Assembly (NCBI GenBank): GCA_002839375.1
Contig: PGXY01000007.1
Coordinates: 124,001-188,000, forward strand
DNA from: Spirochaetae bacterium HGW-Spirochaetae-1
GTDB lineage: Bacteria > Spirochaetota > UBA4802 > UBA5550
Length of the DNA: 64,000 nucleotides
Direction of reading: 5' to 3'
In this document: piece by piece, positions 1 through 64,000 of the stretch
How the letters are laid out: each line of letters begins with the position of its first letter
Position numbering within the stretch: position 1 is the stretch's first letter
Position numbers and translations under genes: made by a program
Notes under the pieces: model-generated
Databases searched by the model: none
What the model saw: only the letters and a program-made list of their open reading frames with translations
What the model was told of the DNA's origin: nothing

Positions 1-1052
1 ATCTGCCGCACCTTGACCAGTGGTGGCAAAAAGCCTATCCTGATCCGGTTTACCGTGACAAGGTCAGCGCCATGTGGGATATTGCCACGCAGGAGGCCCT
101 TCGGGAAAACCGGCCCATATCACCGCAGGAATGGATTGTCACCTGCAAAGACGGCAGCATGCGCAACATTGAGTTCCGCATGGTTCCCATCGGTGATGTA
201 TCCTTTACCGTCATGGATGACCTGACGGAGAAAAAGATCACGCAGGAAATGATGATACAATCGGAAAAAATGATGACCGTTGGCAGCCTTGCCGCGGGCA
301 TGGCCCATGAAATAAACAATCCCCTGGGCATAATCCTCCAGGGAATCCAGAACACCCTGCGGCGCGTGAATCCCGACAATGTGAAAAACGATGCCGTGGC
401 CCGCGAGTGCGACACCGCCATCAGACAGATACACGGCTACCTGGAAAAACAGAATATCCTTTCATACCTGGACGGCATACGCGAGGCGGGAAACAGGGCG
501 GCAAAAATAGTGGCCAGCATGCTGCAGTTCAGCAGAAAAAGCGATTCGGAAATGAAATCCGTGGACCTGAATACACTCATTGAACAGACCCTGGAAATAG
601 CGGCCCAGGACTATGACCTGAAAAAAAGCTATGATTTTAAAAAAATCTCGGTAATGAAAAATTTCGGGCCGGCTATCCCGGCCATCCGCTGCATCGAGAC
701 GGAAATCGAACAGGTGCTGCTGAACCTGTTAAAAAACGCGGCCCAGGCCATGAACGAGATTCACGACCCGGACTATGCCCCTGAAATTCACATAACCACG
801 GCACAGGACGGTGAGTTCGCCATACTGCAGGTTTACGACAACGGCCCCGGTATCGGAGAAGATACCATCAAGCATATATTCGAGCCCTTTTATACCACAA
901 AAAGCGTGGGGACCGGAACGGGACTGGGGCTGTCCGTGTCATATTTCATCATAACCAATAACCATGGCGGTGAAATATCCGCCGAATCGGAACCGGGAAA
1001 AGGAGTGACCTTTACGGTAAAAATTCCCCTGGCATGGAGGATGCATGGATGA
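1..1052 (+). CDS. Sensor histidine kinase, 5' end outside window
   Basis: The reading frame is open from base 3 with no start inside the window, so the gene begins upstream. What remains is the end of a PAS-like sensor domain, a HisKA dimerisation domain with H-box 'AAGMAHEINNPLG' (about residue 100 of the visible part) and a HATPase_c domain with G-box 'GTGTGLGLSVSYFI'. It should autophosphorylate the H-box histidine and pass the phosphate to an unidentified response regulator; no receiver domain is attached. The next gene is a close paralog over the whole kinase core, so the pair looks like a tandem duplication. Its stop (1050-1052) overlaps the likely start of that gene. Family call is firm; the signal sensed is unknown. 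Confidence 0.9.
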   Translation, partial: LPHLDQWWQKAYPDPVYRDKVSAMWDIATQEALRENRPISPQEWIVTCKDGSMRNIEFRMVPIGDVSFTVMDDLTEKKITQEMMIQSEKMMTVGSLAAGMAHEINNPLGIILQGIQNTLRRVNPDNVKNDAVARECDTAIRQIHGYLEKQNILSYLDGIREAGNRAAKIVASMLQFSRKSDSEMKSVDLNTLIEQTLEIAAQDYDLKKSYDFKKISVMKNFGPAIPAIRCIETEIEQVLLNLLKNAAQAMNEIHDPDYAPEIHITTAQDGEFAILQVYDNGPGIGEDTIKHIFEPFYTTKSVGTGTGLGLSVSYFIITNNHGGEISAESEPGKGVTFTVKIPLAWRMHG

Positions 1053-3166
1053 TGCTTTCGCAACCTCCACCGGACCATCCTCTCACTCCCGGGGTTCTGA
1101 TGAATAAGACGGGGTGCAGACATCCTTTATTTTTCATCACATACCTTGTTATCGCAGCATGTATTGCCGTTTCAAACAACAGCGTTTATGCAGCCGAGGA
1201 CAGACCGACGCTGATAGTGCGCGGAGACCAGGACTATCCTCCCTTTGAATATATCAATGAGCTTGGCATTTCCGATGGATATAACATCGACATCATGACG
1301 GCAGTGGCCCGTGTCATGAACCTGGACATCAGCATAAGCCTCGGCCCCTGGGACCAGGTGAGGCGGGAACTGGAAGAGGGAAAAATCGATGTCCTCATGG
1401 GCATGTATAAAACCGTGGAAAGGGACCGCCTCGTTGATTTCAGCGTGCCCCACCTCGTTGTTTCCTACAGCATATTCGTTCGTGATGATTCCCCCCCGAT
1501 CCGTTCCATTGACGACCTGAAGGGAAAAACAATTATCGTGCAGAAAGATGATCTGGGACACGATTTTATCAGGGAGCAAAAAATAACAGAGAAAATTATC
1601 ATTGAAAGGGACTGGGTAAACACCCTCAAGACACTGGCCCGGGGAGCCGGCGACTGCGCCGTTGTTTCCCGGCTCCAGGGAATACGTCTCATCAAAAACC
1701 TCAATATTAAAAATATTCATGCCGTTGGTCCACCCCTGCTGCAGCGGGGCTACTGCATCGCCGTCCCCCAGGGACGCAGAGATCTCCTGGCGGAGATAAA
1801 CGAGGGCCTGGGCATATTGAAGGCCACGGGGGAGTATGACCGCATTTATGAGAAGTGGTTCGGCATCTACGAGGAAAGGCCCCTGGGCCGATACATGAAA
1901 TATATCTTATGGGCGCTGATCCCGCTGACATTCATGGCGTTAACGGGCTACCTGTGGTCCTGGTCCCTGCGGAAACAGGTGGCGGCCCGTACCGGCGCAC
2001 TGCGGGAAAGCGAGGAAAAGTTCAGGCTCATCGCGGAACAGACCATGCTGGGCATCATCATCATCCAGGACGGAAAGGTAAAATACGTCAACCATGCCGT
2101 GGCCGAAATCAATGAATATTCCATTGAAGAAATGCTGGCCTGGGATGCACAGGATTACCTGAAAACGGTACATCACGATGATGTTCCAAAGGTGATCGAT
2201 CATGCCCGGAAGACCCAGACCTTTGAAAATGCATCGGCCGTCAGCGATGAATGGCGGCTGATATCCCGTTCAGGACGGACGAAATGGATCGCCGTGTATT
2301 CCCGGCCCGTTCAATTCATGGGTCGGCAGTCCGACCTGAGCGCCGTCGTAGACATTACCGAAAACAAGCGGATGCAGGAACTCATGGTTCAGAATGAAAA
2401 GATGGCCACTGTGGGAAACCTGGCCGCAGGCATGGCCCACGAGCTGAACAATCCCCTGGGCATAATTCTCCAGGGCCTGCAGAACATGGTGAACCGTCTT
2501 GATCCCGGGAGCGAAGCGAACAGGAAAAGCGCCCTGGAATGCGGCACCACCATGGAAGCCATTCACGCATATTTCGGAAAAAGAAAAATCGACCGGTATC
2601 TGCAGGGCATCCATGAAGCGGGAGAACGGGCCAGCGATATCATCATCGGCATGCTGCAGTTCACCAGAAAAAGCGGGGTTGAAAAGAAAAAGGAAAACAT
2701 CAACAGCCTGATGGATAACGCCATTGAATTTCTTGCCAGCGATTACAACTTCAGGATAAAATATGATTTTAAAAAGATAGACATTCAGCGGGAATATGAA
2801 ACGGATATAATTCCCTGTCGCTGTGTGAAAACCGAGATTGAACAGGTCTTCCTGAATATCGTCAAAAACGCCGCCCAGGCTCTTACCGCAGTCAATGATG
2901 AGGAATTATCCCCCTCGATCCATATCAGGACAGCAACGCTGCCTTCATGCATCCAGATACGCATCACTGACAACGGTCCCGGCATGGACAGTGAAACAGT
3001 TCATAACATTTTTGATCCCTTCTTTTCAACAAAGGGTGCCGGCCTGGGCACAGGCCTTGGCCTTTCCGTTTCCTATTTCATCATCACGGAAAAACACGGC
3101 GGGACACTGCGTGCCCTTTCGGAACCGGGAAAGGGCACGACGTTTATCATTGAACTGCCAGTCTGA
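1049..3166 (+). CDS. Hybrid periplasmic-binding-domain sensor histidine kinase (SBP_bac_3-PAS-HisKA-HATPase)
   Basis: A signal sequence (hydrophobic run around 'FFITYLVIAACIAV') is followed by a family-3 solute-binding domain (about residues 50-285, opening 'LIVRGDQDYPPFEY'), one membrane helix (about 295-315), a PAS domain (about 330-445), HisKA with 'AAGMAHELNNPLG' and HATPase_c with 'GTGLGLSVSYFI'. The binding domain suggests periplasmic sensing of a small polar ligand such as an amino acid, with the kinase in the cytoplasm. I take the ATG at 1049 because GGAGG at 1036-1040 lies 8 bases before it; ATG 1100 sits right before the signal peptide and is an alternative. Kinase core closely resembles the upstream gene. 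No receiver domain and no adjacent regulator gene. Confidence 0.9.
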   Translation: MMLSQPPPDHPLTPGVLMNKTGCRHPLFFITYLVIAACIAVSNNSVYAAEDRPTLIVRGDQDYPPFEYINELGISDGYNIDIMTAVARVMNLDISISLGPWDQVRRELEEGKIDVLMGMYKTVERDRLVDFSVPHLVVSYSIFVRDDSPPIRSIDDLKGKTIIVQKDDLGHDFIREQKITEKIIIERDWVNTLKTLARGAGDCAVVSRLQGIRLIKNLNIKNIHAVGPPLLQRGYCIAVPQGRRDLLAEINEGLGILKATGEYDRIYEKWFGIYEERPLGRYMKYILWALIPLTFMALTGYLWSWSLRKQVAARTGALRESEEKFRLIAEQTMLGIIIIQDGKVKYVNHAVAEINEYSIEEMLAWDAQDYLKTVHHDDVPKVIDHARKTQTFENASAVSDEWRLISRSGRTKWIAVYSRPVQFMGRQSDLSAVVDITENKRMQELMVQNEKMATVGNLAAGMAHELNNPLGIILQGLQNMVNRLDPGSEANRKSALECGTTMEAIHAYFGKRKIDRYLQGIHEAGERASDIIIGMLQFTRKSGVEKKKENINSLMDNAIEFLASDYNFRIKYDFKKIDIQREYETDIIPCRCVKTEIEQVFLNIVKNAAQALTAVNDEELSPSIHIRTATLPSCIQIRITDNGPGMDSETVHNIFDPFFSTKGAGLGTGLGLSVSYFIITEKHGGTLRALSEPGKGTTFIIELPV

Positions 3167-3233
3167 ACGGGGAATCAGTCCTCCACCGGATCATATCGTA
3201 TTCTATTGACTCGACTCTGGTATAAATAATTAA

Positions 3234-3365
3234 TAATTCGCGCAAAGTCGCAGAGGCGCAAAGTTTTTTTAATGTTTTTATTTGAATCTCGCCGACAACC
3301 TTTAAATCAGGAAGTGATATACTTACATTGTTTCCAGCATAACGCTTTGCGTCTTTGCGCGATTA
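3234..3365. repeat. MITE-like inverted-repeat element in a 397-base gene-free gap
   Basis: The gap 3167-3563 has no convincing gene. Inside it, 3234-3263 (taattcgcgcaaagtcgcag and onward to gcgcaaag) and 3345-3365 (ctttgcgtctttgcgcgatt plus a) are imperfect inverted repeats about 80 bases apart. AT-rich sequence lies between the arms. The layout suits a small non-autonomous element or a palindromic intergenic repeat; no transposase is nearby. Only one copy was seen in this window. Confidence 0.55.
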
Positions 3366-3563
3366 TCTTTAAAATTCTTTATCAAACTCTAGCTTTTATT
3401 CGCGCTTCACTTTGATGCACGTAACATATCCCTGCAGGGCTGTACAAATAAAGCACATCTATTGAAAAAATAGATATATTATATAAAGAGGCTAAATATA
3501 CGATTCTCTCTGCACCAGGTATTTTAGTTTTTTACAATATTTTAAATAAGGGGGATATTAGTT

Positions 3564-4985
3564 ATGATAGCAAAGCACACTACAACTACTGAACATAAAA
3601 TAAAAGACATAGAAATGTTTAAAATCCGGAAACTCATCCAGGACCAGAGACTCTACTTCGAATCGGGGGCCACGAGAAACATCAACTTCAGGATAGAACA
3701 GCTCAAAAAACTGCGCCGGGCGATTAAGAACCGCAACGATGAAATCCTGGAGGCCCTGCACAAAGACCTGCATAAACCGGCCTTTGAGGCATATATCAGC
3801 GAGATGGCCTTTATCTACGAGGAACTGGACCTGGCCATAGGCAAAACCCGCTCATGGGCCAGGTCCCGGCGCGCCGGGACCCCCTGGGTTCTGCAGCCCG
3901 CATCAAGCCGCATCGTACCTGAACCCTACGGTGTGACCCTCATCATTGCCCCGTGGAACTATCCCTTCCAGCTGGCCATGGCGCCTCTCATTCCCGCCAT
4001 TGCTGCGGGAAATACTGCCATTGTCAAACCGTCGAACCAGGCGCCTGCCACGGCACGGGTCATGGCCGATCTTATCAGGGATACCTTCGACAAGGAATAT
4101 ATAGCCGCAGTCGAGGGCGGCCATGAAGCCGGGGAGTTTCTCCTGGATCAGCACTTCGATTACATCTTCTTTACCGGTGGCACAACGGTGGGACGGAAGG
4201 TCATGGAAGCGGCGGCGAAAAATCTCACCCCCGTGACCCTGGAACTGGGCGGTAAAAGCCCCGTCATCGTAGACAGGGACGCCGATCTTGACGACACGGC
4301 AAGGAAAATCGTCTGGGGCAAATTCTTTAACGCCGGACAGACATGCCTGGCGCCGGATTACCTTCTGGTCCACAGCGAGGTAAAGGTGCGCCTCCTGGAA
4401 AACCTGAAAAAAGTACTCCATGACCATTACGGCGACAAGCCGGAAAAGAGTCCCGACTACGGACGGATAATCAACCGCAGCCATTTTCTGCGCCTTTATC
4501 ATCTTATGAAATCGGGCCGCACCGTGACAGGAGGAAAAACACATGAAGGGAATCTGTATATCGCCCCAACGATCCTCGATTCCGTCACGCTCAAGGACCC
4601 TGTCATGCAGGAGGAGATATTCGGCCCTCTTCTTCCCGTGATGGAATTTAAAGACATCGATGAAGCCGTTTCCCTGGTGAATAAAATGCCGAAGCCCCTG
4701 GGCCTGTATCTTTTTACAAAAAACCGGAACACGGAGAAAAAAATTCTGGAGTCCGTACCTGCAGGCGGTGTATCCATCAATGACGTAATGCTCCACGTGG
4801 GCAATTACCATCTCCCCTTCGGCGGCATAGGAGGAAGCGGCATGGGTTCCTATCACGGCATATGGGGATTCAACTCCTTCTCGCACCTGAAGGGCGTATT
4901 TAAAAGAAAGATGAGCCTTGACCTGCTTTTTCGGTATCCGCCCTACCGGGTACCGCTGAAGTGGTTGAGGAGGATATTCGGATAG
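3564..4985 (+). CDS. NAD(P)-dependent aldehyde dehydrogenase (ALDH3-like)
   Basis: A 473-residue aldehyde dehydrogenase that oxidises an aldehyde to the acid with NAD(P)+. The catalytic cysteine is in 'NAGQTCLAPDYLL' (about residue 260) and the general-base glutamate in 'TLELGGKSP' (about residue 225). The nucleotide-binding start 'IIAPWNYPFQL' and 'IVKPSNQAPA' are also present. Length and the 'QTCLAPDY' form point to the ALDH3 / coniferyl-aldehyde / fatty-aldehyde branch. A GGGGG run about 10 bases upstream supports the start used; an internal ATG at 3615 is possible. It is a single gene with a long perfect hairpin 20 bases after its stop. Substrate cannot be told from sequence. Confidence 0.93.
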   Translation: MIAKHTTTTEHKIKDIEMFKIRKLIQDQRLYFESGATRNINFRIEQLKKLRRAIKNRNDEILEALHKDLHKPAFEAYISEMAFIYEELDLAIGKTRSWARSRRAGTPWVLQPASSRIVPEPYGVTLIIAPWNYPFQLAMAPLIPAIAAGNTAIVKPSNQAPATARVMADLIRDTFDKEYIAAVEGGHEAGEFLLDQHFDYIFFTGGTTVGRKVMEAAAKNLTPVTLELGGKSPVIVDRDADLDDTARKIVWGKFFNAGQTCLAPDYLLVHSEVKVRLLENLKKVLHDHYGDKPEKSPDYGRIINRSHFLRLYHLMKSGRTVTGGKTHEGNLYIAPTILDSVTLKDPVMQEEIFGPLLPVMEFKDIDEAVSLVNKMPKPLGLYLFTKNRNTEKKILESVPAGGVSINDVMLHVGNYHLPFGGIGGSGMGSYHGIWGFNSFSHLKGVFKRKMSLDLLFRYPPYRVPLKWLRRIFG

Positions 4986-5004
4986 AATGGAAAAATGAAT
5001 CCAG

Positions 5005-5047
5005 TCCCGTAGTAATGAACGGGTTCAAACCGTTCATTACTACGGGA
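5005..5047. terminator. 18-bp near-perfect hairpin after the aldehyde dehydrogenase
   Basis: Arms 5005-5022 and 5030-5047 are fully complementary around a 7-base loop (gttcaaa). It has no run of T after it, so it may be a bidirectional stem-loop or a REP-like palindrome rather than a classic Rho-independent terminator. The hairpin at 43534-43575 has the same design. Confidence 0.6.
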
Positions 5048-5161
5048 TAGAAATCCTGCATTTACCCCACTGAACTTCGTTCATAAATTTTTTTTAATTC
5101 TATTTGACAACCGGCCGGACGGTATAACCATATTGCCAGCTTTAAGCAAGGGGACATCGGC

Positions 5162-6106
5162 ATGAAAAAAAACAGACGGCTGATTACGGCACTCATTACT
5201 GTCATGATGATGGGATGCGCTTCCACACACTACAGTAAAGAAGATATAAAAAAAGAAGTCCAGAAAACAGGCATAGCGGAATCGCATTTCATTAAAATAG
5301 AATCCCGGAGCATCCATTACCTGGAGGCGGGCCGGGGCGAGCCCATGATCCTCATTCACGGCTGGCTCTGCTGGGGCGCCTACTGGAAAAAAATGATTCC
5401 CCACCTGAAAGACAGCTACCACCTCTACGCGCCGGACCTCCTGGGTCACGGCCTCTCGGACAAGCCCCTGGATGAAAAAATAAGCTACAACACCGAGGCC
5501 CAGGCAAAAAGAATACTGGCCATGATGGACGCCCTCTCCATAAAATCGGCATACATCGTTGGGCACAGTATGGGCGGCGAGATTGCCGCCAAGATGGCCA
5601 TATTGGCCCCGGAGCGTGTCAGGGGACTGGTGCTCATCTGCGCCGCCGGCATGAAGGAAACACCGAAGAGGCTGCCCTGGTATATTCGCACGGGAAGATT
5701 TCTGCATATTGAAAGTCCCGCAGGCAGTATGCTCAACGAAACAATGATCCGCTGGTTCGTGCCGGGACTCATGTTCTACAAGGAAAATCCCATGCCCGAA
5801 GAATTCGTCGAGGATATTAAGATGACCAATCTGTCGGGGAAGAAAGACCGGAAGGCCATGGTGCGGGTCACCAAGGAAGGACTATTTCAGGATTTTCTCG
5901 ATAAGCGAACAGCGGCGATAACCATGCCCACTCTCATCATTTCGGCGAAATATGATCGCGTCGTGGTGCCGGAAATGGGCGAGCGTTATCACAAACTTAT
6001 TCCGCAGTCACAGTACCTGTTGATCGACCGCGCCGCCCACATGGCTCCCTGGGAAGAGGCGGAACAAATATCGACGGAAATCACGCGTTTCCTGGCGGCT
6101 CCGTAA
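5162..6106 (+). CDS. Lipoprotein alpha/beta hydrolase
   Basis: A 314-residue serine hydrolase with a lipoprotein signal peptide: hydrophobic stretch then lipobox 'VMMMGCAS' (Cys at residue 19), so it is probably anchored in a periplasmic membrane face. The alpha/beta fold shows the oxyanion strand 'MILIHGWLCWG', nucleophile elbow 'VGHSMGGE' (about residue 140), a candidate acid in 'ISAKYDRVVVP' and the histidine in 'RAAHMAPWEEA'. This is the haloperoxidase/esterase-like branch of Abhydrolase_1; the substrate is unknown. Upstream DNA contains a TTGACA box near 5105. It stands alone between two non-coding gaps. Confidence 0.88.
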   Translation: MKKNRRLITALITVMMMGCASTHYSKEDIKKEVQKTGIAESHFIKIESRSIHYLEAGRGEPMILIHGWLCWGAYWKKMIPHLKDSYHLYAPDLLGHGLSDKPLDEKISYNTEAQAKRILAMMDALSIKSAYIVGHSMGGEIAAKMAILAPERVRGLVLICAAGMKETPKRLPWYIRTGRFLHIESPAGSMLNETMIRWFVPGLMFYKENPMPEEFVEDIKMTNLSGKKDRKAMVRVTKEGLFQDFLDKRTAAITMPTLIISAKYDRVVVPEMGERYHKLIPQSQYLLIDRAAHMAPWEEAEQISTEITRFLAAP

Positions 6107-6311
6107 AATATAATCTAAATCCGCTTTAACAATATTAATCTAAACCACCATAATATAGCATCCTGAAGTATATTCAAAAACTCCGGGAAAATCAATTATT
6201 TCCCTTTACTTTTGCGTTATAATATAGCACTATGAAATTAATACTCAGAATTAGTAGTATACACGAGAGAAATCTTTTCTGGGTATAATAAACGGCATAA
6301 AAGGAGATAAC

Positions 6312-6446
6312 ATGGGAGATAAAAGTCCAAAATCAATAGGTAAGAATAAAAAACAAAAAGACAACGAAAAAGTCAAAACAGCGCAGAAAGCCCAGGCGCA
6401 AATTGATGCCAAGAAGTCTAATGCAATTAATCCAAAAAAAAAGTGA
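6312..6446 (+). CDS. 44-residue lysine-rich small protein (MGDKSPK family)
   Basis: A short gene with a strong ribosome site (AAGGAGATAA, 6301-6310) directly before the ATG. The product starts MGDKSPKSIGKNKKQKDN and is about one third lysine, hydrophilic and probably unstructured, ending in three lysines. I recall many unrelated bacteria having annotated small proteins that begin MGDKSPK with a similar lysine/glutamine-rich body; this is from memory and was not searched. Function unknown; nucleic-acid binding is only a guess from the charge. It is followed by a stem-loop at 6502-6539. Confidence 0.72.
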   Translation: MGDKSPKSIGKNKKQKDNEKVKTAQKAQAQIDAKKSNAINPKKK

Positions 6447-6501
6447 GGCCGCTGATCAAAGGTAAACTTAATACCCTTTAAACTCCGGCCGCACACTGGG
6501 T

Positions 6502-6539
6502 CAACATAGTTGGCTCTTTTTTTTGAGATAACTATGTTG
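6502..6539. terminator. Stem-loop with T8 in the loop
   Basis: caacatagtt (6502-6511) pairs perfectly with aactatgttg (6530-6539), and ctc/gag extend the stem around a loop of eight T. It lies 55 bases after the small lysine-rich gene and 86 before the glucan synthase. It could end transcription of the small gene. Confidence 0.45.
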
Positions 6540-6625
6540 GCTCAAGGGATAACAGCATTAATACTGCCTGGTCATAGATGCGGTTTAAACATGAATCATT
6601 TAAGAAGTATTACCTGAGGATATAG

Positions 6626-9600
6626 ATGAACAGCCGCAAAAACCGCAACCTCACAAATCGCATAAAAACTCTTCTCTTCAATGAAGAATTTCCTCAAAAA
6701 TATGCTGGAGGCCCTCCCCCTCTGCGTTCAACGCTTTTCAGTGCCGAACAGATGGATAAGCACGGAAAAATCATTGCAGGCATACATATCCTCCGCCCCG
6801 AAACCGCCAGAAACCAGGATCTTCTGTCGCGCCTGACCGAAAACGAATCCATTCTGCTTGAGGTTCAAACCCTGCTCAGCGAAGCAGTCAGGGAAAACCG
6901 CAGAATTACACCAGCTGGTGAATGGCTGCTTGATAACTTCTACCTTATTGAAGAGCATATCCAGACAGGCAGAAAACATCTCCCTAAAGGTTACAGCCGT
7001 GAATTGCCCTGCCTTCAGAATGGTCAATCCGCAGGCCTCCCGCGAGTATATGACATCGCCATGGAGTTGATATCCCATGGAGATGGCCGGGTAGACCCTA
7101 ATAACCTCACAAGATTCATCGCATCTTATCAAAGTATATCCGCCCTGAAATTAGGAGAACTCTGGGCGATTCCGATTATGCTGCGTCTCACCTTGATTGA
7201 AAATCTCCGGCGCGTTGCGGCATGCATAGCAGCGAACATGACCGAGCAGGACCTCGCCGGATACTGGGCAGACAGGATGCTCGACATTATCGAAAAAGAT
7301 GCAAAAAGCCTGATCCTGATTGTCGCCGAGATGGCGCACTCAAATCCGAATATGACGAGCGCGTTTGTCGCTGAACTGTCGCGCCGCCTTCAGGGACAGA
7401 GCTCAGCTCTTGCATTGCCTCTGACCTGGATAGAACAGCAGCTCTCGGAAACAGGCCTGACAATCAAGCAGTTGGTGCATTCTGAAATTCAACAGCAGGC
7501 AGCGGACCAGGTCTCGATTAGCAACAGTATCGGAAGTCTCCGTTTCCTGAGCGCGATGGACTGGCATGAATTTGTCGAATCCATGAGCATAGTCGATCAT
7601 ACGCTGCGCGAAGATCCTGGTGGATTCTACAGCGAGATGGACTTTAAAACGCGCGATCGATATCGCCATGTGATTGAAAAAGTGGCAAAGAACAGCCGTC
7701 TAAATATAACCGAAACTGAGGTGGCACGAGAGGCCATACAGCTTGCCCGGGAAGGTGCTGAGAATAATGGAATAACTGACAGGACGGCTCATGTCGGATT
7801 TTACCTTATTGAAAAAGGGTTTTCAAGGCTCGAACGCAAAGCAAAGATCCGCTTGTCACCTAGATCGACCATTAAAAAAACAGGTGCCCGGTTCCCTTTG
7901 TTTATTTTTCTCGTTACGATCATGGCACTTACGGCAATCTTTACTATCGGGCTGTTTGCCAAGGCCCATACCGGTGGAATGAATGGGTGGATGCTTATAT
8001 TGTTCACAATTCTCACCGTCCTTTGCACCGTTCATCCCGCTGTAGCCCTGACAAACTGGCTGGCAACCCTTCTTGTCAACCCCGACCTGCTTCCCCGGAT
8101 GGATTTCTCCGAAGGTATCCCCTCCGAATTGCGCACTCTGGTTGTTGTGCCTACCATGATCACAAGCCCTGAAAACATAGCCGATCTTGTCGAGGCTCTC
8201 GAAGTACGCTTCCTTGCGAACAGTGATGAAAATGTATATTTTGGTCTGCTTACTGACTTGAAAGATGCTGACAAAGAGACACTGCCCGAGGATGAATTAC
8301 TGACAGGGCTGGCCCGGGAGAAAATAGAGCACCTGAATAAAAAGTATCACGGATCAAAAGGAGATTCATTCTTCCTCTTTCATCGTCCTCGCCTCTGGAA
8401 CAGCAAAGAGCGGTTGTGGATGGGATACGAACGCAAGCGCGGAAAGCTTGCAGATCTTAATTCACTTCTGCGTGGCGGGTCCGAGGGCCACTTCTCACTT
8501 ATTGTCGGGAAAATTGAAATTTTATCGAGCATCAAATATGTGATTACACTTGATACGGATACGCAGCTCCCCCGTGATTCGGCGCGCCAGTTCGTGGGCG
8601 CAATGGCCCATCCTCTCAACCGAGCTCGCTATGATAATAAAAAGAAATATATTGTTGAGGGATATGGAATTATACAGCCGCGCGTTGCCGTTATTCTGCC
8701 TGCTGTGAACCGTTCGCGTTATGCGCGGCTGAACGGGAGTGAATCCGGGATTGACCCATATACCCGCGTTGTATCCGATGTTTACCAGGACCTGTTTCAT
8801 GAAGGCTCATTCATCGGCAAGGGCATCTATGAGGTTGATTCATTTGAACAGGCGCTGAAGGATCGTTTACCTGAAAACCTTATCCTCAGCCACGATCTGC
8901 TCGAAGGCTGTTATGCGCGCGCAGGTTTATTGAGTGATGTACAGCTTTACGACGAATATCCATCAAATTATCACGAAGATGTCGTCAGGCGGCGGCGATG
9001 GATACGCGGGGATTGGCAGATCATATCGTGGATCCTCCCCTTCGTTCCGGGACATGACGGTCACCTGCGCCGCAATCCGGTTTCTCTCCTCTCCCGGTGG
9101 AAAATTTTTGACAACCTGCGCCGCAGTTTAACACCTGTGGCACTTACGCTCTTTATTTTGCTTGGCTGGATATTTCAATCTCCGGCCTGGTTCTGGACTC
9201 TTTCAGCGGCAACCATGATTCTGGTTCCCTCTCTGTTCAGCACAGTTCTCAATCTGTTTAGAAAACCCAAGGAGATGCTTTTAAACCAGCATCTCGTCTC
9301 CACCTTGCGATCCGCAGGCATGAATTTTGCACAGGGTTTATTTACCATCGTGTGTCTTCCCTATGAAGCATATTACAGCACAAATGCGATTTTGCGTACT
9401 GGATGGCGGATGCTCATCTTGCACAGACGGCTTCTCGAATGGAATCCGTCAGGCGGTATGAGAAGCAGAGCCAGTCTCATGGATTCGTACCTCGAAATGT
9501 TTATCGCACCGGTTATCGCATTAACAACCATGATCTATCTGGCAATATCAAATTCTTCAGCGCTTCCGGCTGCATTACCGATATTGATTCTCTGGGCAGC

Positions 9601-12600
9601 CTCTCCGGCAATCGCCTATTGGATCAGCAGGCCGATATCCCGCCGTGAAGCACATCTATCGGATGAACAAAATTTATTTTTACGCAAGCTTGCCCGAAAA
9701 ACCTGGGCCTATTTCGAAAAGTTCGTAGGTCCTGAAGACAACTGGCTCCCCCCTGATAATTTTCAGGAAGCCCCGTCGGGGATAGTTGCCCACCGGACTT
9801 CTCCAACCAACATCGGGCTTTCACTCCTCGCGAATCTTACTGCGTATGACTTCGGCTATATCCCGGCAGGACAGTTGATCGAGCGCTCCGGCAATACACT
9901 TGACGCGATGAAAAAACTCGAACAACACCGCGGTCACTTCTATAACTGGTACGATACACTGACCCTGGATCCCCTGCCTCCCCTGTATATATCTACAGTT
10001 GACAGCGGAAACCTGGCAGGACATCTCCTGGTGCTCAAACCGGGCTTGATCGCACTTCCTGATCATTATATAGTCAATCCCGGACTATTTAACGGAATTG
10101 CCGATACACTCAGAATTTGCATAGATGCCGCCGAAACCGTCATTCCTCCGCCTCTCACTCAGTTCATGATAGAAATCGAATCCGTGATAAATACCAGCCC
10201 AACTACGCTCACCTCCGCCCGGCAATGTCTTGAACGTCTTATAGAATACGCAGAAAAAACCGTGTCCGCTTCGGATACCCGATTGGGAAGTGAATCGCTA
10301 TGGTGGGCACAAGATTTGATCGGCCAATGCCGGGCAGCCCTTGAAGAATTAATCTACCTTGCCCCGTGGACATCACTCTACCCCACCAAAGACAAATTGC
10401 CGATAGATCAGAGAATAGACAGGATTCCGACATTGCGCGAACTAGCGCAAATGGAAATTGATATTTTACCGTCAATTCCATACCCCTCAGTTGAACCCGA
10501 AGAGTTCAATGTATCCGATGAACTTCGCAGGCTCATTCTACAGTCAATCAGCCGCGCCACGCTCAGAATTGCCGACATCGAGCGCCTTGCAGATCAAGCT
10601 GAACACTTCGCTCTCATGGAATACGACTTTCTTTACGATAAAAAACAACATCTTCTGACTATCGGCTATAACGTGGACCAGCATCGCGCTGACTCGGGCT
10701 ATTACGATCTTCTTGCTTCTGAAGCACGCCTGTGCAGTTTTATTGCAATTGCCCAAAGGCAGCTGCCCCAGGAAAGCTGGTTTGCACTTGGACGCCTGCT
10801 CACTTCCGACGGAAGCGAACCTGTTCTGCTTTCATGGAGCGGATCTATGTTCGAGTACCTGATGCCGCTCCTCGTAATGCCGACATATGAAAATACCCTG
10901 CTGGATCAAACTTACAAAGCAGTTATTAAACGCCAGATCGGATATGGGAAGCTGCGCAACGTACCGTGGGGTATTTCTGAATCAGGTTATAACGCACTGG
11001 GAATCCGACTCGACTATCAGTACCGCGCGTTCGGCGTGCCGGGACTTGGACTCAAACGTGGACTTGCCGATGACCTTGTAATTGCACCTTATGCCTCGAT
11101 GCTTGCCCTTATGGTTGCCCCGGAAGAGGCGGTTAAAAACCTTGAGCAGCTCTCCGCTCTTAAATTTGAGGGAAGATACGGCCTCTATGAAGCTATTGAC
11201 TATACTCCATCACGACTCCCTCTTGGGCAACAACACGCGGTCGTTAAATCTTATATGTCTCATCATTCCGGTATGAGTTTGCTCTCACTTTCCTATCTGC
11301 TTCTGAACCGACCGATGCAGAAACGTTTTGAAGCCAATCCGCTTTGCAAGGCTGCCATGCTTCTGCTTCAGGAGAAAATACCTGATGCTACATCGCTTTA
11401 TTTAAATGCAGCCGGGGCATCTGAAACTCAAATTGGCACCGCCCCGCCGGATATACCGATGCGCATCTTCTCAAACCCTGATAGTAAGGCCCCGGAAGTG
11501 CAGCTTCTGTCGAACGGCAGATACCACGTAATGGTTACAACCGCAGGAGGCGGTTATAGCCGGTGGAAGGATATCGCGGTTACCCGCTGGCGCGAAGACA
11601 CTACCTGTGATAACCATGGAGCATTCTGCTACATCCGCGACATGGAAAGCCGGGAATATTGGTCTACCGCATATCAACCGACACTCAAAGCACCAAAGAA
11701 TTATGAGGTAATTTTTTCAGAAGGCCGCGCAGAATTCAGACGCCGAGATTTTGATATTGATACGTATACCTCGATCGTTGTATCACCCGAAGATGATATC
11801 GAACTTCGCAGAGTCCGCCTTACTAACTTTTCAAAAAAAACCAGAACGATGGAAATAACAAGCTACGCGGAAACCGTACTCGCACCTTTTTATGCAGAAG
11901 CGCTGCATCCCGCCTTCAGTAATCTTTTTGTGCAGACCGAGATTGTTTCCTCAAAGCATGTTATTCTCAGCAACCGCCGCCCGCGCTCCATAGATGAAAA
12001 AACACCATGGATGTTTCATGTAATGACCTTACAGGAAGGCAACATGATCAGAGTCTCACATGAAACAAACCGGATGCAGTTTATCGGTCGCGGTAATTCC
12101 CTCGTCAACCCCCGGGCAATTTGTGATCCCGATCCCCTAAAAGAGAACGAAGGTTCTGTACTAGACCCGATTTCCGCAATCAGATATGTCATTACTCTTG
12201 AACCGGAGGAATCAGCTGTTATCGACATGGTTTCCGGAATAGGAGAAACACGTGAAGAAGCCCTGCGCCTTGCAGAAAAATACCGAGACCGGAGTCTTTC
12301 TGACCGTGTATTCGATCTTGCATGGACACACAGCCAGGTGGTACTGCGGCAGCTAAATATCACTGAAGCAGAAGCGCAATTATACGGACACCTTGCGGGT
12401 TTTATTATCCATGCACATTTATACCTGCGCGCAGATCGGAACATCATAAAAAGCAACCTTCGCGGACAGTCCGGCCTCTGGGGTTACTCCATATCCGGTG
12501 ACCTGCCAATAGTACTTCTTCAGATTGAAAACGCGGTTAATATTGATCTGGTCCGCCAGCTCGTTAGCGCTCACGCATACTGGCGCCTGAAAGGGCTTGC

Positions 12601-15328
12601 GGTAGACCTCGTTATATGGAATGACGACCATGCCGGCTACCGGCAGATTCTTCATGAACAGATACTCGGCCTTATCGCAGCAGGCATTGAGAGCAATCCT
12701 GCCGACAGGTCAGGCGAAATATTTGTGAGAAATACCGACCAGATATCGGGCGAAGACCAGGTTCTAATGCAAACCGTTGCCCGTGCCATCATCACCGACA
12801 GGCTGGGACTGCTGGCAGAGCAGATCACAAGGAAAAACATGGCGCGAATGCCCGTTCCTCAACTTGTGCCTGTAAGAACCATACGCGCTGAAGAGCCTGC
12901 AGCAGTCGTAGAGCCGCGAACCGACCTGATCCATTTTAATGGATACGGGGGATTCACCCCGGACGGTCGCGAATACATCACTACGACCGGACAGGGACAA
13001 AATACACCCGCGCCATGGGTGAATATACTGGCTAACAAAAACTTCGGAACTGTAATTTCTGAAAGCGGTATGGGCTATACCTGGTCTGAAAACGCCCATG
13101 AGTTTCGCCTCACCCCGTGGGACAACGATCCCGTCTGCGACACGGGAGGTGAAGCTTTTTACATACGAGATGAAGAGCGCGGCCACTTCTGGTCCCCCAT
13201 GCCGCTTCCGAAGCGAGGATCATCCCCGTATGTGACCCGACACGGATTCGGCTACAGCGTATTCGAACACACCGAGCGCGGCATCAGTACAGAGGTGTGG
13301 GTATATGTGGCTCTTGACGCAAGCATCAAATTTACCGTGGTGAAGATACATAATCTTTCAAAACGCCCGCGCCGCCTCTCTCTGACCGGATACACTGAAT
13401 GGGTACTGGGCGACCTGCGCTGTAAATCCTCGATGCATGTGGTCACCCGGCAGGACCCCCTGACCGGTGCAATTTTCGCACACAATCAATTCAACAAGGA
13501 GTTTGAAGGCCGGACCGCATTCTTCGATGTGGACAATGATATCCGCACTATAACCTGCGACCGGACTGAATTCATTGGCCGCAACGGAACACTCAGGGAA
13601 CCGGCAGCTATGACAAAAATAAAGCTTTCCAACCGTACCGGTGCAGCCCTTGATCCCTGTGCAGCCATCCGGGTTCCCTTTGATCTCGATGGAGGAGAGG
13701 AATGCGAAATAATCTTCAGACTCGGATCAGGCATGGACTCCAATGATGCCAATTCACTGCTACGACGATTCCGTGGTGCCTCCGCAGCACGCGGCTCCCT
13801 CGAAGCGGTATGGGACTATTGGAAACACACCCTGGGTGCGGTACAAGTTGAGACCCCCGATCAATCATTGAACGTACTGGCTAACGGCTGGCTTATATAC
13901 CAGGTTCTTGCATGCCGCATGTGGGCACGAAGCGGATATTACCAATCAGGTGGCGCGTACGGTTTCCGCGATCAGCTCCAGGACGCCATGGCCATCATAC
14001 ATACCGAGCCGGGTCTCCTTCGCGAACACCTGCTCCTCTGTGCCGCGCATCAATTCGAAGAGGGAGACGTTCAGCACTGGTGGCATCCTCCGCTTGACCG
14101 GGGCGTACGCACACACTGCTCAGACGATTTCCTCTGGCTGCCTCTGGCTACTGCACGATATATCCTCTGTACCGGAGACACAGGCGTACTGGATGAACCT
14201 GTCTCTTTCATTAAAGGCCGCCCGGTAAGCGAAGACGAAGACTCATACTATGATCTTCCTATACGTTCGGATGAAACTGCTACGCTATATGATCATTGCA
14301 TACGCGCCCTCAAGAGGGCACAGCGCTACGGTGTGCATGGCCTGCCGCTCATCGGCTCAGGAGACTGGAACGACGGCATGGAATTTATCGGTAAACACGG
14401 AAAAGGTGAAAGTGTGTGGCTTGCATTTTTCTTCTATAATACGCTCATGCAGTTTTCAAAGATTGCAGAGATTCATAACGACCGTCCTTTTGCCGAGCAT
14501 TGTCAGACGGAAGCCGCAAAACTGCGCGAGAATATTGAAGCTAATGCATGGGACGGAGAGTGGTACCGCCGGGCTTATTTCGATGACGGCACCCCCCTCG
14601 GATCAGCAAAAAATGCCGAATGCCAGATCGATTCTATCGCTCAAAGCTGGTCAATTTTATCAGGCGCAGGGTATCCGGGCCGCTCGCGTATGGCAATGAA
14701 ATCACTTGATCGGCGCCTGGTCCGCCGCAGCAGCTCACTCGTACAGCTTCTAGACCCGCCATTCGATAAATCGGATTTAAACCCCGGATACATCAAGGGA
14801 TACGTTCCGGGCGTAAGAGAAAATGGCGGCCAGTACACACATGCAGCGGTCTGGGCTGCGATGGCTTTCGCGGCATCAGGTGAAGGTGAAAAAGCATGGG
14901 AGCTCATGGGCATGATAAACCCGGTCAACCACGGGAGCACATTTAACGATATTGCTACTTACAGGGTTGAACCTTATGTAATGGCTGCTGATGTATATGG
15001 CCAGGCCCCTCATACAGGCCGCGGTGGCTGGACCTGGTACACTGGCTCAGCCGGATGGATGTACCGTCTTATTATTGAATCACTCCTGGGTCTTCGTCTT
15101 GACAAACAGACTCTGCATATAGAACCGTGTCTGCACCCCGATTGGAAAAACATCAAGGTGCACTACAGATACCGGGAAACGGTTTATCATATTTCCATAA
15201 TTAAGATAATCGAAGAGAGCCGTGAACCAGGGTTAACCATAGATGGAAAATCATGGCAGGGTTCGGCAATACCGCTTGTCGACGACCACAAAGAACATTC
15301 GGTTGAGGTGAGGATAATAAATACATAA
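6626..15328 (+). CDS. ndvB: Cyclic beta-1,2-glucan synthase (GT84 / glycoamylase-like / GH94)
   Basis: A 2900-residue protein, the size of Brucella Cgs and rhizobial NdvB, which make cyclic osmoregulated glucans at the inner membrane from UDP-glucose. Order: N-terminal region (1-430), membrane helices (about 440-495), GT84 glycosyltransferase with 'ITLDTDTQLPRDS' (about 637) and 'RRRRWIRGDWQI' (about 787), further membrane helices (about 850-1000), a glycoamylase-like domain (about 1250-1500), then repeated GH94-type sandwich domains and a GH94 catalytic domain. 'GSGDWNDGMEF' (about 2580) holds the family's general acid; in Brucella this domain trims chains by phosphorolysis and sets ring size. 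RBS GAGG lies 6 bases before the ATG. Monocistronic. No frameshift seen. Confidence 0.95.
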   Translation: MNSRKNRNLTNRIKTLLFNEEFPQKYAGGPPPLRSTLFSAEQMDKHGKIIAGIHILRPETARNQDLLSRLTENESILLEVQTLLSEAVRENRRITPAGEWLLDNFYLIEEHIQTGRKHLPKGYSRELPCLQNGQSAGLPRVYDIAMELISHGDGRVDPNNLTRFIASYQSISALKLGELWAIPIMLRLTLIENLRRVAACIAANMTEQDLAGYWADRMLDIIEKDAKSLILIVAEMAHSNPNMTSAFVAELSRRLQGQSSALALPLTWIEQQLSETGLTIKQLVHSEIQQQAADQVSISNSIGSLRFLSAMDWHEFVESMSIVDHTLREDPGGFYSEMDFKTRDRYRHVIEKVAKNSRLNITETEVAREAIQLAREGAENNGITDRTAHVGFYLIEKGFSRLERKAKIRLSPRSTIKKTGARFPLFIFLVTIMALTAIFTIGLFAKAHTGGMNGWMLILFTILTVLCTVHPAVALTNWLATLLVNPDLLPRMDFSEGIPSELRTLVVVPTMITSPENIADLVEALEVRFLANSDENVYFGLLTDLKDADKETLPEDELLTGLAREKIEHLNKKYHGSKGDSFFLFHRPRLWNSKERLWMGYERKRGKLADLNSLLRGGSEGHFSLIVGKIEILSSIKYVITLDTDTQLPRDSARQFVGAMAHPLNRARYDNKKKYIVEGYGIIQPRVAVILPAVNRSRYARLNGSESGIDPYTRVVSDVYQDLFHEGSFIGKGIYEVDSFEQALKDRLPENLILSHDLLEGCYARAGLLSDVQLYDEYPSNYHEDVVRRRRWIRGDWQIISWILPFVPGHDGHLRRNPVSLLSRWKIFDNLRRSLTPVALTLFILLGWIFQSPAWFWTLSAATMILVPSLFSTVLNLFRKPKEMLLNQHLVSTLRSAGMNFAQGLFTIVCLPYEAYYSTNAILRTGWRMLILHRRLLEWNPSGGMRSRASLMDSYLEMFIAPVIALTTMIYLAISNSSALPAALPILILWAASPAIAYWISRPISRREAHLSDEQNLFLRKLARKTWAYFEKFVGPEDNWLPPDNFQEAPSGIVAHRTSPTNIGLSLLANLTAYDFGYIPAGQLIERSGNTLDAMKKLEQHRGHFYNWYDTLTLDPLPPLYISTVDSGNLAGHLLVLKPGLIALPDHYIVNPGLFNGIADTLRICIDAAETVIPPPLTQFMIEIESVINTSPTTLTSARQCLERLIEYAEKTVSASDTRLGSESLWWAQDLIGQCRAALEELIYLAPWTSLYPTKDKLPIDQRIDRIPTLRELAQMEIDILPSIPYPSVEPEEFNVSDELRRLILQSISRATLRIADIERLADQAEHFALMEYDFLYDKKQHLLTIGYNVDQHRADSGYYDLLASEARLCSFIAIAQRQLPQESWFALGRLLTSDGSEPVLLSWSGSMFEYLMPLLVMPTYENTLLDQTYKAVIKRQIGYGKLRNVPWGISESGYNALGIRLDYQYRAFGVPGLGLKRGLADDLVIAPYASMLALMVAPEEAVKNLEQLSALKFEGRYGLYEAIDYTPSRLPLGQQHAVVKSYMSHHSGMSLLSLSYLLLNRPMQKRFEANPLCKAAMLLLQEKIPDATSLYLNAAGASETQIGTAPPDIPMRIFSNPDSKAPEVQLLSNGRYHVMVTTAGGGYSRWKDIAVTRWREDTTCDNHGAFCYIRDMESREYWSTAYQPTLKAPKNYEVIFSEGRAEFRRRDFDIDTYTSIVVSPEDDIELRRVRLTNFSKKTRTMEITSYAETVLAPFYAEALHPAFSNLFVQTEIVSSKHVILSNRRPRSIDEKTPWMFHVMTLQEGNMIRVSHETNRMQFIGRGNSLVNPRAICDPDPLKENEGSVLDPISAIRYVITLEPEESAVIDMVSGIGETREEALRLAEKYRDRSLSDRVFDLAWTHSQVVLRQLNITEAEAQLYGHLAGFIIHAHLYLRADRNIIKSNLRGQSGLWGYSISGDLPIVLLQIENAVNIDLVRQLVSAHAYWRLKGLAVDLVIWNDDHAGYRQILHEQILGLIAAGIESNPADRSGEIFVRNTDQISGEDQVLMQTVARAIITDRLGLLAEQITRKNMARMPVPQLVPVRTIRAEEPAAVVEPRTDLIHFNGYGGFTPDGREYITTTGQGQNTPAPWVNILANKNFGTVISESGMGYTWSENAHEFRLTPWDNDPVCDTGGEAFYIRDEERGHFWSPMPLPKRGSSPYVTRHGFGYSVFEHTERGISTEVWVYVALDASIKFTVVKIHNLSKRPRRLSLTGYTEWVLGDLRCKSSMHVVTRQDPLTGAIFAHNQFNKEFEGRTAFFDVDNDIRTITCDRTEFIGRNGTLREPAAMTKIKLSNRTGAALDPCAAIRVPFDLDGGEECEIIFRLGSGMDSNDANSLLRRFRGASAARGSLEAVWDYWKHTLGAVQVETPDQSLNVLANGWLIYQVLACRMWARSGYYQSGGAYGFRDQLQDAMAIIHTEPGLLREHLLLCAAHQFEEGDVQHWWHPPLDRGVRTHCSDDFLWLPLATARYILCTGDTGVLDEPVSFIKGRPVSEDEDSYYDLPIRSDETATLYDHCIRALKRAQRYGVHGLPLIGSGDWNDGMEFIGKHGKGESVWLAFFFYNTLMQFSKIAEIHNDRPFAEHCQTEAAKLRENIEANAWDGEWYRRAYFDDGTPLGSAKNAECQIDSIAQSWSILSGAGYPGRSRMAMKSLDRRLVRRSSSLVQLLDPPFDKSDLNPGYIKGYVPGVRENGGQYTHAAVWAAMAFAASGEGEKAWELMGMINPVNHGSTFNDIATYRVEPYVMAADVYGQAPHTGRGGWTWYTGSAGWMYRLIIESLLGLRLDKQTLHIEPCLHPDWKNIKVHYRYRETVYHISIIKIIEESREPGLTIDGKSWQGSAIPLVDDHKEHSVEVRIINT

Positions 15329-15409
15329 TACCATGCCAGCTCAGGATGAGCTAAAAGGGCTCTGCCAAAACTTAATTATCAGAGGTTCCCTTATATTATT
15401 GTCTCATCC

Positions 15410-16489
15410 TCAGGGGCCTTCCACACGATTCCTGCCGTTGTCCTTGGCCCGGTAAAGAGCGCGATCGGCCATATGAAGGGCCTCCTCAATTGAACATGGA
15501 TTCTCGGCCTGAATGTTTACCAGGCCAAAGCTCATGGTCAGATGAATCTCCACACCGTCATGTTCGACCATGGCGTCTTCAATTCCCCGACGGAGACGCT
15601 CAGCCAGGTCACTTGCCTGGGCAAGCGTGCAGCCCGGAAGAATGATCACGAACTCCTCGCCACCGTAGCGGGCTATAAAGTCATAAGGCCTCAGGCTGTC
15701 CTTCAGTATCCGGGCGGCATGAACGAGTATGGTATCTCCGAACTGGTGCCCCCAGGTATCATTAATTTTCTTAAAAAAATCCAGGTCGGACATGATCAAA
15801 CTGAAGGGACTTCCCGTTCGCCGGGACCGGTTGAATTCAGCGGAGAGCCTTTCTATCAGCGCCTGGCGGTTATGAATACCCGTGAGCATATCATGCGTTG
15901 CCTGGTGAAGCAGTTTGTGCTGCTGAGATTCCATTACCCGGTGATGGGAATAGCCGATAAAACCAAGGCCGGAAAAAGAAGCAAGGGTGTTAAAATAGAA
16001 GAGCAGCTTATTATAAAAGATATCCGTCACGGTCACAGGAGGATACATTCGCGAGTATTCGAACAATACGCCGACCAGGAAAAAGAGCGACAGGCTTACG
16101 ATTATTTTTACCGCTACACGCTGCCTCGTGAGAAAGATGATACCGGCAAGCGCGATATGATAAAAACAATAACCCTGGTCCCAGCCCAGGGCTATTGAAC
16201 TGACCGTAGCATGGTAGGAAATTTCCAGAATCCAGAGCAGAAAACTTGCCCGCATGCGGGAATGGGTATTGAGCCAGAAACAGAGCGCATCCAGGCCGAC
16301 ACATAGGATGTTGTTGAATATTACCAGGTTGTTGCCTGCATGGATAAAAAGGGGGGTAAAGAGAATATGTCCGGTTATAGAAAAGGTATAAATGTAATTG
16401 TTCACCACATATTCATAACGTTCGTTGTACGAAAGGTGCACCGGGAAACGGTATAGAATCCGGAATATTCTGGTCATAGTCGGCATCAT
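15410..16489 (-). CDS. Membrane diguanylate cyclase (GGDEF)
   Basis: About six hydrophobic segments fill the N-terminal 180 residues, followed by a GGDEF domain with active site 'ARYGGEEFVII' and an inhibitory I-site RxxD ('RPYD') exactly five residues before GGEEF. It should make cyclic di-GMP from two GTP and be product-inhibited. No EAL domain. I place the start at the ATG at 16489, just before 'MMPTMTRIFRILYRF'; an upstream in-frame start at 16606 would overlap the patatin gene's stop and lacks a ribosome site. Convergent with the glucan synthase. The signal sensed by the membrane domain is unknown. Confidence 0.9.
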   Translation of the reverse strand: MMPTMTRIFRILYRFPVHLSYNERYEYVVNNYIYTFSITGHILFTPLFIHAGNNLVIFNNILCVGLDALCFWLNTHSRMRASFLLWILEISYHATVSSIALGWDQGYCFYHIALAGIIFLTRQRVAVKIIVSLSLFFLVGVLFEYSRMYPPVTVTDIFYNKLLFYFNTLASFSGLGFIGYSHHRVMESQQHKLLHQATHDMLTGIHNRQALIERLSAEFNRSRRTGSPFSLIMSDLDFFKKINDTWGHQFGDTILVHAARILKDSLRPYDFIARYGGEEFVIILPGCTLAQASDLAERLRRGIEDAMVEHDGVEIHLTMSFGLVNIQAENPCSIEEALHMADRALYRAKDNGRNRVEGP

Positions 16490-16602
16490 ATTCCATACAA
16501 CCTTCCCTGTGCCGTTTATATGGTCAAGTACATTTACAGGTGTGATGCAACTGTCGCCGGAAAAAATAACAGTAAATAAGTGCAGGTCCGAAGCCGCTCC
16601 CG

Positions 16603-17673
16603 TCACTTCAGGGCTCTGACCCCCTCCTTAATACTTCCTGATTCCACAGCCTCCATGAACTCCTCTCCCAGAACACGTCCCATCTCAACTACCTTTTCCC
16701 AGTACCGGACCCGTTCCCCGTCCCTGCCCCTGAAGAGTTTAAAATCTTTTCTGTCGGGGATTTTCCCGTAGGGCAAATTCGCAATGAATTCCCTGGAGGG
16801 ACAGACCATAACCACATTGGCCGTGTTCGCCTCCGACGCTCTTCGCCAGGGAAGCGTCTTGTCAAACCATCCCGGAACAATACGATGATGAAAATGAGGG
16901 TATAACACCAGTGATTCGGCAATGCCGTAGGATATGTCCAGGTGGTAATCCAGCATGCCGCCGTCACGATATATTCCCCCGGGTGCCCCGGCAATATCCC
17001 TCACTCCCGACATCGCCAGGGGAATGGACCCCGAAGCCATAACGGCATCGCGAAGGTTTTCCCCATTGAGAGGAATGCGATGCAGGGTGAAACCATCCAT
17101 GTCTATGAAGGGCGGCATGTCGCGGGAGTCGAAAAACAGGGTCCGCTCGAAAAAATATCCCATACTGCTGCGACTGGCGGCATTGCACAGGGCCGCGAGG
17201 CCCAGGGCAGGTAAAAGCAGCGCCTTGCTGTCACTGGAGGTGAGCAGCCGTGAACGGTCGGCCATTATATTGAGCCGTAAAAAGGGATGATTCAGTATTT
17301 CCATCTCAGCCCTGCCACCCAGGTACCGGTCCAGCACCCGCCATCCCTCGGCAGTCACCTCTCCCGGCGAGGGTCTGGGACCGTAGCTCTGCCGGAGATA
17401 GGCCTCCTCGAGAAGATCCAGAGCCCTCATGCCGTCGGTCCGGGCCAGGGCAGCAAAGCGCCATGCCCCGATAGAAGAACCCAGCAGAAAAAGGGGCGAC
17501 GTCCTCCCGCTGAAAAATGATCCGAAAATGACGCGATCCAGTGATCCCAGGACAAGCCATTTGGGTCCGCCTGCCGCACCAGCCATAATTTTCACCCGTT
17601 CCGGCCTCAGGCCTTCATCATGTATGATTTCCAGGGCCTTTACCCCGGCATAAACTTCAATATTCTTCTGCAT
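16603..17673 (-). CDS. Patatin-like phospholipase family protein
   Basis: A 356-residue patatin-fold acyl hydrolase with a Ser-Asp dyad. Visible motifs: the glycine-rich oxyanion stretch 'MAGAAGGPKWL' (about 31-41), nucleophile 'LGSSIGAW' (Gly-X-Ser-X-Gly, about 65-72) and 'YRDGGMLDYH' with the DG(G/A) aspartate (about 236). No signal peptide, so cytoplasmic or membrane-surface. GGAGG lies 7 bases before the start. The last codons contain a 13-base word (16611-16623) that recurs upstream of the start at 17737-17749. Transcribed toward the diguanylate cyclase with about 110 bases between, so the two may be cotranscribed. Confidence 0.85.
   Translation of the reverse strand: MQKNIEVYAGVKALEIIHDEGLRPERVKIMAGAAGGPKWLVLGSLDRVIFGSFFSGRTSPLFLLGSSIGAWRFAALARTDGMRALDLLEEAYLRQSYGPRPSPGEVTAEGWRVLDRYLGGRAEMEILNHPFLRLNIMADRSRLLTSSDSKALLLPALGLAALCNAASRSSMGYFFERTLFFDSRDMPPFIDMDGFTLHRIPLNGENLRDAVMASGSIPLAMSGVRDIAGAPGGIYRDGGMLDYHLDISYGIAESLVLYPHFHHRIVPGWFDKTLPWRRASEANTANVVMVCPSREFIANLPYGKIPDRKDFKLFRGRDGERVRYWEKVVEMGRVLGEEFMEAVESGSIKEGVRALK
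16611..16623. repeat. GGGCTCTGACCCC word, copy 1
   Basis: gggctctgacccc inside the last codons of the patatin-like gene. An identical 13-mer is at 17737-17749 and a shorter form (ggctctgaccc) at 17711-17721, so the word brackets the gene. Its complement, GGGGTCAGAGCC, is familiar to me as a dispersed intergenic word near REP-associated transposase genes in other bacteria; no such transposase is seen here. Confidence 0.5.
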
Positions 17674-17710
17674 TCCTGTTCCTCCCTTTATTCCCTGTCA
17701 ACCCGTTCCC

Positions 17711-17749
17711 GGCTCTGACCCTCCATATGCCCCTGGGGGCTCTGACCCC
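17711..17749. repeat. Two further GGCTCTGACC words upstream of the patatin-like gene
   Basis: ggctctgaccc at 17711-17721 and gggctctgacccc at 17737-17749. They sit in the 334-base gene-free gap 17674-18007 between the divergent patatin-like and AraC-type genes. The rest of the gap is AT-rich and contains a TTGACA box near 17808, but no well-spaced -10 was found. Confidence 0.5.
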
Positions 17750-17960
17750 TTTTTTCTTGTTTTTTCTTGAGGCCCCTCACGTTACGAACTCTTTTCCCGA
17801 TATTTTGTTGACAGGCCTGATTATCTCTGCAAATATTTTATAGTCAATTAATTTACAAGGTTTTAAATTTTAAATGTTCTTTAAACAATTGAGAAATCTT
17901 GATACATATCAGCCGCATTTTTACAAATCAATGACTGTCGGACATTATAATGCTTTGAAT

Positions 17961-17987
17961 TGCTCAATCTGCTCAATCTGCTCAATC
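17961..17987. repeat. Three tandem TGCTCAATC units before the AraC-type gene
   Basis: tgctcaatc repeated three times without a gap, ending 20 bases before the start codon at 18008. Iterated 9-base sites so close to a regulator's start could be an operator or a slippage-prone leader. If translation began at the ATG at 17960 they would be read as coding, but the better ribosome site is downstream. Confidence 0.5.
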
Positions 17988-18007
17988 AGGCCGGAGGGGA
18001 TTGCCCG

Positions 18008-19090
18008 ATGCTGAATTGTATAATAAATCATCTGCTTTTTTTCGGCGGGAGCCTGGCCCTGACCATGGCCCTTGTTCAGTTCGCCCAGGTTCTCCGCGAC
18101 AGCAAGCACCTCTGGCTCGGAATTTTTTTTTCCTGCATTTCATTTACGGGGTTCCAGCAATACTATTTCGGCGTCTACGGTATACCCAATCTTTATCTGT
18201 CGCAATGGCCGGGCCAGGTGGTAATTTTTCTGTTAGGCCCTTCGATATTTTTCTTCTATAAGAAACTTTTTTACCATGATTTCAGGATTCGTCCCCGGCA
18301 CGCCGCCCATTTCATCCCTGCATTGATCTCAATCGGTGTCGATATTGTCATGTTCTATTCAGCAGCAGATGAAAACCCGGTCCTTCCATATATTCGCGGA
18401 ATAATAATCCAATATAATCTTTTCTATATATTATCGGGAGCGACAATTTTCATTTCGTATGATATCTATATTCTTCTTAAGGAAGATTTCATTTTTTTAA
18501 TCAGGAGAAAAAACAACAACAAGGTTAACCGAATCGCCCTTTTTTATGTAGTCATGGTGCTCATGATCGGCATTATGCTGTTCTACGCAATCGCTGCCGG
18601 AAATGTTACGCTGGCTCGCTTTGTTATGACTCTCATGATCCTGCCATTCCTGTATATATTTCTCGTCGGTTACCTCAACCCGGAATTGATAAGCATCTTC
18701 GCCAGCGAGGTCAGAAAGAATGTGTATGAGCGCTCACTCATCAAAGGCCTGGACGTTGATGTGCTTAAAAGCCGGCTGAAGGATCTCATGGAAGTAGACA
18801 AGGTATACTGCGATGAAGACCTGAGTCTGAAACGGCTCGCCGACATGCTTTCCCTCACTCCTCACCAGCTTTCAGAATTCCTGAACAAGCATCTTGATAT
18901 CAACTTCAATTATTACATCAACCGGTACCGTATTGACGAAGCAGTTAATCTCATGCAGACTCAGCCCGAGCGGTCAATCACCTCCATCTGCTATTCAGTA
19001 GGATTTAACAGCAAATCCGCCTTTTACGAAGCCTTCACAAAATTCATCGGCATGTCCCCTGCCCGATACAGAAAGAATAAAAGTAAATAG
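18008..19090 (+). CDS. Membrane-bound AraC-family transcriptional regulator
   Basis: The N-terminal half is a run of about seven hydrophobic segments (first 'HLLFFGGSLALTMALV'), the C-terminal 100 residues are an AraC/XylS double helix-turn-helix ending 'SAFYEAFTKFIGMSPARYR'. A membrane sensor fused directly to an AraC DNA-binding domain is common in Spirochaetota and Bacteroidota. I choose ATG 18008 because GGAGGGG (17993-17999) lies 8 bases upstream; an in-frame ATG at 17960 has no such site and would begin inside the tandem repeat. It lies just upstream of, and in the same direction as, the dehydratase/ACS-like cluster, so it is a candidate regulator of it (inference only). Confidence 0.87.
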   Translation: MLNCIINHLLFFGGSLALTMALVQFAQVLRDSKHLWLGIFFSCISFTGFQQYYFGVYGIPNLYLSQWPGQVVIFLLGPSIFFFYKKLFYHDFRIRPRHAAHFIPALISIGVDIVMFYSAADENPVLPYIRGIIIQYNLFYILSGATIFISYDIYILLKEDFIFLIRRKNNNKVNRIALFYVVMVLMIGIMLFYAIAAGNVTLARFVMTLMILPFLYIFLVGYLNPELISIFASEVRKNVYERSLIKGLDVDVLKSRLKDLMEVDKVYCDEDLSLKRLADMLSLTPHQLSEFLNKHLDINFNYYINRYRIDEAVNLMQTQPERSITSICYSVGFNSKSAFYEAFTKFIGMSPARYRKNKSK

Positions 19091-19375
19091 AACACGAGTA
19101 TATTTTCCTGATTTATAATTCTGGAAAAAAATTTCTTCCTTTATTATCCGTCCGGACGACTTTTTTTCTATCCCGTGCATTATATTATCAGAGCCGCATG
19201 CACCTTTCACTTTTTATACGTATCGATTCTTTATCCCAGTACATAGCCATATATCATTCTTCAGTGAACAGAAATTCTATACGGCATCATATCATCATAC
19301 AATTACGAGGGGCTCACTAAAGTCATCAAAATAATGTCCCTTGTGAGATTAACATCATACAAACGGAGGCAATAC

Positions 19376-20722
19376 ATGAAAGATTTACAGCTGCAGAACG
19401 TAGACATAATTGTAGTGGGTTCGGGAAGCGGCGGAGCCCGTGTCGCCAGCGAACTGGCCGGTAAAGGTAAAAAAGTGCTCATACTCGAAGGCAGCGGCGG
19501 AAACAGGATACACGGTACCTTCCTCTGGTCATTGCTTCACATATTCCTCCCCTTTAAAAGTATGCTTTTCACTCCGGAACTGCTCGGCATGGTACGCGGT
19601 CTCACTACGGGCGGAAGTTCGGTGTTTTATTACGGGACCGCGTTCCCGGTTATACACGAAGCTTTTAAAAAATATGGGATTGATATCACTGCAGAGGAAA
19701 AGGAGGCCCGAAAGGAACTGCCCATCGGCCCTCTCAAGGATGCCATGGTAACCCCCATGGCCAGGCGGATTATGGAAAGCGCCCGGTCGCTCGGATATGA
19801 CTGGAAACAACTTGATAAGTTCATGTATCAGGACCGTTGGCGGCCCGGTTATCAATTCGGCTACTATGGCGACAGGAAAAACGTAAAATGGAGCGCCAAA
19901 ATGGACGTTGACGAGGCTATAAAAAAAGGCGCCGTGCTGCTGAACAGGGCGAAGGTTAAAAAAGTTATTTTCGACGGGACAAGGGCCACGGGAGTTGAAA
20001 TGAAATACCGGGGACGAACCGTGCAGGTGACGGCAAAAACAATAATCGTGGCTGCCGGCGGAATCGGCACACCGGTCGTGCTCCGCAAGTCAGGCATAAA
20101 GGGCGTCGGTTACAATTATTTTTTTGACCCGCTCATCACCGTATGCGGAAAGGTAAAGGATGTCAGAAAACGGAAAGATGAAATCCCCATGACGGCCGGC
20201 TGCGTTATGCGCGATGAAGGGATTGTCATGACCGATATGGCCGAGCCCTTCATGCTGGACCAGGTATTCACCGTGTCGGCTTTTCGATTCTGGAGGATAT
20301 TTGAAACAAGAAAAACTCTCCGCATCATGATTAAAATCAGGGATGACCTGTCAGGAAACCTCACGGACCGCGGCGGGGTGCGGAAAAGACTCACCCCTGC
20401 CGACAGGGAAAAGCTCCGCAAGGGATACGATATGGCAAAGAACATCCTTCTTAATGCGGGCGCAAAGGGAATTTACAAAACCTGGAAGCTTGCGGCACAT
20501 CCCGGTGGAACCGTCCGTGTGGGGCATATGTTAGATGCCGATCTCAAGTTGAAAGGATATGACAACCTGTATGTATGTGATTGCTCCGTGATTCCCGAAC
20601 CGTTCGGGCTGCCGCCGGTGCTGACACTCGTATGCCTGGGGAAACGCCTGGCGAAGCACCTGCTGACTGAAAAAAAAGGCACTTCCAGGGCAAAAAAGCC
20701 CGCCTACGCACTCAAAAATTGA
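19376..20722 (+). CDS. GMC-type FAD oxidoreductase
   Basis: A flavoprotein with an N-terminal dinucleotide-binding motif 'IIVVGSGSGGARVASEL' (about residues 10-26) and a C-terminal GMC domain with 'AAHPGGTVRVG' and 'DCSVIPEPFGLPPVLT'. GMC enzymes oxidise alcohols or act as dehydrogenases on small substrates. The start at 19376 has GGAGG 7 bases upstream; the in-frame ATG at 19334 is unlikely. It is first in the strand-consistent series leading to 32373 and is separated from the next gene by 68 bases containing a stem-loop. The preceding 285 bases (19091-19375) hold no gene; I saw no clear promoter there. Its link with the cluster is positional. Confidence 0.85.
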   Translation: MKDLQLQNVDIIVVGSGSGGARVASELAGKGKKVLILEGSGGNRIHGTFLWSLLHIFLPFKSMLFTPELLGMVRGLTTGGSSVFYYGTAFPVIHEAFKKYGIDITAEEKEARKELPIGPLKDAMVTPMARRIMESARSLGYDWKQLDKFMYQDRWRPGYQFGYYGDRKNVKWSAKMDVDEAIKKGAVLLNRAKVKKVIFDGTRATGVEMKYRGRTVQVTAKTIIVAAGGIGTPVVLRKSGIKGVGYNYFFDPLITVCGKVKDVRKRKDEIPMTAGCVMRDEGIVMTDMAEPFMLDQVFTVSAFRFWRIFETRKTLRIMIKIRDDLSGNLTDRGGVRKRLTPADREKLRKGYDMAKNILLNAGAKGIYKTWKLAAHPGGTVRVGHMLDADLKLKGYDNLYVCDCSVIPEPFGLPPVLTLVCLGKRLAKHLLTEKKGTSRAKKPAYALKN

Positions 20723-20735
20723 AAATACAGTTCTA

Positions 20736-20769
20736 TGCCGGACCGTCTACTACCATTGACGGCCCGGCA
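20736..20769 (+). terminator. 12-bp intercistronic stem-loop
   Basis: tgccggaccgtc (20736-20747) pairs with gacggcccggca (20758-20769) with one mismatch around a 10-base loop. No T run follows and the next ribosome site begins 8 bases later, so it may trim or attenuate the transcript between the flavoprotein gene and the rest of the cluster. Confidence 0.45.
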
Positions 20770-20790
20770 CACCATTGAGGAGGATGCCAG

Positions 20791-22263
20791 ATGAACATTA
20801 AAAATACAGGTTCCGCAAAGAAGGCCGGCTACGACGGCGATGAAAACCGGGCGTTTCTCGGCAGCTTTATAAAGTCCTTCACACGGACCGAGGAATTCCG
20901 CGAAGTCGTTCACGCGGCCCTTCCTGAAGTATTCACCCTGTGGGCCGGGAAAAGCAGGATCAAGAAAAAACTTGCCGGCACCCTGGGCAGGTTCCTGGCA
21001 AAAGGATTCGCACCCCGGGGTGAATCAGCGGGAAGCCCCGTATTAGAAACCTGCGGAGACCCTGAATTCATACGGCAGGCCTCCACGCAGATGCCGGAAA
21101 TTTTCAATGCCGTGATTGCCGGTCTCAACGCCTTTTCCAGGGGCCTGTCTGAAATGCCCGTGGATGAGCACCGCCGCTGCCTGAAATCGGTTATTGAAAA
21201 TGCCGATGCGGGAGGAATCGGCGAGTTAATCACCAACCTGTTCAAAAGCGCCAACCTGCACCGGAGCGACCCTGATTCTCTGGTCGAAACACTCAGGCCG
21301 AAGGTCAGGTCCCTTATTGCCGGGATTGATTTTGGCGAATTAAAGGAAGCAGTGGACGGTTCGGCCGACAGCGTTACTGCTCTGACGGAAATGATCAATG
21401 AAGAGATGTGGGAATATCCCGCAAAGATGGTATGCCTGCTGTCACTCCTTCCCTCCCTGTTAAATATGGCGGTTCGGTCAGCGGTGAAAACAACGGCGCC
21501 TATCAACAGGCTGGCCCCGGATCTCCTGACCGATGTCGTCCTTTCCCTGGTACGCGAAATTGACGGTAAAAGTATAGGCTCACTTATAAACGAGCTGTGT
21601 GAAATAATAAGAAAAATCCATACCGGCAGCTCCCTTATAGGCGACAGGGGCAACCATGCCTTTTCCGCGGCAGTGTCGCAGCTTGGTGCCGCCACCCTGG
21701 GTTCCGTTGATATCCTTCTCCTTCTCAAGGCGCGGGGAATGCTTCGCGATATTGGAGACCTGGCAAGAATTTCCGCCGCAGAGATTCTCGGACAGAATCC
21801 CGCAATCGCCGCGGATTTTTTCCAGGGTCATTTCAGATCCCTGGTATCCTGGGTGCGGGCCTGGAGCCTGAAAGCCGATATCTTTGAAAGGGTTTTCACC
21901 GATGAGGACATTGCCAGGGAATTTGCCCGGGGCATGGGAGAGCTTGATGCCCAGGAGATGGCTTTCACGGCAAGCAGCATTTGCGGACTTTTCAACCAGG
22001 TTCGGCGTCTCTCGCCGGGAACGATTAAAAACTTCCTGTCGCAGTTTTTCAGTTCCCTCAATGAATCCACCGTGGCCGATGCTGCGCGTTGGTTTACCGG
22101 GGATCTTGTCCAATCAATGGAGCCTATAGCGCCGGAGATAATGCCGCCGATTATCAGCGGTATTGCAGAACTTATTGCCCCCCATGGAGAGATGTCAGCA
22201 GAAATGCAGGAAGCCTGTGAAAAACTCAGGAACGTTTTCAACCGCAAGGAGGTTTCGGCATGA
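20791..22263 (+). CDS. Unknown 490-residue helical protein at head of dehydratase/ACS-like cluster
   Basis: I do not recognise this family. The product is predicted largely alpha-helical and soluble, with repeated hydrophobic patterns such as 'LLTDVVLSLVREIDGKSIGSL' spread along its length and only a few scattered cysteines (for example 'ETCGDPEF', 'SICGLFNQ'), so it does not look like an Fe-S protein. Gene start is well supported by GAGGAGG 7-8 bases before the ATG. Its TGA overlaps the ATG of the HgdB-like gene (ATGA), which ties it to the cluster by translational coupling. It may be a scaffold, chaperone or lipid-binding partner; that is speculation. No signal peptide or clear membrane anchor. 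Confidence 0.8.
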   Translation: MNIKNTGSAKKAGYDGDENRAFLGSFIKSFTRTEEFREVVHAALPEVFTLWAGKSRIKKKLAGTLGRFLAKGFAPRGESAGSPVLETCGDPEFIRQASTQMPEIFNAVIAGLNAFSRGLSEMPVDEHRRCLKSVIENADAGGIGELITNLFKSANLHRSDPDSLVETLRPKVRSLIAGIDFGELKEAVDGSADSVTALTEMINEEMWEYPAKMVCLLSLLPSLLNMAVRSAVKTTAPINRLAPDLLTDVVLSLVREIDGKSIGSLINELCEIIRKIHTGSSLIGDRGNHAFSAAVSQLGAATLGSVDILLLLKARGMLRDIGDLARISAAEILGQNPAIAADFFQGHFRSLVSWVRAWSLKADIFERVFTDEDIAREFARGMGELDAQEMAFTASSICGLFNQVRRLSPGTIKNFLSQFFSSLNESTVADAARWFTGDLVQSMEPIAPEIMPPIISGIAELIAPHGEMSAEMQEACEKLRNVFNRKEVSA

Positions 22264-23411
22264 ATAAAGCATTCATGGAAGCGGCACTTACACTGAACAA
22301 TGATTATGTCCGGGAGTGGAAACAGGCCGGCAATAAGATCATAGGCTATACCTGTTCATATGTTCCCGACGAGCTCTTTTCAGCTGCCGGGATTCTGCCG
22401 TACCGGATACGGGGATTCGGCGCGACAGAGGCAACCATTGGAGATACATATTTCGGACCCTTTATATGCAGCCTCCCCAAGGCGATGCTGCAACTGGCAG
22501 GAGAAGGAAAGTTTGATTTCCTCGACGGTGCCATAATCACCCCGGGATGCGATTCCATGAGGCGTCTCGACGAGTGCTGGCGCAAGGCCGGCGAGGATAT
22601 CACGGGGATCATGCCGAAGTTTTTCTTCCACTTCGGGGTACCCCATAAATATACCGATTACTCTGTGAAATGGTTCATCGATGAGATACTGCGACTTAAA
22701 TCGGCCGTAGAGACCCATTTCGACAGAACAATAACCGGGGAAAAACTCAGTGATGCCATACGGCTCTTCAATAAAAGCCGTGATCTCCTGGACGAGCTCG
22801 ACAGGCTCCGGATCAGCGACGCTCCGGCCATCACGGGTACCGAGGCCATGGCGGTAATACTCGCCGGAACCACGATGCCCCGCGTCCCCTACGTGGAGCT
22901 GCTGGAGAAACTTATCAGCGACATTAAAAACAGCAATACGAGGATAAGCGGCATGACCAGGCTCATGCTTGTGGGCAGCGCCAGCGATGACGTAAATCTT
23001 GTGCAGTTAATCGAGGGAAACAAGGCCATCGTTGTAGGAGATAATCTCTGTTTCGGATCACGCTTTCATGTCGACCGCGTCGAAGAAGATGGAGACCCCA
23101 TAGAATCCCTGGCAAAACGATACCTGGCAAAGAATGAATGCCCCCGCATGTACGGAGAGTATGCAGGCCGCCTGAAAATGCTCATGGACAAGGCCGGCAA
23201 GGCAAAAGTCGATGGGGTAATCTTACAGAATATCCGTTTCTGCGACCTTCACGGCTCTGAGAACGGTCTTTTTGAGCGTGATCTCGAGAAAGCCGGCATA
23301 CCATGCCTGAAGATTGAGCGCGAATACGGCCCGCTGGTGGAAACGGGCCGGTTGAAAATGCGTGTCGACGCATTCCTGGAAAGAATCGGACAGAGGAGGC
23401 AAACTGCATGA
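22260..23411 (+). CDS. 2-hydroxyacyl-CoA dehydratase / benzoyl-CoA reductase family subunit, HgdB-like (module 1)
   Basis: 383 residues of the HgdB/BcrB/FldB fold that carries a [4Fe-4S] cluster or, in double-cubane proteins, an [8Fe-9S] cluster. The three N-terminal ligand cysteines are Cys32 ('GYTCSYVPDEL'), Cys70 ('PFICSLPKA') and Cys97 ('TPGCDSMRRL'), spacing 38 and 27, the same as in the module 2 counterpart. The C-terminal family motif 'NIRFCDLHGSENG' is also there. It should accept an electron from an ATP-dependent activase. Overlaps both neighbours by 4 bases. Whether it dehydrates a hydroxyacyl-CoA, reduces an aromatic CoA ester or is a double-cubane reductase cannot be decided from sequence. 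Confidence 0.88.
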   Translation: MNKAFMEAALTLNNDYVREWKQAGNKIIGYTCSYVPDELFSAAGILPYRIRGFGATEATIGDTYFGPFICSLPKAMLQLAGEGKFDFLDGAIITPGCDSMRRLDECWRKAGEDITGIMPKFFFHFGVPHKYTDYSVKWFIDEILRLKSAVETHFDRTITGEKLSDAIRLFNKSRDLLDELDRLRISDAPAITGTEAMAVILAGTTMPRVPYVELLEKLISDIKNSNTRISGMTRLMLVGSASDDVNLVQLIEGNKAIVVGDNLCFGSRFHVDRVEEDGDPIESLAKRYLAKNECPRMYGEYAGRLKMLMDKAGKAKVDGVILQNIRFCDLHGSENGLFERDLEKAGIPCLKIEREYGPLVETGRLKMRVDAFLERIGQRRQTA

Positions 23412-24817
23412 GACCTGAATTAAAAGAATACAAGTTTGATACGATGCTCTGGAGCACTTTCGTTGCCGCGTCAAAATTAAAAAATGGATCGGAAAAGGAA
23501 TATCGCAGCATGCTGCCCTATATCCCCTACTTCAACAGTACCGTTGACGCGCTGCTGAGATTGGGAGAACCGGGACGGCTTTTCATCGAATGCATAGCGA
23601 AGTATTTCGAGAATTATATAACGGCACGTGACAGGGGTTTTCATAATGCCGTCACGACATTCTGCTTCTCCCCGTCCATCCTCTATGCCATGGACGTATT
23701 TCCCATTTGCCTTGAGGTAATCTCCGTAGCCCAGACCTTTGCGTACAAACGGGGAACTGCTGAATTTCTCGACTATTGCAATGAAGTGGGATATACGGAA
23801 ACCTCGTGTTCGTCCCAGAGGGGAACCCTCGGCGCTTTTCTTGCCGGTCTGGGCGCTGACATCGATATGATACTGACCAATACACCCGGCGTATGCGACA
23901 CCAACGCGAATGCTTTCGCCTTTGCAGCGGCGTATCTCAACAAGCCGTTCTTTTCACTCGATATACCGCCGGTCCTGGTGGATCCCAGGACAGATGAATT
24001 CCAGGATTCTGATTTCAGGGCCCTCATCATTTTTCTTGAAAAGCAAACGGGCAGAAAACTCGACCGGGACCGTCTCCGCATCGTGCTCGACGAGGTCGCG
24101 AAGCAGGAGGAAATCGTTGCCGAGCTGGAAGACCTGGCGCGAATTGTTCCCAATCCGCTTCCCGTCGCCTATAATCTCATGGTCTATGCATCGCGCTTCC
24201 TCTTCTCCGGGATGAAGGAATGCACGGCAGTGCTGGAGTCAATGCGCAGGATTGGGACCGACAATGCTGATAATGGCCTTTCCGGTCTCTCCGGCGGTGT
24301 CGAAAAGATGCGTACTTTCTTCTGTTATATTGATCACTACACCAACAGCTTAAAGCTCTGGGATTTCCTCGACAGGAACGGTATCTGTTACCAGGGGAAC
24401 ATTCTCAGCCGTTCCTGGGCCAATACCGCTCCCCATGTAAAGGAATATCATACCGAAGCAGCGGCCTACTCTTTCGATAAAACCGACCTGGACTCCATGA
24501 TCAGGACCATGGCCGACCACAACTCCCGCATGCCCATGATAAAATCGATCCGCGGGCCCTATGACGCACCGGACATGTGGCTCCAGGACACCCTGTCACT
24601 GGCAAAAATGTACAATGCCGACTGCATCATATATAATGGTACACCGGGATGCCGGAACACCTGGGGCATGGTAAAACTCCTGGCGCGGGACACCGAAAAG
24701 GCCGGTATTCCAACATTCATCATGTATGGCGATGCCTTTGATGACCGGGTTGAATCCTGGGAGGCGTCACAGGACCGGCTTGAAGAATTTTTCCGAGTAC
24801 GGAGGTTAATGGCATGA
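23408..24817 (+). CDS. 2-hydroxyacyl-CoA dehydratase family subunit, HgdA-like (module 1)
   Basis: 469 residues, expected partner of the preceding HgdB-like subunit. Candidate Fe-S cysteines in the family positions are Cys86 ('TTFCFSPSIL'), Cys134 ('ETSCSSQRGTLG') and Cys163 ('TPGVCDTNANAF'). Near the C-terminus 'NGTPGCRNTWGMVKLL' matches the family's conserved end motif. Overlaps the upstream gene by 4 bases and the downstream activase by 4 bases (ATGA), so all three are likely translated together. The substrate pocket is not predictable from sequence. Its module 2 relative has lost the first of these cysteines. Confidence 0.85.
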   Translation: MRPELKEYKFDTMLWSTFVAASKLKNGSEKEYRSMLPYIPYFNSTVDALLRLGEPGRLFIECIAKYFENYITARDRGFHNAVTTFCFSPSILYAMDVFPICLEVISVAQTFAYKRGTAEFLDYCNEVGYTETSCSSQRGTLGAFLAGLGADIDMILTNTPGVCDTNANAFAFAAAYLNKPFFSLDIPPVLVDPRTDEFQDSDFRALIIFLEKQTGRKLDRDRLRIVLDEVAKQEEIVAELEDLARIVPNPLPVAYNLMVYASRFLFSGMKECTAVLESMRRIGTDNADNGLSGLSGGVEKMRTFFCYIDHYTNSLKLWDFLDRNGICYQGNILSRSWANTAPHVKEYHTEAAAYSFDKTDLDSMIRTMADHNSRMPMIKSIRGPYDAPDMWLQDTLSLAKMYNADCIIYNGTPGCRNTWGMVKLLARDTEKAGIPTFIMYGDAFDDRVESWEASQDRLEEFFRVRRLMA

Positions 24818-25605
24818 TAGTAGCCGGATGCGACGTGGGTTCCCTCACATCAAAAGCAGTGATAATGAAGGAGGGGAAAATAATCGAATCAATGATAATA
24901 AAGTCAAAGGCAAAGCCCGGTGACTCGGCAGATGAAGTCATGCGGCAGGCCCTTTCCAGGGCAGGACTCACCATGGAGGATATTTCGTATTGCGTTGGTA
25001 CGGGATACGGCCGTGACAGAATTTCTTTTGTAAACGAGGCGCTTACCGAGATCGCCTGTCACGGCAGGGGCGCCCAGTGGCTGATCCCATCGGCACGAAC
25101 CGTCATCGATATCGGCGGGCAGGACTGCAAAGCGCTGCGGCTCGACGCGAACGGCAACATGGTGAAGTTCACCGCCAACGACAAGTGCGCGTCGGGTACC
25201 GGCCGTTTTCTCGAGGTCATGGCGCGGGTTCTCCATGTGGAGCTTTCCGATCTTGGACAGTTATCCTCAGCATCAAAGAGCCCCATCAACCTGGCATCGG
25301 CCTGCACGGTATGGGCCCAGGCCGATGTTATCCAGCACCTTAACAACGGCGTTCCCGTGGCAGACATCGCAGCGGGCATCAATAGCGCCATGGCTGCCCG
25401 AATGTCGATCATCGTGAACAATATCGGCTTCGAACGGGATGTTGTCATGACCGGCGGCGTTGCCAAAAATACCGGCGTGGTATCAGCCCTTGAAAAATTG
25501 CTTGGATTGCGCATCAAGCGTGTCACCAAATCGGACCCGCAGCTCGCCGGCGCCATCGGTGCGGCACTCTACGCAGAGGATAAGTCAAAAGGAGGAAAAG
25601 CATGA
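24814..25605 (+). CDS. ATP-dependent activase (BadF/BadG/BcrA/HgdC family), first of two in module 1
   Basis: 263 residues with the ASKHA ATPase fold: phosphate loop 'GCDVGSLTSKAVIM' and second loop 'VIDIGGQDCKAL'. The two cysteines that hold the dimer-bridging [4Fe-4S] cluster are present, Cys125 ('NDKCASGTGRF') and Cys164 ('ASACTVWAQADV'), matching HgdC Cys127 and Cys166. Such proteins couple ATP hydrolysis to injection of one very low potential electron into the dehydratase partner. The gene overlaps the next activase by 4 bases. Two activases in a row raise the question of a BcrA/BcrD-style heterodimer, since each is about 260-270 residues. Confidence 0.93.
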   Translation: MIVAGCDVGSLTSKAVIMKEGKIIESMIIKSKAKPGDSADEVMRQALSRAGLTMEDISYCVGTGYGRDRISFVNEALTEIACHGRGAQWLIPSARTVIDIGGQDCKALRLDANGNMVKFTANDKCASGTGRFLEVMARVLHVELSDLGQLSSASKSPINLASACTVWAQADVIQHLNNGVPVADIAAGINSAMAARMSIIVNNIGFERDVVMTGGVAKNTGVVSALEKLLGLRIKRVTKSDPQLAGAIGAALYAEDKSKGGKA

Positions 25606-26423
25606 TTGTAGCAGGGTGTGATGTGGGCTCACTGACCGCGAAGGCAGTCATCATGCAGAACAATGAGATAATGTCATCGGCAGTTGCCCTGGCAAAGCAA
25701 TCACCGGAGGAATCGGCCCGCGAAGTCATGGACATGGCCATTAAAGCAGCGGGGCTTAGCATGAAGGACCTGGCATGCTGTGTCGGCACCGGGTACGGCA
25801 GGAAACATATTTCCTTCGTCAACAGCATAGAATCGGAAATAGCCTGCCACGCCCGGGGCGCGGTATGGCAGGCTCCGACCGTCAGAACGGTCATTGATAT
25901 CGGCGGCCAGGATGCAAAAGCCATCAGCGTCGATGGATCGGGCGCCGTGATCCGCTTCATCTATAACGACAAATGCGCATCGGGGACCGGCCGATTCCTG
26001 GAGGTTATAGCGGACGCCCTTGAGGTCAGGCTTGATGATCTGGGTGATATCTCAAAAAAATCAACGAAGAAAATAACCCTTTCGAACCAGTGCGTCGTTT
26101 TTGCCGAAACGGAGATCATCTCCCTGGTCAATGACGGCGCCGAAATCCCCGATATCATCCATGCCCTCCATAATGCCGTAGCAAACAGGGCCGCCGCCCT
26201 GGCGAAAAGCATCGCCGTAGGCGGAGATGTTGTCATGACCGGGGGTGTTGCCAGGAATACGGGGATGTTCGAGTCCCTGAAGAACGCCATGGGCGTAAAC
26301 CTTATCATGGTAAAAAACCCGCAGATAAACGGCGCCATCGGTGCCGCTATCATGGCAGAGGACTCCCTGCGTACGGGCGAAAGGGATGCAGCGCACCGGA
26401 AAGAAGAAGTCCCTGCGAATTGA
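25602..26423 (+). CDS. ATP-dependent activase, second of two in module 1
   Basis: 273 residues, clearly paralogous to the gene before it: the same 'IVAGCDVGSLT' start, 'VIDIGGQDAKAI', Cys125 ('NDKCASGTGRF') and Cys164 ('NQCVVFAETEII'). All elements needed for ATP binding and a shared [4Fe-4S] cluster are intact, so both copies look functional. A heterodimer with the first activase, or separate service to the two dehydratase modules, are both possible. The C-terminal tail after 'AAIMAED' is charged and differs from the paralog. Six bases separate it from the ACS-like gene. Confidence 0.93.
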   Translation: MIVAGCDVGSLTAKAVIMQNNEIMSSAVALAKQSPEESAREVMDMAIKAAGLSMKDLACCVGTGYGRKHISFVNSIESEIACHARGAVWQAPTVRTVIDIGGQDAKAISVDGSGAVIRFIYNDKCASGTGRFLEVIADALEVRLDDLGDISKKSTKKITLSNQCVVFAETEIISLVNDGAEIPDIIHALHNAVANRAAALAKSIAVGGDVVMTGGVARNTGMFESLKNAMGVNLIMVKNPQINGAIGAAIMAEDSLRTGERDAAHRKEEVPAN

Positions 26424-26429
26424 GGCGCA

Positions 26430-27164
26430 TTGAAACTTTTCGAAAATATCATCACCGGTCTCAGGTCATGGATGGATGACATGAAGGGATCATCCGCCGT
26501 CTATAATGAACGCTCTGTCGTTCATGGGACCTGGCCGGCAGGCGAACGGGGCAATATAGTATTGCAGAACGATACCGCCGTGGAGCTGGGCAATCCCCGC
26601 GATGAATCGGCATCATTCCTGTTATGGACAGACGACGGGGACCTGGTCCACGACGGCATGTTTACCTGCATCGGACCGGAAATATCATCCTATTCCCCCA
26701 GCCGCCTGCCCCTGGGCAAGGCGGTCATACTTGCCGTTACAGGCTTCACCGAGGACAACTGTTATGAGCGATACCGCGAAATTGAATTGATACGGTATGA
26801 TCTCAACCTCAGGGGCTACATGCTGCGTGCCGTATCCCAGCACATGCGGGAATGGAGCCGGATAAGCAGGCAGGCCATGGAGGACGGGTTTTCTCTCGAG
26901 ATACTCGCTTCGGTCCTCATGGAGCGGTACCGCCGGCTTGACTATGTTATAGCCGTGGAGATTCTCTTCGTGACCTCATCACCGGAGGATGTACGCTCAC
27001 TCCGGCACATGGGCGAAGGGGCAATGCGCCTTATAGGGGCAATGAATAAGATGGCCCGTGAGCTTTCCTTCGATTGCGGGACATGCGACTATACTGACAT
27101 CTGCGCAGAAATTGAAGGTTTGCGCTCAATGCGTAATTCAACAAAAAATAAGATTTCCTGTTGA
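26430..27164 (+). CDS. Acetyl-CoA-synthase middle-domain-like protein with CxxCx5C tail (module 1)
   Basis: A 244-residue protein resembling the middle domain of acetyl-CoA synthase (AcsB/CdhC): 'AVELGNPRDESASFLLW', 'IGPEI', 'LPLGKAVILAV', 'CYERYREIEL', 'RGYMLRAVSQHMREWSRIS' and 'VEILFVTSSPEDV' follow the order I remember for that domain. Where ACS continues into its Ni-Fe-S A-cluster domain (Cys-x2-Cys-x8-Cys), this protein stops after Cys216-x2-Cys219-x5-Cys225 ('FDCGTCDYTDIC'). The start is a TTG with GAGG upstream, 6 bases after the activase stop. It cannot be a full ACS. Metal or Fe-S binding by the three cysteines is inferred. The paralog at 30788 keeps the same motif, so it is under selection. 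Confidence 0.78.
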   Translation: MKLFENIITGLRSWMDDMKGSSAVYNERSVVHGTWPAGERGNIVLQNDTAVELGNPRDESASFLLWTDDGDLVHDGMFTCIGPEISSYSPSRLPLGKAVILAVTGFTEDNCYERYREIELIRYDLNLRGYMLRAVSQHMREWSRISRQAMEDGFSLEILASVLMERYRRLDYVIAVEILFVTSSPEDVRSLRHMGEGAMRLIGAMNKMARELSFDCGTCDYTDICAEIEGLRSMRNSTKNKISC

Positions 27165-27192
27165 ATGATACAATTCCACGAGGAGTGAATAT

Positions 27193-28323
27193 ATGAAACA
27201 ATCCGCCGATATTTCCCTGTTTGACGATCTCCTGGATGAACCATTAAACCGCCTCGTTGAACAGGCCATGGATGAGAAGCGAGTCCCCGTGGGCTACACC
27301 TGCAGTTATGTCCCTGAAACACTCCTTTCCGCGGGAAAGCTTTTCCCGGTGCGCCTGAGGGCTCCCGGACTTACGGGGACCGAGCTGGCCGATACGTATC
27401 TCTCCAACGTCATCTGCTCCTATACCAAGAGCCTCCTGGAATATGCCCTGGGCGGAGGCTATGACTACCTGGGCGGTATCGTCTTTACTGCAAATTGCGA
27501 TCATATGCGTCGCCTCATGGATAACATTGAGTACCTCCGGAAACCGTCCTTTATCCACACCCTTGACGTTCCGCACCGGCGTGGCGAAGCTGCCCTTGAC
27601 TGGTTCACAGAAGAACTGGCCGTCCTTGCTGAAAAGCTTTCAGAACATTTCGGCATAGATGCTTTCGGCGACAATCTCGCGGGGGCAGTCAGAAACCGCA
27701 ACATGTTTTCCCGTCTCATCAGGGCAATCGGTGAACTGAGAAAGCATGACCCTCCCCTCATCACGGGTGGAGAGTTTCAGCGGATAATGATAGCCTCCCA
27801 GGTCACTCCCGTTGATCTCCTCGTACCGCTGCTGGAGGATTTTCACCGGGAGGCGATCGAACGGGATGGAGTCGGCCATTACCGGGCACGGATCATGGTT
27901 GTGGGCGGCGAGCTTGACGATTCTTCCTTTATCGATATCATCGAATCCACGGGCGGTCTCGTCGTGGCTGACCGGTTCTGCACCGGGTCCCTTCCCGCCC
28001 TCGATCCCGTTCCGGAGAACGGTGATCCCCTGAGGGACATCGCGGAACATACACTCAACAAAATCCTCTGCCCGCGGATGATGGAAGAATTCGGTGAACG
28101 CGCCTCGGCGATCAGGAGCAATGTGCTGGAATACGGGGCTGACGGCGTGATCATACAGGCAATAAAGTTCTGCGACACCTGGGGTGTCGAAGGAAGCACG
28201 CTGACCTCGGAACTCCGTTCCACGGGAATCCCCGTGCTGCGCCTGGACCGGGAATACCGTCCCGGTGCCGAGGGACAGCTTCGCACTCGAGTGCAGGCCT
28301 TTATTGAAAGCATGGGGAAATGA
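27193..28323 (+). CDS. 2-hydroxyacyl-CoA dehydratase family subunit, HgdB-like (module 2)
   Basis: 376 residues, paralog of the gene at 22260. Ligand cysteines Cys37 ('GYTCSYVPETL'), Cys75 ('NVICSYTKSL') and Cys102 ('TANCDHMRRLM') keep the 38/27 spacing. 'AIKFCDTWGVEGS' near the end matches the family's C-terminal motif. A GAGGAG ribosome site lies before the ATG and a 28-base gap separates it from module 1. The matching cysteine spacing across the two modules argues for the same kind of cluster. Partner: the HgdA-like gene that follows. Reaction unknown. Confidence 0.87.
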   Translation: MKQSADISLFDDLLDEPLNRLVEQAMDEKRVPVGYTCSYVPETLLSAGKLFPVRLRAPGLTGTELADTYLSNVICSYTKSLLEYALGGGYDYLGGIVFTANCDHMRRLMDNIEYLRKPSFIHTLDVPHRRGEAALDWFTEELAVLAEKLSEHFGIDAFGDNLAGAVRNRNMFSRLIRAIGELRKHDPPLITGGEFQRIMIASQVTPVDLLVPLLEDFHREAIERDGVGHYRARIMVVGGELDDSSFIDIIESTGGLVVADRFCTGSLPALDPVPENGDPLRDIAEHTLNKILCPRMMEEFGERASAIRSNVLEYGADGVIIQAIKFCDTWGVEGSTLTSELRSTGIPVLRLDREYRPGAEGQLRTRVQAFIESMGK

Positions 28324-28345
28324 AATTTTGACCGGGGAAAAAACT

Positions 28346-29779
28346 ATGAATAAGAACAGGCCTTCCGTAAGCGATTATCTTACACATGCCAGGCATGTTG
28401 TACTAATTTTATCCAGCTTCGCCCTTCTCGCTCTCAGGCTCGGCCCATTGGGCCTGGTGCGGAATATCAGGCGGTATCCATGGATACTGATTCTCCTGCG
28501 GGCGCCTTTCCTCATGGGACGGCTTGCCCGGGGCAGGACGGGCCTGTACCGCGAGGCCAATGAACTGGTCATTTCCTTTATCGTAAGCAGAATGGCATCG
28601 CTGATTTACCATACATTGAGCGGAAAAAGCAATTGCATAATGCACCAGGAAATGGTGCCGCCAGAAATATCCCATGCCATGGGGCTTTCCGTATGGCCGG
28701 CGGAAATCCTGTCGATTCTTTTGCCTATTATTGATACCCACGCAGCGGAGCGCTATATCGACCGTTGTGAAAACGAGGGCATACCCCCCGATATATGCAG
28801 CCATGTGAAAATGACACTGGGTGTCGTGCTGAACGGCGAAATGCCTCCCGCATCCATAATAGTCAGCTCGAATCTTCCCTGTGACGGGAATATGACGGGG
28901 TATGAAATCACGCGGCGGTATAATGACGCCTCCATCTTCAGGCTCGACATCCCGTTCAATTTCTACGATGAGCGGGCTGCCGGGTACTTCGCCGGGGAGC
29001 TGAGAAGGATGGTCTCCTGGCTGGAAGAGAACACCCCGGGACGCATGGACTGGGACCGCCTTCGCAGGATATGCGAGGAGCGGAACCGCATGGCGGAAGC
29101 GGAGATCGAGCTCTGGGATATGATCAGCGCCCGCCCGGCGCCACTTGCCGCAGAACCGGTATACCTGAGTCACCTATGGGCGTTCAACATTGATCCGGGC
29201 AACCGGATCGCCACCCGTCACTTCATGCGGCTCATCGAAATGGCCAGGCGCAACCTCTCCATGGGCGTTCCGGCAGTGCGGGAAGAACGTTTCCGCGCCG
29301 TATTATGGAACCCTCCCATCCTCCATTTTGCCGACCTGTTCCGCTGGGCCGAAGAGGAATACGGCGTGGCCCTGATCATCGACAGCATGAGCTACAATTC
29401 TCAGCCCCTCATAGACACGACTTCATCAGATACGATTTTACGCGACCTCGGTAAAATCGTCATGCAGGGGCCCATGGCGCGTCATACCAGGGGGCCGGCC
29501 GTTAATTATATCGATGATATATTCAGGATATATCACCGCTTCAACCTTGACATGGTTTGGGTGGCGGGGCATATCGGATGCAAAAATACCATGGCCCTGA
29601 ACCAGATGCTGCGCGAGGCATGCAGGGAAAAAGGAGTACCGCTCCTCATTATCGAATACGATCTTTCCGATCCCCGCATCTGTTCCCACGAAGGCATCAT
29701 CCGCCAGATCGACCATTTCATGGAAAACGTCATGAAGACGGGACGGCTCGAAAGAACCGTCGAGCTTGCTGCACAATAA
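28346..29779 (+). CDS. 2-hydroxyacyl-CoA dehydratase family subunit, HgdA-like, lacking the first family cysteine (module 2)
   Basis: About 477 residues from ATG 28346, which has GGGGA upstream and avoids overlap with the previous gene. The second and third family cysteines are kept, Cys151 ('PPDICSHVKMTLG') and Cys179 ('SSNLPCDGNMTGYE'), as is 'AGHIGCKNTMALNQML' near the end. At the first position, where family members read C-S-Y-V-P or similar, it reads Q-E-M-V-P; a cysteine four residues earlier ('SNCIMHQEM') may or may not replace it. A hydrophobic stretch near the N-terminus ('VVLILSSFALLALRL') is not seen in the module 1 subunit. The altered site suggests a different cluster or a structural role. 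Confidence 0.82.
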   Translation: MNKNRPSVSDYLTHARHVVLILSSFALLALRLGPLGLVRNIRRYPWILILLRAPFLMGRLARGRTGLYREANELVISFIVSRMASLIYHTLSGKSNCIMHQEMVPPEISHAMGLSVWPAEILSILLPIIDTHAAERYIDRCENEGIPPDICSHVKMTLGVVLNGEMPPASIIVSSNLPCDGNMTGYEITRRYNDASIFRLDIPFNFYDERAAGYFAGELRRMVSWLEENTPGRMDWDRLRRICEERNRMAEAEIELWDMISARPAPLAAEPVYLSHLWAFNIDPGNRIATRHFMRLIEMARRNLSMGVPAVREERFRAVLWNPPILHFADLFRWAEEEYGVALIIDSMSYNSQPLIDTTSSDTILRDLGKIVMQGPMARHTRGPAVNYIDDIFRIYHRFNLDMVWVAGHIGCKNTMALNQMLREACREKGVPLLIIEYDLSDPRICSHEGIIRQIDHFMENVMKTGRLERTVELAAQ

Positions 29780-29798
29780 TAAAATGAAGGAGGCGGTG

Positions 29799-30641
29799 AT
29801 GGAAAAATATTATTACGGCGGCTGCGATGTGGGCTCCACCACGGGAAAGGCGGTAATCATGGATGATACGAGGATAGTGTCCAGTTCCATAGTTCCCAGC
29901 GAAGTGGACCCGGAAATAACGGCACGCAATGCCCTGAACGCGGCGCTCGAGGGCCTCTCGGACGTGAAAGATCTTCGCGACCTGGTCTATCTCATCGGTA
30001 CCGGTTACGGCAGGAACGAGGTTCCCTTCGCCGATGAAAACATTTCGGAGATAACATGCCACGCCAGGGGAGCCTTCTTTTCCGATCCATCCATCAAGAC
30101 CATCGTTGATATAGGCGGCCAGGACATGAAGGGCATTGCCGTAGCCGATGACGGGTCGGTCCTTGAATTTATAATGAATGACAAGTGCGCGGCAGGAACC
30201 GGACGCTTCTATGAGGCCATGAGCAGAATATTCCGAATGGATCTCCCGGAATTTTCTTCCCTGTCCCTTACGGCAAAAAAGATCATACCGGTGACGGCGC
30301 AGTGCAGTGTTTTTGCGGAAACGGAGGTAATTAGCCTCCTGGCAAAAAAAAATCCCCCCGAAAATATATGCGCGGGCATCCAGGCAGCCGTTGCCAAGCG
30401 ATGCTTCACCCTTTTAAAGAGGGTCGGCCTGCGACCGAAACTGACAGTGACCGGAGGCTGTGCAAAAAACCGGGGGCTGCTGAAATCACTGGAGGAACTG
30501 CTGCGCGTCGACATTGCACCTCTTAATCACGACCCCCAGATCATGGGAGCCGTGGGTGCCGCCATCCTGGCCAGGGAAAAGGCCCGCATGAAAACCGGCA
30601 CTGCGGCAACGGAAGAAAAACGTCATGCCATAAATAAATGA
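29799..30641 (+). CDS. ATP-dependent activase of module 2
   Basis: About 280 residues of the HgdC/BadF activase family: 'GGCDVGSTTGKAVIM', 'IVDIGGQDMKGI', cluster cysteines Cys130 ('NDKCAAGTGRF') and Cys169 ('TAQCSVFAETEV'). It should form a homodimer with a bridging [4Fe-4S] cluster and deliver electrons to the module 2 dehydratase-like pair. I choose ATG 29799, with AAGGAGG 5 bases upstream, over the TTG at 29766 or the ATG at 29784. The C-terminal tail is lysine-rich. A 146-base gap follows before the second ACS-like gene; that gap holds no gene and no clear terminator. Confidence 0.93.
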   Translation: MEKYYYGGCDVGSTTGKAVIMDDTRIVSSSIVPSEVDPEITARNALNAALEGLSDVKDLRDLVYLIGTGYGRNEVPFADENISEITCHARGAFFSDPSIKTIVDIGGQDMKGIAVADDGSVLEFIMNDKCAAGTGRFYEAMSRIFRMDLPEFSSLSLTAKKIIPVTAQCSVFAETEVISLLAKKNPPENICAGIQAAVAKRCFTLLKRVGLRPKLTVTGGCAKNRGLLKSLEELLRVDIAPLNHDPQIMGAVGAAILAREKARMKTGTAATEEKRHAINK

Positions 30642-30787
30642 TTCAATCTTATTGATTCTGTATAGTTAAAACAGCTTTATAACATAATACCGCAATAGTA
30701 GAGTTTATTCATCGGAGAAAATATTGATGACATCAGTACACTGAAAATGGTTTCGTATAACTTCTCTGGTCATGGAGCAATAAATTT

Positions 30788-31573
30788 ATGCAGACGATGC
30801 ATTATATGCTTTACAAAATAACGGATATCCTTCTCTATCATGACATGGACTTTTTCAGCAAACATATAGAAAAAATAAGGTCATTTATAGAAAGAAAGAA
30901 GCAAAACGGCTCAGTATCGGAGCTTTCTTTTGATCAAAATTTGACATGGCCCGAAGGTAATAACAGAAACATAGTGCTTGCTCCGGACATGGCCGTTGAA
31001 CTGGGAAACCCCCGTGACACCTCGACATCTTTCTTCCTCTGGACCGACGATCCTGATAAAGTTCGCAACGGTCAAATAACCATAGTGGGACCGGAACTGA
31101 AAAAATGCCAGGGTAAAAGCCTGCCCTTCGGGAAAATAGTTCTTGTTTCAGGCCGTGATTTCAACGAAGACAACAGCTACGAGCGTTACCGCGAAATGGA
31201 AAGCCTGCGCTATGAGCTGAACCTGAAGGGGTACATGCTCCGTGCAGCGTCGCAATACAAGCGTGAATGGAGCCGTATAAGCAATGAGGCACTGGACAAG
31301 GGATTATCCTTCGCCGTGCTGGGAAGCGCCCTGATGAAACAGCTCTATGCCTTTGAATATATCGAAGCAGTGGAAGTGATATTCATCACCTCGAGCCGTG
31401 ACGACGTCTTCGAGATGTGGTCCGTCAATGAAGAGATAAGCAGGATAATCGGCGCCATGAACAAGATGATGCAGGAGCTGTCCTTCGACTGCGACAGCTG
31501 CGATTTTACCGATGTCTGCAGCGAGGTGTCGGACCTGCGCCACATGCGGGATTCCATGATGAAGAAGGTATGA
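30788..31573 (+). CDS. Acetyl-CoA-synthase middle-domain-like protein with CxxCx5C tail (module 2)
   Basis: 261 residues, clear paralog of the protein at 26430 along its whole length: 'AVELGNPRDTSTSFFLW', 'IVGPEL', 'LPFGKIVLV', 'SYERYREMESLRYELNLKG', 'REWSRIS', 'VEVIFITSS'. It ends with Cys235-x2-Cys238-x5-Cys244 ('FDCDSCDFTDVC'), matching the module 1 spacing. The start is uncertain: ATG 30788 has a weak GGAG, while an in-frame ATG at 30845 would align better with the paralog's N-terminus. Its TGA overlaps the ATG of the CooC-like ATPase gene, so the two are probably made together, which supports a metal-cofactor role. No CO dehydrogenase is nearby. Confidence 0.78.
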   Translation: MQTMHYMLYKITDILLYHDMDFFSKHIEKIRSFIERKKQNGSVSELSFDQNLTWPEGNNRNIVLAPDMAVELGNPRDTSTSFFLWTDDPDKVRNGQITIVGPELKKCQGKSLPFGKIVLVSGRDFNEDNSYERYREMESLRYELNLKGYMLRAASQYKREWSRISNEALDKGLSFAVLGSALMKQLYAFEYIEAVEVIFITSSRDDVFEMWSVNEEISRIIGAMNKMMQELSFDCDSCDFTDVCSEVSDLRHMRDSMMKKV

Positions 31574-32373
31574 CCATGGGAAAAACCGGGAAAGCTAAAA
31601 CTATGATAATGGCCGTATGCGGCAAAGGCGGCGTGGGCAAAACCTCCATCAGCGCCTCCATCATCCGCATCCTGGCTGAAGACCTGAACCGGAAGGTGCT
31701 GGCCATCGACGCTGACCCGGCTGTCGGCCTTGCCACGGCACTGGGTTTCACCCCCGCAAGGACCGTGGACGAAATCCGCAATGATCTCATCAGCAGGGTG
31801 GAAAAAGGCCAGGGCGGCGATAAAAAAGAGCTCCTGAAACAGCTTGACTATGAAATATTCGAGGCCCTCACGGAAAAAGGCAACCTGGCCTTCCTTGCCA
31901 TCGGCCGGCCCGAGAAAGTGGGCTGCTACTGCCAGGTGAACGATTTTCTCAAGGACGTCATTGAAACCATCGCCATGAATTTCGATTATGTTGTCATCGA
32001 CGGCGAGGCCGGCATCGAGCAGGTCAACCGGCGCGTCATGGAATCAGTCACGCACCTCCTCCTTGTCTCCGACGCATCCATGAAGGGAATCACCGTGATA
32101 AAGACCATCAAAGAAGTTTCCGATTCAGCCATAGCCTACGATGAGGCGGGCCTCATTCTGAATCGTATCCGCGGCAGCGAAGAGGCGGACCGCCTGTCGA
32201 TCCCCGAAGGAATCAGGCTCATCGGCTGGGTCCCGGAAGACGACATGATCCGCGAGACCGATATCCAGGGAAAGAGCATCATGAACATGGCCGAATCACC
32301 GGCCATCAGGGCGGTGCGCAAAATCCTGCTTTCCTTCAATTTCCTGCAGCACGATACGGGCGTGGCTGTATGA
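31570..32373 (+). CDS. CooC-like nickel-maturation P-loop ATPase
   Basis: 267 residues of the MinD/SIMIBI class with a deviant Walker A 'CGKGGVGKTSIS' (about 17-28) and 'AIDADPAVGLATAL'. It carries a Cys-x-Cys at 119/121 ('VGCYCQVND'), the pattern that binds nickel or zinc at the dimer interface of CooC, which loads nickel into CO dehydrogenase; AcsF/CooC2 relatives do this for ACS. Switch region 'VVIDGEAGIEQVNRR' is also CooC-like. It is the last gene of the cluster and overlaps the ACS-like gene by 4 bases. That association suggests its client is the ACS-like or dehydratase-like protein (inference). A hairpin follows at 32403-32447. Confidence 0.9.
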   Translation: MTMGKTGKAKTMIMAVCGKGGVGKTSISASIIRILAEDLNRKVLAIDADPAVGLATALGFTPARTVDEIRNDLISRVEKGQGGDKKELLKQLDYEIFEALTEKGNLAFLAIGRPEKVGCYCQVNDFLKDVIETIAMNFDYVVIDGEAGIEQVNRRVMESVTHLLLVSDASMKGITVIKTIKEVSDSAIAYDEAGLILNRIRGSEEADRLSIPEGIRLIGWVPEDDMIRETDIQGKSIMNMAESPAIRAVRKILLSFNFLQHDTGVAV

Positions 32374-32402
32374 CGATTTCCCCGTTGTAACAAAGGAGAC
32401 AG

Positions 32403-32447
32403 GTCAGTCGGTGCCCTTTGTGAAGCCGTGGAAATTCACCGACTGAC
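32403..32447. terminator. Hairpin between the cluster end and the convergent CsgG-barrel gene
   Basis: gtcagtcggtg (32403-32413) pairs perfectly with caccgactgac (32437-32447) over a 23-base loop. Placed between two convergent genes, it may act as a terminator for either, though there is no strong T run. Confidence 0.5.
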
Positions 32448-32459
32448 TCATACCATCCA

Positions 32460-33659
32460 CTAGAAATAGAATGAAATCGACGGCCGCAGAAACAATCCGC
32501 TCATATTTATTTCTTTGCCTACATTGTTCTGAAGGCTGATGAGGTGCCACTGGTTAGCAAAGTCAGGCTCCATCTTCGCCAGGTCATATCCAACCTGGAA
32601 CGAGATGGCGAGCCGGGGCGTCACGAAAAATTCCGCGCCGACACGGAATAGTCCAGCCACTACCTCTTCCGAGAGCTCGGGGCCGTACTGATTCACGCCG
32701 AACCCCTTTCCCCCGCCACCGGAACTCTCTTCGAAATATCCCAGAAGTGTTATTTTTTCATAGGCCACACCGACACCAGCAAAGACATTGAAGCGCCGTG
32801 TAACATTATAGTTGAAGTAAATCATGACGGGGATATCGAATCCCTTTGCATCAACAATAAACTTGCCTGTTCCAGTATTATTCGGATCAAGAGGAGCAAT
32901 AGTAGATACATCCCATGCCTGATTCGGCACATAGGCGAGCTGGCCCCAGATGCTGTCAAAGCCGAAACCCGCCATGAGCCATTTCGTGAAACGGTACCTG
33001 ACTTCAATGCCGAACTGGCGCTGGAGTCCCGTATTTTCAAATCCCAGGGCTGGGCTGAAGGTGGAATTATTGCCGCAAACCGTGATGCCCATGACATTGA
33101 GCGTGATGCCCACACCCATCTTCTGCACATAGGCCATGTCCAGGAGGTATTCCCTGGTTTCGATGAGGTCTTCTTTGGGCACGGAAATGGTTTCGGCCAG
33201 GACCTCACCGGTCTCCACATCGGTGAGCTTCACCGTGATGGTGAAGGTCTCGCCCACTTCACTGACACTGCCAAAAAGCAGGGCCTGGGCGTCGAGAAGT
33301 TTGCCCGCTTCCGCCGCCTTGCCGCCGTCCGTGGCACCCGAGAGCTGCAGGGACTGCTCCTGAAAAATTGTGCCCAGGTTCTTTCTTTCAACGACGCGGA
33401 ACAGGGTGGACTGGGAAAACTCCGCGGAGAAGAGCTCGGCCATGGCCTCACCCAGGCTGTTTTCCTTTGCAGCGGCGCCCAAGTTCTCGAAATCAGCGAT
33501 GGCAATGGCCTTTTTGAAATTTATGGTCCGGTTTTTCCGGTACGACTGGGACAGCTTTTCCGACACGTCAGCGATTTTTCCTTCAATTTTATTGTTCGCC
33601 GCTGAAAGACCCGCGGCGGAAAATACTACAAGACAGATGACAGATAATAGTTTTTTCAT
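32460..33659 (-). CDS. CsgG/FlgO-like domain fused to an outer-membrane beta-barrel
   Basis: Signal peptide 'MKKLLSVICLVVFSAAGLSA', then a CsgG/LpoB-type alpha/beta domain ('KAIAIADFENLG', 'FRVVERKNLGTIFQEQ', 'LLFGSVSEVGETFTITVKL', about 45-165), then about 220 residues alternating polar and aromatic residues and ending in Phe ('PSISFYF'), typical of an outer-membrane barrel. The start at 33659 has GAGG just upstream; the in-frame start at 33728 would put 23 residues before the signal peptide. The CsgG half is usually periplasmic and binds peptidoglycan or secretion partners. The function of the fusion is unknown. A second CsgG protein lies 1.7 kb away. Confidence 0.82.
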   Translation of the reverse strand: MKKLLSVICLVVFSAAGLSAANNKIEGKIADVSEKLSQSYRKNRTINFKKAIAIADFENLGAAAKENSLGEAMAELFSAEFSQSTLFRVVERKNLGTIFQEQSLQLSGATDGGKAAEAGKLLDAQALLFGSVSEVGETFTITVKLTDVETGEVLAETISVPKEDLIETREYLLDMAYVQKMGVGITLNVMGITVCGNNSTFSPALGFENTGLQRQFGIEVRYRFTKWLMAGFGFDSIWGQLAYVPNQAWDVSTIAPLDPNNTGTGKFIVDAKGFDIPVMIYFNYNVTRRFNVFAGVGVAYEKITLLGYFEESSGGGGKGFGVNQYGPELSEEVVAGLFRVGAEFFVTPRLAISFQVGYDLAKMEPDFANQWHLISLQNNVGKEINMSGLFLRPSISFYF

Positions 33660-33859
33660 ATAACCTCGATACCAGTTATGCAGAATATTTAAACGGCATA
33701 TAAATAACAACCCGGTGATATTTTTCAAGCATTTTCTGTCACGCGGGCATATATTCTATCCCATAAGATACGCAAAGATCTGCCACGGTCATTGAAGGCG
33801 GTTAATGAAGTCACTATCTGTATAACTATCGGATATAGTTTTGAGAGAAAAATAAATTA

Positions 33860-33886
33860 ACGGGGGGAGGAAAAAGCCTCCCCCGT
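33860..33886 (-). terminator. Rho-independent terminator of the csgG-like/lipoprotein operon
   Basis: acggggggagg (33860-33870) pairs with cctcccccgt (33877-33886) with one bulged G. Read on the minus strand, the stem is followed by ttaatttattttt. It lies 12 bases beyond the stop of the repeat lipoprotein gene. Confidence 0.75.
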
Positions 33887-33897
33887 CAATAGTAATG

Positions 33898-35337
33898 TTA
33901 TGGATATTGAATACCGGTTACCGCTGAAGTTGTACCGACGGTACATACCGGATCATACTCGCCCATGCCGGAACTGAGCGGGTTTCTGTCCGTGTCATTA
34001 CCTGATGCCGGCGTTGTGATGGTGACACTTCCCGGCGATGAGGAAAGGGCATTTGTGTTTATAGCCATTGAGCCCGCATCACCGTCAACATCGAGTCTGA
34101 GAAGCCATACATTGTTGTGAGTTGTGTCGCTGTCGCCATAGAAGGTTGATCCCGCAACGGCGAACCAGCCGTCGGCAGTTTGAATTCCCGTCTGTGCTTC
34201 ATCGTGATTGGCGTTTCCAAAGGCCTTCTGCCATTGAATTGAACCGGCGCTGTCCAGCTTTACCACCCATATGTCGTCGCCTCCGTGTCCGGCCGTTGTC
34301 GTTCCCGTGAACATATATCCGCCGTCCAGACATGCTTTGATGGAAGATGCCGACTCGTTTCCCGCGGCGGTCCCGTAGGTTTTTTGCCATTCAATGGAAA
34401 GGTTTATGTCAAGTTTAATTACCCAGGCGTCATAACCACCGGCGCCGAAGGAATTGGTGCGGCCGGCGCAAATAATGCCGCCGTCATCCGTGGCAATCAA
34501 GGAATTAACGGTATCATTACCGGTTCCGCCGAAGGCCTTACGCGGGAGCGGTGTGCCGCCGCCCAGAGCAATGCTCCCGGCTGCGGTCATTTTCATGATC
34601 CACGCATCTGTCCCGTCGACGTCATAGGCTTTGGTTTCACCGGCTACGATATAGCCTCCATCTGTGGTTTCAATGACGGAGTGCCCCACATCATCCATGT
34701 TGCTATCCTGGTGCCCGTATCTGTACTGCCACTGAAGATGACCGTCGGTGTCCAGTTTCCCTATCCAGATATCAGAGGAATTAAATTCAAACGACCCGTC
34801 ATTGGTTGAACCGATGAACATATAACCGCCGTCGGATGTTTGAATGACATCCTTTATAGTGTCATACATATTCCCCCCAACTGTACCGAAAGACCTGTTC
34901 CATTCAACGCTGCCTTCAGCATCCAGTTTCACCACCCAGGCCTGATATAATGTGTCTTCATTGCCTCTGTTGCCTCCGATGATAAAACCGCCATCACGAG
35001 TCATGTGTACTGATCTTGCCATTTCATCTTGCCCGCTATCCAGGGATTTCTGCCATTGGATTGTTCCCTTTTTGTCCAGTTTGATCACCCATACGTCACC
35101 ATCGGTTCCAAATGATGATGTGCCGCCCGCGATAATATAGCCTCCATCAGGAGTCTGGCACAGTCCGTATCCCGAATCACCTGATGTTCCTTCATAGGTC
35201 TTCGCAAAGGCAGGCGGGAGATTTTCAGGATCAAAGGGATTATCCTGCTCATTAGCGAGGTAGCAGCCCGAAAAAAAAGCAGTCAGGATAGAGATTGCGC
35301 AGCAGAGCGCCATTAAGACTTTATTTGATTTTTTCAT
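33898..35337 (-). CDS. Lipoprotein with about seven propeller-like repeats
   Basis: Lipoprotein signal with lipobox 'AFFSGCYL' (Cys 25), so anchored to a membrane after export. The rest is a series of about 50-55-residue repeats built on 'DGGYIIAGGTSSFGTDGD', then a W-V-I-K-L-D strand and 'IQWQKSLD', repeated roughly seven times, which suggests a beta-propeller. The C-terminal end 'SSPGSVTITTPASGNDTD' leaves the repeat. No enzyme motif seen; likely a surface or periplasmic binding protein. Ribosome site GGAGAC lies before the ATG. It follows the CsgG-like gene by 17 bases in the same direction, so the two form an operon ending at the terminator 33860-33886. Confidence 0.8.
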   Translation of the reverse strand: MKKSNKVLMALCCAISILTAFFSGCYLANEQDNPFDPENLPPAFAKTYEGTSGDSGYGLCQTPDGGYIIAGGTSSFGTDGDVWVIKLDKKGTIQWQKSLDSGQDEMARSVHMTRDGGFIIGGNRGNEDTLYQAWVVKLDAEGSVEWNRSFGTVGGNMYDTIKDVIQTSDGGYMFIGSTNDGSFEFNSSDIWIGKLDTDGHLQWQYRYGHQDSNMDDVGHSVIETTDGGYIVAGETKAYDVDGTDAWIMKMTAAGSIALGGGTPLPRKAFGGTGNDTVNSLIATDDGGIICAGRTNSFGAGGYDAWVIKLDINLSIEWQKTYGTAAGNESASSIKACLDGGYMFTGTTTAGHGGDDIWVVKLDSAGSIQWQKAFGNANHDEAQTGIQTADGWFAVAGSTFYGDSDTTHNNVWLLRLDVDGDAGSMAINTNALSSSPGSVTITTPASGNDTDRNPLSSGMGEYDPVCTVGTTSAVTGIQYP

Positions 35338-35354
35338 ACTAGTGTCTCCATTAC

Positions 35355-36314
35355 TTAAAAACGTCTGGTTATGCCCAGTACCAGTGAGTCTTCGACTGAT
35401 TCAGGGATTGTCCTGCTTAAAGAGGAAATAATGAAATCAGTGCTGTTGTCGATGACCAATCCTGTCTGGTTCGGGTCGTTCCTGAAATCCGGTTTTGAAA
35501 AAAATACGATATCGATAATATTGGCGACATAGACAAACGAAAATACACCCGTGGCTATCCATGCCATGGTGGCCGCCTTCTGGCTCGCGTCATATTTTTC
35601 ATTGAAAACCGCCGTGGGCGTTCCCGCGCCAAGATCCTCATATTCGCTTCGTTTCTGCGTATAATTATATAAAGCGTATCCCAGAAATCCGCCGGAAGCG
35701 GCGAAAGCGCCGATAAAGGCATAGCCCTTAACCGGTTGTTCTGCATATAGCTGACCCCATCCGGGAACGAGCCCTCGAAGGTAATAACCGGTATTTGTTT
35801 TTGATGCCCTTGACATGTCCGCGTCAATTTTTACCTGTATCATGCCTGCGAGTTTTCGGGCAATGGTTTTTGATGCGGCGCGAATCGTTTCCTGCGTCGC
35901 CGTTTCATCCGCGGCAAAATCCGATGTGCCGCGTTCCACGTCGACTATCCGAATGGTAATGATGATTGATTTTCCCACCGTGTTGACCTCGCCAAGGAGC
36001 ATCATCCTGGCTGAAAGCAGGCGGCCCACTTCCACGGCGCAAGCCTGATCGGTGCAGCCGGTCATCTGCAGACCCTGTTCCTTGATTATCTGATCTATTT
36101 GCGCGCGTTCCACAACGGTAAACTGACCGGAATTGACAATTTCAGTGCGGATCAGAGATGTTATCGTACCGGTAACCGCGGCGGATGTATTTTTCCCCTG
36201 AAGATCCATGATCGCAATGCGCATTTTTTCCTTCGCCATGGCCGACGGCGGAAAAAACAATAATGCTGTCATGAAGACAGTGAAAGAAATTGCGGAATAA
36301 AATGCATGTTTCAT
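35355..36314 (-). CDS. CsgG-domain protein with C-terminal membrane-associated domain (DUF5683-like)
   Basis: Signal peptide (around 'SFTVFMTALLFFPPSAMA'), a CsgG-type domain ('MRIAIMDLQGKNTS', 'FTVVERAQIDQIIKEQGLQ', 'ARMMLLGEVNTVGKSIIITI'), then a C-terminal part with two hydrophobic helices and 'LVPGWGQLYAEQPVKGY', which resembles DUF5683. The start 36314 has AAGGAGG at a good distance; the in-frame ATG at 36437 is rejected. First gene of a two-gene operon with the repeat lipoprotein. It shares the CsgG domain with the gene at 32460 but not the barrel. The role is probably in envelope assembly or secretion; not established. Confidence 0.82.
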   Translation of the reverse strand: MKHAFYSAISFTVFMTALLFFPPSAMAKEKMRIAIMDLQGKNTSAAVTGTITSLIRTEIVNSGQFTVVERAQIDQIIKEQGLQMTGCTDQACAVEVGRLLSARMMLLGEVNTVGKSIIITIRIVDVERGTSDFAADETATQETIRAASKTIARKLAGMIQVKIDADMSRASKTNTGYYLRGLVPGWGQLYAEQPVKGYAFIGAFAASGGFLGYALYNYTQKRSEYEDLGAGTPTAVFNEKYDASQKAATMAWIATGVFSFVYVANIIDIVFFSKPDFRNDPNQTGLVIDNSTDFIISSLSRTIPESVEDSLVLGITRRF

Positions 36315-36540
36315 AAAGCAGTATTCCTCCTTAGTTATGACATTATTCTGTATGATATATGTTTGGTATGTGTATAGAGGGAAGCTATTCCTAGTGTGGC
36401 GGGTACAATAAAAAATAGCGAAGGGAAGGATTTCCATGATAAATACTGATTGTGGTTAACATTTCTATTTTCTTCCATTAAATGAATTTAAATACACATA
36501 TCTGAATTATTAATGATTCCGTCAATAGTAATTTACATTT

Positions 36541-36672
36541 ATTGATATGATATACAGGAATTTCCGCCATGATAAACCATTCCAGGGAACACAACGCGGA
36601 TCATAGAAACCCGTTCCTGACGACCGAAATGTCAAATTATTTGCGGAAAATTCCCGGCAGGTAAAGTTTTTT
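36541..36672. repeat. Structured non-coding element, copy 1, in the gap 36315-36749
   Basis: This 132-base stretch aligns over nearly its whole length with 41042-41193. An outer stem is formed by ggaatttccgc (36557-36567) and gcggaaaattcc (36643-36654), followed on the plus strand by a T-rich run (gttttttgttttt). Copy 2 forms the same stem with different bases. Inner shared words include cacaa.gcggat/gcgggt and aacccgttcc. It lies just beyond the 3' end of the hybrid kinase gene on the minus strand. The rest of the gap holds a 60-codon frame (36522-36704) that I do not accept as a gene. Confidence 0.6.
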
Positions 36673-36749
36673 GTTTTTAGTATTAATATCAACGAGGCTG
36701 ACATGCGGCAGGAAATCGCGAGAGGATTGGTCCGGCATCCAGGCGTAAA

Positions 36750-38873
36750 TCAGGCCTGTCCAAGAATTTTCTGGAGAACTTCCTGTACATCCTCCATCCG
36801 GTACGGCTTTGTGATGACATCGATAAAACCGTATGCGCTGAAATTCGCCATTATCGGGTCGTTTGAATAACCACTGGAGACAACGGCCTTGACGTGCGGA
36901 TCCATATCCCGCAGACGGGCGATAGTCTCGATTCCATTCATTCCGCCCGGTATAGTCAAATCCAGAATAACGAGGTCTATGGTGTTTCGTTCCTTCATAT
37001 GACTTTTATATATCCCTAAGGCCTCGGCTCCATCTTTTGCCGCCAGAACATCGAGCCCCAGGCGCTGCAGCATGTTCGCGGCTGTCTCCCGCACCATATT
37101 GTCATCATCCATCAAAAGGACCCTCCCCCGAAACGTGTCGGTTGTTTTCACTGCAGGGGCTTCATCACCGATCGCCTGATTTGTCGCTGGAAGAAATATC
37201 TCAATCCGGGCTCCGGTTCGTATACTCCTGTCGGCCCGCATAATCCCGCCGTGTTTCTTGACGATTGAATAGGATACGGCAAGTCCCAAACCGTTGCCGT
37301 CGCTTTTTGTTGTAAAGAAAGGATCGAAGATTTTATCGATACATTCATCGCTGATTCCGTCACCCTGATCTTCGATGGCTATGTGAATAAATTTTTCATC
37401 GGCCCCGCCGCTGATTCCCCGTGGACCGGCACTGTTTTCCGCCCATATGGTCAACTCCCCTCCCGAAGCCATGGCTTGACGGGCGTTGAGTACGATATTC
37501 TGTATTACCTGGCCTATCTGTCCCACATCCACGAAGGCGTTGTGCAGATCGTCGGCGATTTGATAATTGCATTTTACATTTGAACCGTGAAGAACGAATT
37601 TTGATGTCGACCGGAGGAGCGCGGAAATCGAGGCGACTTTTTTAACAGGATCACCGCCTCTTGAAAATGTCAGGAGCTGATGAGTGAGATCCTTCGCCCT
37701 CCATGAGGCGTTCTCGGCTTCAGAAAGAATCGCGTATCCGGGGCTTTTAGGGTCGATGTCATATTTCGCCAGGGAGATACTTCCCATTATGGCCATGAGG
37801 AGATTGTTGAAGTCATGGGCGATGCCGCCCGCGAAGATCCCCAGGGATTCTATTTTGCTGGCCTTGATAAGAGCCTCTTCCGATTTTTTCCGCTCCGTAA
37901 TTTCAACCATGAAAACGGTTATTCCTGATATGGCCCCTTCCCTGTCGATGATGGGATTGAGCATCATCTCATAGCAATAGTCGTTCTGTTGTCTCCGTAT
38001 CTCCTGGATGAGTGTTACCTGGTTTCCAGCCTTGGCCTTCAGGAACTGTTCTTCCGCCTGGGAGAAATATTCCAATCCTATGACATCCTGGAGATTTTTA
38101 TCGATATGAACTTCGATACTGAAAAGCTGGAGAATAAGTTCATAAAAATTTGAGTTGAAGGCCGTAATGCGATACTGGAGGTCAACTGAAAAGATGGCGA
38201 TATTGGGAGGGCTTTCAATTATGGACGAAAGCATCGAAACTGTTTTTTCCAGAATGATATTGGTATTCCTGTTTTTTTCCGCTTCCACGTTGGCTTTGGC
38301 CAGCGCTTTTCTATGTATGTTGAATATCTGATAGGAGATGAAAGCGGAAAAAATCATGCCTACAGATATATCGGAGATAAAATCGTTAAAACTGAAAGGG
38401 GGCACAGTCATCCGAAAATCAGATAAAAACATGAAGGCGAAGAATATCAGGATGTTGACACCATAATAGATAAAAATGATGTACTGTCTGATCAGGACAA
38501 TAAGTGGAGTGAATGTCAATAAAATATAGATGTAAATGATGGAATCGCCCCGCGCCAGGGGTTCGGATTTATCGAGAAAAATAATGACCCAGAGCATAAT
38601 GAAAAGCATGATCACAATGGAATGGGCAAAGAGTGAGAAATAGCCTCTCTTGAAAATAAGAAGAGCAAACAGGGTAAAAAAGAACGCGATCACGGAAGGA
38701 ATGAGAAGCTCCGGGGTTCTGTTGCCGATTATTACCACAGCGTAAAAAACCACTATCGGTATAAGGATCAGGATTGAAAGGGCCATGATGAAAAGATTAC
38801 GGGCTTTTTGCTGAAGGAGGAAATCTTTGTCGCTAAAGGAATCCATAAAGTATTTAAAAACTTCTCTCATCAT
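36750..38873 (-). CDS. Membrane hybrid histidine kinase with C-terminal receiver domain
   Basis: About 707 residues. Six or so N-terminal membrane helices (about 25-190), a PAS domain (about 215-335), HisKA with 'AGGIAHDFNNLLMAIMG', HATPase_c with 'GNGLGLAVSYSIVKKHGG', and a receiver domain with acidic pocket 'LLMDDDNMVRETA' and phospho-acceptor Asp in 'DLVILDLTIPGG'. Phosphate would flow from the H-box histidine to the attached receiver. No output domain, so a separate regulator or phosphotransfer protein is needed. I place the start at ATG 38873 or the adjacent ATG 38870, both after GAGG; the longer frame begins with a TTG at 38903. The sensed signal is unknown. Confidence 0.9.
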   Translation of the reverse strand: MMREVFKYFMDSFSDKDFLLQQKARNLFIMALSILILIPIVVFYAVVIIGNRTPELLIPSVIAFFFTLFALLIFKRGYFSLFAHSIVIMLFIMLWVIIFLDKSEPLARGDSIIYIYILLTFTPLIVLIRQYIIFIYYGVNILIFFAFMFLSDFRMTVPPFSFNDFISDISVGMIFSAFISYQIFNIHRKALAKANVEAEKNRNTNIILEKTVSMLSSIIESPPNIAIFSVDLQYRITAFNSNFYELILQLFSIEVHIDKNLQDVIGLEYFSQAEEQFLKAKAGNQVTLIQEIRRQQNDYCYEMMLNPIIDREGAISGITVFMVEITERKKSEEALIKASKIESLGIFAGGIAHDFNNLLMAIMGSISLAKYDIDPKSPGYAILSEAENASWRAKDLTHQLLTFSRGGDPVKKVASISALLRSTSKFVLHGSNVKCNYQIADDLHNAFVDVGQIGQVIQNIVLNARQAMASGGELTIWAENSAGPRGISGGADEKFIHIAIEDQGDGISDECIDKIFDPFFTTKSDGNGLGLAVSYSIVKKHGGIMRADRSIRTGARIEIFLPATNQAIGDEAPAVKTTDTFRGRVLLMDDDNMVRETAANMLQRLGLDVLAAKDGAEALGIYKSHMKERNTIDLVILDLTIPGGMNGIETIARLRDMDPHVKAVVSSGYSNDPIMANFSAYGFIDVITKPYRMEDVQEVLQKILGQA

Positions 38874-39379
38874 AACCTCTAATTCCCGATTGGAACCCTC
38901 CAAATGTCATAAAGTCAGAACCGGCACCCTGTTGTCACGATAATGCAGGAACGGGCCGGTCTTGAATGCTTCATTTTCCACGATAAATGCAGATATTGCA
39001 ACGATAAAAAATTCGATTGCAGATAAGAAGTTTCCGAAAAAAGGCGAACCGGCGGCGATGGTCTTCCAGTGGTGTGTGTCGATAATAATAATTATCAGGA
39101 TAGCCAGTAATTTTCGCCGGAAACCAGTGCCGGACAGACAATGCTTTTTAAATTTTATTGATATGATGCAGATTGATGCCATTCACGGACAGATAGTCCT
39201 TGATGAGAGGATCTATACGGTCAATCCTGTGAAATGCCGTCTTTCCCGTACAGGCAACGTTGAATGCGATGTCGTCGGAGTATCGGGACTTATTAACACG
39301 ATGGTAGTCATGGATAATAATACTTTTATCCGGTATTCCCGTAAGAGAAACACCTTAATGCCGAGAAGTGCAAATGATG
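38874..39379. other. 506-base gap with no convincing gene
   Basis: Two overlapping frames exist on opposite strands (38962-39396 plus, 144 codons; 38907-39182 minus, 91 codons). Neither has a ribosome site, a recognisable domain or natural composition: the minus one contains a run of five isoleucines from an ATT/AAT stretch. The gap should contain the promoter of the hybrid kinase (minus strand) and the 3' end of the chemotaxis receptor transcript. I saw no strong hairpin. Confidence 0.5.
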
Positions 39380-40954
39380 TTATTCGACGGAAATAATGAC
39401 ATGCAATTCACCGGCAGTTTTACTGATTTTTTCCGAAAGATCGCGAACCTCACCGGTATATCCGGCAATTTCCAGGGACATTTCAGACAGCGTCTGAATG
39501 GTTTTTATATTTTCTTCCATGGCTGCATGTTGCATTTCCGTCGACTGTGCGATATTGATTGCGTTGTGCGATATGTATCTTTCCTGTTCAAGCACATTGT
39601 TCATAACATTTCTCTGTTCATTCATGGCTTCCCGGACTTCCTCAAGGCGTGTGTTTATTATCTCAATAGCTGAAAAAATATTTTCCATTGAAACACTGGT
39701 TTCCCTCGCCAGGTGAAGACCTTCGCCGATATCTGAAATTATCGTAGTTATTTTTTTCCGTATTTCCTTTGAATTATCAGCCGTAGCCGAAGCAAGTTTG
39801 GATATTTCGTCAGCGACTACGGCAAATCCCCGTCCCTTATCACCGGCCCGTGCCGCTTCAATGGCCGCGTTGAGTGAGAGAAGGTTTATCTGATCTGCAA
39901 TATCATTGATAATGGCAAGAAAATTCTGGATATCTCCCCCTCCCTGGCTGATTATTCCCATTTTTTCAGACATACGGCCAATGGATGTCCGTGTTCCATT
40001 AATAAGACTGGATATCTGTGACAGATCATCAATATTATGCATAACTGAATTATTAACACTATCACTGGTAATGATGAGAGCCTGTCCCGATTCTTCGGAT
40101 GCGCGGCCCTTTTGCTTCTGTTCCTGCATCGATGTATTAATTGACTCGTTGGAAGACATGAGTTCTTCATATGAAGCGGAAAGTTCCTCGCTTATGGCCG
40201 CCTGGTTCTGGCTTATTTCCGTAAATTTTTCGATAAGAGAGAATTGTTCAATGCTGATATTTCGAAGATTCACGATGACAGATTCAGCTTTCCTGATAAT
40301 GCTTTCAAGATTGAGTCTTTTGTTGTCGGCGTTTTTTTCATTTTCAACAGCCTCACTGGCGAATGAATTGAGGTTTTTTATGACGATAAGGGAAACTGCC
40401 GTGACGGAGATAAACAGGATAATCCGGATTATCTCATTATCCAGCATAATATGTCCCGATACATGTGGTCCGGTGGAATAAGGTATTCCCCACCATTGTA
40501 TGGCAATAACAATCAGGGTGGCATATTCCAGCACGATTGTGGTTCCGGCAACGAGGGATAATCGCCAGTTGTTCTGAAGAATGGTGAGTATAAAAATAAA
40601 AAAGTAAAATGATGACATTATGGTTTCATTAATTACAAGGTGCGGTGTACCGGCGAAATAGTGAGAAAACTTCATAAGGGTGGGAAGGCTCACTTCAATA
40701 ATTACGGTAAGATAAACAAGTGTTCTCCTCACCATGCTGTTTTTTGAAGGAAAAAGGTTCATAACGGTAAATGCTATGAAAAGAACAAGAGACAGGGTGT
40801 AGAGGATATTCATTGAGGGAGGATTTTTTGATATAGTGGACAGGATTATCCCCAGCAACGCTGCGGCGAGGAAAAGTCTTATCCGGTTTGCTGTTACTGT
40901 CCCCTTCCGGGAAATATCCATAATTTTGCCGGAATCAGTGTCTTGAATTATCAT
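39380..40954 (-). CDS. Methyl-accepting chemotaxis-type receptor with multi-pass membrane sensor
   Basis: About 524 residues. The N-terminal 200 residues form about six membrane helices with no large periplasmic domain, the C-terminal half is a long coiled-coil signalling domain with the conserved tip '[17 protein letters not shown]' (about 400) and flanking heptads. Such proteins control CheA through CheW; the membrane-embedded sensor suggests a signal from the membrane itself (energy state or a lipophilic ligand). No HAMP domain obvious. ATG 40954 has AGAGG 5 bases upstream; the in-frame ATG at 41002 is weaker. No che genes are nearby, so this is an orphan receptor. Structured element copy 2 lies upstream of its start. 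Confidence 0.88.
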
Positions 40955-41041
40955 ACTAACCTCTTTTCCTCCTGAAGTCATTGAGTACGACCGGACAGTC
41001 AAATTTATGAAGGCCCGTCATCACAAGGACAATTCTATGGA

Positions 41042-41193
41042 ATTGATATACAAGGAATTTCCGTTACCAAAAACCGGTTCATGAGACACAAGGCGGGTTA
41101 CTTGTACTGAGCCTGCCGAAACAACGTAACCCGTTCCCAATGACCAATATGTTAAAGTATTGGTAAAAATTTCCAGACAGGCAAGACTTTTTT
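41042..41193. repeat. Structured non-coding element, copy 2
   Basis: A 152-base relative of 36541-36672, in the same orientation. The outer stem is ggaatttccgttaccaa (41054-41070) with ttggtaaaaatttcc (41160-41174): the same stem as copy 1 with changed bases on both sides, as if pairing is conserved. An inner perfect stem cgggttac/gtaacccg (around 41093-41133) lies within a 20-base segment absent from copy 1. A run of six T follows on the plus strand. It sits between the start of the chemotaxis receptor (minus) and the promoter of the cyclase (plus). Confidence 0.6.
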
Positions 41194-41270
41194 AAATTTT
41201 ATGCAATAACTCTGCACTGTATCTTCAATCATGTCCCTTTTACGCGGCCCACAATCAATATTTTACGATC

Positions 41271-41299
41271 TTGACTTTTTAAACAAAACTGAATACAAT
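41271..41299 (+). promoter_or_regulatory. Sigma-70-type promoter for the cyclase gene
   Basis: TTGACT (41271-41276), a 17-base spacer and TACAAT (41294-41299): one mismatch from consensus in each box. Transcription would start near 41306, about 100 bases before the cyclase start codon. No other gene lies downstream in this direction before 41404. Confidence 0.65.
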
Positions 41300-41403
41300 A
41301 CATTACTCAGCGTGAGTTATTTTTTGAATCGATAAAAAAGTACAACACGAAAAGATGGCAGGTCTGATTCTTTAAACAGCAAAAATCCTTAGAGGAGATT
41401 GCA

Positions 41404-43524
41404 ATGAATCGATATTATAGATTTCGAATGGTATTAATACTTATCATTACAGTATGGGGCGGGCTTTCTCTATTTGCTTCAGAGCCGCTAATAATTGATA
41501 ATCAGCACTATACCTATACGGTAGGAAAAAATTTTGAAATTCTGGAAGATAAAAATCATATCTATACATATGAAAAACTTATTAAAGACCGTAATAGTAT
41601 ACAATTTAAAACGAATGATACTCCAAAGCCGAATTTCGGATTTACCAATTCCATATACTGGGTCCGCTTTAAGGTGGAGAACAGGTCTGATTACAAGGAT
41701 TTTATCCTGGAAATCGCATACCCTCAATTGGATTATATCACCCTTTATTATCAGGACAAGGGGGGGGCAGTTGTAAAAGAGGCGGGTGATCAATTGTCCA
41801 TTGCTGTCCGGGATGTTAAAAACCGCAACAGCGCTTTTAGATTGAGCCTTAAACCGGGAAGCGTGAATGAATTTTATATCAAAATAAAAAGTGAAGGGAA
41901 CATGCTTATGCCAGTAATACTATGGGAGGCCCACGCTTTTTATGCCAAGGACCATTACGAACAGATAATACTGGGCATTTTGTACGGCCTTATCCTGGTA
42001 ATGATTTTATATAATTTTTTTATATTCATATCAATAAAAGACATAAACTATCTCATCTATGTTTTTTTTCTTGTGTCTTTTTTTCTTTTCAGCGGAACTA
42101 TCAGCGGGGTTACATATGAATATTTTTTATATAACTTTCCATTTCTTATAAACAAACTTATGGCCTTCAGTATTTCCGCTGTCATTTTTACCTCATCCCT
42201 TTTTGCCATGTCCTTTCTGCAAACGAAAATAAATCAGCCGCGGGTCCACAAAATACTTATTGGGGTCCTCTCCTTTTCATTTATTTTAATGGCCCTGAGT
42301 TTTTTTGTTAAATATATATTTATCATCCGCGTATCCGCGATATCGGTAATTTTTCTTTTTGTATTTCTATTTGCGGTAGCTATAAAAAGTTTGGTTAACA
42401 AATACAGGCCGGCCCGTTTTTATGTGCTGGCATGGTCAATCGCCTATGTAGGGTATATAATTTTTGCCTTAAAAAACTTCGGGATTATACAATCAACCTT
42501 TGTCACGGAATACAGCTCTCAAATAGGCACGTCAATACTGGTGGTTCTTCTATCTCTTGCTCTTGCCGACCGTATCAATATTTCAAAAGAGGAAAAAGAA
42601 AAGGCCCAGAGTGAATTAATTGAAAATCAGAAGAAATCCCTGGAAGACCAGATAACCATGACACGGTCTTTTGAGCGTTTTGTTCCCAAAGAGTTTTTAA
42701 CCTTATTAAATAAAAAGAGTATTCTCGATGTCACACTGGGGGACAGCGTAGAGCTTGAAATGACGGTCATGTTTTCAGATATCCGTGCCTTTACAACTCT
42801 GTCGGAAAATATGACCATTGAAGAGAATTTTAAGTTTGTTAATTCATATTTAAAGCGCGTTAATCCTATCATTGTGGACAATTTCGGATTTATAGATAAA
42901 TATATTGGTGATGCGGTCATGGCTCTTTTTTACCGGAAGCCGCTTGATGCAGTCAAAGCCGCGGTTGAAATTCAAAAAGAAGTGCAGGTATATAACGGGC
43001 ACCGGGCCAGCGTGGGCTATAATCCGATTCAAATAGGCGTGGGACTGCATCTTGGGACATTGATGCTGGGGACAATCGGTCAGGAAAGCAGGATTGACAC
43101 AACTGTAATTTCTGATTCAGTCAACCTTACATCACGGCTTGAAGGTTTGAACAAACTCTATGGGGCGGGGATTATTATTTCAGAAATGATTGTCTCCGCT
43201 GCTCCGGACCTGCCCTTTGCCGTCAGGTATCTTGACAATGTGACGGTTAAAGGAAAGAATAAACCCATTGCTATTTATGAAGTAATTGACGGGCTGCAGG
43301 AAGAGGTCGCGGCCCTGAAAATAAAAACAACGGACCTTTTCAAACAGGGTGTTGAAGTGTTGCAGGAGAAGGGGTGCAACAAGGCCCTTGAATTATTTAA
43401 TGAGATTCTGACAATCAACCCTGATGATAAAGCAGCCATGCTTTACAGGGACCGGTGTAATTATTTTATCGAACACGGATTCCCGGAAGACTGGTGTGGA
43501 GTGTGGGACATCAAAGAGAAGTAG
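41404..43524 (+). CDS. 7TMR-DISM receptor fused to class III adenylate/guanylate cyclase
   Basis: 706 residues. Signal peptide (1-25), a periplasmic 7TMR-DISMED2-type domain (about 30-165, 'FTNSIYWVRFKVEN'), seven membrane helices (about 180-390), a short coiled coil, then a class III cyclase domain. It has the metal aspartates in 'MFSDIRAFTTLSE' (about 460) and 'KYIGDAVMALFY' (about 505), and the transition-state Asn/Arg in 'SDSVNLTSRLEGL' (about 575). The C-terminal 70 residues ('FKQGVEVLQEKGCNKALELF') resemble a TPR pair. It should make cAMP (or cGMP) on a periplasmic cue. RBS AGAGGAG lies before the ATG, and a good promoter is at 41271-41299. This architecture is common in Leptospira and relatives. 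Confidence 0.93.
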   Translation: MNRYYRFRMVLILIITVWGGLSLFASEPLIIDNQHYTYTVGKNFEILEDKNHIYTYEKLIKDRNSIQFKTNDTPKPNFGFTNSIYWVRFKVENRSDYKDFILEIAYPQLDYITLYYQDKGGAVVKEAGDQLSIAVRDVKNRNSAFRLSLKPGSVNEFYIKIKSEGNMLMPVILWEAHAFYAKDHYEQIILGILYGLILVMILYNFFIFISIKDINYLIYVFFLVSFFLFSGTISGVTYEYFLYNFPFLINKLMAFSISAVIFTSSLFAMSFLQTKINQPRVHKILIGVLSFSFILMALSFFVKYIFIIRVSAISVIFLFVFLFAVAIKSLVNKYRPARFYVLAWSIAYVGYIIFALKNFGIIQSTFVTEYSSQIGTSILVVLLSLALADRINISKEEKEKAQSELIENQKKSLEDQITMTRSFERFVPKEFLTLLNKKSILDVTLGDSVELEMTVMFSDIRAFTTLSENMTIEENFKFVNSYLKRVNPIIVDNFGFIDKYIGDAVMALFYRKPLDAVKAAVEIQKEVQVYNGHRASVGYNPIQIGVGLHLGTLMLGTIGQESRIDTTVISDSVNLTSRLEGLNKLYGAGIIISEMIVSAAPDLPFAVRYLDNVTVKGKNKPIAIYEVIDGLQEEVAALKIKTTDLFKQGVEVLQEKGCNKALELFNEILTINPDDKAAMLYRDRCNYFIEHGFPEDWCGVWDIKEK

Positions 43525-43533
43525 TATCTATGA

Positions 43534-43575
43534 GCTTGTTGTAAAGGCGATTCATAAATCGCCTTTACAACAAGC
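43534..43575. terminator. 18-bp perfect hairpin after the cyclase gene
   Basis: gcttgttgtaaaggcgat (43534-43551) and its exact complement (43558-43575) enclose the 6-base loop tcataa. It starts 10 bases after the cyclase stop. It has no T run. The core gtaaaggcgat/atcgcctttac resembles REP-like palindromes of the gtaggggcgat type known from other bacteria. Compare 5005-5047. Confidence 0.6.
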
Positions 43576-43678
43576 CCCTTACAGCTATTTTTTCCTTGCC
43601 ATATGATCACGTTCTTTTTATGTATCCTTTATTCATCAAATACTATACTGAATTTCAAGAAAAATCAGTTGTAAAATC

Positions 43679-44911
43679 ATGTCAGAAAAGAATCAAAAAA
43701 AGGCCGAAATACTGGCCCCGGCGGGAAACCGGGAGAAACTGCGCTTTGCCGTAAAATACGGCGCCGACGCCGTGTATTTCGGCGGCGATGAATTCAACCT
43801 GCGCGTTCGGGCCGGCAATTTCAGCCCCGGAGACATTGAAGAGAGCATTGACTTCTGCCGTTCGCACGGCGTGCGCACCGTTTTCCTCATGAACGCCTTC
43901 CTCCACGAGGACGACCTGCCTGCGGCCCGGGTCTACATCGAACGGATAAAGAAATATCCCTTTGACGCCGTCATGGTCTCGGACCCCGGCATGCTTCTTC
44001 TGCTGAAAGAGGCGGGAGTTACGGCGGAGTTTCACCTGTCGACACAGATGAATACCCTGAATCACCTGTCCATGCGCTTCTGGCGCGAGGCCGGTTTCAG
44101 CCGCGTGGTCCTGGGACGGGAAGCCACCCTGGATGAGGTGCGGAAAATAAGCGCCCGCACCGACATGGAGATCGAGGTCTTCGCCCACGGCGCACTTTGC
44201 GTGGCCTATTCGGGCCGCTGTCTCCTCAGCCGATACCTCTCGGGCCGTGACGCCAACCAGGGCGACTGCGCCCAGCCCTGCCGCTGGGACTACAAGCTCG
44301 TAGAAATGAAACGGCCCGGCAACTATCTTGACATCATCGAACATGCGTCGGGCACGGAGATTCTCTCTTCGAAGGACCTGTGTCTCATACAGCACCTGGA
44401 GGAATATCTTGACGCCGGCGTCCATGCCTTCAAAATAGAAGGACGGATGAAATCCCTGTATCACGCAGCCAATACCACTCGCGTATACCGTCACGCCTTG
44501 AGCGTTGCCGGTACGGATGATTTCAGGAAGCACCTTCCCTTCTGGCTCAACGAGCTGGATCTCATCAGCCATCGACCCTACACCGACAATCTCTTCAACG
44601 AATTCGGCAATGCGGCCTTTGAGGGCGTGCCCTATGTAAAAAAGGCCATGTTCATGGGATACAAAGAGGGAACGGGTGACGACGCACGGCAGGCCCTTGT
44701 CAGAACGTCGAATCCCATTTACCGCGGCGAGAACCTTGAAGGCATATTTCCCATTCATGATGTAATCAGGGATGATATATTCCAGGTAATGGCAATACGC
44801 GACGCCGAAGGCAATGATGTTGATATGGCCCGGCCCAACAGCCTGTATACGATTGTTTTCGATAAAGACGTAGATGAGGATGCCATTTTCCGCAAGAGAA
44901 TAGGCCAGTAA
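43679..44911 (+). CDS. trhP: Peptidase U32 family tRNA hydroxylation protein (TrhP/YegQ-like)
   Basis: 410 residues of the U32 family, whose best-known members make 5-hydroxyuridine at tRNA position 34 (TrhP) or hydroxylate 23S rRNA (RlhA), not cleave proteins. The start 'AEILAPAGNREKLRFAVKYG' and the U32 signature 'EVFAHGALCVAYSGRCLLS' (about 164-182) followed by 'DCAQPCRWDY' are clear; the four cysteines there probably bind an Fe-S cluster. Length fits TrhP rather than the longer RlhA. No good ribosome site is visible before the ATG. It stands between the cyclase hairpin and repeat element A. The subfamily call is moderate, the family call firm. Confidence 0.88.
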   Translation: MSEKNQKKAEILAPAGNREKLRFAVKYGADAVYFGGDEFNLRVRAGNFSPGDIEESIDFCRSHGVRTVFLMNAFLHEDDLPAARVYIERIKKYPFDAVMVSDPGMLLLLKEAGVTAEFHLSTQMNTLNHLSMRFWREAGFSRVVLGREATLDEVRKISARTDMEIEVFAHGALCVAYSGRCLLSRYLSGRDANQGDCAQPCRWDYKLVEMKRPGNYLDIIEHASGTEILSSKDLCLIQHLEEYLDAGVHAFKIEGRMKSLYHAANTTRVYRHALSVAGTDDFRKHLPFWLNELDLISHRPYTDNLFNEFGNAAFEGVPYVKKAMFMGYKEGTGDDARQALVRTSNPIYRGENLEGIFPIHDVIRDDIFQVMAIRDAEGNDVDMARPNSLYTIVFDKDVDEDAIFRKRIGQ

Positions 44912-44920
44912 AACAGCTCC

Positions 44921-45096
44921 CTTGCCCCCGGCGGATACATCTCACCTTTTAAAAAGGCATCTCCGCCGCCCCCGAAGGGGGCATTGTACTTTTGAATTTA
45001 TAACAATGGAAATGATCCATTCTTTAGTCCATTAACCCCCTTCGGGGGTGGCGACTATCAGTATATACTGAATCTTGATTTCACCGCCGGGGGAAG
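44921..45096. repeat. Nested inverted-repeat element, copy A
   Basis: Outer arms cttgcccccggcggat (44921-44936) and atttcaccgccgggggaag (ending 45096) are inverted repeats. Inside, gccgcccccgaagggggc (about 44965-44982) and cccccttcgggggtggcg (45036-45053) are each self-complementary and complementary to each other. A second element with the same nested plan is at 50066-50224. It fills the gap between trhP and hisS. No coding frame. Likely a non-autonomous mobile element or a dispersed structured repeat. Confidence 0.6.
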
Positions 45097-45233
45097 TAAC
45101 GAGACTGCCGTGTCTCCATATCTATATTGTAATAACAATTATTTATAAAAAATATACATGACATGATTGACAGAATTACGGTATGAATAATAATTCCTTC
45201 AATCGAAGATATTTGCGCAAAGGAGAACATGAC

Positions 45234-46475
45234 ATGATTCAGAAACCGCCGGGAGTGGAGGATATTTTCCCCGACAGGATAGACCGCTGGAACCACATCA
45301 CAGACGCGGCACGCCAGGCCTTCCGCCTGCATAACTTCCGTGAAATCATCATTCCCATAATGGAATACACCGAGGTCTTTGCCCGGGGACTGGGCGACGA
45401 GACCGATATCGTCTCCAAGGAGATGTTCACTTTCGAAGACCGCGGCGGCCGCAGCCTCACCCTGAGGCCCGAGGGAACAGCCTCGGTCGTGCGCGCCTAT
45501 GTGGAAAACGGGGAATACAACCGGCTTTCCCTGAACAAGTTTTTCTACATGGGGCCCATGTTCCGTGCCGAACGTCCCCAGCGCGGCCGTCTGCGCCAGT
45601 TCAACCAGTTCGGTGCCGAGGTTTTCGGCAGCGAAGATCCCTATTATGATTATGAAGTCATCGCCATGATGGACAGCATCACAAAAATGACCGGCATTGA
45701 AGACTATGAACTGCTCATCAACTCCATCGGCTGCCCGCGCTGCCGCGAGGAGTACCTGGCGAAACTCCGTAATTATTACCACGACCGGGAGGAACAGCTC
45801 TGCAAGGACTGCCGGCAGCGCCTGAATAAAAACACCCTGCGCCTCCTGGACTGCAAGGTTGAATCGTGCCGCGAAATCCGCAGCGGCGCCCCCCTCATCA
45901 CGGATTACCTCGATGATGAGTGCCGCGATCACCATGAGAAGCTGAAAAAATACCTGACTTCAAACAACATCGCCTTCCGGGAAGACCCCTTCCTGGTGCG
46001 CGGCCTTGATTACTATATACGAACCACCTTTGAGTTTGTCGCCAACAGGCTCGGGGGCCAGAACGCCTTTGCCGCGGGAGGCCGCTACGATCAGCTGGTG
46101 GAGCACTTCGACGGGAAACACACCCCGGCCGTGGGCTTTGCCGCGGGTATAGAACGAATGTTTTTGCTTATCGAAGAGAAGGAAATTCTTCCCCGGGGCA
46201 TCGACGCCTTCGTCATCCATACGAGCGGTGAGACCCTGGCCAGGGCCCTGGAGATCACCTCAATGCTGCGGAAAGCGGGACTTTCAGCCGACATCGATCC
46301 CAACGGCAAAGCTTTCAAGGGACAGTTTAAAAAGGCCGAGAGGGACAGGGCTCATTACTGCATCATCATCGGTGAAGATGAGCTGAAAAACGACACCTGC
46401 ACGCTCAAGGACCAGGCATCGGGCATCCAGATAACCATCACCCTGAAGGAACTCATGGAGAAGATGCAGGCCTGA
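45234..46475 (+). CDS. hisS: Histidyl-tRNA synthetase
   Basis: A class II aminoacyl-tRNA synthetase of about 413 residues that charges tRNA-His. Visible motifs: 'PPGVEDIFPDRIDRW' at the start, motif 2 'MGPMFRAERPQRGRLRQFNQ' (about 105-124), the histidine motif 'LVRGLDYYIRTTFEF' (about 255-270) and motif 3 'AAGIERMFLLI' (about 303). A C-terminal anticodon-binding domain follows. The cysteines in 'GCPRCREEYL' and 'LCKDCRQRL' are a variable insert common in HisRS. ATG 45234 is chosen for the AAGGAG 8 bases upstream and because the family begins there; the ATG at 45183 adds 17 unlikely residues. Confidence 0.97.
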   Translation: MIQKPPGVEDIFPDRIDRWNHITDAARQAFRLHNFREIIIPIMEYTEVFARGLGDETDIVSKEMFTFEDRGGRSLTLRPEGTASVVRAYVENGEYNRLSLNKFFYMGPMFRAERPQRGRLRQFNQFGAEVFGSEDPYYDYEVIAMMDSITKMTGIEDYELLINSIGCPRCREEYLAKLRNYYHDREEQLCKDCRQRLNKNTLRLLDCKVESCREIRSGAPLITDYLDDECRDHHEKLKKYLTSNNIAFREDPFLVRGLDYYIRTTFEFVANRLGGQNAFAAGGRYDQLVEHFDGKHTPAVGFAAGIERMFLLIEEKEILPRGIDAFVIHTSGETLARALEITSMLRKAGLSADIDPNGKAFKGQFKKAERDRAHYCIIIGEDELKNDTCTLKDQASGIQITITLKELMEKMQA

Positions 46476-46536
46476 ACCGGATCACCGATCCGACGGGGAC
46501 TGTTTCATGCGGGAAACATAAGCCGTTCTTCCACTT

Positions 46537-49500
46537 TTAAAGCACGTCAAAAACGATCAGGCATATGTCGTCGTCGAAGGTTTCGGCGGCGCCGTATTCC
46601 CTGAGGTGTGCCATTATATTCGCCGAAATCTTTTCCGGGGCCAGCCCATGGTGCGTACGGAGAAAGTCCATGAGCCCCTCCATGCCGAACATTTCCCTCT
46701 GCGGCGACATGCATTCGATTATTCCGTCGGTATAGAGGACCAGGCGGTCGCCGCGGCGCAGCTGCAGCGAAGCTTCCCGGTACTGCGGCGAGGCGAACCA
46801 TCCCAGGGGGACTCCCTTTGTATAGAGATTGAAAAATTCATCGCTTTCATGGCGGTAAACAAGACAGGGGAAATGCCCTGCGCTGCTGTAGGTGAGGATA
46901 TTGCTCCCGCGGTCCAGGCGGCAGTAGAAGGCCGTGACAAAGTTACCGCGCACCGTAGATCGCAATATAACACTGTTTATCCGCGCCAGAACCTCTGTTA
47001 TTGCCAGTCCGCTGTCCAGGCTTTCCAGGGACATTTTGGTCACCGTGGAGAGGAAGGCGCCGGGCAGTCCGTGGCCTGAAACGTCGGCGATGAATACGCT
47101 CACGGTTTTTTCATCGGCGGTAATATCATAGAGGTCCCCTCCCACCTTGTCCATGGGCTGATAAGTTACATGCACGGCATATCCCTGGAGCTCCGGCAGC
47201 GATCCAGGCAGAATCCTGTCCAGGAGAAGCCGGGCCGTCTCCAATTCATCCTCGATAAGGCTGTTCCTCTCGGTGATTATTCTCTGGTAGTCGTAGAGTT
47301 TGATAAGGGACCTGATCCGGGCCAGGAGCTCCCGCGGGTTGAAGGGCTTGGTTACATAATCATCGGCGCCGAATTCCAGTCCCTCGATCTTATGGGTTAT
47401 TTCCGTTTTAGCCGTGAGAAGAATAACGGGGATCAAGGCGATTTCCTTTTCCGCCTTCAGCCTCCTGGTCATTTCGAATCCGTCCATTTCGGGCATCATC
47501 ACATCGGATACTATAATGTCGGGCCTCTCTTCACGGGCGGCCTTCAGAGCCTCACGGCCGTCGGCGGCGAAAACAACATTGTAAAGACCTGCCAGGATGG
47601 AGGCGATGAATTCCCTCATTTCGGGATTGTCATCAACGATCAGGACCGTGTGGTCAGCTGGGCCGTACTCCCGGCCTTTCCCGTAATCTCCGTCGCTTTG
47701 ACCGCTTCTGTCTTCGTCCATTTTGAATTCCCGCAATTCCCGCATTCCCATGGCCGGGCGGACCTGCGAAGAGGAGAGCATTTCATCTCCATGTCCGTCG
47801 GAAAAATCCACGTCGTCCCGTCCCTCCAGGTGCTCCCGCCCCCGGGGGAAAACCATGGTGAAAGTCGTACCGTGATCCCCGGGATTTTCCGAGACATGCC
47901 TGCTTTCCACGGAGATGGTGCCGCCGTGGAGCTCCACGAACTCCCTTGCCAGGGCCAGCCCGATGCCCGTACCCTCGCCCTGGGCCGATACGGCGCGAGC
48001 GAAGCGGTCGAAGATGAGATGAAGCTGGTCACGGGGAATCCCCGTGCCCGTATCGGAAAAAACGATGGTCACCGTCGCCACATCGGCCATAACACCGATG
48101 GAAATGATGCCGTCGCGGCCCGTAAACTTCACGGCATTGGAGAGAAGATTCATAAGGATGGTCTCGAACTTTTCCGTGTCCATGTACAGCTCGATACCGC
48201 CCTGTTTTGTCTCCATGTTCAGGGTTATATTTCGTGAATCCAGGGTGGAACGAACCATGAGGGAGAAATTATCCAGGAACCGTTCAACATCCACCTTTCT
48301 CGCGGAAAGCCTCATTTTCCCGGCGTCAAGACGGGAGAAATCCAGGAGGTCGCTCACAAGCCTTAGCAGGCGTATGGCGTTTCTTTCGATGGTGCGAAAA
48401 AATTCGTCATCCACGGAACCGCGGTAGTCCTTTTGCAGCACCGATTCAACGGGTGAAAGAATGAGCGTGAGCGGCGTCCTGATCTCATGGGAGATATTGG
48501 CGAAAAAATCCGTCTTTAGCCGGTCCAGTTCCTGGAGCTTTTCATGGGCCTCGGCTATCTTCCTGCCGCTGTTGTGGAGCTCCGTGTTTCTCTCCTCCAG
48601 TTCCCGCGTCCGCTCGCCCACCTTGGCCTCCAGGGCCCGGTTCAGAATGTTCAGTTCTTCAGTCAGCCGTTCATTGACGACAAAGGCCCGGGAAAAACGC
48701 AGGGAAAGCAGGAAGGACTGGGAAAAAATGAATATGAAGAGCCCGTAGGGCGTGAGAAAGGCCGTGTGAATAATCTGCGCCGCGTGGAACATATCGTTGA
48801 TAACCGTGCCGAAAAAGAAAAGAAGCCCGGCCAGAAATATCCCCGCCCCTTCCCTGTGGGCCTTCACCACCCCGATAAGGATGTACATGGCATAAATGAT
48901 GGACGCGATGACCATCACCTGGAATGGGTCTATGCTGTATGAATACCACCTCAGGGAGGTGATGCAGGTCAGAAAGACAAACAGCGCCGATAACGATGCC
49001 AGAAGTATCACTACACGGCGGGAAAAATCCCTGTACAGTGTATGGATATACACAACGAACAGGGGAAGACTCAGATAAAAGGAAATGTACTCCACTTTTG
49101 CCAGCATTTCAAAGGACGCCCCGGGAAACAAGTGAATGAAAAGCTTTTCCCCCGTGGTGATGGTCCTCAGTGATATGACCAGGCAGACCAGGGCGAACCA
49201 GAGGGTCGACCGGTCTTTCTTCCTGGTAAAGAAAAGAAAGAGATGATACAGACCCATGATGAGGATACTGCCGAGAAGGAACATGTCCGTATAGACATGA
49301 CGGTTATACAGAGCCCTGATATCGGATTCCATACCCATGTGCAGGGTATTCAGGAGGCCCCACTTGCGGTGATGAAAGTTGCTCACATGAAAAACAAGTG
49401 TGACGGTGTCACTCCCGGGCCTGAAGTGAACCACCTGGGGAGCATAGGCCGGAACGGTGGTATCGCGGCTCACGCCCGGCGTTCCGCCCCGGGCCGCTTC

Positions 49501-49920
49501 TACACCGTTGATATATAAGCGGAAGGCCGTATTCACGCTCCCCAGTTTCAGGGCCAGGTCCCTCCCTTCCGGGGCCTGTTCCTTTTTCAGTTTCACCGTG
49601 AGCCGGTACGTGCCGTATCCATCAGCGGGAATTTTGACGCCTTCAATGGCCTGCTTGTTGATGATCTCCGGCACGCCGACGAAATGCCCTGCCCCGGCCC
49701 TTCCCTCTTCCAGGTCACGGGGCGATATAAACCGGTTCAGCCAGAATTCCCACTGGCCGTTCAGAGGCACCGGCCCGTATTTATCCATATCATATGCCGT
49801 GAGATCAAGGACGCCCTGTGCGGCACGGGGTTTTTCCTGTCCGTATCGGCATCCACTCGCAAGGAAACCCTGGACAAGTATCAGTATAAGGATCATATGT
49901 ATGGGGAGACTACGTTTCAT
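46537..49920 (-). CDS. Four-module lipoprotein sensor: 7TMR-DISM, histidine kinase, receiver, SpoIIE phosphatase
   Basis: About 1127 residues. Lipoprotein-type signal with lipobox 'FLASGCRYG', a beta-sandwich sensor domain (about 45-190, 'PLNGQWEFWLNRF'), seven membrane helices (about 200-400), coiled coil, HisKA ('ANISHEIRTPLTLIL', about 475), HATPase_c ('GTGIGLALAREFVELHGG'), receiver ('VLIVDDNPEMREF', Asp in 'DIIVSDVMMPEMDG') and a PP2C-like SpoIIE phosphatase ('VGGDLYDI', 'VFIADVSGHGLPGAFLS'). It links periplasmic sensing to phosphotransfer and to dephosphorylation of a Ser/Thr phosphoprotein, probably an anti-sigma-factor antagonist; no such gene is nearby. ATG 49920 is preferred to 49929; neither has a good ribosome site. 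Confidence 0.92.
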   Translation of the reverse strand: MKRSLPIHMILILILVQGFLASGCRYGQEKPRAAQGVLDLTAYDMDKYGPVPLNGQWEFWLNRFISPRDLEEGRAGAGHFVGVPEIINKQAIEGVKIPADGYGTYRLTVKLKKEQAPEGRDLALKLGSVNTAFRLYINGVEAARGGTPGVSRDTTVPAYAPQVVHFRPGSDTVTLVFHVSNFHHRKWGLLNTLHMGMESDIRALYNRHVYTDMFLLGSILIMGLYHLFLFFTRKKDRSTLWFALVCLVISLRTITTGEKLFIHLFPGASFEMLAKVEYISFYLSLPLFVVYIHTLYRDFSRRVVILLASLSALFVFLTCITSLRWYSYSIDPFQVMVIASIIYAMYILIGVVKAHREGAGIFLAGLLFFFGTVINDMFHAAQIIHTAFLTPYGLFIFIFSQSFLLSLRFSRAFVVNERLTEELNILNRALEAKVGERTRELEERNTELHNSGRKIAEAHEKLQELDRLKTDFFANISHEIRTPLTLILSPVESVLQKDYRGSVDDEFFRTIERNAIRLLRLVSDLLDFSRLDAGKMRLSARKVDVERFLDNFSLMVRSTLDSRNITLNMETKQGGIELYMDTEKFETILMNLLSNAVKFTGRDGIISIGVMADVATVTIVFSDTGTGIPRDQLHLIFDRFARAVSAQGEGTGIGLALAREFVELHGGTISVESRHVSENPGDHGTTFTMVFPRGREHLEGRDDVDFSDGHGDEMLSSSQVRPAMGMRELREFKMDEDRSGQSDGDYGKGREYGPADHTVLIVDDNPEMREFIASILAGLYNVVFAADGREALKAAREERPDIIVSDVMMPEMDGFEMTRRLKAEKEIALIPVILLTAKTEITHKIEGLEFGADDYVTKPFNPRELLARIRSLIKLYDYQRIITERNSLIEDELETARLLLDRILPGSLPELQGYAVHVTYQPMDKVGGDLYDITADEKTVSVFIADVSGHGLPGAFLSTVTKMSLESLDSGLAITEVLARINSVILRSTVRGNFVTAFYCRLDRGSNILTYSSAGHFPCLVYRHESDEFFNLYTKGVPLGWFASPQYREASLQLRRGDRLVLYTDGIIECMSPQREMFGMEGLMDFLRTHHGLAPEKISANIMAHLREYGAAETFDDDICLIVFDVL

Positions 49921-50065
49921 GTATATCATGCACAGGCATTTAATAGTACCGCTTTATACTCTGAAAAAATATGCCATATATGCAAGACATTTTTATGGTG
50001 ATGTACTGATTAAAACACATAGCAGCAGTCAATTACCAGGAAAAGAGCACCACAGGGAATTAAGA

Positions 50066-50224
50066 GACCCCGGCGAATACACTTTCTTTTACCATGAATC
50101 CATTTTTGCCACCCCTGTGAGGGGTTGAGGATTTTACACTGATTCCCAATATTTAAAAGCCCCCTCAGGGGGCGGCGAGAGCAAATCCAATGCGGCACAT
50201 GACCTTTCTACGCCGGGGGCGTGA
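50066..50224. repeat. Nested inverted-repeat element, copy B
   Basis: Same plan as 44921-45096. Left end gaccccggcgaatac (50066-50080), right end cgccgggggcgtga (50211-50224), inner left ccacccctgtgaggggttga (about 50110-50129), inner right gccccctcagggggcggcga (about 50159-50178). Left ends share CCCCGGCG.ATACA and right inner arms share GGGGG.GGCGA with copy A. It fills the gap between the start of the four-module sensor and the stop of the hydrolase gene (both minus strand). Confidence 0.58.
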
Positions 50225-50233
50225 TCACATTTT

Positions 50234-51085
50234 CTAAAGTTTTGCCATGTGATCCATGATGAGCTGTGCCACCACCTCGTTGTGGGTCTCCTCGTTGCTG
50301 GCGCACTCGATATACTGTGAGTCCTTCAGTCCATCCAGAATGGACCTGACTGAATCCACCTCGTGAAGTGAATCGGACCGGGCGCCGATGATGACCACGG
50401 GCGTGTCAATAGATGGAAGTTTATTCCAGACTTCATATTTCATTAGGCATTTGGCGTTCATCCGCAGCTTATGGGGATCCGCCGTGTCCAGGGAATAAAA
50501 ATATTTCTCGGCCTGATCGCGCTCGTTTTCCAGGTCAAGCCGCCACTTGCCGAGATACCACTTCACGATAGGCTTCAGCACGAAATAGATTGAGGCCGGG
50601 GCCAGATCTATGACAAAGAAGCTGAGAATACGGGGAAACCGGAATGACGGCAGGGGACTGATGAGATAGGAGCACAATGGTTTTCGGACTGCAAAGGAAA
50701 GAAAATCAAGTATGAGAGTCGAGCCCAGGGAACTGCCCATAAGCGCAAAAGGGGTTCCTTCCTTCAATACCTGCACCAGGGACTCTTCCACATCCCGGGC
50801 CAGGCGCTCCACGGAAAAATCGGTTTTGTATACGTTAAAAACGTACGATGAGGGTTTCTCCCGGGTCTCGAGATACAGGACCCGGACATGAGCGGTCAGA
50901 GCCCGCAGCACCTTATCCCAGGACAGGAGCGTCGATATCCAGCCCGGAATAAAAACGATGACCGGTTTTTTTTCATCGCAGTTCGCCGGTATAAAATCAT
51001 AAATCTTTATGGAGACCCCATCGGACAGGGACGGCTGGTGCTCTTTTATTTCCACGCCGTTGGGGAGAAATTTTTTAAAATCCAT
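50234..51085 (-). CDS. Alpha/beta hydrolase
   Basis: A 283-residue serine hydrolase without signal peptide. Motifs: oxyanion strand 'VIVFIPGWISTLLSW', nucleophile elbow 'LMGSSLGSTL' (Ser at about 127), a possible acid in 'IIGARSDSLHEVDS' and the histidine in 'SNEETHNEVVAQ' near the C-terminus. ATG 51085 has GAGGTGAT directly upstream; the longer frame to 51217 adds 44 residues with no family similarity. The substrate is unknown. The stop codon lies 10 bases from repeat copy B, so a mobile insertion there may have replaced the native terminator. Confidence 0.85.
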   Translation of the reverse strand: MDFKKFLPNGVEIKEHQPSLSDGVSIKIYDFIPANCDEKKPVIVFIPGWISTLLSWDKVLRALTAHVRVLYLETREKPSSYVFNVYKTDFSVERLARDVEESLVQVLKEGTPFALMGSSLGSTLILDFLSFAVRKPLCSYLISPLPSFRFPRILSFFVIDLAPASIYFVLKPIVKWYLGKWRLDLENERDQAEKYFYSLDTADPHKLRMNAKCLMKYEVWNKLPSIDTPVVIIGARSDSLHEVDSVRSILDGLKDSQYIECASNEETHNEVVAQLIMDHMAKL

Positions 51086-51354
51086 TATCACCTCATAGTA
51101 TAACAGGAAGCTTCTATCCCTGCACTCTGCTGCTTGCTGAATTAAGCCGAAAACGTAACAACTTAAACAGGGTTGTACCGTGAGGTCAAGGAGATTTAAG
51201 GAAAATGGCCGATTCAATTAATTAACGCGCACAAAAAATGACTTGCCATACCAATACACAAATTTAAAGTTTCAAAAAATTTCTATGGTGTCTTTTAAAA
51301 CCATATAAATTTGAATACATAAATAAAATATTTAAAAATTAACGAGGTACAACA

Positions 51355-52425
51355 ATGAAGAGATTTTTACTCGCTGTTACCGCCATGGTTCTGGCCCTGT
51401 CACTGCCGGTCCTGGCGCAGGATGCAAAACCTGCAGAGACCACCGTGGGCAAACTCACCTATGGTGAAAACCTGTGGATCCAGCCCCATTTTCTGCTGCA
51501 GATTCAGGGTAATTTTCAGGAAGACAACGCTGGTAGTGACTGGTCAAAAGATGCCCAGATCAGAAGGGCCCGCATCATCCTCAAAGGTTCCGTGGCAAAA
51601 GACGTTACTTTTTTCGTAGAAACCGATGCCGCACAATGGGATAATGGTAAAAATGATGCTACAGCTACTTCAAAAACAAAAGACGTTTTCGTTCAGGATG
51701 CGTTCATCGACTACAACATTATGGACGAACTGAAGATCGCTGCCGGTATGATTCTCCCGGCCTTCATGCACCACAACAGGCAGTCCGCAATATCCCTTCT
51801 CGGTGTGGATTATGCTGTCAAAACTGTGCCCGTTGGCGGAAACGTATGGCGCGATATGGGTGTTGAAGCCCGCGGTCTTTTCCTCGACGGCATGATCGAC
51901 TACCATTTCGGCATGTATTCAGGTGCTGATGGCGACACAAACGAAGGCGACTGGCCCCGCCTTATCGGCCGTCTCCAGTTCAACTTCCTGGACGCTGAAA
52001 CAGATTTCTTTTACAGCGGCAACTACCTGGGTAAAAAAAGAATTGCCAGCATCGGCGGCGGTGTTGACTATCAGAACGCTCCCCAAGGCGGCGATCCTTC
52101 CGTAGCATGGACTGTCGACGCCTATGCCGACCTCGATGGATTTACCTGCCAGGCAGCATATGTCCAGGTCAGTCACAGCCAGTTTGCCACTATTGACAAA
52201 TCCGCTTTCGTTGAAGCAGGTTATCTTTTTGAAGAATTCATGGTACAGCCCGTTGTTCGCTACTACTATGCCGATGACAATACTCTGGGCGAAATCTCTT
52301 ACATCTATGGCGGTCTGAACTACTACATTAACAAACACAACGCCAACCTTAAAGCTGAATTCGGCTATCCTCTTATGGATAGCGATGACATGGTTGTAAA
52401 CGTACAAGCTCAGATTTTCATATAA
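51355..52425 (+). CDS. Outer-membrane porin, OprO/OprP-like
   Basis: 356 residues with a clear signal peptide ('MKRFLLAVTAMVLALSLPVLAQ'), then alternating beta strands and a C-terminal 'NVQAQIFI' typical of a barrel. The run 'IQPHFLLQIQGNFQEDN', 'IRRARIILKGSVAKDVTFF' and 'PAFMHHNRQSAISLL' matches the phosphate-selective porin O/P family as I know it. It would form an outer-membrane channel; the ion preference cannot be read from sequence. ATG 51355 follows aacgaggtacaaca (GAGG 8 bases before). A terminator follows at 52458-52477. Confidence 0.85.
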   Translation: MKRFLLAVTAMVLALSLPVLAQDAKPAETTVGKLTYGENLWIQPHFLLQIQGNFQEDNAGSDWSKDAQIRRARIILKGSVAKDVTFFVETDAAQWDNGKNDATATSKTKDVFVQDAFIDYNIMDELKIAAGMILPAFMHHNRQSAISLLGVDYAVKTVPVGGNVWRDMGVEARGLFLDGMIDYHFGMYSGADGDTNEGDWPRLIGRLQFNFLDAETDFFYSGNYLGKKRIASIGGGVDYQNAPQGGDPSVAWTVDAYADLDGFTCQAAYVQVSHSQFATIDKSAFVEAGYLFEEFMVQPVVRYYYADDNTLGEISYIYGGLNYYINKHNANLKAEFGYPLMDSDDMVVNVQAQIFI

Positions 52426-52457
52426 GTTCCTATATTTATTTTACTTTGCCATTTCAA

Positions 52458-52477
52458 AGGCCCCCGAAAGGGGGCCT
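52458..52477 (+). terminator. Rho-independent terminator after the porin gene
   Basis: aggccccc (52458-52465) pairs with gggggcct (52470-52477) around gaaa, followed by ctattatttc. It is 33 bases after the porin stop. Confidence 0.75.
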
Positions 52478-52650
52478 CTATTATTTCTACCCATTCCGCA
52501 AATAACCGTCCAGCCGAACCATAAAATGAAAAAACCTGTTGACTTTTTTTCGTTGATGGAAAAAAAACGTAACATTTACGGATATTATTTACAAGGCTTC
52601 ATTGCTCTATAAGAGCATATATCCAACAGACATAAAAGACTACACTATAT

Positions 52651-52696
52651 CACATAGGAGAACCTCTATAGTACCAAGTATGGATGTTCTCCTGTG
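52651..52696 (+). promoter_or_regulatory. Stem-loop in the leader of the first beta-barrel gene
   Basis: cacataggagaac (52651-52663) pairs with gttctcctgtg (52686-52696), a two-base bulge apart, about 95 bases before the start codon at 52790. The stem hides an AGGAG sequence, but that site is too far upstream to start this gene. The rest of the gap 52426-52789 holds only the porin terminator and AT-rich DNA. Confidence 0.35.
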
Positions 52697-52789
52697 GGCA
52701 CAGGCATCGGACAGACATTTTTTTACATGAAGTAATCAAATGCCTCGCAGTGTTGCCCATTAACAACAATAAACATGAAGGAGACAAAA

Positions 52790-53647
52790 ATGCTCAGAAA
52801 ACTTACTTTTTACGCAGCAGTACCCTTTCTTGCCCTGGCCATTCTCGTCGGCTCGGCAGACAAGGCCATGGCCAGAGACAAAGACCCCAATGTCATATCC
52901 TCAGCAACATGGACATATTTTAATTTTGTTACCGTTTTCAGCCCCAATTGGTCTTTTATTATCATGCCGGGCCACCGTTATGAATTCAATCAAGACAAGC
53001 CCGGTGTTGTCAACCAGCCTCCCGGTGAAACCTTCCTCCTAGAGCTCTTCGCAGGTCCTGTCTACACCCACAAGGTAGATGACAGCCTGACGCTTAAATG
53101 CGGGCTCTGGTATTATTACATGAGTTTCCCTAATTACTCAACATCTCCGGAAACTCAAATATCGGATCGTTATTCCCACAATTTCGAAATTGTTCCCATA
53201 GTGGATTACAAAATAGCCGGTCTGACCCTAAGCAACAGGATCATCCTGCACAATAAATTCTACGCTAAGAACGCAGACTTTACCACCAGCAAAGAGCGCT
53301 GGGGCTTTTCCACCACACTCCGTGAAATGATAGGTGTGACCGTTCCTCTGACAGAAATGGTTTCTGCTACCCTTTCCAATGAGTGGTTCTTCGGCATCAT
53401 CGAAGATAGCGACACCAAAGACATGATGAACGGCGCAAGACACCTGCAGGGAGAGCCCTATTTTGAAGTAGGCGGTTTCAACACGAACAGGCTCTATACC
53501 GGTTTTACTTTTAAACTGACACCACAGGTATCACTGGCAACACAGTACGTTTGGGAAACCAGCTTTGATCCCAATAACGATTACGAACTCACACGGCACA
53601 GACATTACATCTTCCTCACGCTCACCTATGTGCTGAAGATGTTTTAA
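52790..53647 (+). CDS. Outer-membrane beta-barrel protein of unknown function, tandem paralog 1
   Basis: 285 residues. Signal peptide ('LTFYAAVPFLALAILVGSADKAMA'), then a run of amphipathic strands ending in aromatic 'FLTLTYVLKMF', as in outer-membrane barrels. 'TWTYFNFVTVFSPNWSFIIM' and 'GHRYEFNQ' are shared with the paralog at 53964 at most positions. I cannot assign a family firmly; a DUF2490-type barrel is possible. ATG 52790 is preceded by AAGGAG. The terminator is at 53679-53705. Beyond it lies a fragment of an acyl-CoA dehydrogenase gene, which shows that this gene and its downstream DNA were duplicated together. Confidence 0.8.
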   Translation: MLRKLTFYAAVPFLALAILVGSADKAMARDKDPNVISSATWTYFNFVTVFSPNWSFIIMPGHRYEFNQDKPGVVNQPPGETFLLELFAGPVYTHKVDDSLTLKCGLWYYYMSFPNYSTSPETQISDRYSHNFEIVPIVDYKIAGLTLSNRIILHNKFYAKNADFTTSKERWGFSTTLREMIGVTVPLTEMVSATLSNEWFFGIIEDSDTKDMMNGARHLQGEPYFEVGGFNTNRLYTGFTFKLTPQVSLATQYVWETSFDPNNDYELTRHRHYIFLTLTYVLKMF

Positions 53648-53678
53648 ATTGCAATGTAACTAACTTATAGTGTAGTAT

Positions 53679-53705
53679 GCGGGGTACCCATTTGAGGTAC
53701 CCCGC
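53679..53705 (+). terminator. Terminator after barrel paralog 1
   Basis: gcggggtacc (53679-53688) pairs with ggtaccccgc (53696-53705) over a 7-base loop and is followed by ctgttttac. It is 31 bases after the stop codon. Confidence 0.75.
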
Positions 53706-53729
53706 CTGTTTTACGGGGAAGTGCACATA

Positions 53730-53804
53730 TCACTCTTTGTTCATGACAGAGGCATCAACGAGTGAATAAATATAATCCTCGATGAACTTTTCGTACCGTA
53801 TGAC
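53730..53804 (-). pseudogene. C-terminal remnant of an acyl-CoA dehydrogenase gene
   Basis: 53737-53798 aligns without gaps to 55136-55197, the 3' end of the acyl-CoA dehydrogenase gene at 55132, with 8 mismatches in 62 positions by eye. Read on the minus strand it encodes 'YEKFIEDYIYSLVDASVMNK' then a stop, against 'YEKLIQDHIYSLVDAYVMNK' in the intact gene. Nothing upstream of it on that strand resembles the rest of the enzyme, so only about 22 codons survive. It sits after barrel paralog 1 just as the intact dehydrogenase sits after barrel paralog 2. The rest of the gap 53648-53963 has no gene. Confidence 0.8.
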
Positions 53805-53963
53805 AACGATAGTAAAAATCAATTGACAGGGACGTGAATATCCTGAATGCATGACAGATGCCATCGTGAATCATGCTATACAGAACCTGCCCTCTCAGAA
53901 ACGTATCGGCATAATCCGGCTCACTTATTTCGCGTATACTGGAAACAACATAAGGAGACTACC

Positions 53964-54839
53964 ATGCTCAGAAGACCTTTTTTTATCGCTGTGACAGCTA
54001 TGCTTACGGCGGCAATACTTGCCGGTTCGGCAAAGAAATCCCTGGCCGGCGAGCCCAACACCATTTCCGGGGCAACCTGGACCTATCTCAACCTCGTGAC
54101 GGTCATCAATCCCAACTGGTCCCTGGTGATCATGCCGGGCCACCGCTACGAATTTTCCAATGACGCACCGGGAGTGTCCGGGGCATCGAATAATTTTAAA
54201 AAACCCCGTGAAACCTTCCTCTTTGAAATTTTTGTGGGCCCCACGTACAGCCAGAAAATCAGCGACCAGCTCACCTTCAAATGCAGCCTCTGGTATTACT
54301 ACATGGGGTTTCCCAATCATTCCATATCACCCGAAACGAAAATGGAAGATCTGTATTCGCATAACTTCGAGGTCATCCCCCAGGTCGATTATAAAATCGG
54401 CAGCCTGACTCTGACCAACCGTATACTGCTGCACAATAAATTTTACGCCAAAAACGCATACTTCACCACGAGTAAGCAGCGCTGGGGATTTTCCACCCTG
54501 ATGCGTGAGCTCATCGGTTTCAACTATGCCGTGACGGACCGTGTTTCCCTGCTCCTCTCCAACGAATGGTTCTTCGGCGTCATCGAAGACGGCGACACCA
54601 AGGACATGATGGCCGGTACGAAGCACCTGCAGGGAGAGCCCTTCTTCGAAGTGGGCAGCTTCAACTGCAACCGCCTCTACACGGGATTCAGCGTGAAAAT
54701 TCTGCCGGAACTCTCACTGACTCCCCAGTACTTATGGGAAACAACCTTCGACCCCCACAATGATTATGAGCTGACGCGCCACAGGCATTATATCTACATC
54801 ACACTCACTTACGTGCTGAAGCCCTTCACGACAAACTGA
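53964..54839 (+). CDS. Outer-membrane beta-barrel protein of unknown function, tandem paralog 2
   Basis: 291 residues; paralog of the gene at 52790 along its entire length, with shared blocks such as 'LHNKFYAKNA', 'LSNEWFFGVIEDGDTKDMM', 'HLQGEPFFEVG' and 'DYELTRHRHYI'. Signal peptide 'FFIAVTAMLTAAILAGSAKKSLAG'. ATG 53964 has AAGGAG upstream; the in-frame start at 53847 is rejected because it would place 39 residues before the signal peptide and overlap the duplication junction. The two copies differ mainly in a loop after 'RYEFSNDAPGVSG'. Function unknown. A hairpin follows at 54863-54890. Confidence 0.8.
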   Translation: MLRRPFFIAVTAMLTAAILAGSAKKSLAGEPNTISGATWTYLNLVTVINPNWSLVIMPGHRYEFSNDAPGVSGASNNFKKPRETFLFEIFVGPTYSQKISDQLTFKCSLWYYYMGFPNHSISPETKMEDLYSHNFEVIPQVDYKIGSLTLTNRILLHNKFYAKNAYFTTSKQRWGFSTLMRELIGFNYAVTDRVSLLLSNEWFFGVIEDGDTKDMMAGTKHLQGEPFFEVGSFNCNRLYTGFSVKILPELSLTPQYLWETTFDPHNDYELTRHRHYIYITLTYVLKPFTTN

Positions 54840-54862
54840 GCTGTCAGCGTGAAAACAATAAA

Positions 54863-54890
54863 GCCGTCTTAAAACAACATTTAGGACGGC
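54863..54890 (+). terminator. Hairpin after barrel paralog 2
   Basis: gccgtcttaaa (54863-54873) pairs with tttaggacggc (54880-54890) with one G-T pair. It is 24 bases after the stop. Confidence 0.6.
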
Positions 54891-55067
54891 CGCCATTCTC
54901 TATACTGAACGATAAACCCTTTGCATAGTTTTTCGTTCCGATATACTGCCGGTTCATGTTCCTTCTTTTGCAGGCTGGTGATATCAAAAACCGGGGAACT
55001 GTGTCAATGAAGCGTGACAGGAGGTCACGCGCATGCGAGGACGGCACAGGATGCGCGCCGGGTAGGT

Positions 55068-55097
55068 CGAGGAGGGGGCGGCGCTGTCCCCTCCTCG
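55068..55097 (-). terminator. GC-rich hairpin beyond the acyl-CoA dehydrogenase stop
   Basis: cgaggagggg (55068-55077) and cccctcctcg (55088-55097) are exact complements over a 10-base loop, 35 bases past the stop on the minus strand. No T run. Confidence 0.5.
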
Positions 55098-55131
55098 CGA
55101 TCCAGTCCCTGACGCACCGGGACAATCTCCG

Positions 55132-56847
55132 CTATTTGTTCATGACATAGGCATCAACGAGTGAATAGATGTGATCCTGGATAAGCTTTTCGTACTGCGC
55201 GCTGTCCACAACGGGACGCTTGATCATCTCCTGGCACTTCTGCTGCTGCGCTTCCGTGCTGGAGGGTTTCGTGTAGAGCGCCAGGGCGAACTTCGAGAAG
55301 TCGTCAACGAAGATACCGAAGATGGCGTCGAGGAGTTCGTCTTCCAGGCCCTCGATCTTCGCGCTCTCGATGATGAGCTGGGCATAGGCTGTGAGGGTGA
55401 AAATCTCGCCCACGGCCAGCAGGTAATCGAAATCCATCATTTGCTGCATGAGGCCCATTCCCGAGGCGATAAGAAAGTCTTTGAAGCGGTTTATCTGCTC
55501 CAGCATGATCTTCACATTGGGCAGGTCCACGCTGTTAAAGGCGATATTGAAATCGTGAAACTGTATCTTGCCGTAGCCCTTCGTGGGCCCCTGGCTGAAA
55601 AGAAAGTCGTCGTTGCGGTCGTCGATGATGCGCCCCACCTCGGGGAACTGTCCCGGCTTGAAGAAGTAGTTGGGGATGAGCTTGGCGATGAGGGCCATAT
55701 TCACGTGGCGCGTTCCTTCCAGCTTGGGCATCCCCTTGATCTGCATGACGGAATTCTCGAAGAAGATATCCTTTTCAAAGCCCCGGGCCGCGATGATGTC
55801 CCAGAGATTCTCGTGGACAATCTCGCCCTGTATGGCCACTTTCATTTTCATGATGGGGTTAAACAGGAGATAACGCTTGTCAGTTTCACTGGCGGCGCGC
55901 ATGTAATCCGTGGCGCGCAGGCCGAAGAGCTTCATGGCCAGGGTACGCAGGTATGAATCGTAGAAGAGCTTTTTCACATGGGGGAAGTCCGTGACGTACT
56001 TTCCGTAGAGATTCCGGTGCGCCGCGTGGTTCAGGCACTCGTAGAAGCTGTGCTCGCACAGACCGATGGACGCCGAACCGATGTTGAACTTGCAGATATT
56101 GATGGTGTTCAGCATGTCGTCCCAGGCCTTCTGCCCCCGCGAGGTGATCTCCGCTTCGGTGATGGGATAATCGTGCAGGGCGAACTCCGAGACATACATC
56201 TGGTCGCAGGCGATGACGTTCTGGATGCACTCGTATTTTTCATGATGCGAATCCACCACGAAGAAGACATAATCGTCGGTGTCGGCGATCTTGCCGAAGA
56301 CCGTAACAATGCCGGCCTCGTTGCCGTTGCCGATATAGTACTTGCTTCCCCGGGCCAGGAACGTACCGTCCTTCTGGGGGTACAGCTTCATTTCACTGGA
56401 GTAAATGTCGGCGCCGTGTTCGCGCTCGGAAAGTCCGAAGGCGCAGAGAGGATTTTCTTTTAACTTCGCCGCGGCCTTATGCTTGGCCTCCTCGTTGTCG
56501 CCGAGAAAAACCGGGTCCAGTCCCAGAGTGGACACATGGAACATGTACCAGTAGGCAGCGCTGTAGAAGCCCAGTATCTCGGAGAACTCGAACATCCGGT
56601 ATGTGCTGTAGTACTGCTTCGGGTCCTCGCCGTAGCCTTTGGGCAGAAAGAGGGTCTCGAAGATCCGCTCCTTCTTCACGAACTCGGCAAAATCCGAGGT
56701 GAAGGTCCGGCTGTGATAATCTTCCTTTATCTGTGCCAGGCCCTTCTTCTCGAACCAGTCAATGGTCTTTTTCATGATTTCCCGGCTCCGCTCGTCGGGA
56801 TATTTCCGGTCCACATATTTTTTCGGGTTAAGTAATATTTTTGACAT
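55132..56847 (-). CDS. Acyl-CoA dehydrogenase family protein, paralog 1
   Basis: 571 residues of the acyl-CoA dehydrogenase superfamily, longer than the usual 380-390 because of extensions at both ends. Evidence: the central 'CAFGLSEREHGADIYSSEM' and 'YYIGNGNEAGIVTVF' (flavin and substrate strand region, about 130-180) and 'MPKLEGTRHVNMAL', where Glu lies at the position of the catalytic base in the 'YEGT' motif. The reaction would be FAD-linked alpha,beta-dehydrogenation of an acyl-CoA. Strongly similar to the next gene on the same strand (57037), 190 bases upstream, so likely an operon. GGGAG lies before the ATG. Chain length and electron acceptor unknown. Confidence 0.88.
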   Translation of the reverse strand: MSKILLNPKKYVDRKYPDERSREIMKKTIDWFEKKGLAQIKEDYHSRTFTSDFAEFVKKERIFETLFLPKGYGEDPKQYYSTYRMFEFSEILGFYSAAYWYMFHVSTLGLDPVFLGDNEEAKHKAAAKLKENPLCAFGLSEREHGADIYSSEMKLYPQKDGTFLARGSKYYIGNGNEAGIVTVFGKIADTDDYVFFVVDSHHEKYECIQNVIACDQMYVSEFALHDYPITEAEITSRGQKAWDDMLNTINICKFNIGSASIGLCEHSFYECLNHAAHRNLYGKYVTDFPHVKKLFYDSYLRTLAMKLFGLRATDYMRAASETDKRYLLFNPIMKMKVAIQGEIVHENLWDIIAARGFEKDIFFENSVMQIKGMPKLEGTRHVNMALIAKLIPNYFFKPGQFPEVGRIIDDRNDDFLFSQGPTKGYGKIQFHDFNIAFNSVDLPNVKIMLEQINRFKDFLIASGMGLMQQMMDFDYLLAVGEIFTLTAYAQLIIESAKIEGLEDELLDAIFGIFVDDFSKFALALYTKPSSTEAQQQKCQEMIKRPVVDSAQYEKLIQDHIYSLVDAYVMNK

Positions 56848-57036
56848 GCTGTTTTCTCCCTATAAGTGATTTTGTTTTTCAGTCATATTGTCATATAAGA
56901 TAACCGGCCGTGAAAAAACCGGACGGAACCATTCTTCTCCCCCGATACCGAAGTATCAGGAAAACCGGTCACGCCCGGTCCTTCACCTTCCCGGGAAGAC
57001 GACTATCATCATCCGCCCCGGAAGGTTCGGCATCGC

Positions 57037-58749
57037 CTAGAATTCCTGGTCCCGCATTTTATACTGGCCTTTCAGCGAGTATACCTGCTCCGTCCAGATC
57101 TTCTGGAACTCATCTTCGTTGGCCGCAGGAGCCCTGAGAATGGTAAGCGCCAGTTCGCGCTGCAGGTCGCTGTTGCTGGGCTTGGAATGGATGTTCAACG
57201 CGTATTTCGAAAAATCGCGCACCATGAAATCGAAGATCTGGTTCAGAAGAACGCCATCCACCTCATAAATTTTCAGCTTCGCCGCTTCCAGGATGAGCTG
57301 GCCGTAGGCCACCAGGGTGAGTATCTCGCCCAGGGCGAGAAGATAATCGATATCCTTCCCCTGCTTCTCGTCGGGACCGGCCTTCATGAGGAATTTCTTG
57401 AAGAGCTCTATCTGCTCTTTGAATATTCTTATATTGGGCAGGTCGTAGTAACCGTAAGCTATGTTGTAATCATGGAACTGGATTTTACCCAGGCCCTTCG
57501 TGGGGCCCTGCTGGAACATGAAGGCGTCGTTGCCATTATCGTCCCTGCGGGGAACTTCCGGATAGGTGCCGGGATTGAAGAAATAGTTCTTCATGAACTT
57601 CACGATAAGGGCCATGTTGACGTGGACAGTGCCTTCCAGCTTGGGAAGCATGCGCACTTCGTGGGCCGCTATCTCGAAGAAGGGCTGGTTCTCGAAGCCC
57701 TTGGCTGCGATGACATCCCAGAGCAGGTTAATAACGTCCTCTCCCTCGCGGGTGACCTTCATCTTCACCATGGGATTGTACAGGAGATAACGCCGGTCGT
57801 CAGCGGAGGCTGATCGCATGTAGTCAACGGAGCGCTCGGCGAAAAGTTTCATGGACACAAGGCGCAGATACGCGTCGGTGAAGAGCCTTTTCACGTGAGG
57901 AAAGTCTGTTACGAACTTGCCGTATACGTTCCGGTTAGCCGCGTGGTCGATGGCTTCGTAAAATGCGTGGGTACATATGCCGATGGAGCCCCATCCCAGG
58001 TTGAACTTGCAGATATTGATAGTGTTGAGCATATCATCCCAGGCTTTCTGTCCCTTCTCCAGTATATCGGCATCGGTGATGGGATAGTCATGCACTGCGT
58101 ATTCAGCCACGTAGTTCTGCTCATTCACAACGTTGCGGATGCACTCGTAATTTGGATGCTTGGAATCTACAACAAAAAACACGTAGTCGTTGCTGTCGGC
58201 CATCTTTGCGAAGGTTGATACCAGGGCCGCCTCGTTTCCGTTGCCGATATAATATTTGTCCCCGTTGGCTTTATAGGTCCCGTCGCCCTGGGGATAGAGC
58301 ATCATGTCGCTGGAGTAAATGTCGGCGCCGTGCTCCTTCTCGGAAAGACCGAAGGCGAATACGCCCCCTTCCTGCAGCAGCTTGGCCGTCCGGTGTTTAA
58401 CCTCTTCGTTGGTCCCCAGCCAGATGGGGCCCAGTCCCAGCATGGACACCTGCCAGGTGTACCAATAGGTGATGCCGTAAAAGCCCGTAATTTCGGAGAA
58501 GGCGCTGTTCCGGTAAGTATCCCACCGCGAATCTGAAGCGCCATATCCTGCCGGGGTCATGAGGGTAGCAAAAACCTGGTTTTCCTTCAGGAACTCAACG
58601 AAGTCATAGTTCCATGCCTTTTCATGCCAGTCTGACTTAATTTTTTCAAGACCCTTCTTCTCAAAGAACTCGATGGTCTTCTGCATGATCTGCCGCGATT
58701 TTTCGTCGGCGTATTTACGGTCGTGTCTGTTTGGGTTGAATAGAATCAT
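57037..58749 (-). CDS. Acyl-CoA dehydrogenase family protein, paralog 2
   Basis: 570 residues, paralog of the gene at 55132: 'FAFGLSEKEHGADIYSSDM', 'YYIGNGNEAALVSTFAKMA' and 'LPKLEGTVHVNMAL' with the candidate catalytic Glu. The two also share 'HDYPIT' and 'KAWDDMLNTINICKFN', so they probably act on related substrates or as a heteromer. ATG 58749 has GAGGAG 7 bases upstream; the GTG two codons earlier is less likely. It is first in the pair, so the promoter should lie upstream near the palindrome at 58858-58873. The 189-base gap between the two genes has no clear terminator. Confidence 0.88.
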   Translation of the reverse strand: MILFNPNRHDRKYADEKSRQIMQKTIEFFEKKGLEKIKSDWHEKAWNYDFVEFLKENQVFATLMTPAGYGASDSRWDTYRNSAFSEITGFYGITYWYTWQVSMLGLGPIWLGTNEEVKHRTAKLLQEGGVFAFGLSEKEHGADIYSSDMMLYPQGDGTYKANGDKYYIGNGNEAALVSTFAKMADSNDYVFFVVDSKHPNYECIRNVVNEQNYVAEYAVHDYPITDADILEKGQKAWDDMLNTINICKFNLGWGSIGICTHAFYEAIDHAANRNVYGKFVTDFPHVKRLFTDAYLRLVSMKLFAERSVDYMRSASADDRRYLLYNPMVKMKVTREGEDVINLLWDVIAAKGFENQPFFEIAAHEVRMLPKLEGTVHVNMALIVKFMKNYFFNPGTYPEVPRRDDNGNDAFMFQQGPTKGLGKIQFHDYNIAYGYYDLPNIRIFKEQIELFKKFLMKAGPDEKQGKDIDYLLALGEILTLVAYGQLILEAAKLKIYEVDGVLLNQIFDFMVRDFSKYALNIHSKPSNSDLQRELALTILRAPAANEDEFQKIWTEQVYSLKGQYKMRDQEF

Positions 58750-58857
58750 AATCACTCCTCACACAAAAAATATGGACGGACGCCGCATGCGGCATAGTAT
58801 GCGAATTATGATCTTATATGGCGCATAACCCTACGATCACCTTTCCCGAACAATGCC

Positions 58858-58873
58858 GACAGACCGGTCTGTC
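58858..58873. promoter_or_regulatory. 16-bp perfect palindrome, probable TetR-type operator
   Basis: gacagaccggtctgtc is a perfect palindrome centred on ACCGGT, the style of TetR-family operators, 109 bases upstream of the acyl-CoA dehydrogenase start. A second, shorter palindrome (gccgcatgcggc, around 58782-58793) lies closer to the start. The gap 58750-59249 has no convincing gene. Repression lifted by an acyl-CoA would be the usual logic; no TetR gene is in the window. Confidence 0.55.
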
Positions 58874-59204
58874 TGTATACGTACTCTGTTTTGTTACATT
58901 TAATATAACACTGTTATTTAAGACAAGAAAAAATTACATACCGGGAAAAATATCTGCGTCACACTGCTTCGGAAATACCGGAGCGGCCTGGCGCAGATAA
59001 CACTGGTAAGGATACATGTTAAATCATTGTATTAATAATAAACCGGAAAAGAAAATATTGCAATAGAAAAAGAAGTAATTCCCGTGTAGTGTTTCATCTT
59101 TTTTGATGGGAAATTATACCACACTCCCGGGGAGGGTAATGCTTTCGTTGCAGGGAAATGGCCGCTGGAAATCCGGTGAACCGGCATCGTGAGAAAACCG
59201 TATT

Positions 59205-59240
59205 ATTTTACGGGGCCGGCCGAAGCACGCCCCGTAAAAT
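59205..59240 (-). terminator. Terminator of the small lipoprotein gene
   Basis: attttacgggg (59205-59215) and ccccgtaaaat (59230-59240) are exact complements, 10 bases beyond the stop on the minus strand. Confidence 0.65.
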
Positions 59241-59249
59241 ATGTTTCAT

Positions 59250-59663
59250 TTACTTGCCTTCCATGGACCTGGCCATGTTCTGCAGGGCCGCCATGACATC
59301 CTTATCCATCATGTACTTAGCCATGGACATTGCCACCTTCTGCATCCTCTCCGACTGTTCTTCAAACTTTTTCTCATATTCGGCCAGTTCGGGGGGATAA
59401 GCATTGTTTTTCATATCAAGCTCCGAATATTTCTTTTCCAGCTCTTTAATCTCAGGAATAATTACTACCACGTCATTGGTAAAATCATTTATGACATTGG
59501 CACAATCCCGGGCGGTCGTTGCTTTCTCAAGTCCGATGATGTATTTTTCATTGGCGGCGTACATCTTATCCATGGCCGACTTAACATCGGCATACTTGCC
59601 TGTAGGACCGCAGGCCGTGAGAACCGCCAGCAATACTCCAAGAAACAACAGTGTTTTTTTCAT
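59250..59663 (-). CDS. Small lipoprotein with helical domain
   Basis: 137 residues with signal 'MKKTLLFLGVLLAVLTAC' and lipobox 'AVLTACGP', so exported and lipid-anchored. The mature part is almost entirely helical and charged, with heptad-like stretches ('EIKELEKKYSELDMKNN', 'YEKKFEEQSERMQKVAMSMA') that suggest a coiled coil. I do not recognise a family. ATG 59663 has GGAGG 5 bases upstream, better than the in-frame ATG at 59675. It lies between a terminator and the amidohydrolase gene, whose stop is 95 bases away on the same strand. Confidence 0.8.
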   Translation of the reverse strand: MKKTLLFLGVLLAVLTACGPTGKYADVKSAMDKMYAANEKYIIGLEKATTARDCANVINDFTNDVVVIIPEIKELEKKYSELDMKNNAYPPELAEYEKKFEEQSERMQKVAMSMAKYMMDKDVMAALQNMARSMEGK

Positions 59664-59757
59664 TGAGACCTCCAACTCTTCTTTAAATTATTTTAATACC
59701 GTGAAACCGGATCAAATTGTTTCATGGTTAATAAGCCTGTTCTGCAAAATTCTCCGC

Positions 59758-61488
59758 CTACCTGCCCGCGCTGAAATATCCATGGGCCCAGGAGGCGGTA
59801 TAAACCGGTTTCCCTCCCAGGAGTGTGAGCAGTATCTTTGCCGATGCAAGTTCATCGGGCTTTACGGCGAATAAATTTTTATCGATGACGATGAGGTCCG
59901 CCAGTTTTCCCGTCTCAATGGAACCAGTCAGGTCTTCACGACGCTGCAGCCAGGCCCCGTTTATGGTATATGCCTCGATCATGTCTGACAGGTCAAGCCT
60001 TTCTCCGCGCTCCAGGATTGGGCTGTTTTCCCCCTGTCCCGGGACCTGGCGCGTCACCGCGGTCTGCATGATTTCCAGTGGATTGACTATGTCCACGGGC
60101 CAGTCACTCCCTCCTGCCAGCAGCGCACCCTCATCACGGAGAGTCCTGAAGGGAAACAGTGCAGCGAAACGCTTCTTGCCGAGACACTTCCGGTTTATCT
60201 CATTGAACCCGGCAGGACAGGCCCACTGGGCCTGAATGTTGCCTGTCACATGGAGTTTTTTAAAGCGCACCGCATCATCCTTCCCCACCAGATAAAGATG
60301 AACCAGGTGATGGCGCCCTTCCCTGCTCCCGCCGGATCGGTGAACATGCTCCACGAGATTGAGGCCTTCATGAACGGCCCGGTCTCCTATGGCATGCATG
60401 TGCAGCTGAAAACCGGCCTTTTCAAGCCGTACGGCATATTTCTTCAGCCTGTCCATTGTATAAATGGGAATGCCGAAATTCCCCGGCTCGCCCTTATAGC
60501 TATCGAACAGCCAGGCCGTTTTTGACTCGGTGACACCGTCGAGAAATATTTTCACCTGGTCTGCCTTGAGAAGGCTTTTCCTGTCACCGTCATATTTGCC
60601 GATGAGTTCTCCGATCTGGGTATCGTCCCTGTGGGGATCAAGATAGAGCGACAGGGTTACCCTGGCCCGCAGGTTTCCCGTGGCATGGACCAGCCGGTAT
60701 AGCAGGTCATAGGAATCGGCAGTGATGGCCCGCGCCTCGATGAATGATGTTATACCATGGCTGTTCAGGAGCGCGATACCTTTTTCAAGGCCCTCGAAGG
60801 CCTCGAAAATCGACGGCTCAAAGGCCTTTTTCCGCACCAGTTCCATGGCGCCCTCGCGAAGGATGCCCGTGGGCTTTCCTGCGGCGTCCCTTTCAATGCG
60901 GCCGCCGACAGGATCGGGCGTCTTCGCCGTAACCCCTGCCTCGCGCAGGGCGGCGCTGTTCACCCATATGGAATGACCGTCGCCGCACATGACGGCAACA
61001 GGCCGGTCGGGCAGAATATTATCAAGAAGCATTTTATGAGGATTCCCGCCGGGAAATGCCTCCAGTGACCAGCCGAACCCCGCGACCCACTCCTTAGCCG
61101 GATTTTTTTCCCCATAGTCCTTCAGGGCCGCCACATACTCCCGTGGACTCTTCATTGCCGAGAGATTGCACATATTCAGGGACACGCCCCCTTCCAGAAC
61201 ATGGGCGTGCGAATCATGAAAACCGGGCAAAAGCATTCTGCCCTGCAGGTCAATGACGATGGATTTTCCGGTTATAAAAGGACGGGCGTTTTCACTGCTG
61301 CCCACGAAAATAATTTTATCCTTGCGCACCACTACCGCTTCGGCAATGCTGCGATTTTCATTCACCGTATACACGAAACCATTTATAAAAACGATATCAG
61401 CTGCTGCATTAAAATAATGGTACAGGAACAGCACCGCGGCCGGTATGATGATCAAAATCAGAATAACCGCAACTTTCATGTTCTTCAT
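59758..61488 (-). CDS. Membrane-anchored amidohydrolase, YtcJ-like
   Basis: About 576 residues. An N-terminal hydrophobic helix ('VAVILILIIIPAAVLFLYHYF') anchors it; the rest is an amidohydrolase-3 domain. Metal-binding motifs are present: 'GFHDSHAHVLEGG' (His-X-His, about 95), 'LHMHAIGDRAVHEG' and 'AGGSDWPVDIVNP' (about 500). Enzymes of this type hydrolyse amide or ring C-N bonds; the substrate is unknown. The start is uncertain: ATG 61488 has GGAA upstream, while ATG 61533 lies 12 bases after the previous stop but has no ribosome site. Probably cotranscribed with the unknown gene at 61546. Confidence 0.87.
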   Translation of the reverse strand: MKNMKVAVILILIIIPAAVLFLYHYFNAAADIVFINGFVYTVNENRSIAEAVVVRKDKIIFVGSSENARPFITGKSIVIDLQGRMLLPGFHDSHAHVLEGGVSLNMCNLSAMKSPREYVAALKDYGEKNPAKEWVAGFGWSLEAFPGGNPHKMLLDNILPDRPVAVMCGDGHSIWVNSAALREAGVTAKTPDPVGGRIERDAAGKPTGILREGAMELVRKKAFEPSIFEAFEGLEKGIALLNSHGITSFIEARAITADSYDLLYRLVHATGNLRARVTLSLYLDPHRDDTQIGELIGKYDGDRKSLLKADQVKIFLDGVTESKTAWLFDSYKGEPGNFGIPIYTMDRLKKYAVRLEKAGFQLHMHAIGDRAVHEGLNLVEHVHRSGGSREGRHHLVHLYLVGKDDAVRFKKLHVTGNIQAQWACPAGFNEINRKCLGKKRFAALFPFRTLRDEGALLAGGSDWPVDIVNPLEIMQTAVTRQVPGQGENSPILERGERLDLSDMIEAYTINGAWLQRREDLTGSIETGKLADLIVIDKNLFAVKPDELASAKILLTLLGGKPVYTASWAHGYFSAGR

Positions 61489-61545
61489 CCCAAATTCCAG
61501 TTTTTTCCTGTATTTCAGCTTCCCCCGCGGCATAACGCGCCCGTT

Positions 61546-62499
61546 TCATATAATATCGAAAGTGCGGTCATAGTTCACAAAGGTGTTCTTTAAAAGCGGG
61601 CTGGTCACTATGGCATGGACCATGGTCTTTTCTGTTTCATCGATGAAAATCCCTTCTCCGTAAAAATATTCAATGGCTTTTCCCGGGTCCGGCAGATCGC
61701 GCACCATGTTCACCAGGAAGGATATGCGGGTCATATCACGCTGCTGAAAGGGTTTGTCCCTGTCATCGTCATGATTTATTTTTTCCCTGTAGTTGCGCAC
61801 CAGGTCATTGAGCCTGCTGAACTGGCTGATATCCTCGCTGTATTTCCTGTAAAATTCTTCCGTGGAATACTCCTCCGATGCAGTTTCGGCAATCATGAGC
61901 ATAATGTACTGGAACAGGTGGTAGTTGCGAGAAATAATGGAACGAAGAACCTCTTCGGGCAGCCTGAGGAAATACTGTATGAATTCCGGCACATTGCGAA
62001 CCCGGGCGAAATACCGGTTCAGCATATCGATATCGAACCTGGTGAGAATAAAAAAAAGCAGCATCTTGTCCCTGGAGATATGCGCCGAGTTCAGGACAAG
62101 CTCAAGCAGCCGGTCCTGGGTCAGAAAACCCAGGATCTCATCTATTATGCGCTCCACGGAATGGCCGTGCAGCATGCAATAACCATAGACGAATATAACA
62201 AGCCTTTCCAGTCCATTTTGCCCGAATTCATCGGAATTGATATAGTCCTGCAGGTGCTTCATCTCCCTGAAAAGGAGGAGAAAATAGAGAAACTGCTGGA
62301 AGGTTTCATGATCGTTTTCATCGATCAGCTTACCCACCATGGCGATAAATTCATCTTTCGTGATATTTTGAAAAATGGGTTTGATCCTGCTGATCTGGGG
62401 AAAGGACGAATCATGCAGGATGGCTTCCACGTAAAATACGTGGGAATAATCGATATGCGTATCACGGGGAAATCGGTTATCGTCTTTTTCATATTCCAT
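61546..62499 (-). CDS. Unknown 317-residue helical protein
   Basis: I do not recognise the family. The protein is soluble, rich in aromatic and acidic residues and predicted helical; the segment 'FQQFLYFLLLFREMKHLQDY' and similar ones look like helical repeats. No signal peptide, cysteine cluster or enzyme motif. It is directly upstream of the amidohydrolase gene on the same strand (12-57 bases depending on start) and divergent from the MoxR-like ATPase gene at 62741, with which it shares the intergenic region. No strong ribosome site precedes the ATG. A regulator or partner of the ATPase is possible but unsupported. Confidence 0.65.
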   Translation of the reverse strand: MEYEKDDNRFPRDTHIDYSHVFYVEAILHDSSFPQISRIKPIFQNITKDEFIAMVGKLIDENDHETFQQFLYFLLLFREMKHLQDYINSDEFGQNGLERLVIFVYGYCMLHGHSVERIIDEILGFLTQDRLLELVLNSAHISRDKMLLFFILTRFDIDMLNRYFARVRNVPEFIQYFLRLPEEVLRSIISRNYHLFQYIMLMIAETASEEYSTEEFYRKYSEDISQFSRLNDLVRNYREKINHDDDRDKPFQQRDMTRISFLVNMVRDLPDPGKAIEYFYGEGIFIDETEKTMVHAIVTSPLLKNTFVNYDRTFDII

Positions 62500-62740
62500 A
62501 TGGCACCGCTGGCAGAGACAGGCTGTTACGTTACAGGTCCTATCATATACTAAACATCAAAAAGGTCAATGCTATTAATCCACTTTTTATCAGGAAAGCC
62601 AAAACTGCATCGCGGACCGGGATGAATGGGGAAATTTTATTGCTCCCGACAGTCCCTCGGGCAATTTTTCATTGTTGTTTTTTGCAGAATATGTATACTG
62701 GTCATGAAATATCTTCAGCATCAGGCATGAGAAAAAAAAT

Positions 62741-63901
62741 ATGAAAAAGAAACCCGTTGAAGTCACCATACGAGAACTGGAGGATATCCTGGAGAGATAT
62801 CTCGATACGGATAATTCCATTAACTATGCGGTGAAGATCCTGGGCCACCCCGGTGTTGGCAAATCAGCCATCGTAAAGGAAATCGCCCGCAGGAAGAACT
62901 TCCATTTCATCGATACACGCCTGGCCTTCAAGGAAAACATCGACCTGGGCGGCTATCCCGTTCCTGACCACGACAGGAAGCAGATGATATATTACAGGCC
63001 CCGGTTCATACCGCCCGAGTCGGTGCCCGCGGGCCGCGACGGCATAGTCTGGTTTCTCGACGAGGCGAACCGTGCCCACCCCACGGTGATCCAGACGCTT
63101 TTCCAGATCATCACGGAAAAAACCTGCGGCGAGCACCCTCTTCCCGAAAAAACATCGATAATACTGGCCGGCAACCTGGGCGAGGGAGATAACACCACCG
63201 TCACTGAATTCGACGATTCAGCCCTGGACGGCAGACTGGCTATCTTCCATCTCAGGCCCACGACTTCGGACTGGCTGGAATGGGCCGCTCGCTCCGGAAT
63301 CCACGAATCCATACGGCAGTATATATCCCTCTTCCCGGACCGGCTCTGGGATGAGGCTAATATCAATCCCAATCCCCGTGGCTGGCACCAGGTATCCCAG
63401 GCGCTGACTCTTTCCTACGGACTGGACACCGGCGAGGCACTAACCCGTTATCTCGTGGATAACAGGGATAATTCACTGGAAAAAATGATTGTATCCCTCG
63501 TTGGAACCGTTGCCGGCAGTGATTTTATCATGCAGGTATCGACACCCCGGCTCATAACAACCCGGGACGTGATTTTCGGGGACGAGGACGCCCTGGGAAA
63601 AATGACCGGTGGGAACATGCCCGTGGAAGATGTCCTCTGGGCCCTTTCAGGAGCGGTATCGTATTTCAGGGATAAAAGCGTTGCCTGGCGGGGCAATCCC
63701 GGCCCCGGTGGTCACAGGGAACTGGGGAATTTTCTGCGTTTTCTCGGTAATGCCAGGGCCGATATGCGGGTTTCCTTTCTTTTTATGCTCATCAGGGAAT
63801 GCGGTCTGCTGACGCACATCCCCGACGCACTGGGAACAATCAACGATGTTGAAGAGCGAGGGTCACTCAGGGAAAAGCTCGACGCGGCTATCCCTTCTTA
63901 G
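62741..63901 (+). CDS. MoxR-like AAA+ ATPase
   Basis: 386 residues. Walker A 'LGHPGVGKSAIV' (about 34-45), Walker B 'VWFLDEANRAHPTV' (about 104-117) and sensor-1 region 'SIILAGNLGEGDN' (about 142-154) place it in the MoxR/dynein-type AAA+ group, often partnered with a von Willebrand A-domain protein in chaperone-like assemblies. No such partner is visible on the plus strand here; a gene on the other strand converges at its end. The ribosome site before ATG 62741 is weak. The 241 bases upstream (62500-62740) hold no gene and must contain divergent promoters. Confidence 0.85.
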   Translation: MKKKPVEVTIRELEDILERYLDTDNSINYAVKILGHPGVGKSAIVKEIARRKNFHFIDTRLAFKENIDLGGYPVPDHDRKQMIYYRPRFIPPESVPAGRDGIVWFLDEANRAHPTVIQTLFQIITEKTCGEHPLPEKTSIILAGNLGEGDNTTVTEFDDSALDGRLAIFHLRPTTSDWLEWAARSGIHESIRQYISLFPDRLWDEANINPNPRGWHQVSQALTLSYGLDTGEALTRYLVDNRDNSLEKMIVSLVGTVAGSDFIMQVSTPRLITTRDVIFGDEDALGKMTGGNMPVEDVLWALSGAVSYFRDKSVAWRGNPGPGGHRELGNFLRFLGNARADMRVSFLFMLIRECGLLTHIPDALGTINDVEERGSLREKLDAAIPS

Positions 63902-64000
63902 GCCTCACGGCCTTTTTGACGGTTTTCTTTTTATCCTTCGCCTTCGCTTTTTCCTTTTCCGTCTTTTCTTTCGGCGGATTTATCCTGGGGAAAAGCTTTT
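63888..64000 (-). CDS. Lysine-rich C-terminal end of a gene leaving the window
   Basis: On the minus strand a frame is open from the right edge to a TAG at 63890-63888 and reads 'KLFPRINPPKEKTEKEK', then 'AKAKDKKKTVKKAVRPKKG'. Such Lys/Ala/Pro tails occur on bacterial RNA helicases, topoisomerases, ribosome-binding and histone-like proteins, so the family cannot be named from the tail. It overlaps the end of the MoxR-like gene by 14 bases on the opposite strand, a common convergent arrangement. Confidence 0.5.
   Translation of the reverse strand, partial: KLFPRINPPKEKTEKEKAKAKDKKKTVKKAVRPKKG

Follow-up and report, generated by a model that had tools for sequence, protein, structure and literature searches.

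Organization of the locus

The window (the whole stretch of DNA analyzed, 64,000 nucleotides from Spirochaetae bacterium HGW-Spirochaetae-1) carries two genes, F3a and F3b, for short proteins related to acetyl-CoA synthase (ACS). A sequence-only reading had picked out both reading frames, at 26430 and 30788, together with their shared C-x2-C-x5-C ending, and both are present there. F3a and F3b belong to a conserved operon with BzdNOPQ-like reductases, a setting that the sequence-only reading had missed. The operon comprises the following features:

19334..20722, + strand: F6, GMC-family FAD oxidoreductase at the operon head (PF00732, 62.6 bits)
20791..22263, + strand: F5, all-helical protein of 490 aa, family unassigned, seen solely in F3 genomes
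22260..23411, + strand: F2u, BzdN-like subunit with six invariant cysteines in the double-cubane ligand pattern (BzdN 8s02_B, E 1.5e-45)
23408..24817, + strand: F1u, BzdO-like catalytic subunit, three invariant cysteines and the glutamate kept (BzdO in the PDB, E 2e-5)
24814..25605, + strand: F0u1, BadF/BcrA/BzdQ-type ATPase (activase) with Cys125/Cys164 (TIGR00241, 250.6 bits)
25602..26423, + strand: F0u2, second activase of the pair (TIGR00241, 239 bits)
26430..27164, + strand: F3a (P0001), ACS A2-domain-like protein of 244 aa with a TTG start (PF03598, 44.8 bits)
27075..27104, + strand: CxxCx5C motif of F3a (CGTCDYTDIC), three cysteines invariant among homologues
27193..28323, + strand: F2d, second BzdN-like subunit, six invariant cysteines (PF06050, 283 bits)
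28346..29779, + strand: F1d, second BzdO-like subunit, three invariant cysteines (PF06050, 187.6 bits); start between 28265 and 28346
29766..30641, + strand: F0d, third activase (TIGR00241, 236.6 bits)
30788..31573, + strand: F3b (P0002), ACS A2-domain-like protein of 261 aa (PF03598, 59.9 bits); alternative start 30845
31490..31519, + strand: CxxCx5C motif of F3b (CDSCDFTDVC; C235/C238/C244), three cysteines invariant among homologues
31570..32373, + strand: F4, CooC-type P-loop ATPase overlapping F3b by 4 nt, with GKGGVGKT at 31621-31644 and CXC at 31924-31932

The C-terminal ends read ...FDCGTCDYTDIC... in F3a and ...FDCDSCDFTDVC... in F3b. The F3a start agrees with the M-x-L-F of homologues in the alignment. 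For F3b, the start may be 30845, because homologues begin at residue 20 and M20 is nearly invariant in the alignment; the start at 30788 is, however, preceded by a GGAG. Scans for promoters and terminators across the operon gave results near shuffled background and were set aside, and no RNA structure was found in the 146-nt gap 5' of F3b (z-score 0.25).

F3 is a stand-alone relative of the ACS A2 domain

F3a and F3b are homologous to the middle (A2) domain of ACS. This relationship had been proposed from the order of motifs, and the profile and Foldseek checks bear it out at a level above chance. Both proteins exceed the 24-bit cut-off of Pfam CdhC (PF03598), hhalign of the F3 profile against ACS gives 98% and 1e-13, and PDB profile searches with F3 return matches at 2e-13 to 7e-11, all of them to ACS apart from one at E 0.67. 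The AlphaFold (AF2) model of F3b (pLDDT 89) finds ACS as its sole PDB match at E<=0.001 in Foldseek and superposes on ACS residues 316-495 with a Z score of 18.9, at 2.1 A over 172 residues. Compared with ACS/CdhC (1OAO, 9C0S), F3 keeps the A2 fold and sequence, including W-x-R, but lacks the A1 and A3 domains and, with the latter, the Cys-Gly-Cys nickel site, which is invariant in the full ACS of relatives (C605-G606-C607 in L023). The position of ACS Trp418, which we take to be the tryptophan linked to CoA and which was located by alignment offsets, is Met in F3; CoA binding via this residue is therefore not claimed.

F3 is a small undescribed family of stand-alone proteins of ~230-260 residues; no description of it was found in the open-licence papers searched, which is weak as evidence of absence. 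It occurs in six phyla, as given in record titles, in a genome scan that used a closer alignment because the first was too divergent, so that distant subtypes are under-sampled. F3 forms a clade of its own in the tree, and full ACS falls in a separate clade on a long branch. F3a groups in a clade of Spirochaetota F3 and F3b lies in a different clade, which rules out a recent tandem duplication.

The three-cysteine motif

The spacing C-x2-C-x5-C is shared by F3a and F3b. The sequence-only reading had named conservation of the cysteines among homologues as a check, and they are conserved; its suggested roles for the motif, a small Fe-S or Ni site or docking of the CooC-like ATPase, are candidates. 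Of the 85 proteins collected, 83 have the motif, a level of conservation above chance; of the other two, L107 has a split frame and L109 is an ORF from outside the family. Every one of the 83 short homologues whose 3' end is intact has all three cysteines, even at ~23% identity. They are the protein's only cysteines in 22/63 F3 proteins, and the C-terminus always lies 10-37 residues past the motif. The full ACS of relatives instead carries C-x2-C-x8-C-x9-C; F3 has no fourth cluster cysteine and stops soon after its shorter motif.

The further suggestion that these cysteines occupy the place of the ACS A-cluster stands in part. The CxxC lies at the apparent place where the A-cluster ligands start, and in the profile alignment C235, C238 and C244 pair with the first three of the A-cluster cysteines once a deletion of 3 residues is allowed, but the register of the F3-ACS alignment moves by ~8 residues when the cysteines are masked. 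Because of this shift, and because the superposition of F3b on ACS stops at ACS residue 495, the putative A-cluster equivalence rests on the cysteines themselves and is positional only.

F4, the CooC-type ATPase

A link between F3 and a CooC-like ATPase, also anticipated, is evident in gene order: F4 is the next gene after F3 in 60/76 loci, usually overlapping it, and the subtypes in the F4 tree correspond to those of F3. The best PDB match of F4 is CooC (3KJE, E 5e-19), with the CXC aligned. The P-loop KGGxGK[TS], KGGVGKT in this F4, is found in 61/61 F4 sequences and CXC in 56/61 (an initial pattern caught 44 and GC[FY]C[RK] another 12, with five unresolved by pattern search); CXC in F4 does not establish nickel. 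The F4 model gives 151-186 bits to one ATPase type near ACS operons and a lower 117-120 bits to a second CooC-like type near some of them. F4 differs from CooC/AcsF in forming a separate clade in the tree and in adjoining F3 rather than CODH or ACS. In this genome (96.5% complete), F4 is the sole CooC-like match, no full ACS was found, and no Ni-CODH scored above the cut-off. The lone F4 therefore cannot serve these enzymes, and a role as their helper here is ruled out.

The reductase system and its conservation

The six cysteines of F2 are as in BzdN, which binds [8Fe-9S], and the three of F1 as in BzdO, which binds [4Fe-4S]. The operon resembles BzdNOPQ (8S02; PMC11971306) in the six cysteines of F2u, the three cysteines and Glu65 of F1u, and the two activases F0u1 and F0u2, whose bridging-cluster Cys125 and Cys164 are invariant. 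It differs in several respects: the BzdO His131 equivalent is Asn in 52/54 F1u and Gly in most F1d, NCBIfam equivalog scores fall far below their cut-offs (bzdN 154.6 vs 453.8, bzdO 35 vs 448.6, bzdQ 200.9 vs 380.2), the catalytic pair is duplicated, and F3, F4, F5 and F6 are extra. HadC and DCCP share the superfamily of the operon reductases (PF06050, PF01869), and F2u is nearer BzdN than either in the PDB search. F5 has no Pfam or NCBIfam match, and its model (pLDDT 81, all-helical) found no fold match in the PDB at E<=0.001; F3 is present in 18/18 genomes with F5.

Among 44 well-flanked F3 loci, F1 is retained in 43, F2 and activase in 42 each and F4 in 41; F6 lies near F3 in 24. Even around divergent F3 proteins (~23% identity), the order F5-F2-F1-F0-F0-F3-F4 is kept. 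Close relatives show the order F3a-F4-F2d-F1d-F0d; in the window, F4 is absent after F3a and an F3b-F4 pair of a different clade lies downstream. In L133, another reductase cluster of this genome, activases and F2/F1 occur without F3/F4, but its counterparts in relatives include them; F3 may therefore work in trans or be dispensable, which weighs against the reading preferred below.

Interpretation of F3 and F4

The reading we prefer, which we hold about as firmly as we doubt it, is that F3 is an ACS-derived metalloprotein that has its own CooC-like loader and is a partner of an undescribed class I benzoyl-CoA-reductase-like system. F3 would be a functional stand-alone A2 domain with an invariant three-cysteine site at its C-terminus, on which F4 may load or assemble a metal centre, in the way that CODH and ACS receive theirs from CooC and AcsF. 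The likeliest cargo would be a [4Fe-4S] cluster that leaves a coordination position open, or else a site containing nickel. Loaded F3 would then contact the BzdNOPQ-like ATP-dependent reductase, of the class I benzoyl-CoA-reductase/2-hydroxyacyl-CoA-dehydratase type, and might serve in electron transfer or CoA-ester handling; the substrate is probably some acyl-CoA. A bolder version, which we regard as improbable, makes F3 a catalytic subunit alongside the double-cubane reductase, with a minimal A-cluster-like centre that F4 loads and that occupies the positions of the first three A-cluster cysteines.

F3 and F4 could instead be a maturation pair acting outside turnover, with F3 as a scaffold that passes a cluster or metal to the reductase subunits via the F4 ATPase. 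CooC-type ATPases, to which F4 is related through 3KJE, are maturases; F3-F4 appears to move as a cassette, judging from its two arrangements in the window and in close relatives; there is a single F4 for two F3s here; and L133 may be served in trans. Two points make this account somewhat unlikely: an ACS A2 domain is not an obvious need for a scaffold, and BzdNO produced in E. coli has its [8Fe-9S] as well as its [4Fe-4S] cluster although F3/F4 are absent (PMC11971306), so that F3/F4 are not generally needed for such clusters.

In another account, the F3 cysteines are zinc-binding or structural, F3 serves chiefly as a subunit for docking or for binding CoA thioesters, and F4 has another client. 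Older work ascribed CoA binding to the ACS A2 domain, and CxxC-type sites often hold zinc, but the Met at the Trp418 position, the frequent F3-F4 adjacency and the lack of any other known CooC client in the genome leave this distinctly unlikely. The sequence-only reading had called the proteins truncated, a misleading label for a stand-alone family. F3 is about one-third of ACS length, as might be expected if an ACS gene had decayed or the assembly were at fault, yet dozens of unrelated genomes have F3 of equal length with the same end and intact frames, and several hold full ACS alongside it. With ACS in its own clade, the common end and intact frames rule out a pseudogene or truncated ACS, and decay or artefact is hardly credible.

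Significance

ACS is usually regarded as an enzyme of CO2 fixation and of the cleavage of acetate. Family-based annotation would call F3 genes the CODH/ACS beta subunit, and genomes would thereby be wrongly credited with part of the acetyl-CoA pathway. F3 marks a widespread class I benzoyl-CoA-reductase-like system in Desulfobacterota, Spirochaetota, Actinomycetota, Chloroflexota, Bacillota and Myxococcota, and the operon provides a defined gene set for testing. If F3 were the catalytic subunit, the system would be an enzyme type uniting ACS chemistry with ATP-driven radical acyl-CoA reduction. F3, as a family with a single ACS domain, a pared-down cysteine site and a dedicated loader in genomes without ACS or CODH, would show that parts of ACS were recruited for other chemistry. 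Since F3 accompanies a nickel-type loader ATPase and benzoyl-CoA-reductase-related reductases, our analysis suggests the reuse, in a new reductase system, of one part of an ancient enzyme of carbon fixation.

Free-standing A2 domains of acetyl-CoA synthase

26430-27164, + strand: P0001 (F3a), short protein resembling the A2 domain of acetyl-CoA synthase (ACS)
30788-31573, + strand: P0002 (F3b), second such protein
31570-32373: F4, CooC-type P-loop ATPase
20791-22263: F5, helical 490-aa protein
19334-20722: F6, GMC oxidoreductase

P0001 and P0002 are each one whole, free-standing middle (A2) domain of ACS. The position and C-x2-C-x5-C end of both open reading frames are as the sequence-only reading described them, and the kinship it proposed with the ACS/CdhC middle domain is upheld. 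Pfam CdhC scores the proteins at 44.8 and 59.9 bits (gathering score 24). A profile of 11 homologues retrieves ACS chains from the PDB at 2e-13 to 7e-11, the sole non-ACS match being weak (E 0.67), and against full ACS a profile-profile alignment reaches 98% (E 1e-13). The F3 AlphaFold model, built from 63 homologues (mean pLDDT 89), matches ACS alone at E<=0.001 in Foldseek; VIA-align places it on M. thermoacetica ACS residues 316-495 with Z 18.9 at 2.1 A over 172 residues, the top unrelated fold reaching only Z 3.5. Together, these matches identify each protein as a complete lone A2 domain.

The three cysteines, which the earlier reading expected to be conserved, persist in 83 of the 85 proteins collected, even at about 23% identity; one genome per species was scanned, yielding 77 loci. 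Of the two without the motif, one is an F3 broken over two frames (L107), the sole clearly damaged copy among those collected, and the other is an ORF outside the F3 family. Every protein with the motif ends 10-37 residues past it, and 22 of 63 aligned proteins contain no other cysteine. Further invariant residues are E71, L72, G73, P75, G101, G148, W161 and R163, and the W-x-R of F3 corresponds to that of ACS. Profile alignment sets the F3 cysteines on the first three cysteines of the A-cluster (the ACS Ni-Fe-S centre), given a three-residue deletion; because masking the cysteines moves the register by about eight, this match rests on the cysteines themselves. Unlike ACS, F3 lacks both the fourth A-cluster cysteine and the Cys-Gly-Cys nickel ligands.

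Gene order and evolution

Within the window the operon reads F6, F5, F2u, F1u, F0u1, F0u2, F3a, F2d, F1d, F0d, a 146-nt gap, F3b, F4, where F2 and F1 are BzdN- and BzdO-like subunits, F0 activases, and u and d the first and second reductase sets; several adjoining genes overlap by 4 nt. F4 directly follows F3 in 60/76 loci. Among 44 F3 loci with sufficient flank, F1 occurs in 43, F2 and an activase in 42 each (two activases in 40), F4 in 41, F5 in 36 and F6 in 24. The order F6-x-F5-F2-F1-F0-F0-F3-F4 is kept with strongly divergent F3 proteins in another family of the same taxonomic order. In 98 relatives surveyed, all 18 genomes having F5 have a short F3, and just two carry a short F3 but lack F5. 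F5 itself matches nothing in Pfam or NCBIfam and no PDB fold. Upstream at Smithella-type loci lies F11 (L059:2083-2736), a family of shorter helical proteins that cross-scores with F5. Elsewhere in the window, 6626-15328 is one 2,900-aa ORF, by eye like a giant glycosyltransferase/glycoside-phosphorylase of the cyclic beta-glucan synthase kind.

In the tree, the ACS sequences group in a single clade, separated from F3 by a long branch; P0001 falls among Spirochaetota and P0002 in a mostly Desulfobacterota group. Close relatives (L146, L147) carry F3a-F4-F2d-F1d-F0d, and L145 has a P0002-type F3-F4 pair beside a different reductase set. An F4 once adjoining F3a seems to have been lost from the window, and its F3b-F4 pair seems to be of separate derivation; we infer that F3-F4 acts like a cassette.

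Long ACS-matching open frames occur in Spirochaetota relatives. The frame that was read, L119 (G035:C228), encodes a full ACS whose A-cluster motif is intact and, fused to it, a C-terminal part that by eye resembles CdhD/AcsD, the small subunit of the corrinoid protein. Similar frames of 1,085-1,207 aa lie in G020, G022, G027, G036, G040, G042 and G045.

Reductase subunits and the ATPase

F2 has six invariant cysteines and F1 three, in both sets, and the activase cysteines are also invariant. The top PDB match of F2u is BzdN (1.5e-45), and C134, C163, C415 and E103 of the window's F1u match C95, C128, C380 and Glu65 of BzdO. In the BzdNO structure, six cysteines of BzdN hold an [8Fe-9S] cluster and three of BzdO a [4Fe-4S]-OH2 cluster (PMC11971306). 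BzdO His131 is replaced by Asn in 52/54 F1u and Gly in 23/28 F1d, so F2 and F1 count as relatives rather than as proven benzoyl-CoA reductases. Some loci are flanked by acyl-CoA dehydrogenase, thiolase-like, ligase-like and thioesterase-like genes, neighbours from which one might guess at a carboxylic-acid or lipid-like substrate.

The top PDB match of F4 is CooC (5e-19), with aligned CXC motifs. The window's genome yielded no full ACS, no CODH past cut-off (best 27 of 478 bits) and no second CooC-like match, which makes F3 or the reductase the most economical choice as client of F4.

Possible roles of F3

No description of the F3 system was found in the open-licence literature searched; its component parts are already known, and the F3 family and the combination appear new. 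F3 could be a maturation scaffold, a possibility we consider rather unlikely; both BzdNO clusters form in E. coli without F3 or F4 (PMC11971306), which disfavours a general need for such a scaffold. A zinc or docking role is less probable still. The same genome also holds a second, related reductase cluster (L133, G000:C3:74000-92000) with activases, F2d/F1d-like subunits and GMC oxidoreductase, thiolase-like and ligase-like genes; it lacks the F3 and F4 present in its counterparts L115 and L104, and all models of F3 as a tight subunit are thereby weakened. Over the scaffold and zinc or docking readings we prefer, at about even chances, F3 as a candidate metal-bearing partner protein, which F4 would load and which would work with the reductase.

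Follow-up and report, generated by a model that had tools for sequence, protein, structure and literature searches.

A CooC-family ATPase next to an ACS middle-domain gene in a reductase-type gene cluster of Spirochaetae bacterium HGW-Spirochaetae-1

RESULTS

Gene content of the cluster

The window, by which we mean the whole stretch of 64,000 nucleotides analysed here (contig PGXY01000007.1, positions 124,001 to 188,000 of the forward strand), holds a cluster of 12 genes, among them genes for subunits and activases of the benzoyl-CoA reductase type, two ACS middle-domain proteins (ACSd1 and ACSd2) and a CooC-family ATPase (Table 1). The CooC ORF encodes 267 aa, starts with ATG and overlaps the ACSd2 gene by 4 bp, its start at 31570 lying within the final codons of ACSd2, which ends at 31573.

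Table 1. Genes of the cluster in the window and the features by which they were recognized
Gene product	Position	Strand	Features
GMC-family FAD oxidoreductase	19334..20722	+	PF00732 62.6 bits; cluster member in relatives
U490, conserved all-helical protein	20791..22263	+	no family match
HGDa, BzdN-like subunit	22260..23411	+	all six [8Fe-9S] Cys: C32, C70, C97, C264, C294, C328
HGDb, distant BzdO-like subunit	23408..24817	+	invariant Cys C134, C163, C415
BadF/BzdQ-like activase 1	24814..25605	+	TIGR00241 250.6 bits; PDB 4eht E 1.4e-70
BadF-like activase 2	25602..26423	+	TIGR00241 239.4 bits
ACSd1, second ACS middle-domain protein	26430..27164	+	same Cys tail as ACSd2; sequence match; groups with Spirochaetota copies
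HGDc, second BzdN-like subunit	27193..28323	+	six [8Fe-9S] Cys, 26/26
HGDd, second large HGD-D subunit	28346..29779	+	PF06050 187.6 bits
BadF-like activase 3	29796..30641	+	TIGR00241 236.8 bits
ACSd2, ACS middle-domain protein	30788..31573	+	PF03598 59.9 bits; C-x2-C-x5-C tail (C235, C238, C244)
CooC-family MinD-type ATPase	31570..32373	+	Walker A GKGGVGKTS; CxC = C119/C121

The cysteines of HGDa and HGDc match the six [8Fe-9S] ligands of BzdN (C36, C73, C100, C263, C293 and C327), and those of HGDb match the three cysteines that bind [4Fe-4S] in BzdO, as given in PMC11971306. They are kept in 51-52 of 52 rows for HGDa and in 67/67 for HGDb. The NCBIfam cut-offs for benzoyl-CoA reductase are not reached (154.6 against 453.8 for bzdN and 35 against 448.6 for bzdO). 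U490 gave no Pfam or NCBIfam match, no Foldseek match in the PDB at E <= 0.001 and no VIA-align match with Z >=5. Elsewhere in the window lie a gene for a protein of 2900 aa with glycosyl hydrolase 94 domains (6626-15328) and one for a 7TMR-DISM protein with an adenylate/guanylate cyclase domain (41404-43524).

The two ACSd paralogues of the window cluster are of differing lineage, and cooC follows the second only. In the ACSd tree, from which up to four named rows and all rows outside 215-300 aa were dropped, ACSd1 (70% to locus L082) clusters with its Spirochaetota neighbours with support 100/96, and ACSd2 falls outside the Spirochaetota set that holds ACSd1. L082 is also the best match for nine of the 12 cluster genes, the exceptions being the activase gene at 29796, ACSd2 and CooC. 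In the CooC tree the window copy lies near the copies of genomes G102 and G158, and we do not claim for it a joint transfer with ACSd2 as a cassette. In the window CooC no longer comes after ACSd1 and overlaps ACSd2 instead; it has stayed with an ACSd in spite of the rearrangement of the operon.

Fold and cysteine tail of ACSd

The similarity of ACSd (261 aa) to ACS is confined to the middle part of the latter, the N-terminal and A-cluster domains being absent. Residues 49-228 of the AlphaFold2 model of ACSd2 (mean pLDDT 88.3) superpose on residues 316-495 of ACS from M. thermoacetica (1oao_C; Z 20.0, rmsd 2.1, 172 aligned), and on this model ACSd is predicted to have the ACS middle-domain fold. 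According to PMC12289521, the N-terminal domain of ACS ends near residue 315, and in the C. autoethanogenum enzyme CoA is bound by the middle domain.

The C-x2-C-x5-C tail (C235/C238/C244) is invariant in 74/74 ACSd rows. C235 of ACSd2 comes seven residues past the structure-matched part, where the A-cluster of ACS begins, and the corresponding position in true ACS holds C-x2-C-x8-C-x9-C in 13/13 sequences, which is the A-cluster motif. A profile alignment with hhalign paired C235 and C238 with the first two A-cluster cysteines. Once the three tail cysteines had been masked, however, the tail was left unaligned and the alignment ended at residue 212, so that what supports equating the tail with the A-cluster motif is the cysteines and where they lie, and the equivalence is suggestive only. 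The tail of the ACSd2 model is of low confidence (pLDDT block means 57-70). The full A-cluster set comprises four cluster cysteines and a C-G-C, which provides the nickel ligands. In ACSd, three conserved cysteines are all that was found; it has neither the fourth [4Fe-4S] cysteine of ACS nor its C-G-C ligands, and any nickel site there would therefore need ligands from elsewhere.

The CooC-family ATPase and its relatives

The best PDB match of the window ATPase is C. hydrogenoformans CooC (3kje, E 5.2e-19), with whose CxC its Cys119-Tyr-Cys121 aligns; the second-best solved relative is an archaeal MinD (E 3.3e-10). In C. hydrogenoformans CooC-1 the corresponding pair, C112/C114, binds a Zn or Ni that bridges the two monomers (PMC6006190). 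In an alignment limited, like those behind the ACSd and HGD cysteine counts, to ORFs above length limits, C119 and C121 are kept in 67/67 relatives (68 rows, one with a gap), and G18, K19, G20, G21, G23, K24 and T25 of the deviant Walker A motif, GKGGVGKTS in the window protein, are conserved in >=97% of the rows. On sequence grounds the window protein is a member of the CooC family, but no orthologue of CODH-linked CooC. It is the one CooC copy in the genome.

The relationship to other CooC proteins was examined in two trees, both built without an AcsF reference sequence. Thinning 132 CooC ORFs at 72% identity and 330 aa gave a first tree of 77 rows, in which the ACSd-linked label changes twice, since L124, whose ACSd is partly matched, nests inside the ACSd-linked set (48 rows, SH-aLRT 93). 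In a second tree of 71 rows, from which L188, a MinD-like row, 3kje, L124, L162 and L106 (long or odd) had been removed, the ACSd-linked CooC proteins make up one side of a single branch (46/71 rows, support 100/100). Residues such as G53, Q151 and V156 are fixed in the ACSd-linked proteins (47/47 each) and seldom or never seen in the remaining 28 rows. In the second tree, ACSd-linked CooC forms a clade separate from CODH-linked CooC.

CODH and full-length ACS in the window genome and in related genomes

The window genome assembly comprises 5,201,416 bases in 14 contigs, is 96.48% complete and is not closed. No CODH was detected in it with TIGR01702 (cut-off 478), whose single match scored 27 bits, in a search that gave a match in the E. 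coli control genome too. A full ACS (acsB) was not found either, the PF03598 matches in the genome being two genes only, namely the two ACSd copies of the window. Across 20 ACSd-carrying genomes, TIGR01702 exceeded the cut-off in eight, gave fragments or weak matches in four and no match in eight, the last reaching up to 99% completeness. All eight genomes with a full CODH have additional copies of CooC, located on the contigs that carry CODH. Genes of the [NiFe]-hydrogenase family and HypA are present in the window genome, which makes nickel use by the organism plausible, though not tied to CooC, and nickel for that reason also plausible for the CooC system.

These results bear on an earlier note on this DNA, made from the sequence alone, whose overall interpretation is partly supported. 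Its description of a CooC-like ATPase with intact CxC and a gene overlapping an ACS-like gene is borne out, as is its remark that no CODH client is in sight. The neighbour is indeed related to ACS; it is not a full ACS, consisting of the middle domain and a three-cysteine tail, and it occurs in two copies in the window. Of the checks that the note proposed, the tree places the window protein in the ACSd-linked set, split from CODH-linked CooC, and the search for cooS or acsB elsewhere in the genome detected neither. The combination that would have spoken against the note, a tight grouping with CODH-linked CooC and a CODH locus lacking a CooC of its own, was not seen: all eight relatives with a full CODH carry other CooC copies on the contigs that bear it.

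A gene cluster conserved across phyla

When one genome from each of 84,980 species was scanned with close ACSd members only as query, 77 ACSd loci came up, in records whose titles include Desulfobacteraceae, Desulfobacterales, Smithella, Spirochaetes, Actinomycetota, Candidatus Geothermincola, Dehalococcoidia and Bacillota; the cluster spans Desulfobacterota, Spirochaetota, Actinomycetota and Dehalococcoidia. In relatives the genes run GMC oxidoreductase, U490, HGDa, HGDb, BadF, BadF, ACSd and CooC, often with HGDc, HGDd and BadF after them. Of 72 loci that leave room downstream, 63 have CooC directly after ACSd, or 64 when L115, where the ORF call is an artefact, is included; CooC keeps this place in the 21 loci where a ferredoxin-like gene with two [4Fe-4S] clusters is inserted ahead of ACSd. 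HGD genes lie <=9 kb away in 56/64 loci with room. The BadF-ACSd-CooC unit is kept even in divergent forms, where ACSd is 20-25% identical, and the activases are conserved in the cluster to the same degree as ACSd. Close HGDb was found in 16 of 296 Spirochaetota genomes, all 16 of which also have ACSd and the ACSd-type CooC.

No CooC adjoins ACSd in 8/72 loci (L057, L061, L067, L085, L102, L111, L114 and L121), and ACSd can therefore occur without an adjacent CooC. Some of these ACSd genes stand beside unrelated genes, of the recC and hemD types; the orphans L057:10001-10723 and L067:157-957 lie immediately upstream of recC-like genes.

The core is flanked by genes for acyl-CoA dehydrogenases, enoyl-CoA hydratase, thiolase, CoA ligase and an AOR-family enzyme, and these predicted functions point to CoA-thioester catabolism but to no single compound. 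In one locus a gene of the aldehyde:ferredoxin-oxidoreductase family lies directly downstream of the cluster (L054:15266-17257), with relatives in eight loci, and in another a pyruvate-formate-lyase-like glycyl radical enzyme is encoded a few kb downstream (L099:14258-16744). A description of this cluster was not found in an open-licence literature library, outside which most subscription journals lie.

DISCUSSION

The enzymes known to be served by CooC/AcsF ATPases are CODH and ACS, both of them nickel enzymes. That the window CooC serves a client other than CODH, as the earlier note proposed, is well supported by the lack of a detectable cooS or acsB, by the ACSd-carrying genomes that give no TIGR01702 match and by the fully supported CooC clade. 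With no CODH detected, and with a mini-ACS as neighbour in a reductase cluster, the target of this CooC is therefore probably something new. An AcsF-like service to ACSd is the most economical reading, and we incline, with rather more confidence than doubt, to the view that the protein is a CooC/AcsF-type maturase dedicated to ACSd within a hitherto undescribed BzdNOPQ-like CoA-thioester reductase system. ACSd would then be the direct client, nickel the presumed metal and a CoA thioester the likely substrate. The ATPase would dimerize by way of a metal bound by the CxC motif of each monomer, and ATP binding and hydrolysis would load or open a metal or Fe-S site at the C-x2-C-x5-C tail of ACSd, by metal insertion or cluster remodelling. 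Matured ACSd could dock the CoA thioester and act as an electron or metal subunit for the two-subunit HGD modules, whose [8Fe-9S] and three-cysteine [4Fe-4S] clusters would receive low-potential electrons from the BadF activases. A bolder version, which we regard as unlikely, would make the system a nickel or mixed-metal branch of the benzoyl-CoA reductase/double-cubane family, in which an A-cluster-like site of ACSd, installed by its own CooC, works with the [8Fe-9S] subunits in ATP-driven chemistry of an organometallic type on a CoA thioester.

It could also be that CooC works directly on the clusters of the HGD and BadF proteins, for example on the double-cubane cluster, with ACSd as an adaptor or CoA-binding subunit. 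HGD and BadF genes do occur in nearly all the same loci, the HGD genes mostly within the distance given above, and all six [8Fe-9S] cysteines are kept in both HGDa and HGDc. We nevertheless consider this rather doubtful, given that CooC keeps with ACSd where the contact between activase and ACSd is broken, and does so in the window as well. No CooC is known from E. coli. Yet BzdNO, which has the same cluster types, was produced there from a plasmid with bzdNO (PMC11971306).

The maturase reading has also to be set against that of a NifH-like reductase, in which the CxC pairs would bind a [4Fe-4S] cluster within the dimer and hand electrons on, driven by ATP hydrolysis, to ACSd or HGD. In this reductase family the known ATP-driven donors of electrons are BadF-type activases, and with three of them already present such a role for CooC seems quite improbable. 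NifH does share the MinD superfamily with CooC, low-potential cluster chemistry would suit it, and the CxC site of the dimer offers four cysteines, but the closest solved relative is a CooC, a binder of Zn or Ni (PMC6006190 for both). As to a conventional maturase of CODH/ACS in a genome that has lately lost its CODH or whose assembly lacks it, the unclosed, 96.5% complete assembly and the CODH of 8/20 ACSd-carrying relatives would allow for it; the separate CooC clade, the 8/20 ACSd genomes of up to 99% completeness with no TIGR01702 match and the distinct CooC copies found on the same contigs as CODH in the eight full-CODH genomes make it scarcely credible. A remote CODH elsewhere in the genome was likewise rejected as client, on the TIGR01702 and PF03598 searches, the single-copy CooC, the separate clade and the ACSd genomes that gave no CODH match.

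If ACSd is the client, the range of the CooC family would grow from full ACS, as served by AcsF, to an ACS fragment in a reductase cluster. A large separate CooC clade tied to such a fragment in several phyla, including genomes without detectable CODH, would broaden the role of this maturation family and would suggest that part of the ancient ACS has been reused in ATP-driven reductases. Should the nickel or mixed-metal reading be true, ACS-type nickel chemistry would exist outside CO metabolism.

Among known systems, the window CooC resembles C. hydrogenoformans CooC-1 (3kje/3kjg/3kjh/3kji) in length, deviant Walker A, CxC and overall sequence, but differs from CODH-linked CooC in having no CODH nearby or detected, in its separate clade and in clade residues such as G53, Q151, N153 and V156. 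AcsF, in work of Gregg et al. from 2016, is said to insert nickel into the A-cluster of ACS in an ATP-dependent manner. The likeness to it lies in the pairing of a CooC-family ATPase with an ACS-derived protein, whereas the ACS-derived partner in this cluster is a fragment that lacks the nickel ligands of the A-cluster. ACSd has the middle-domain fold and the ELGxP and WxR motifs in common with ACS/CdhC (PF03598), but has neither the N-terminal nor the A-cluster domain, and carries C-x2-C-x5-C in place of C-x2-C-x8-C-x9-C. With the class I benzoyl-CoA reductase BzdNOPQ (8s02; PMC11971306) the cluster shares the subunit plan, the six [8Fe-9S] and three [4Fe-4S] cysteines and the paired activases, although it scores far below the NCBIfam cut-offs and adds ACSd, CooC, the GMC oxidoreductase and U490. 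The model closest to HGDa (174.4 bits) and HGDc (166.1) is that of the double-cubane cluster protein DCCP (NF040772), whose cut-off of 350 neither attains; DCCP is a homodimer according to PMC11971306, whereas the small subunits of the window are paired with divergent large subunits.
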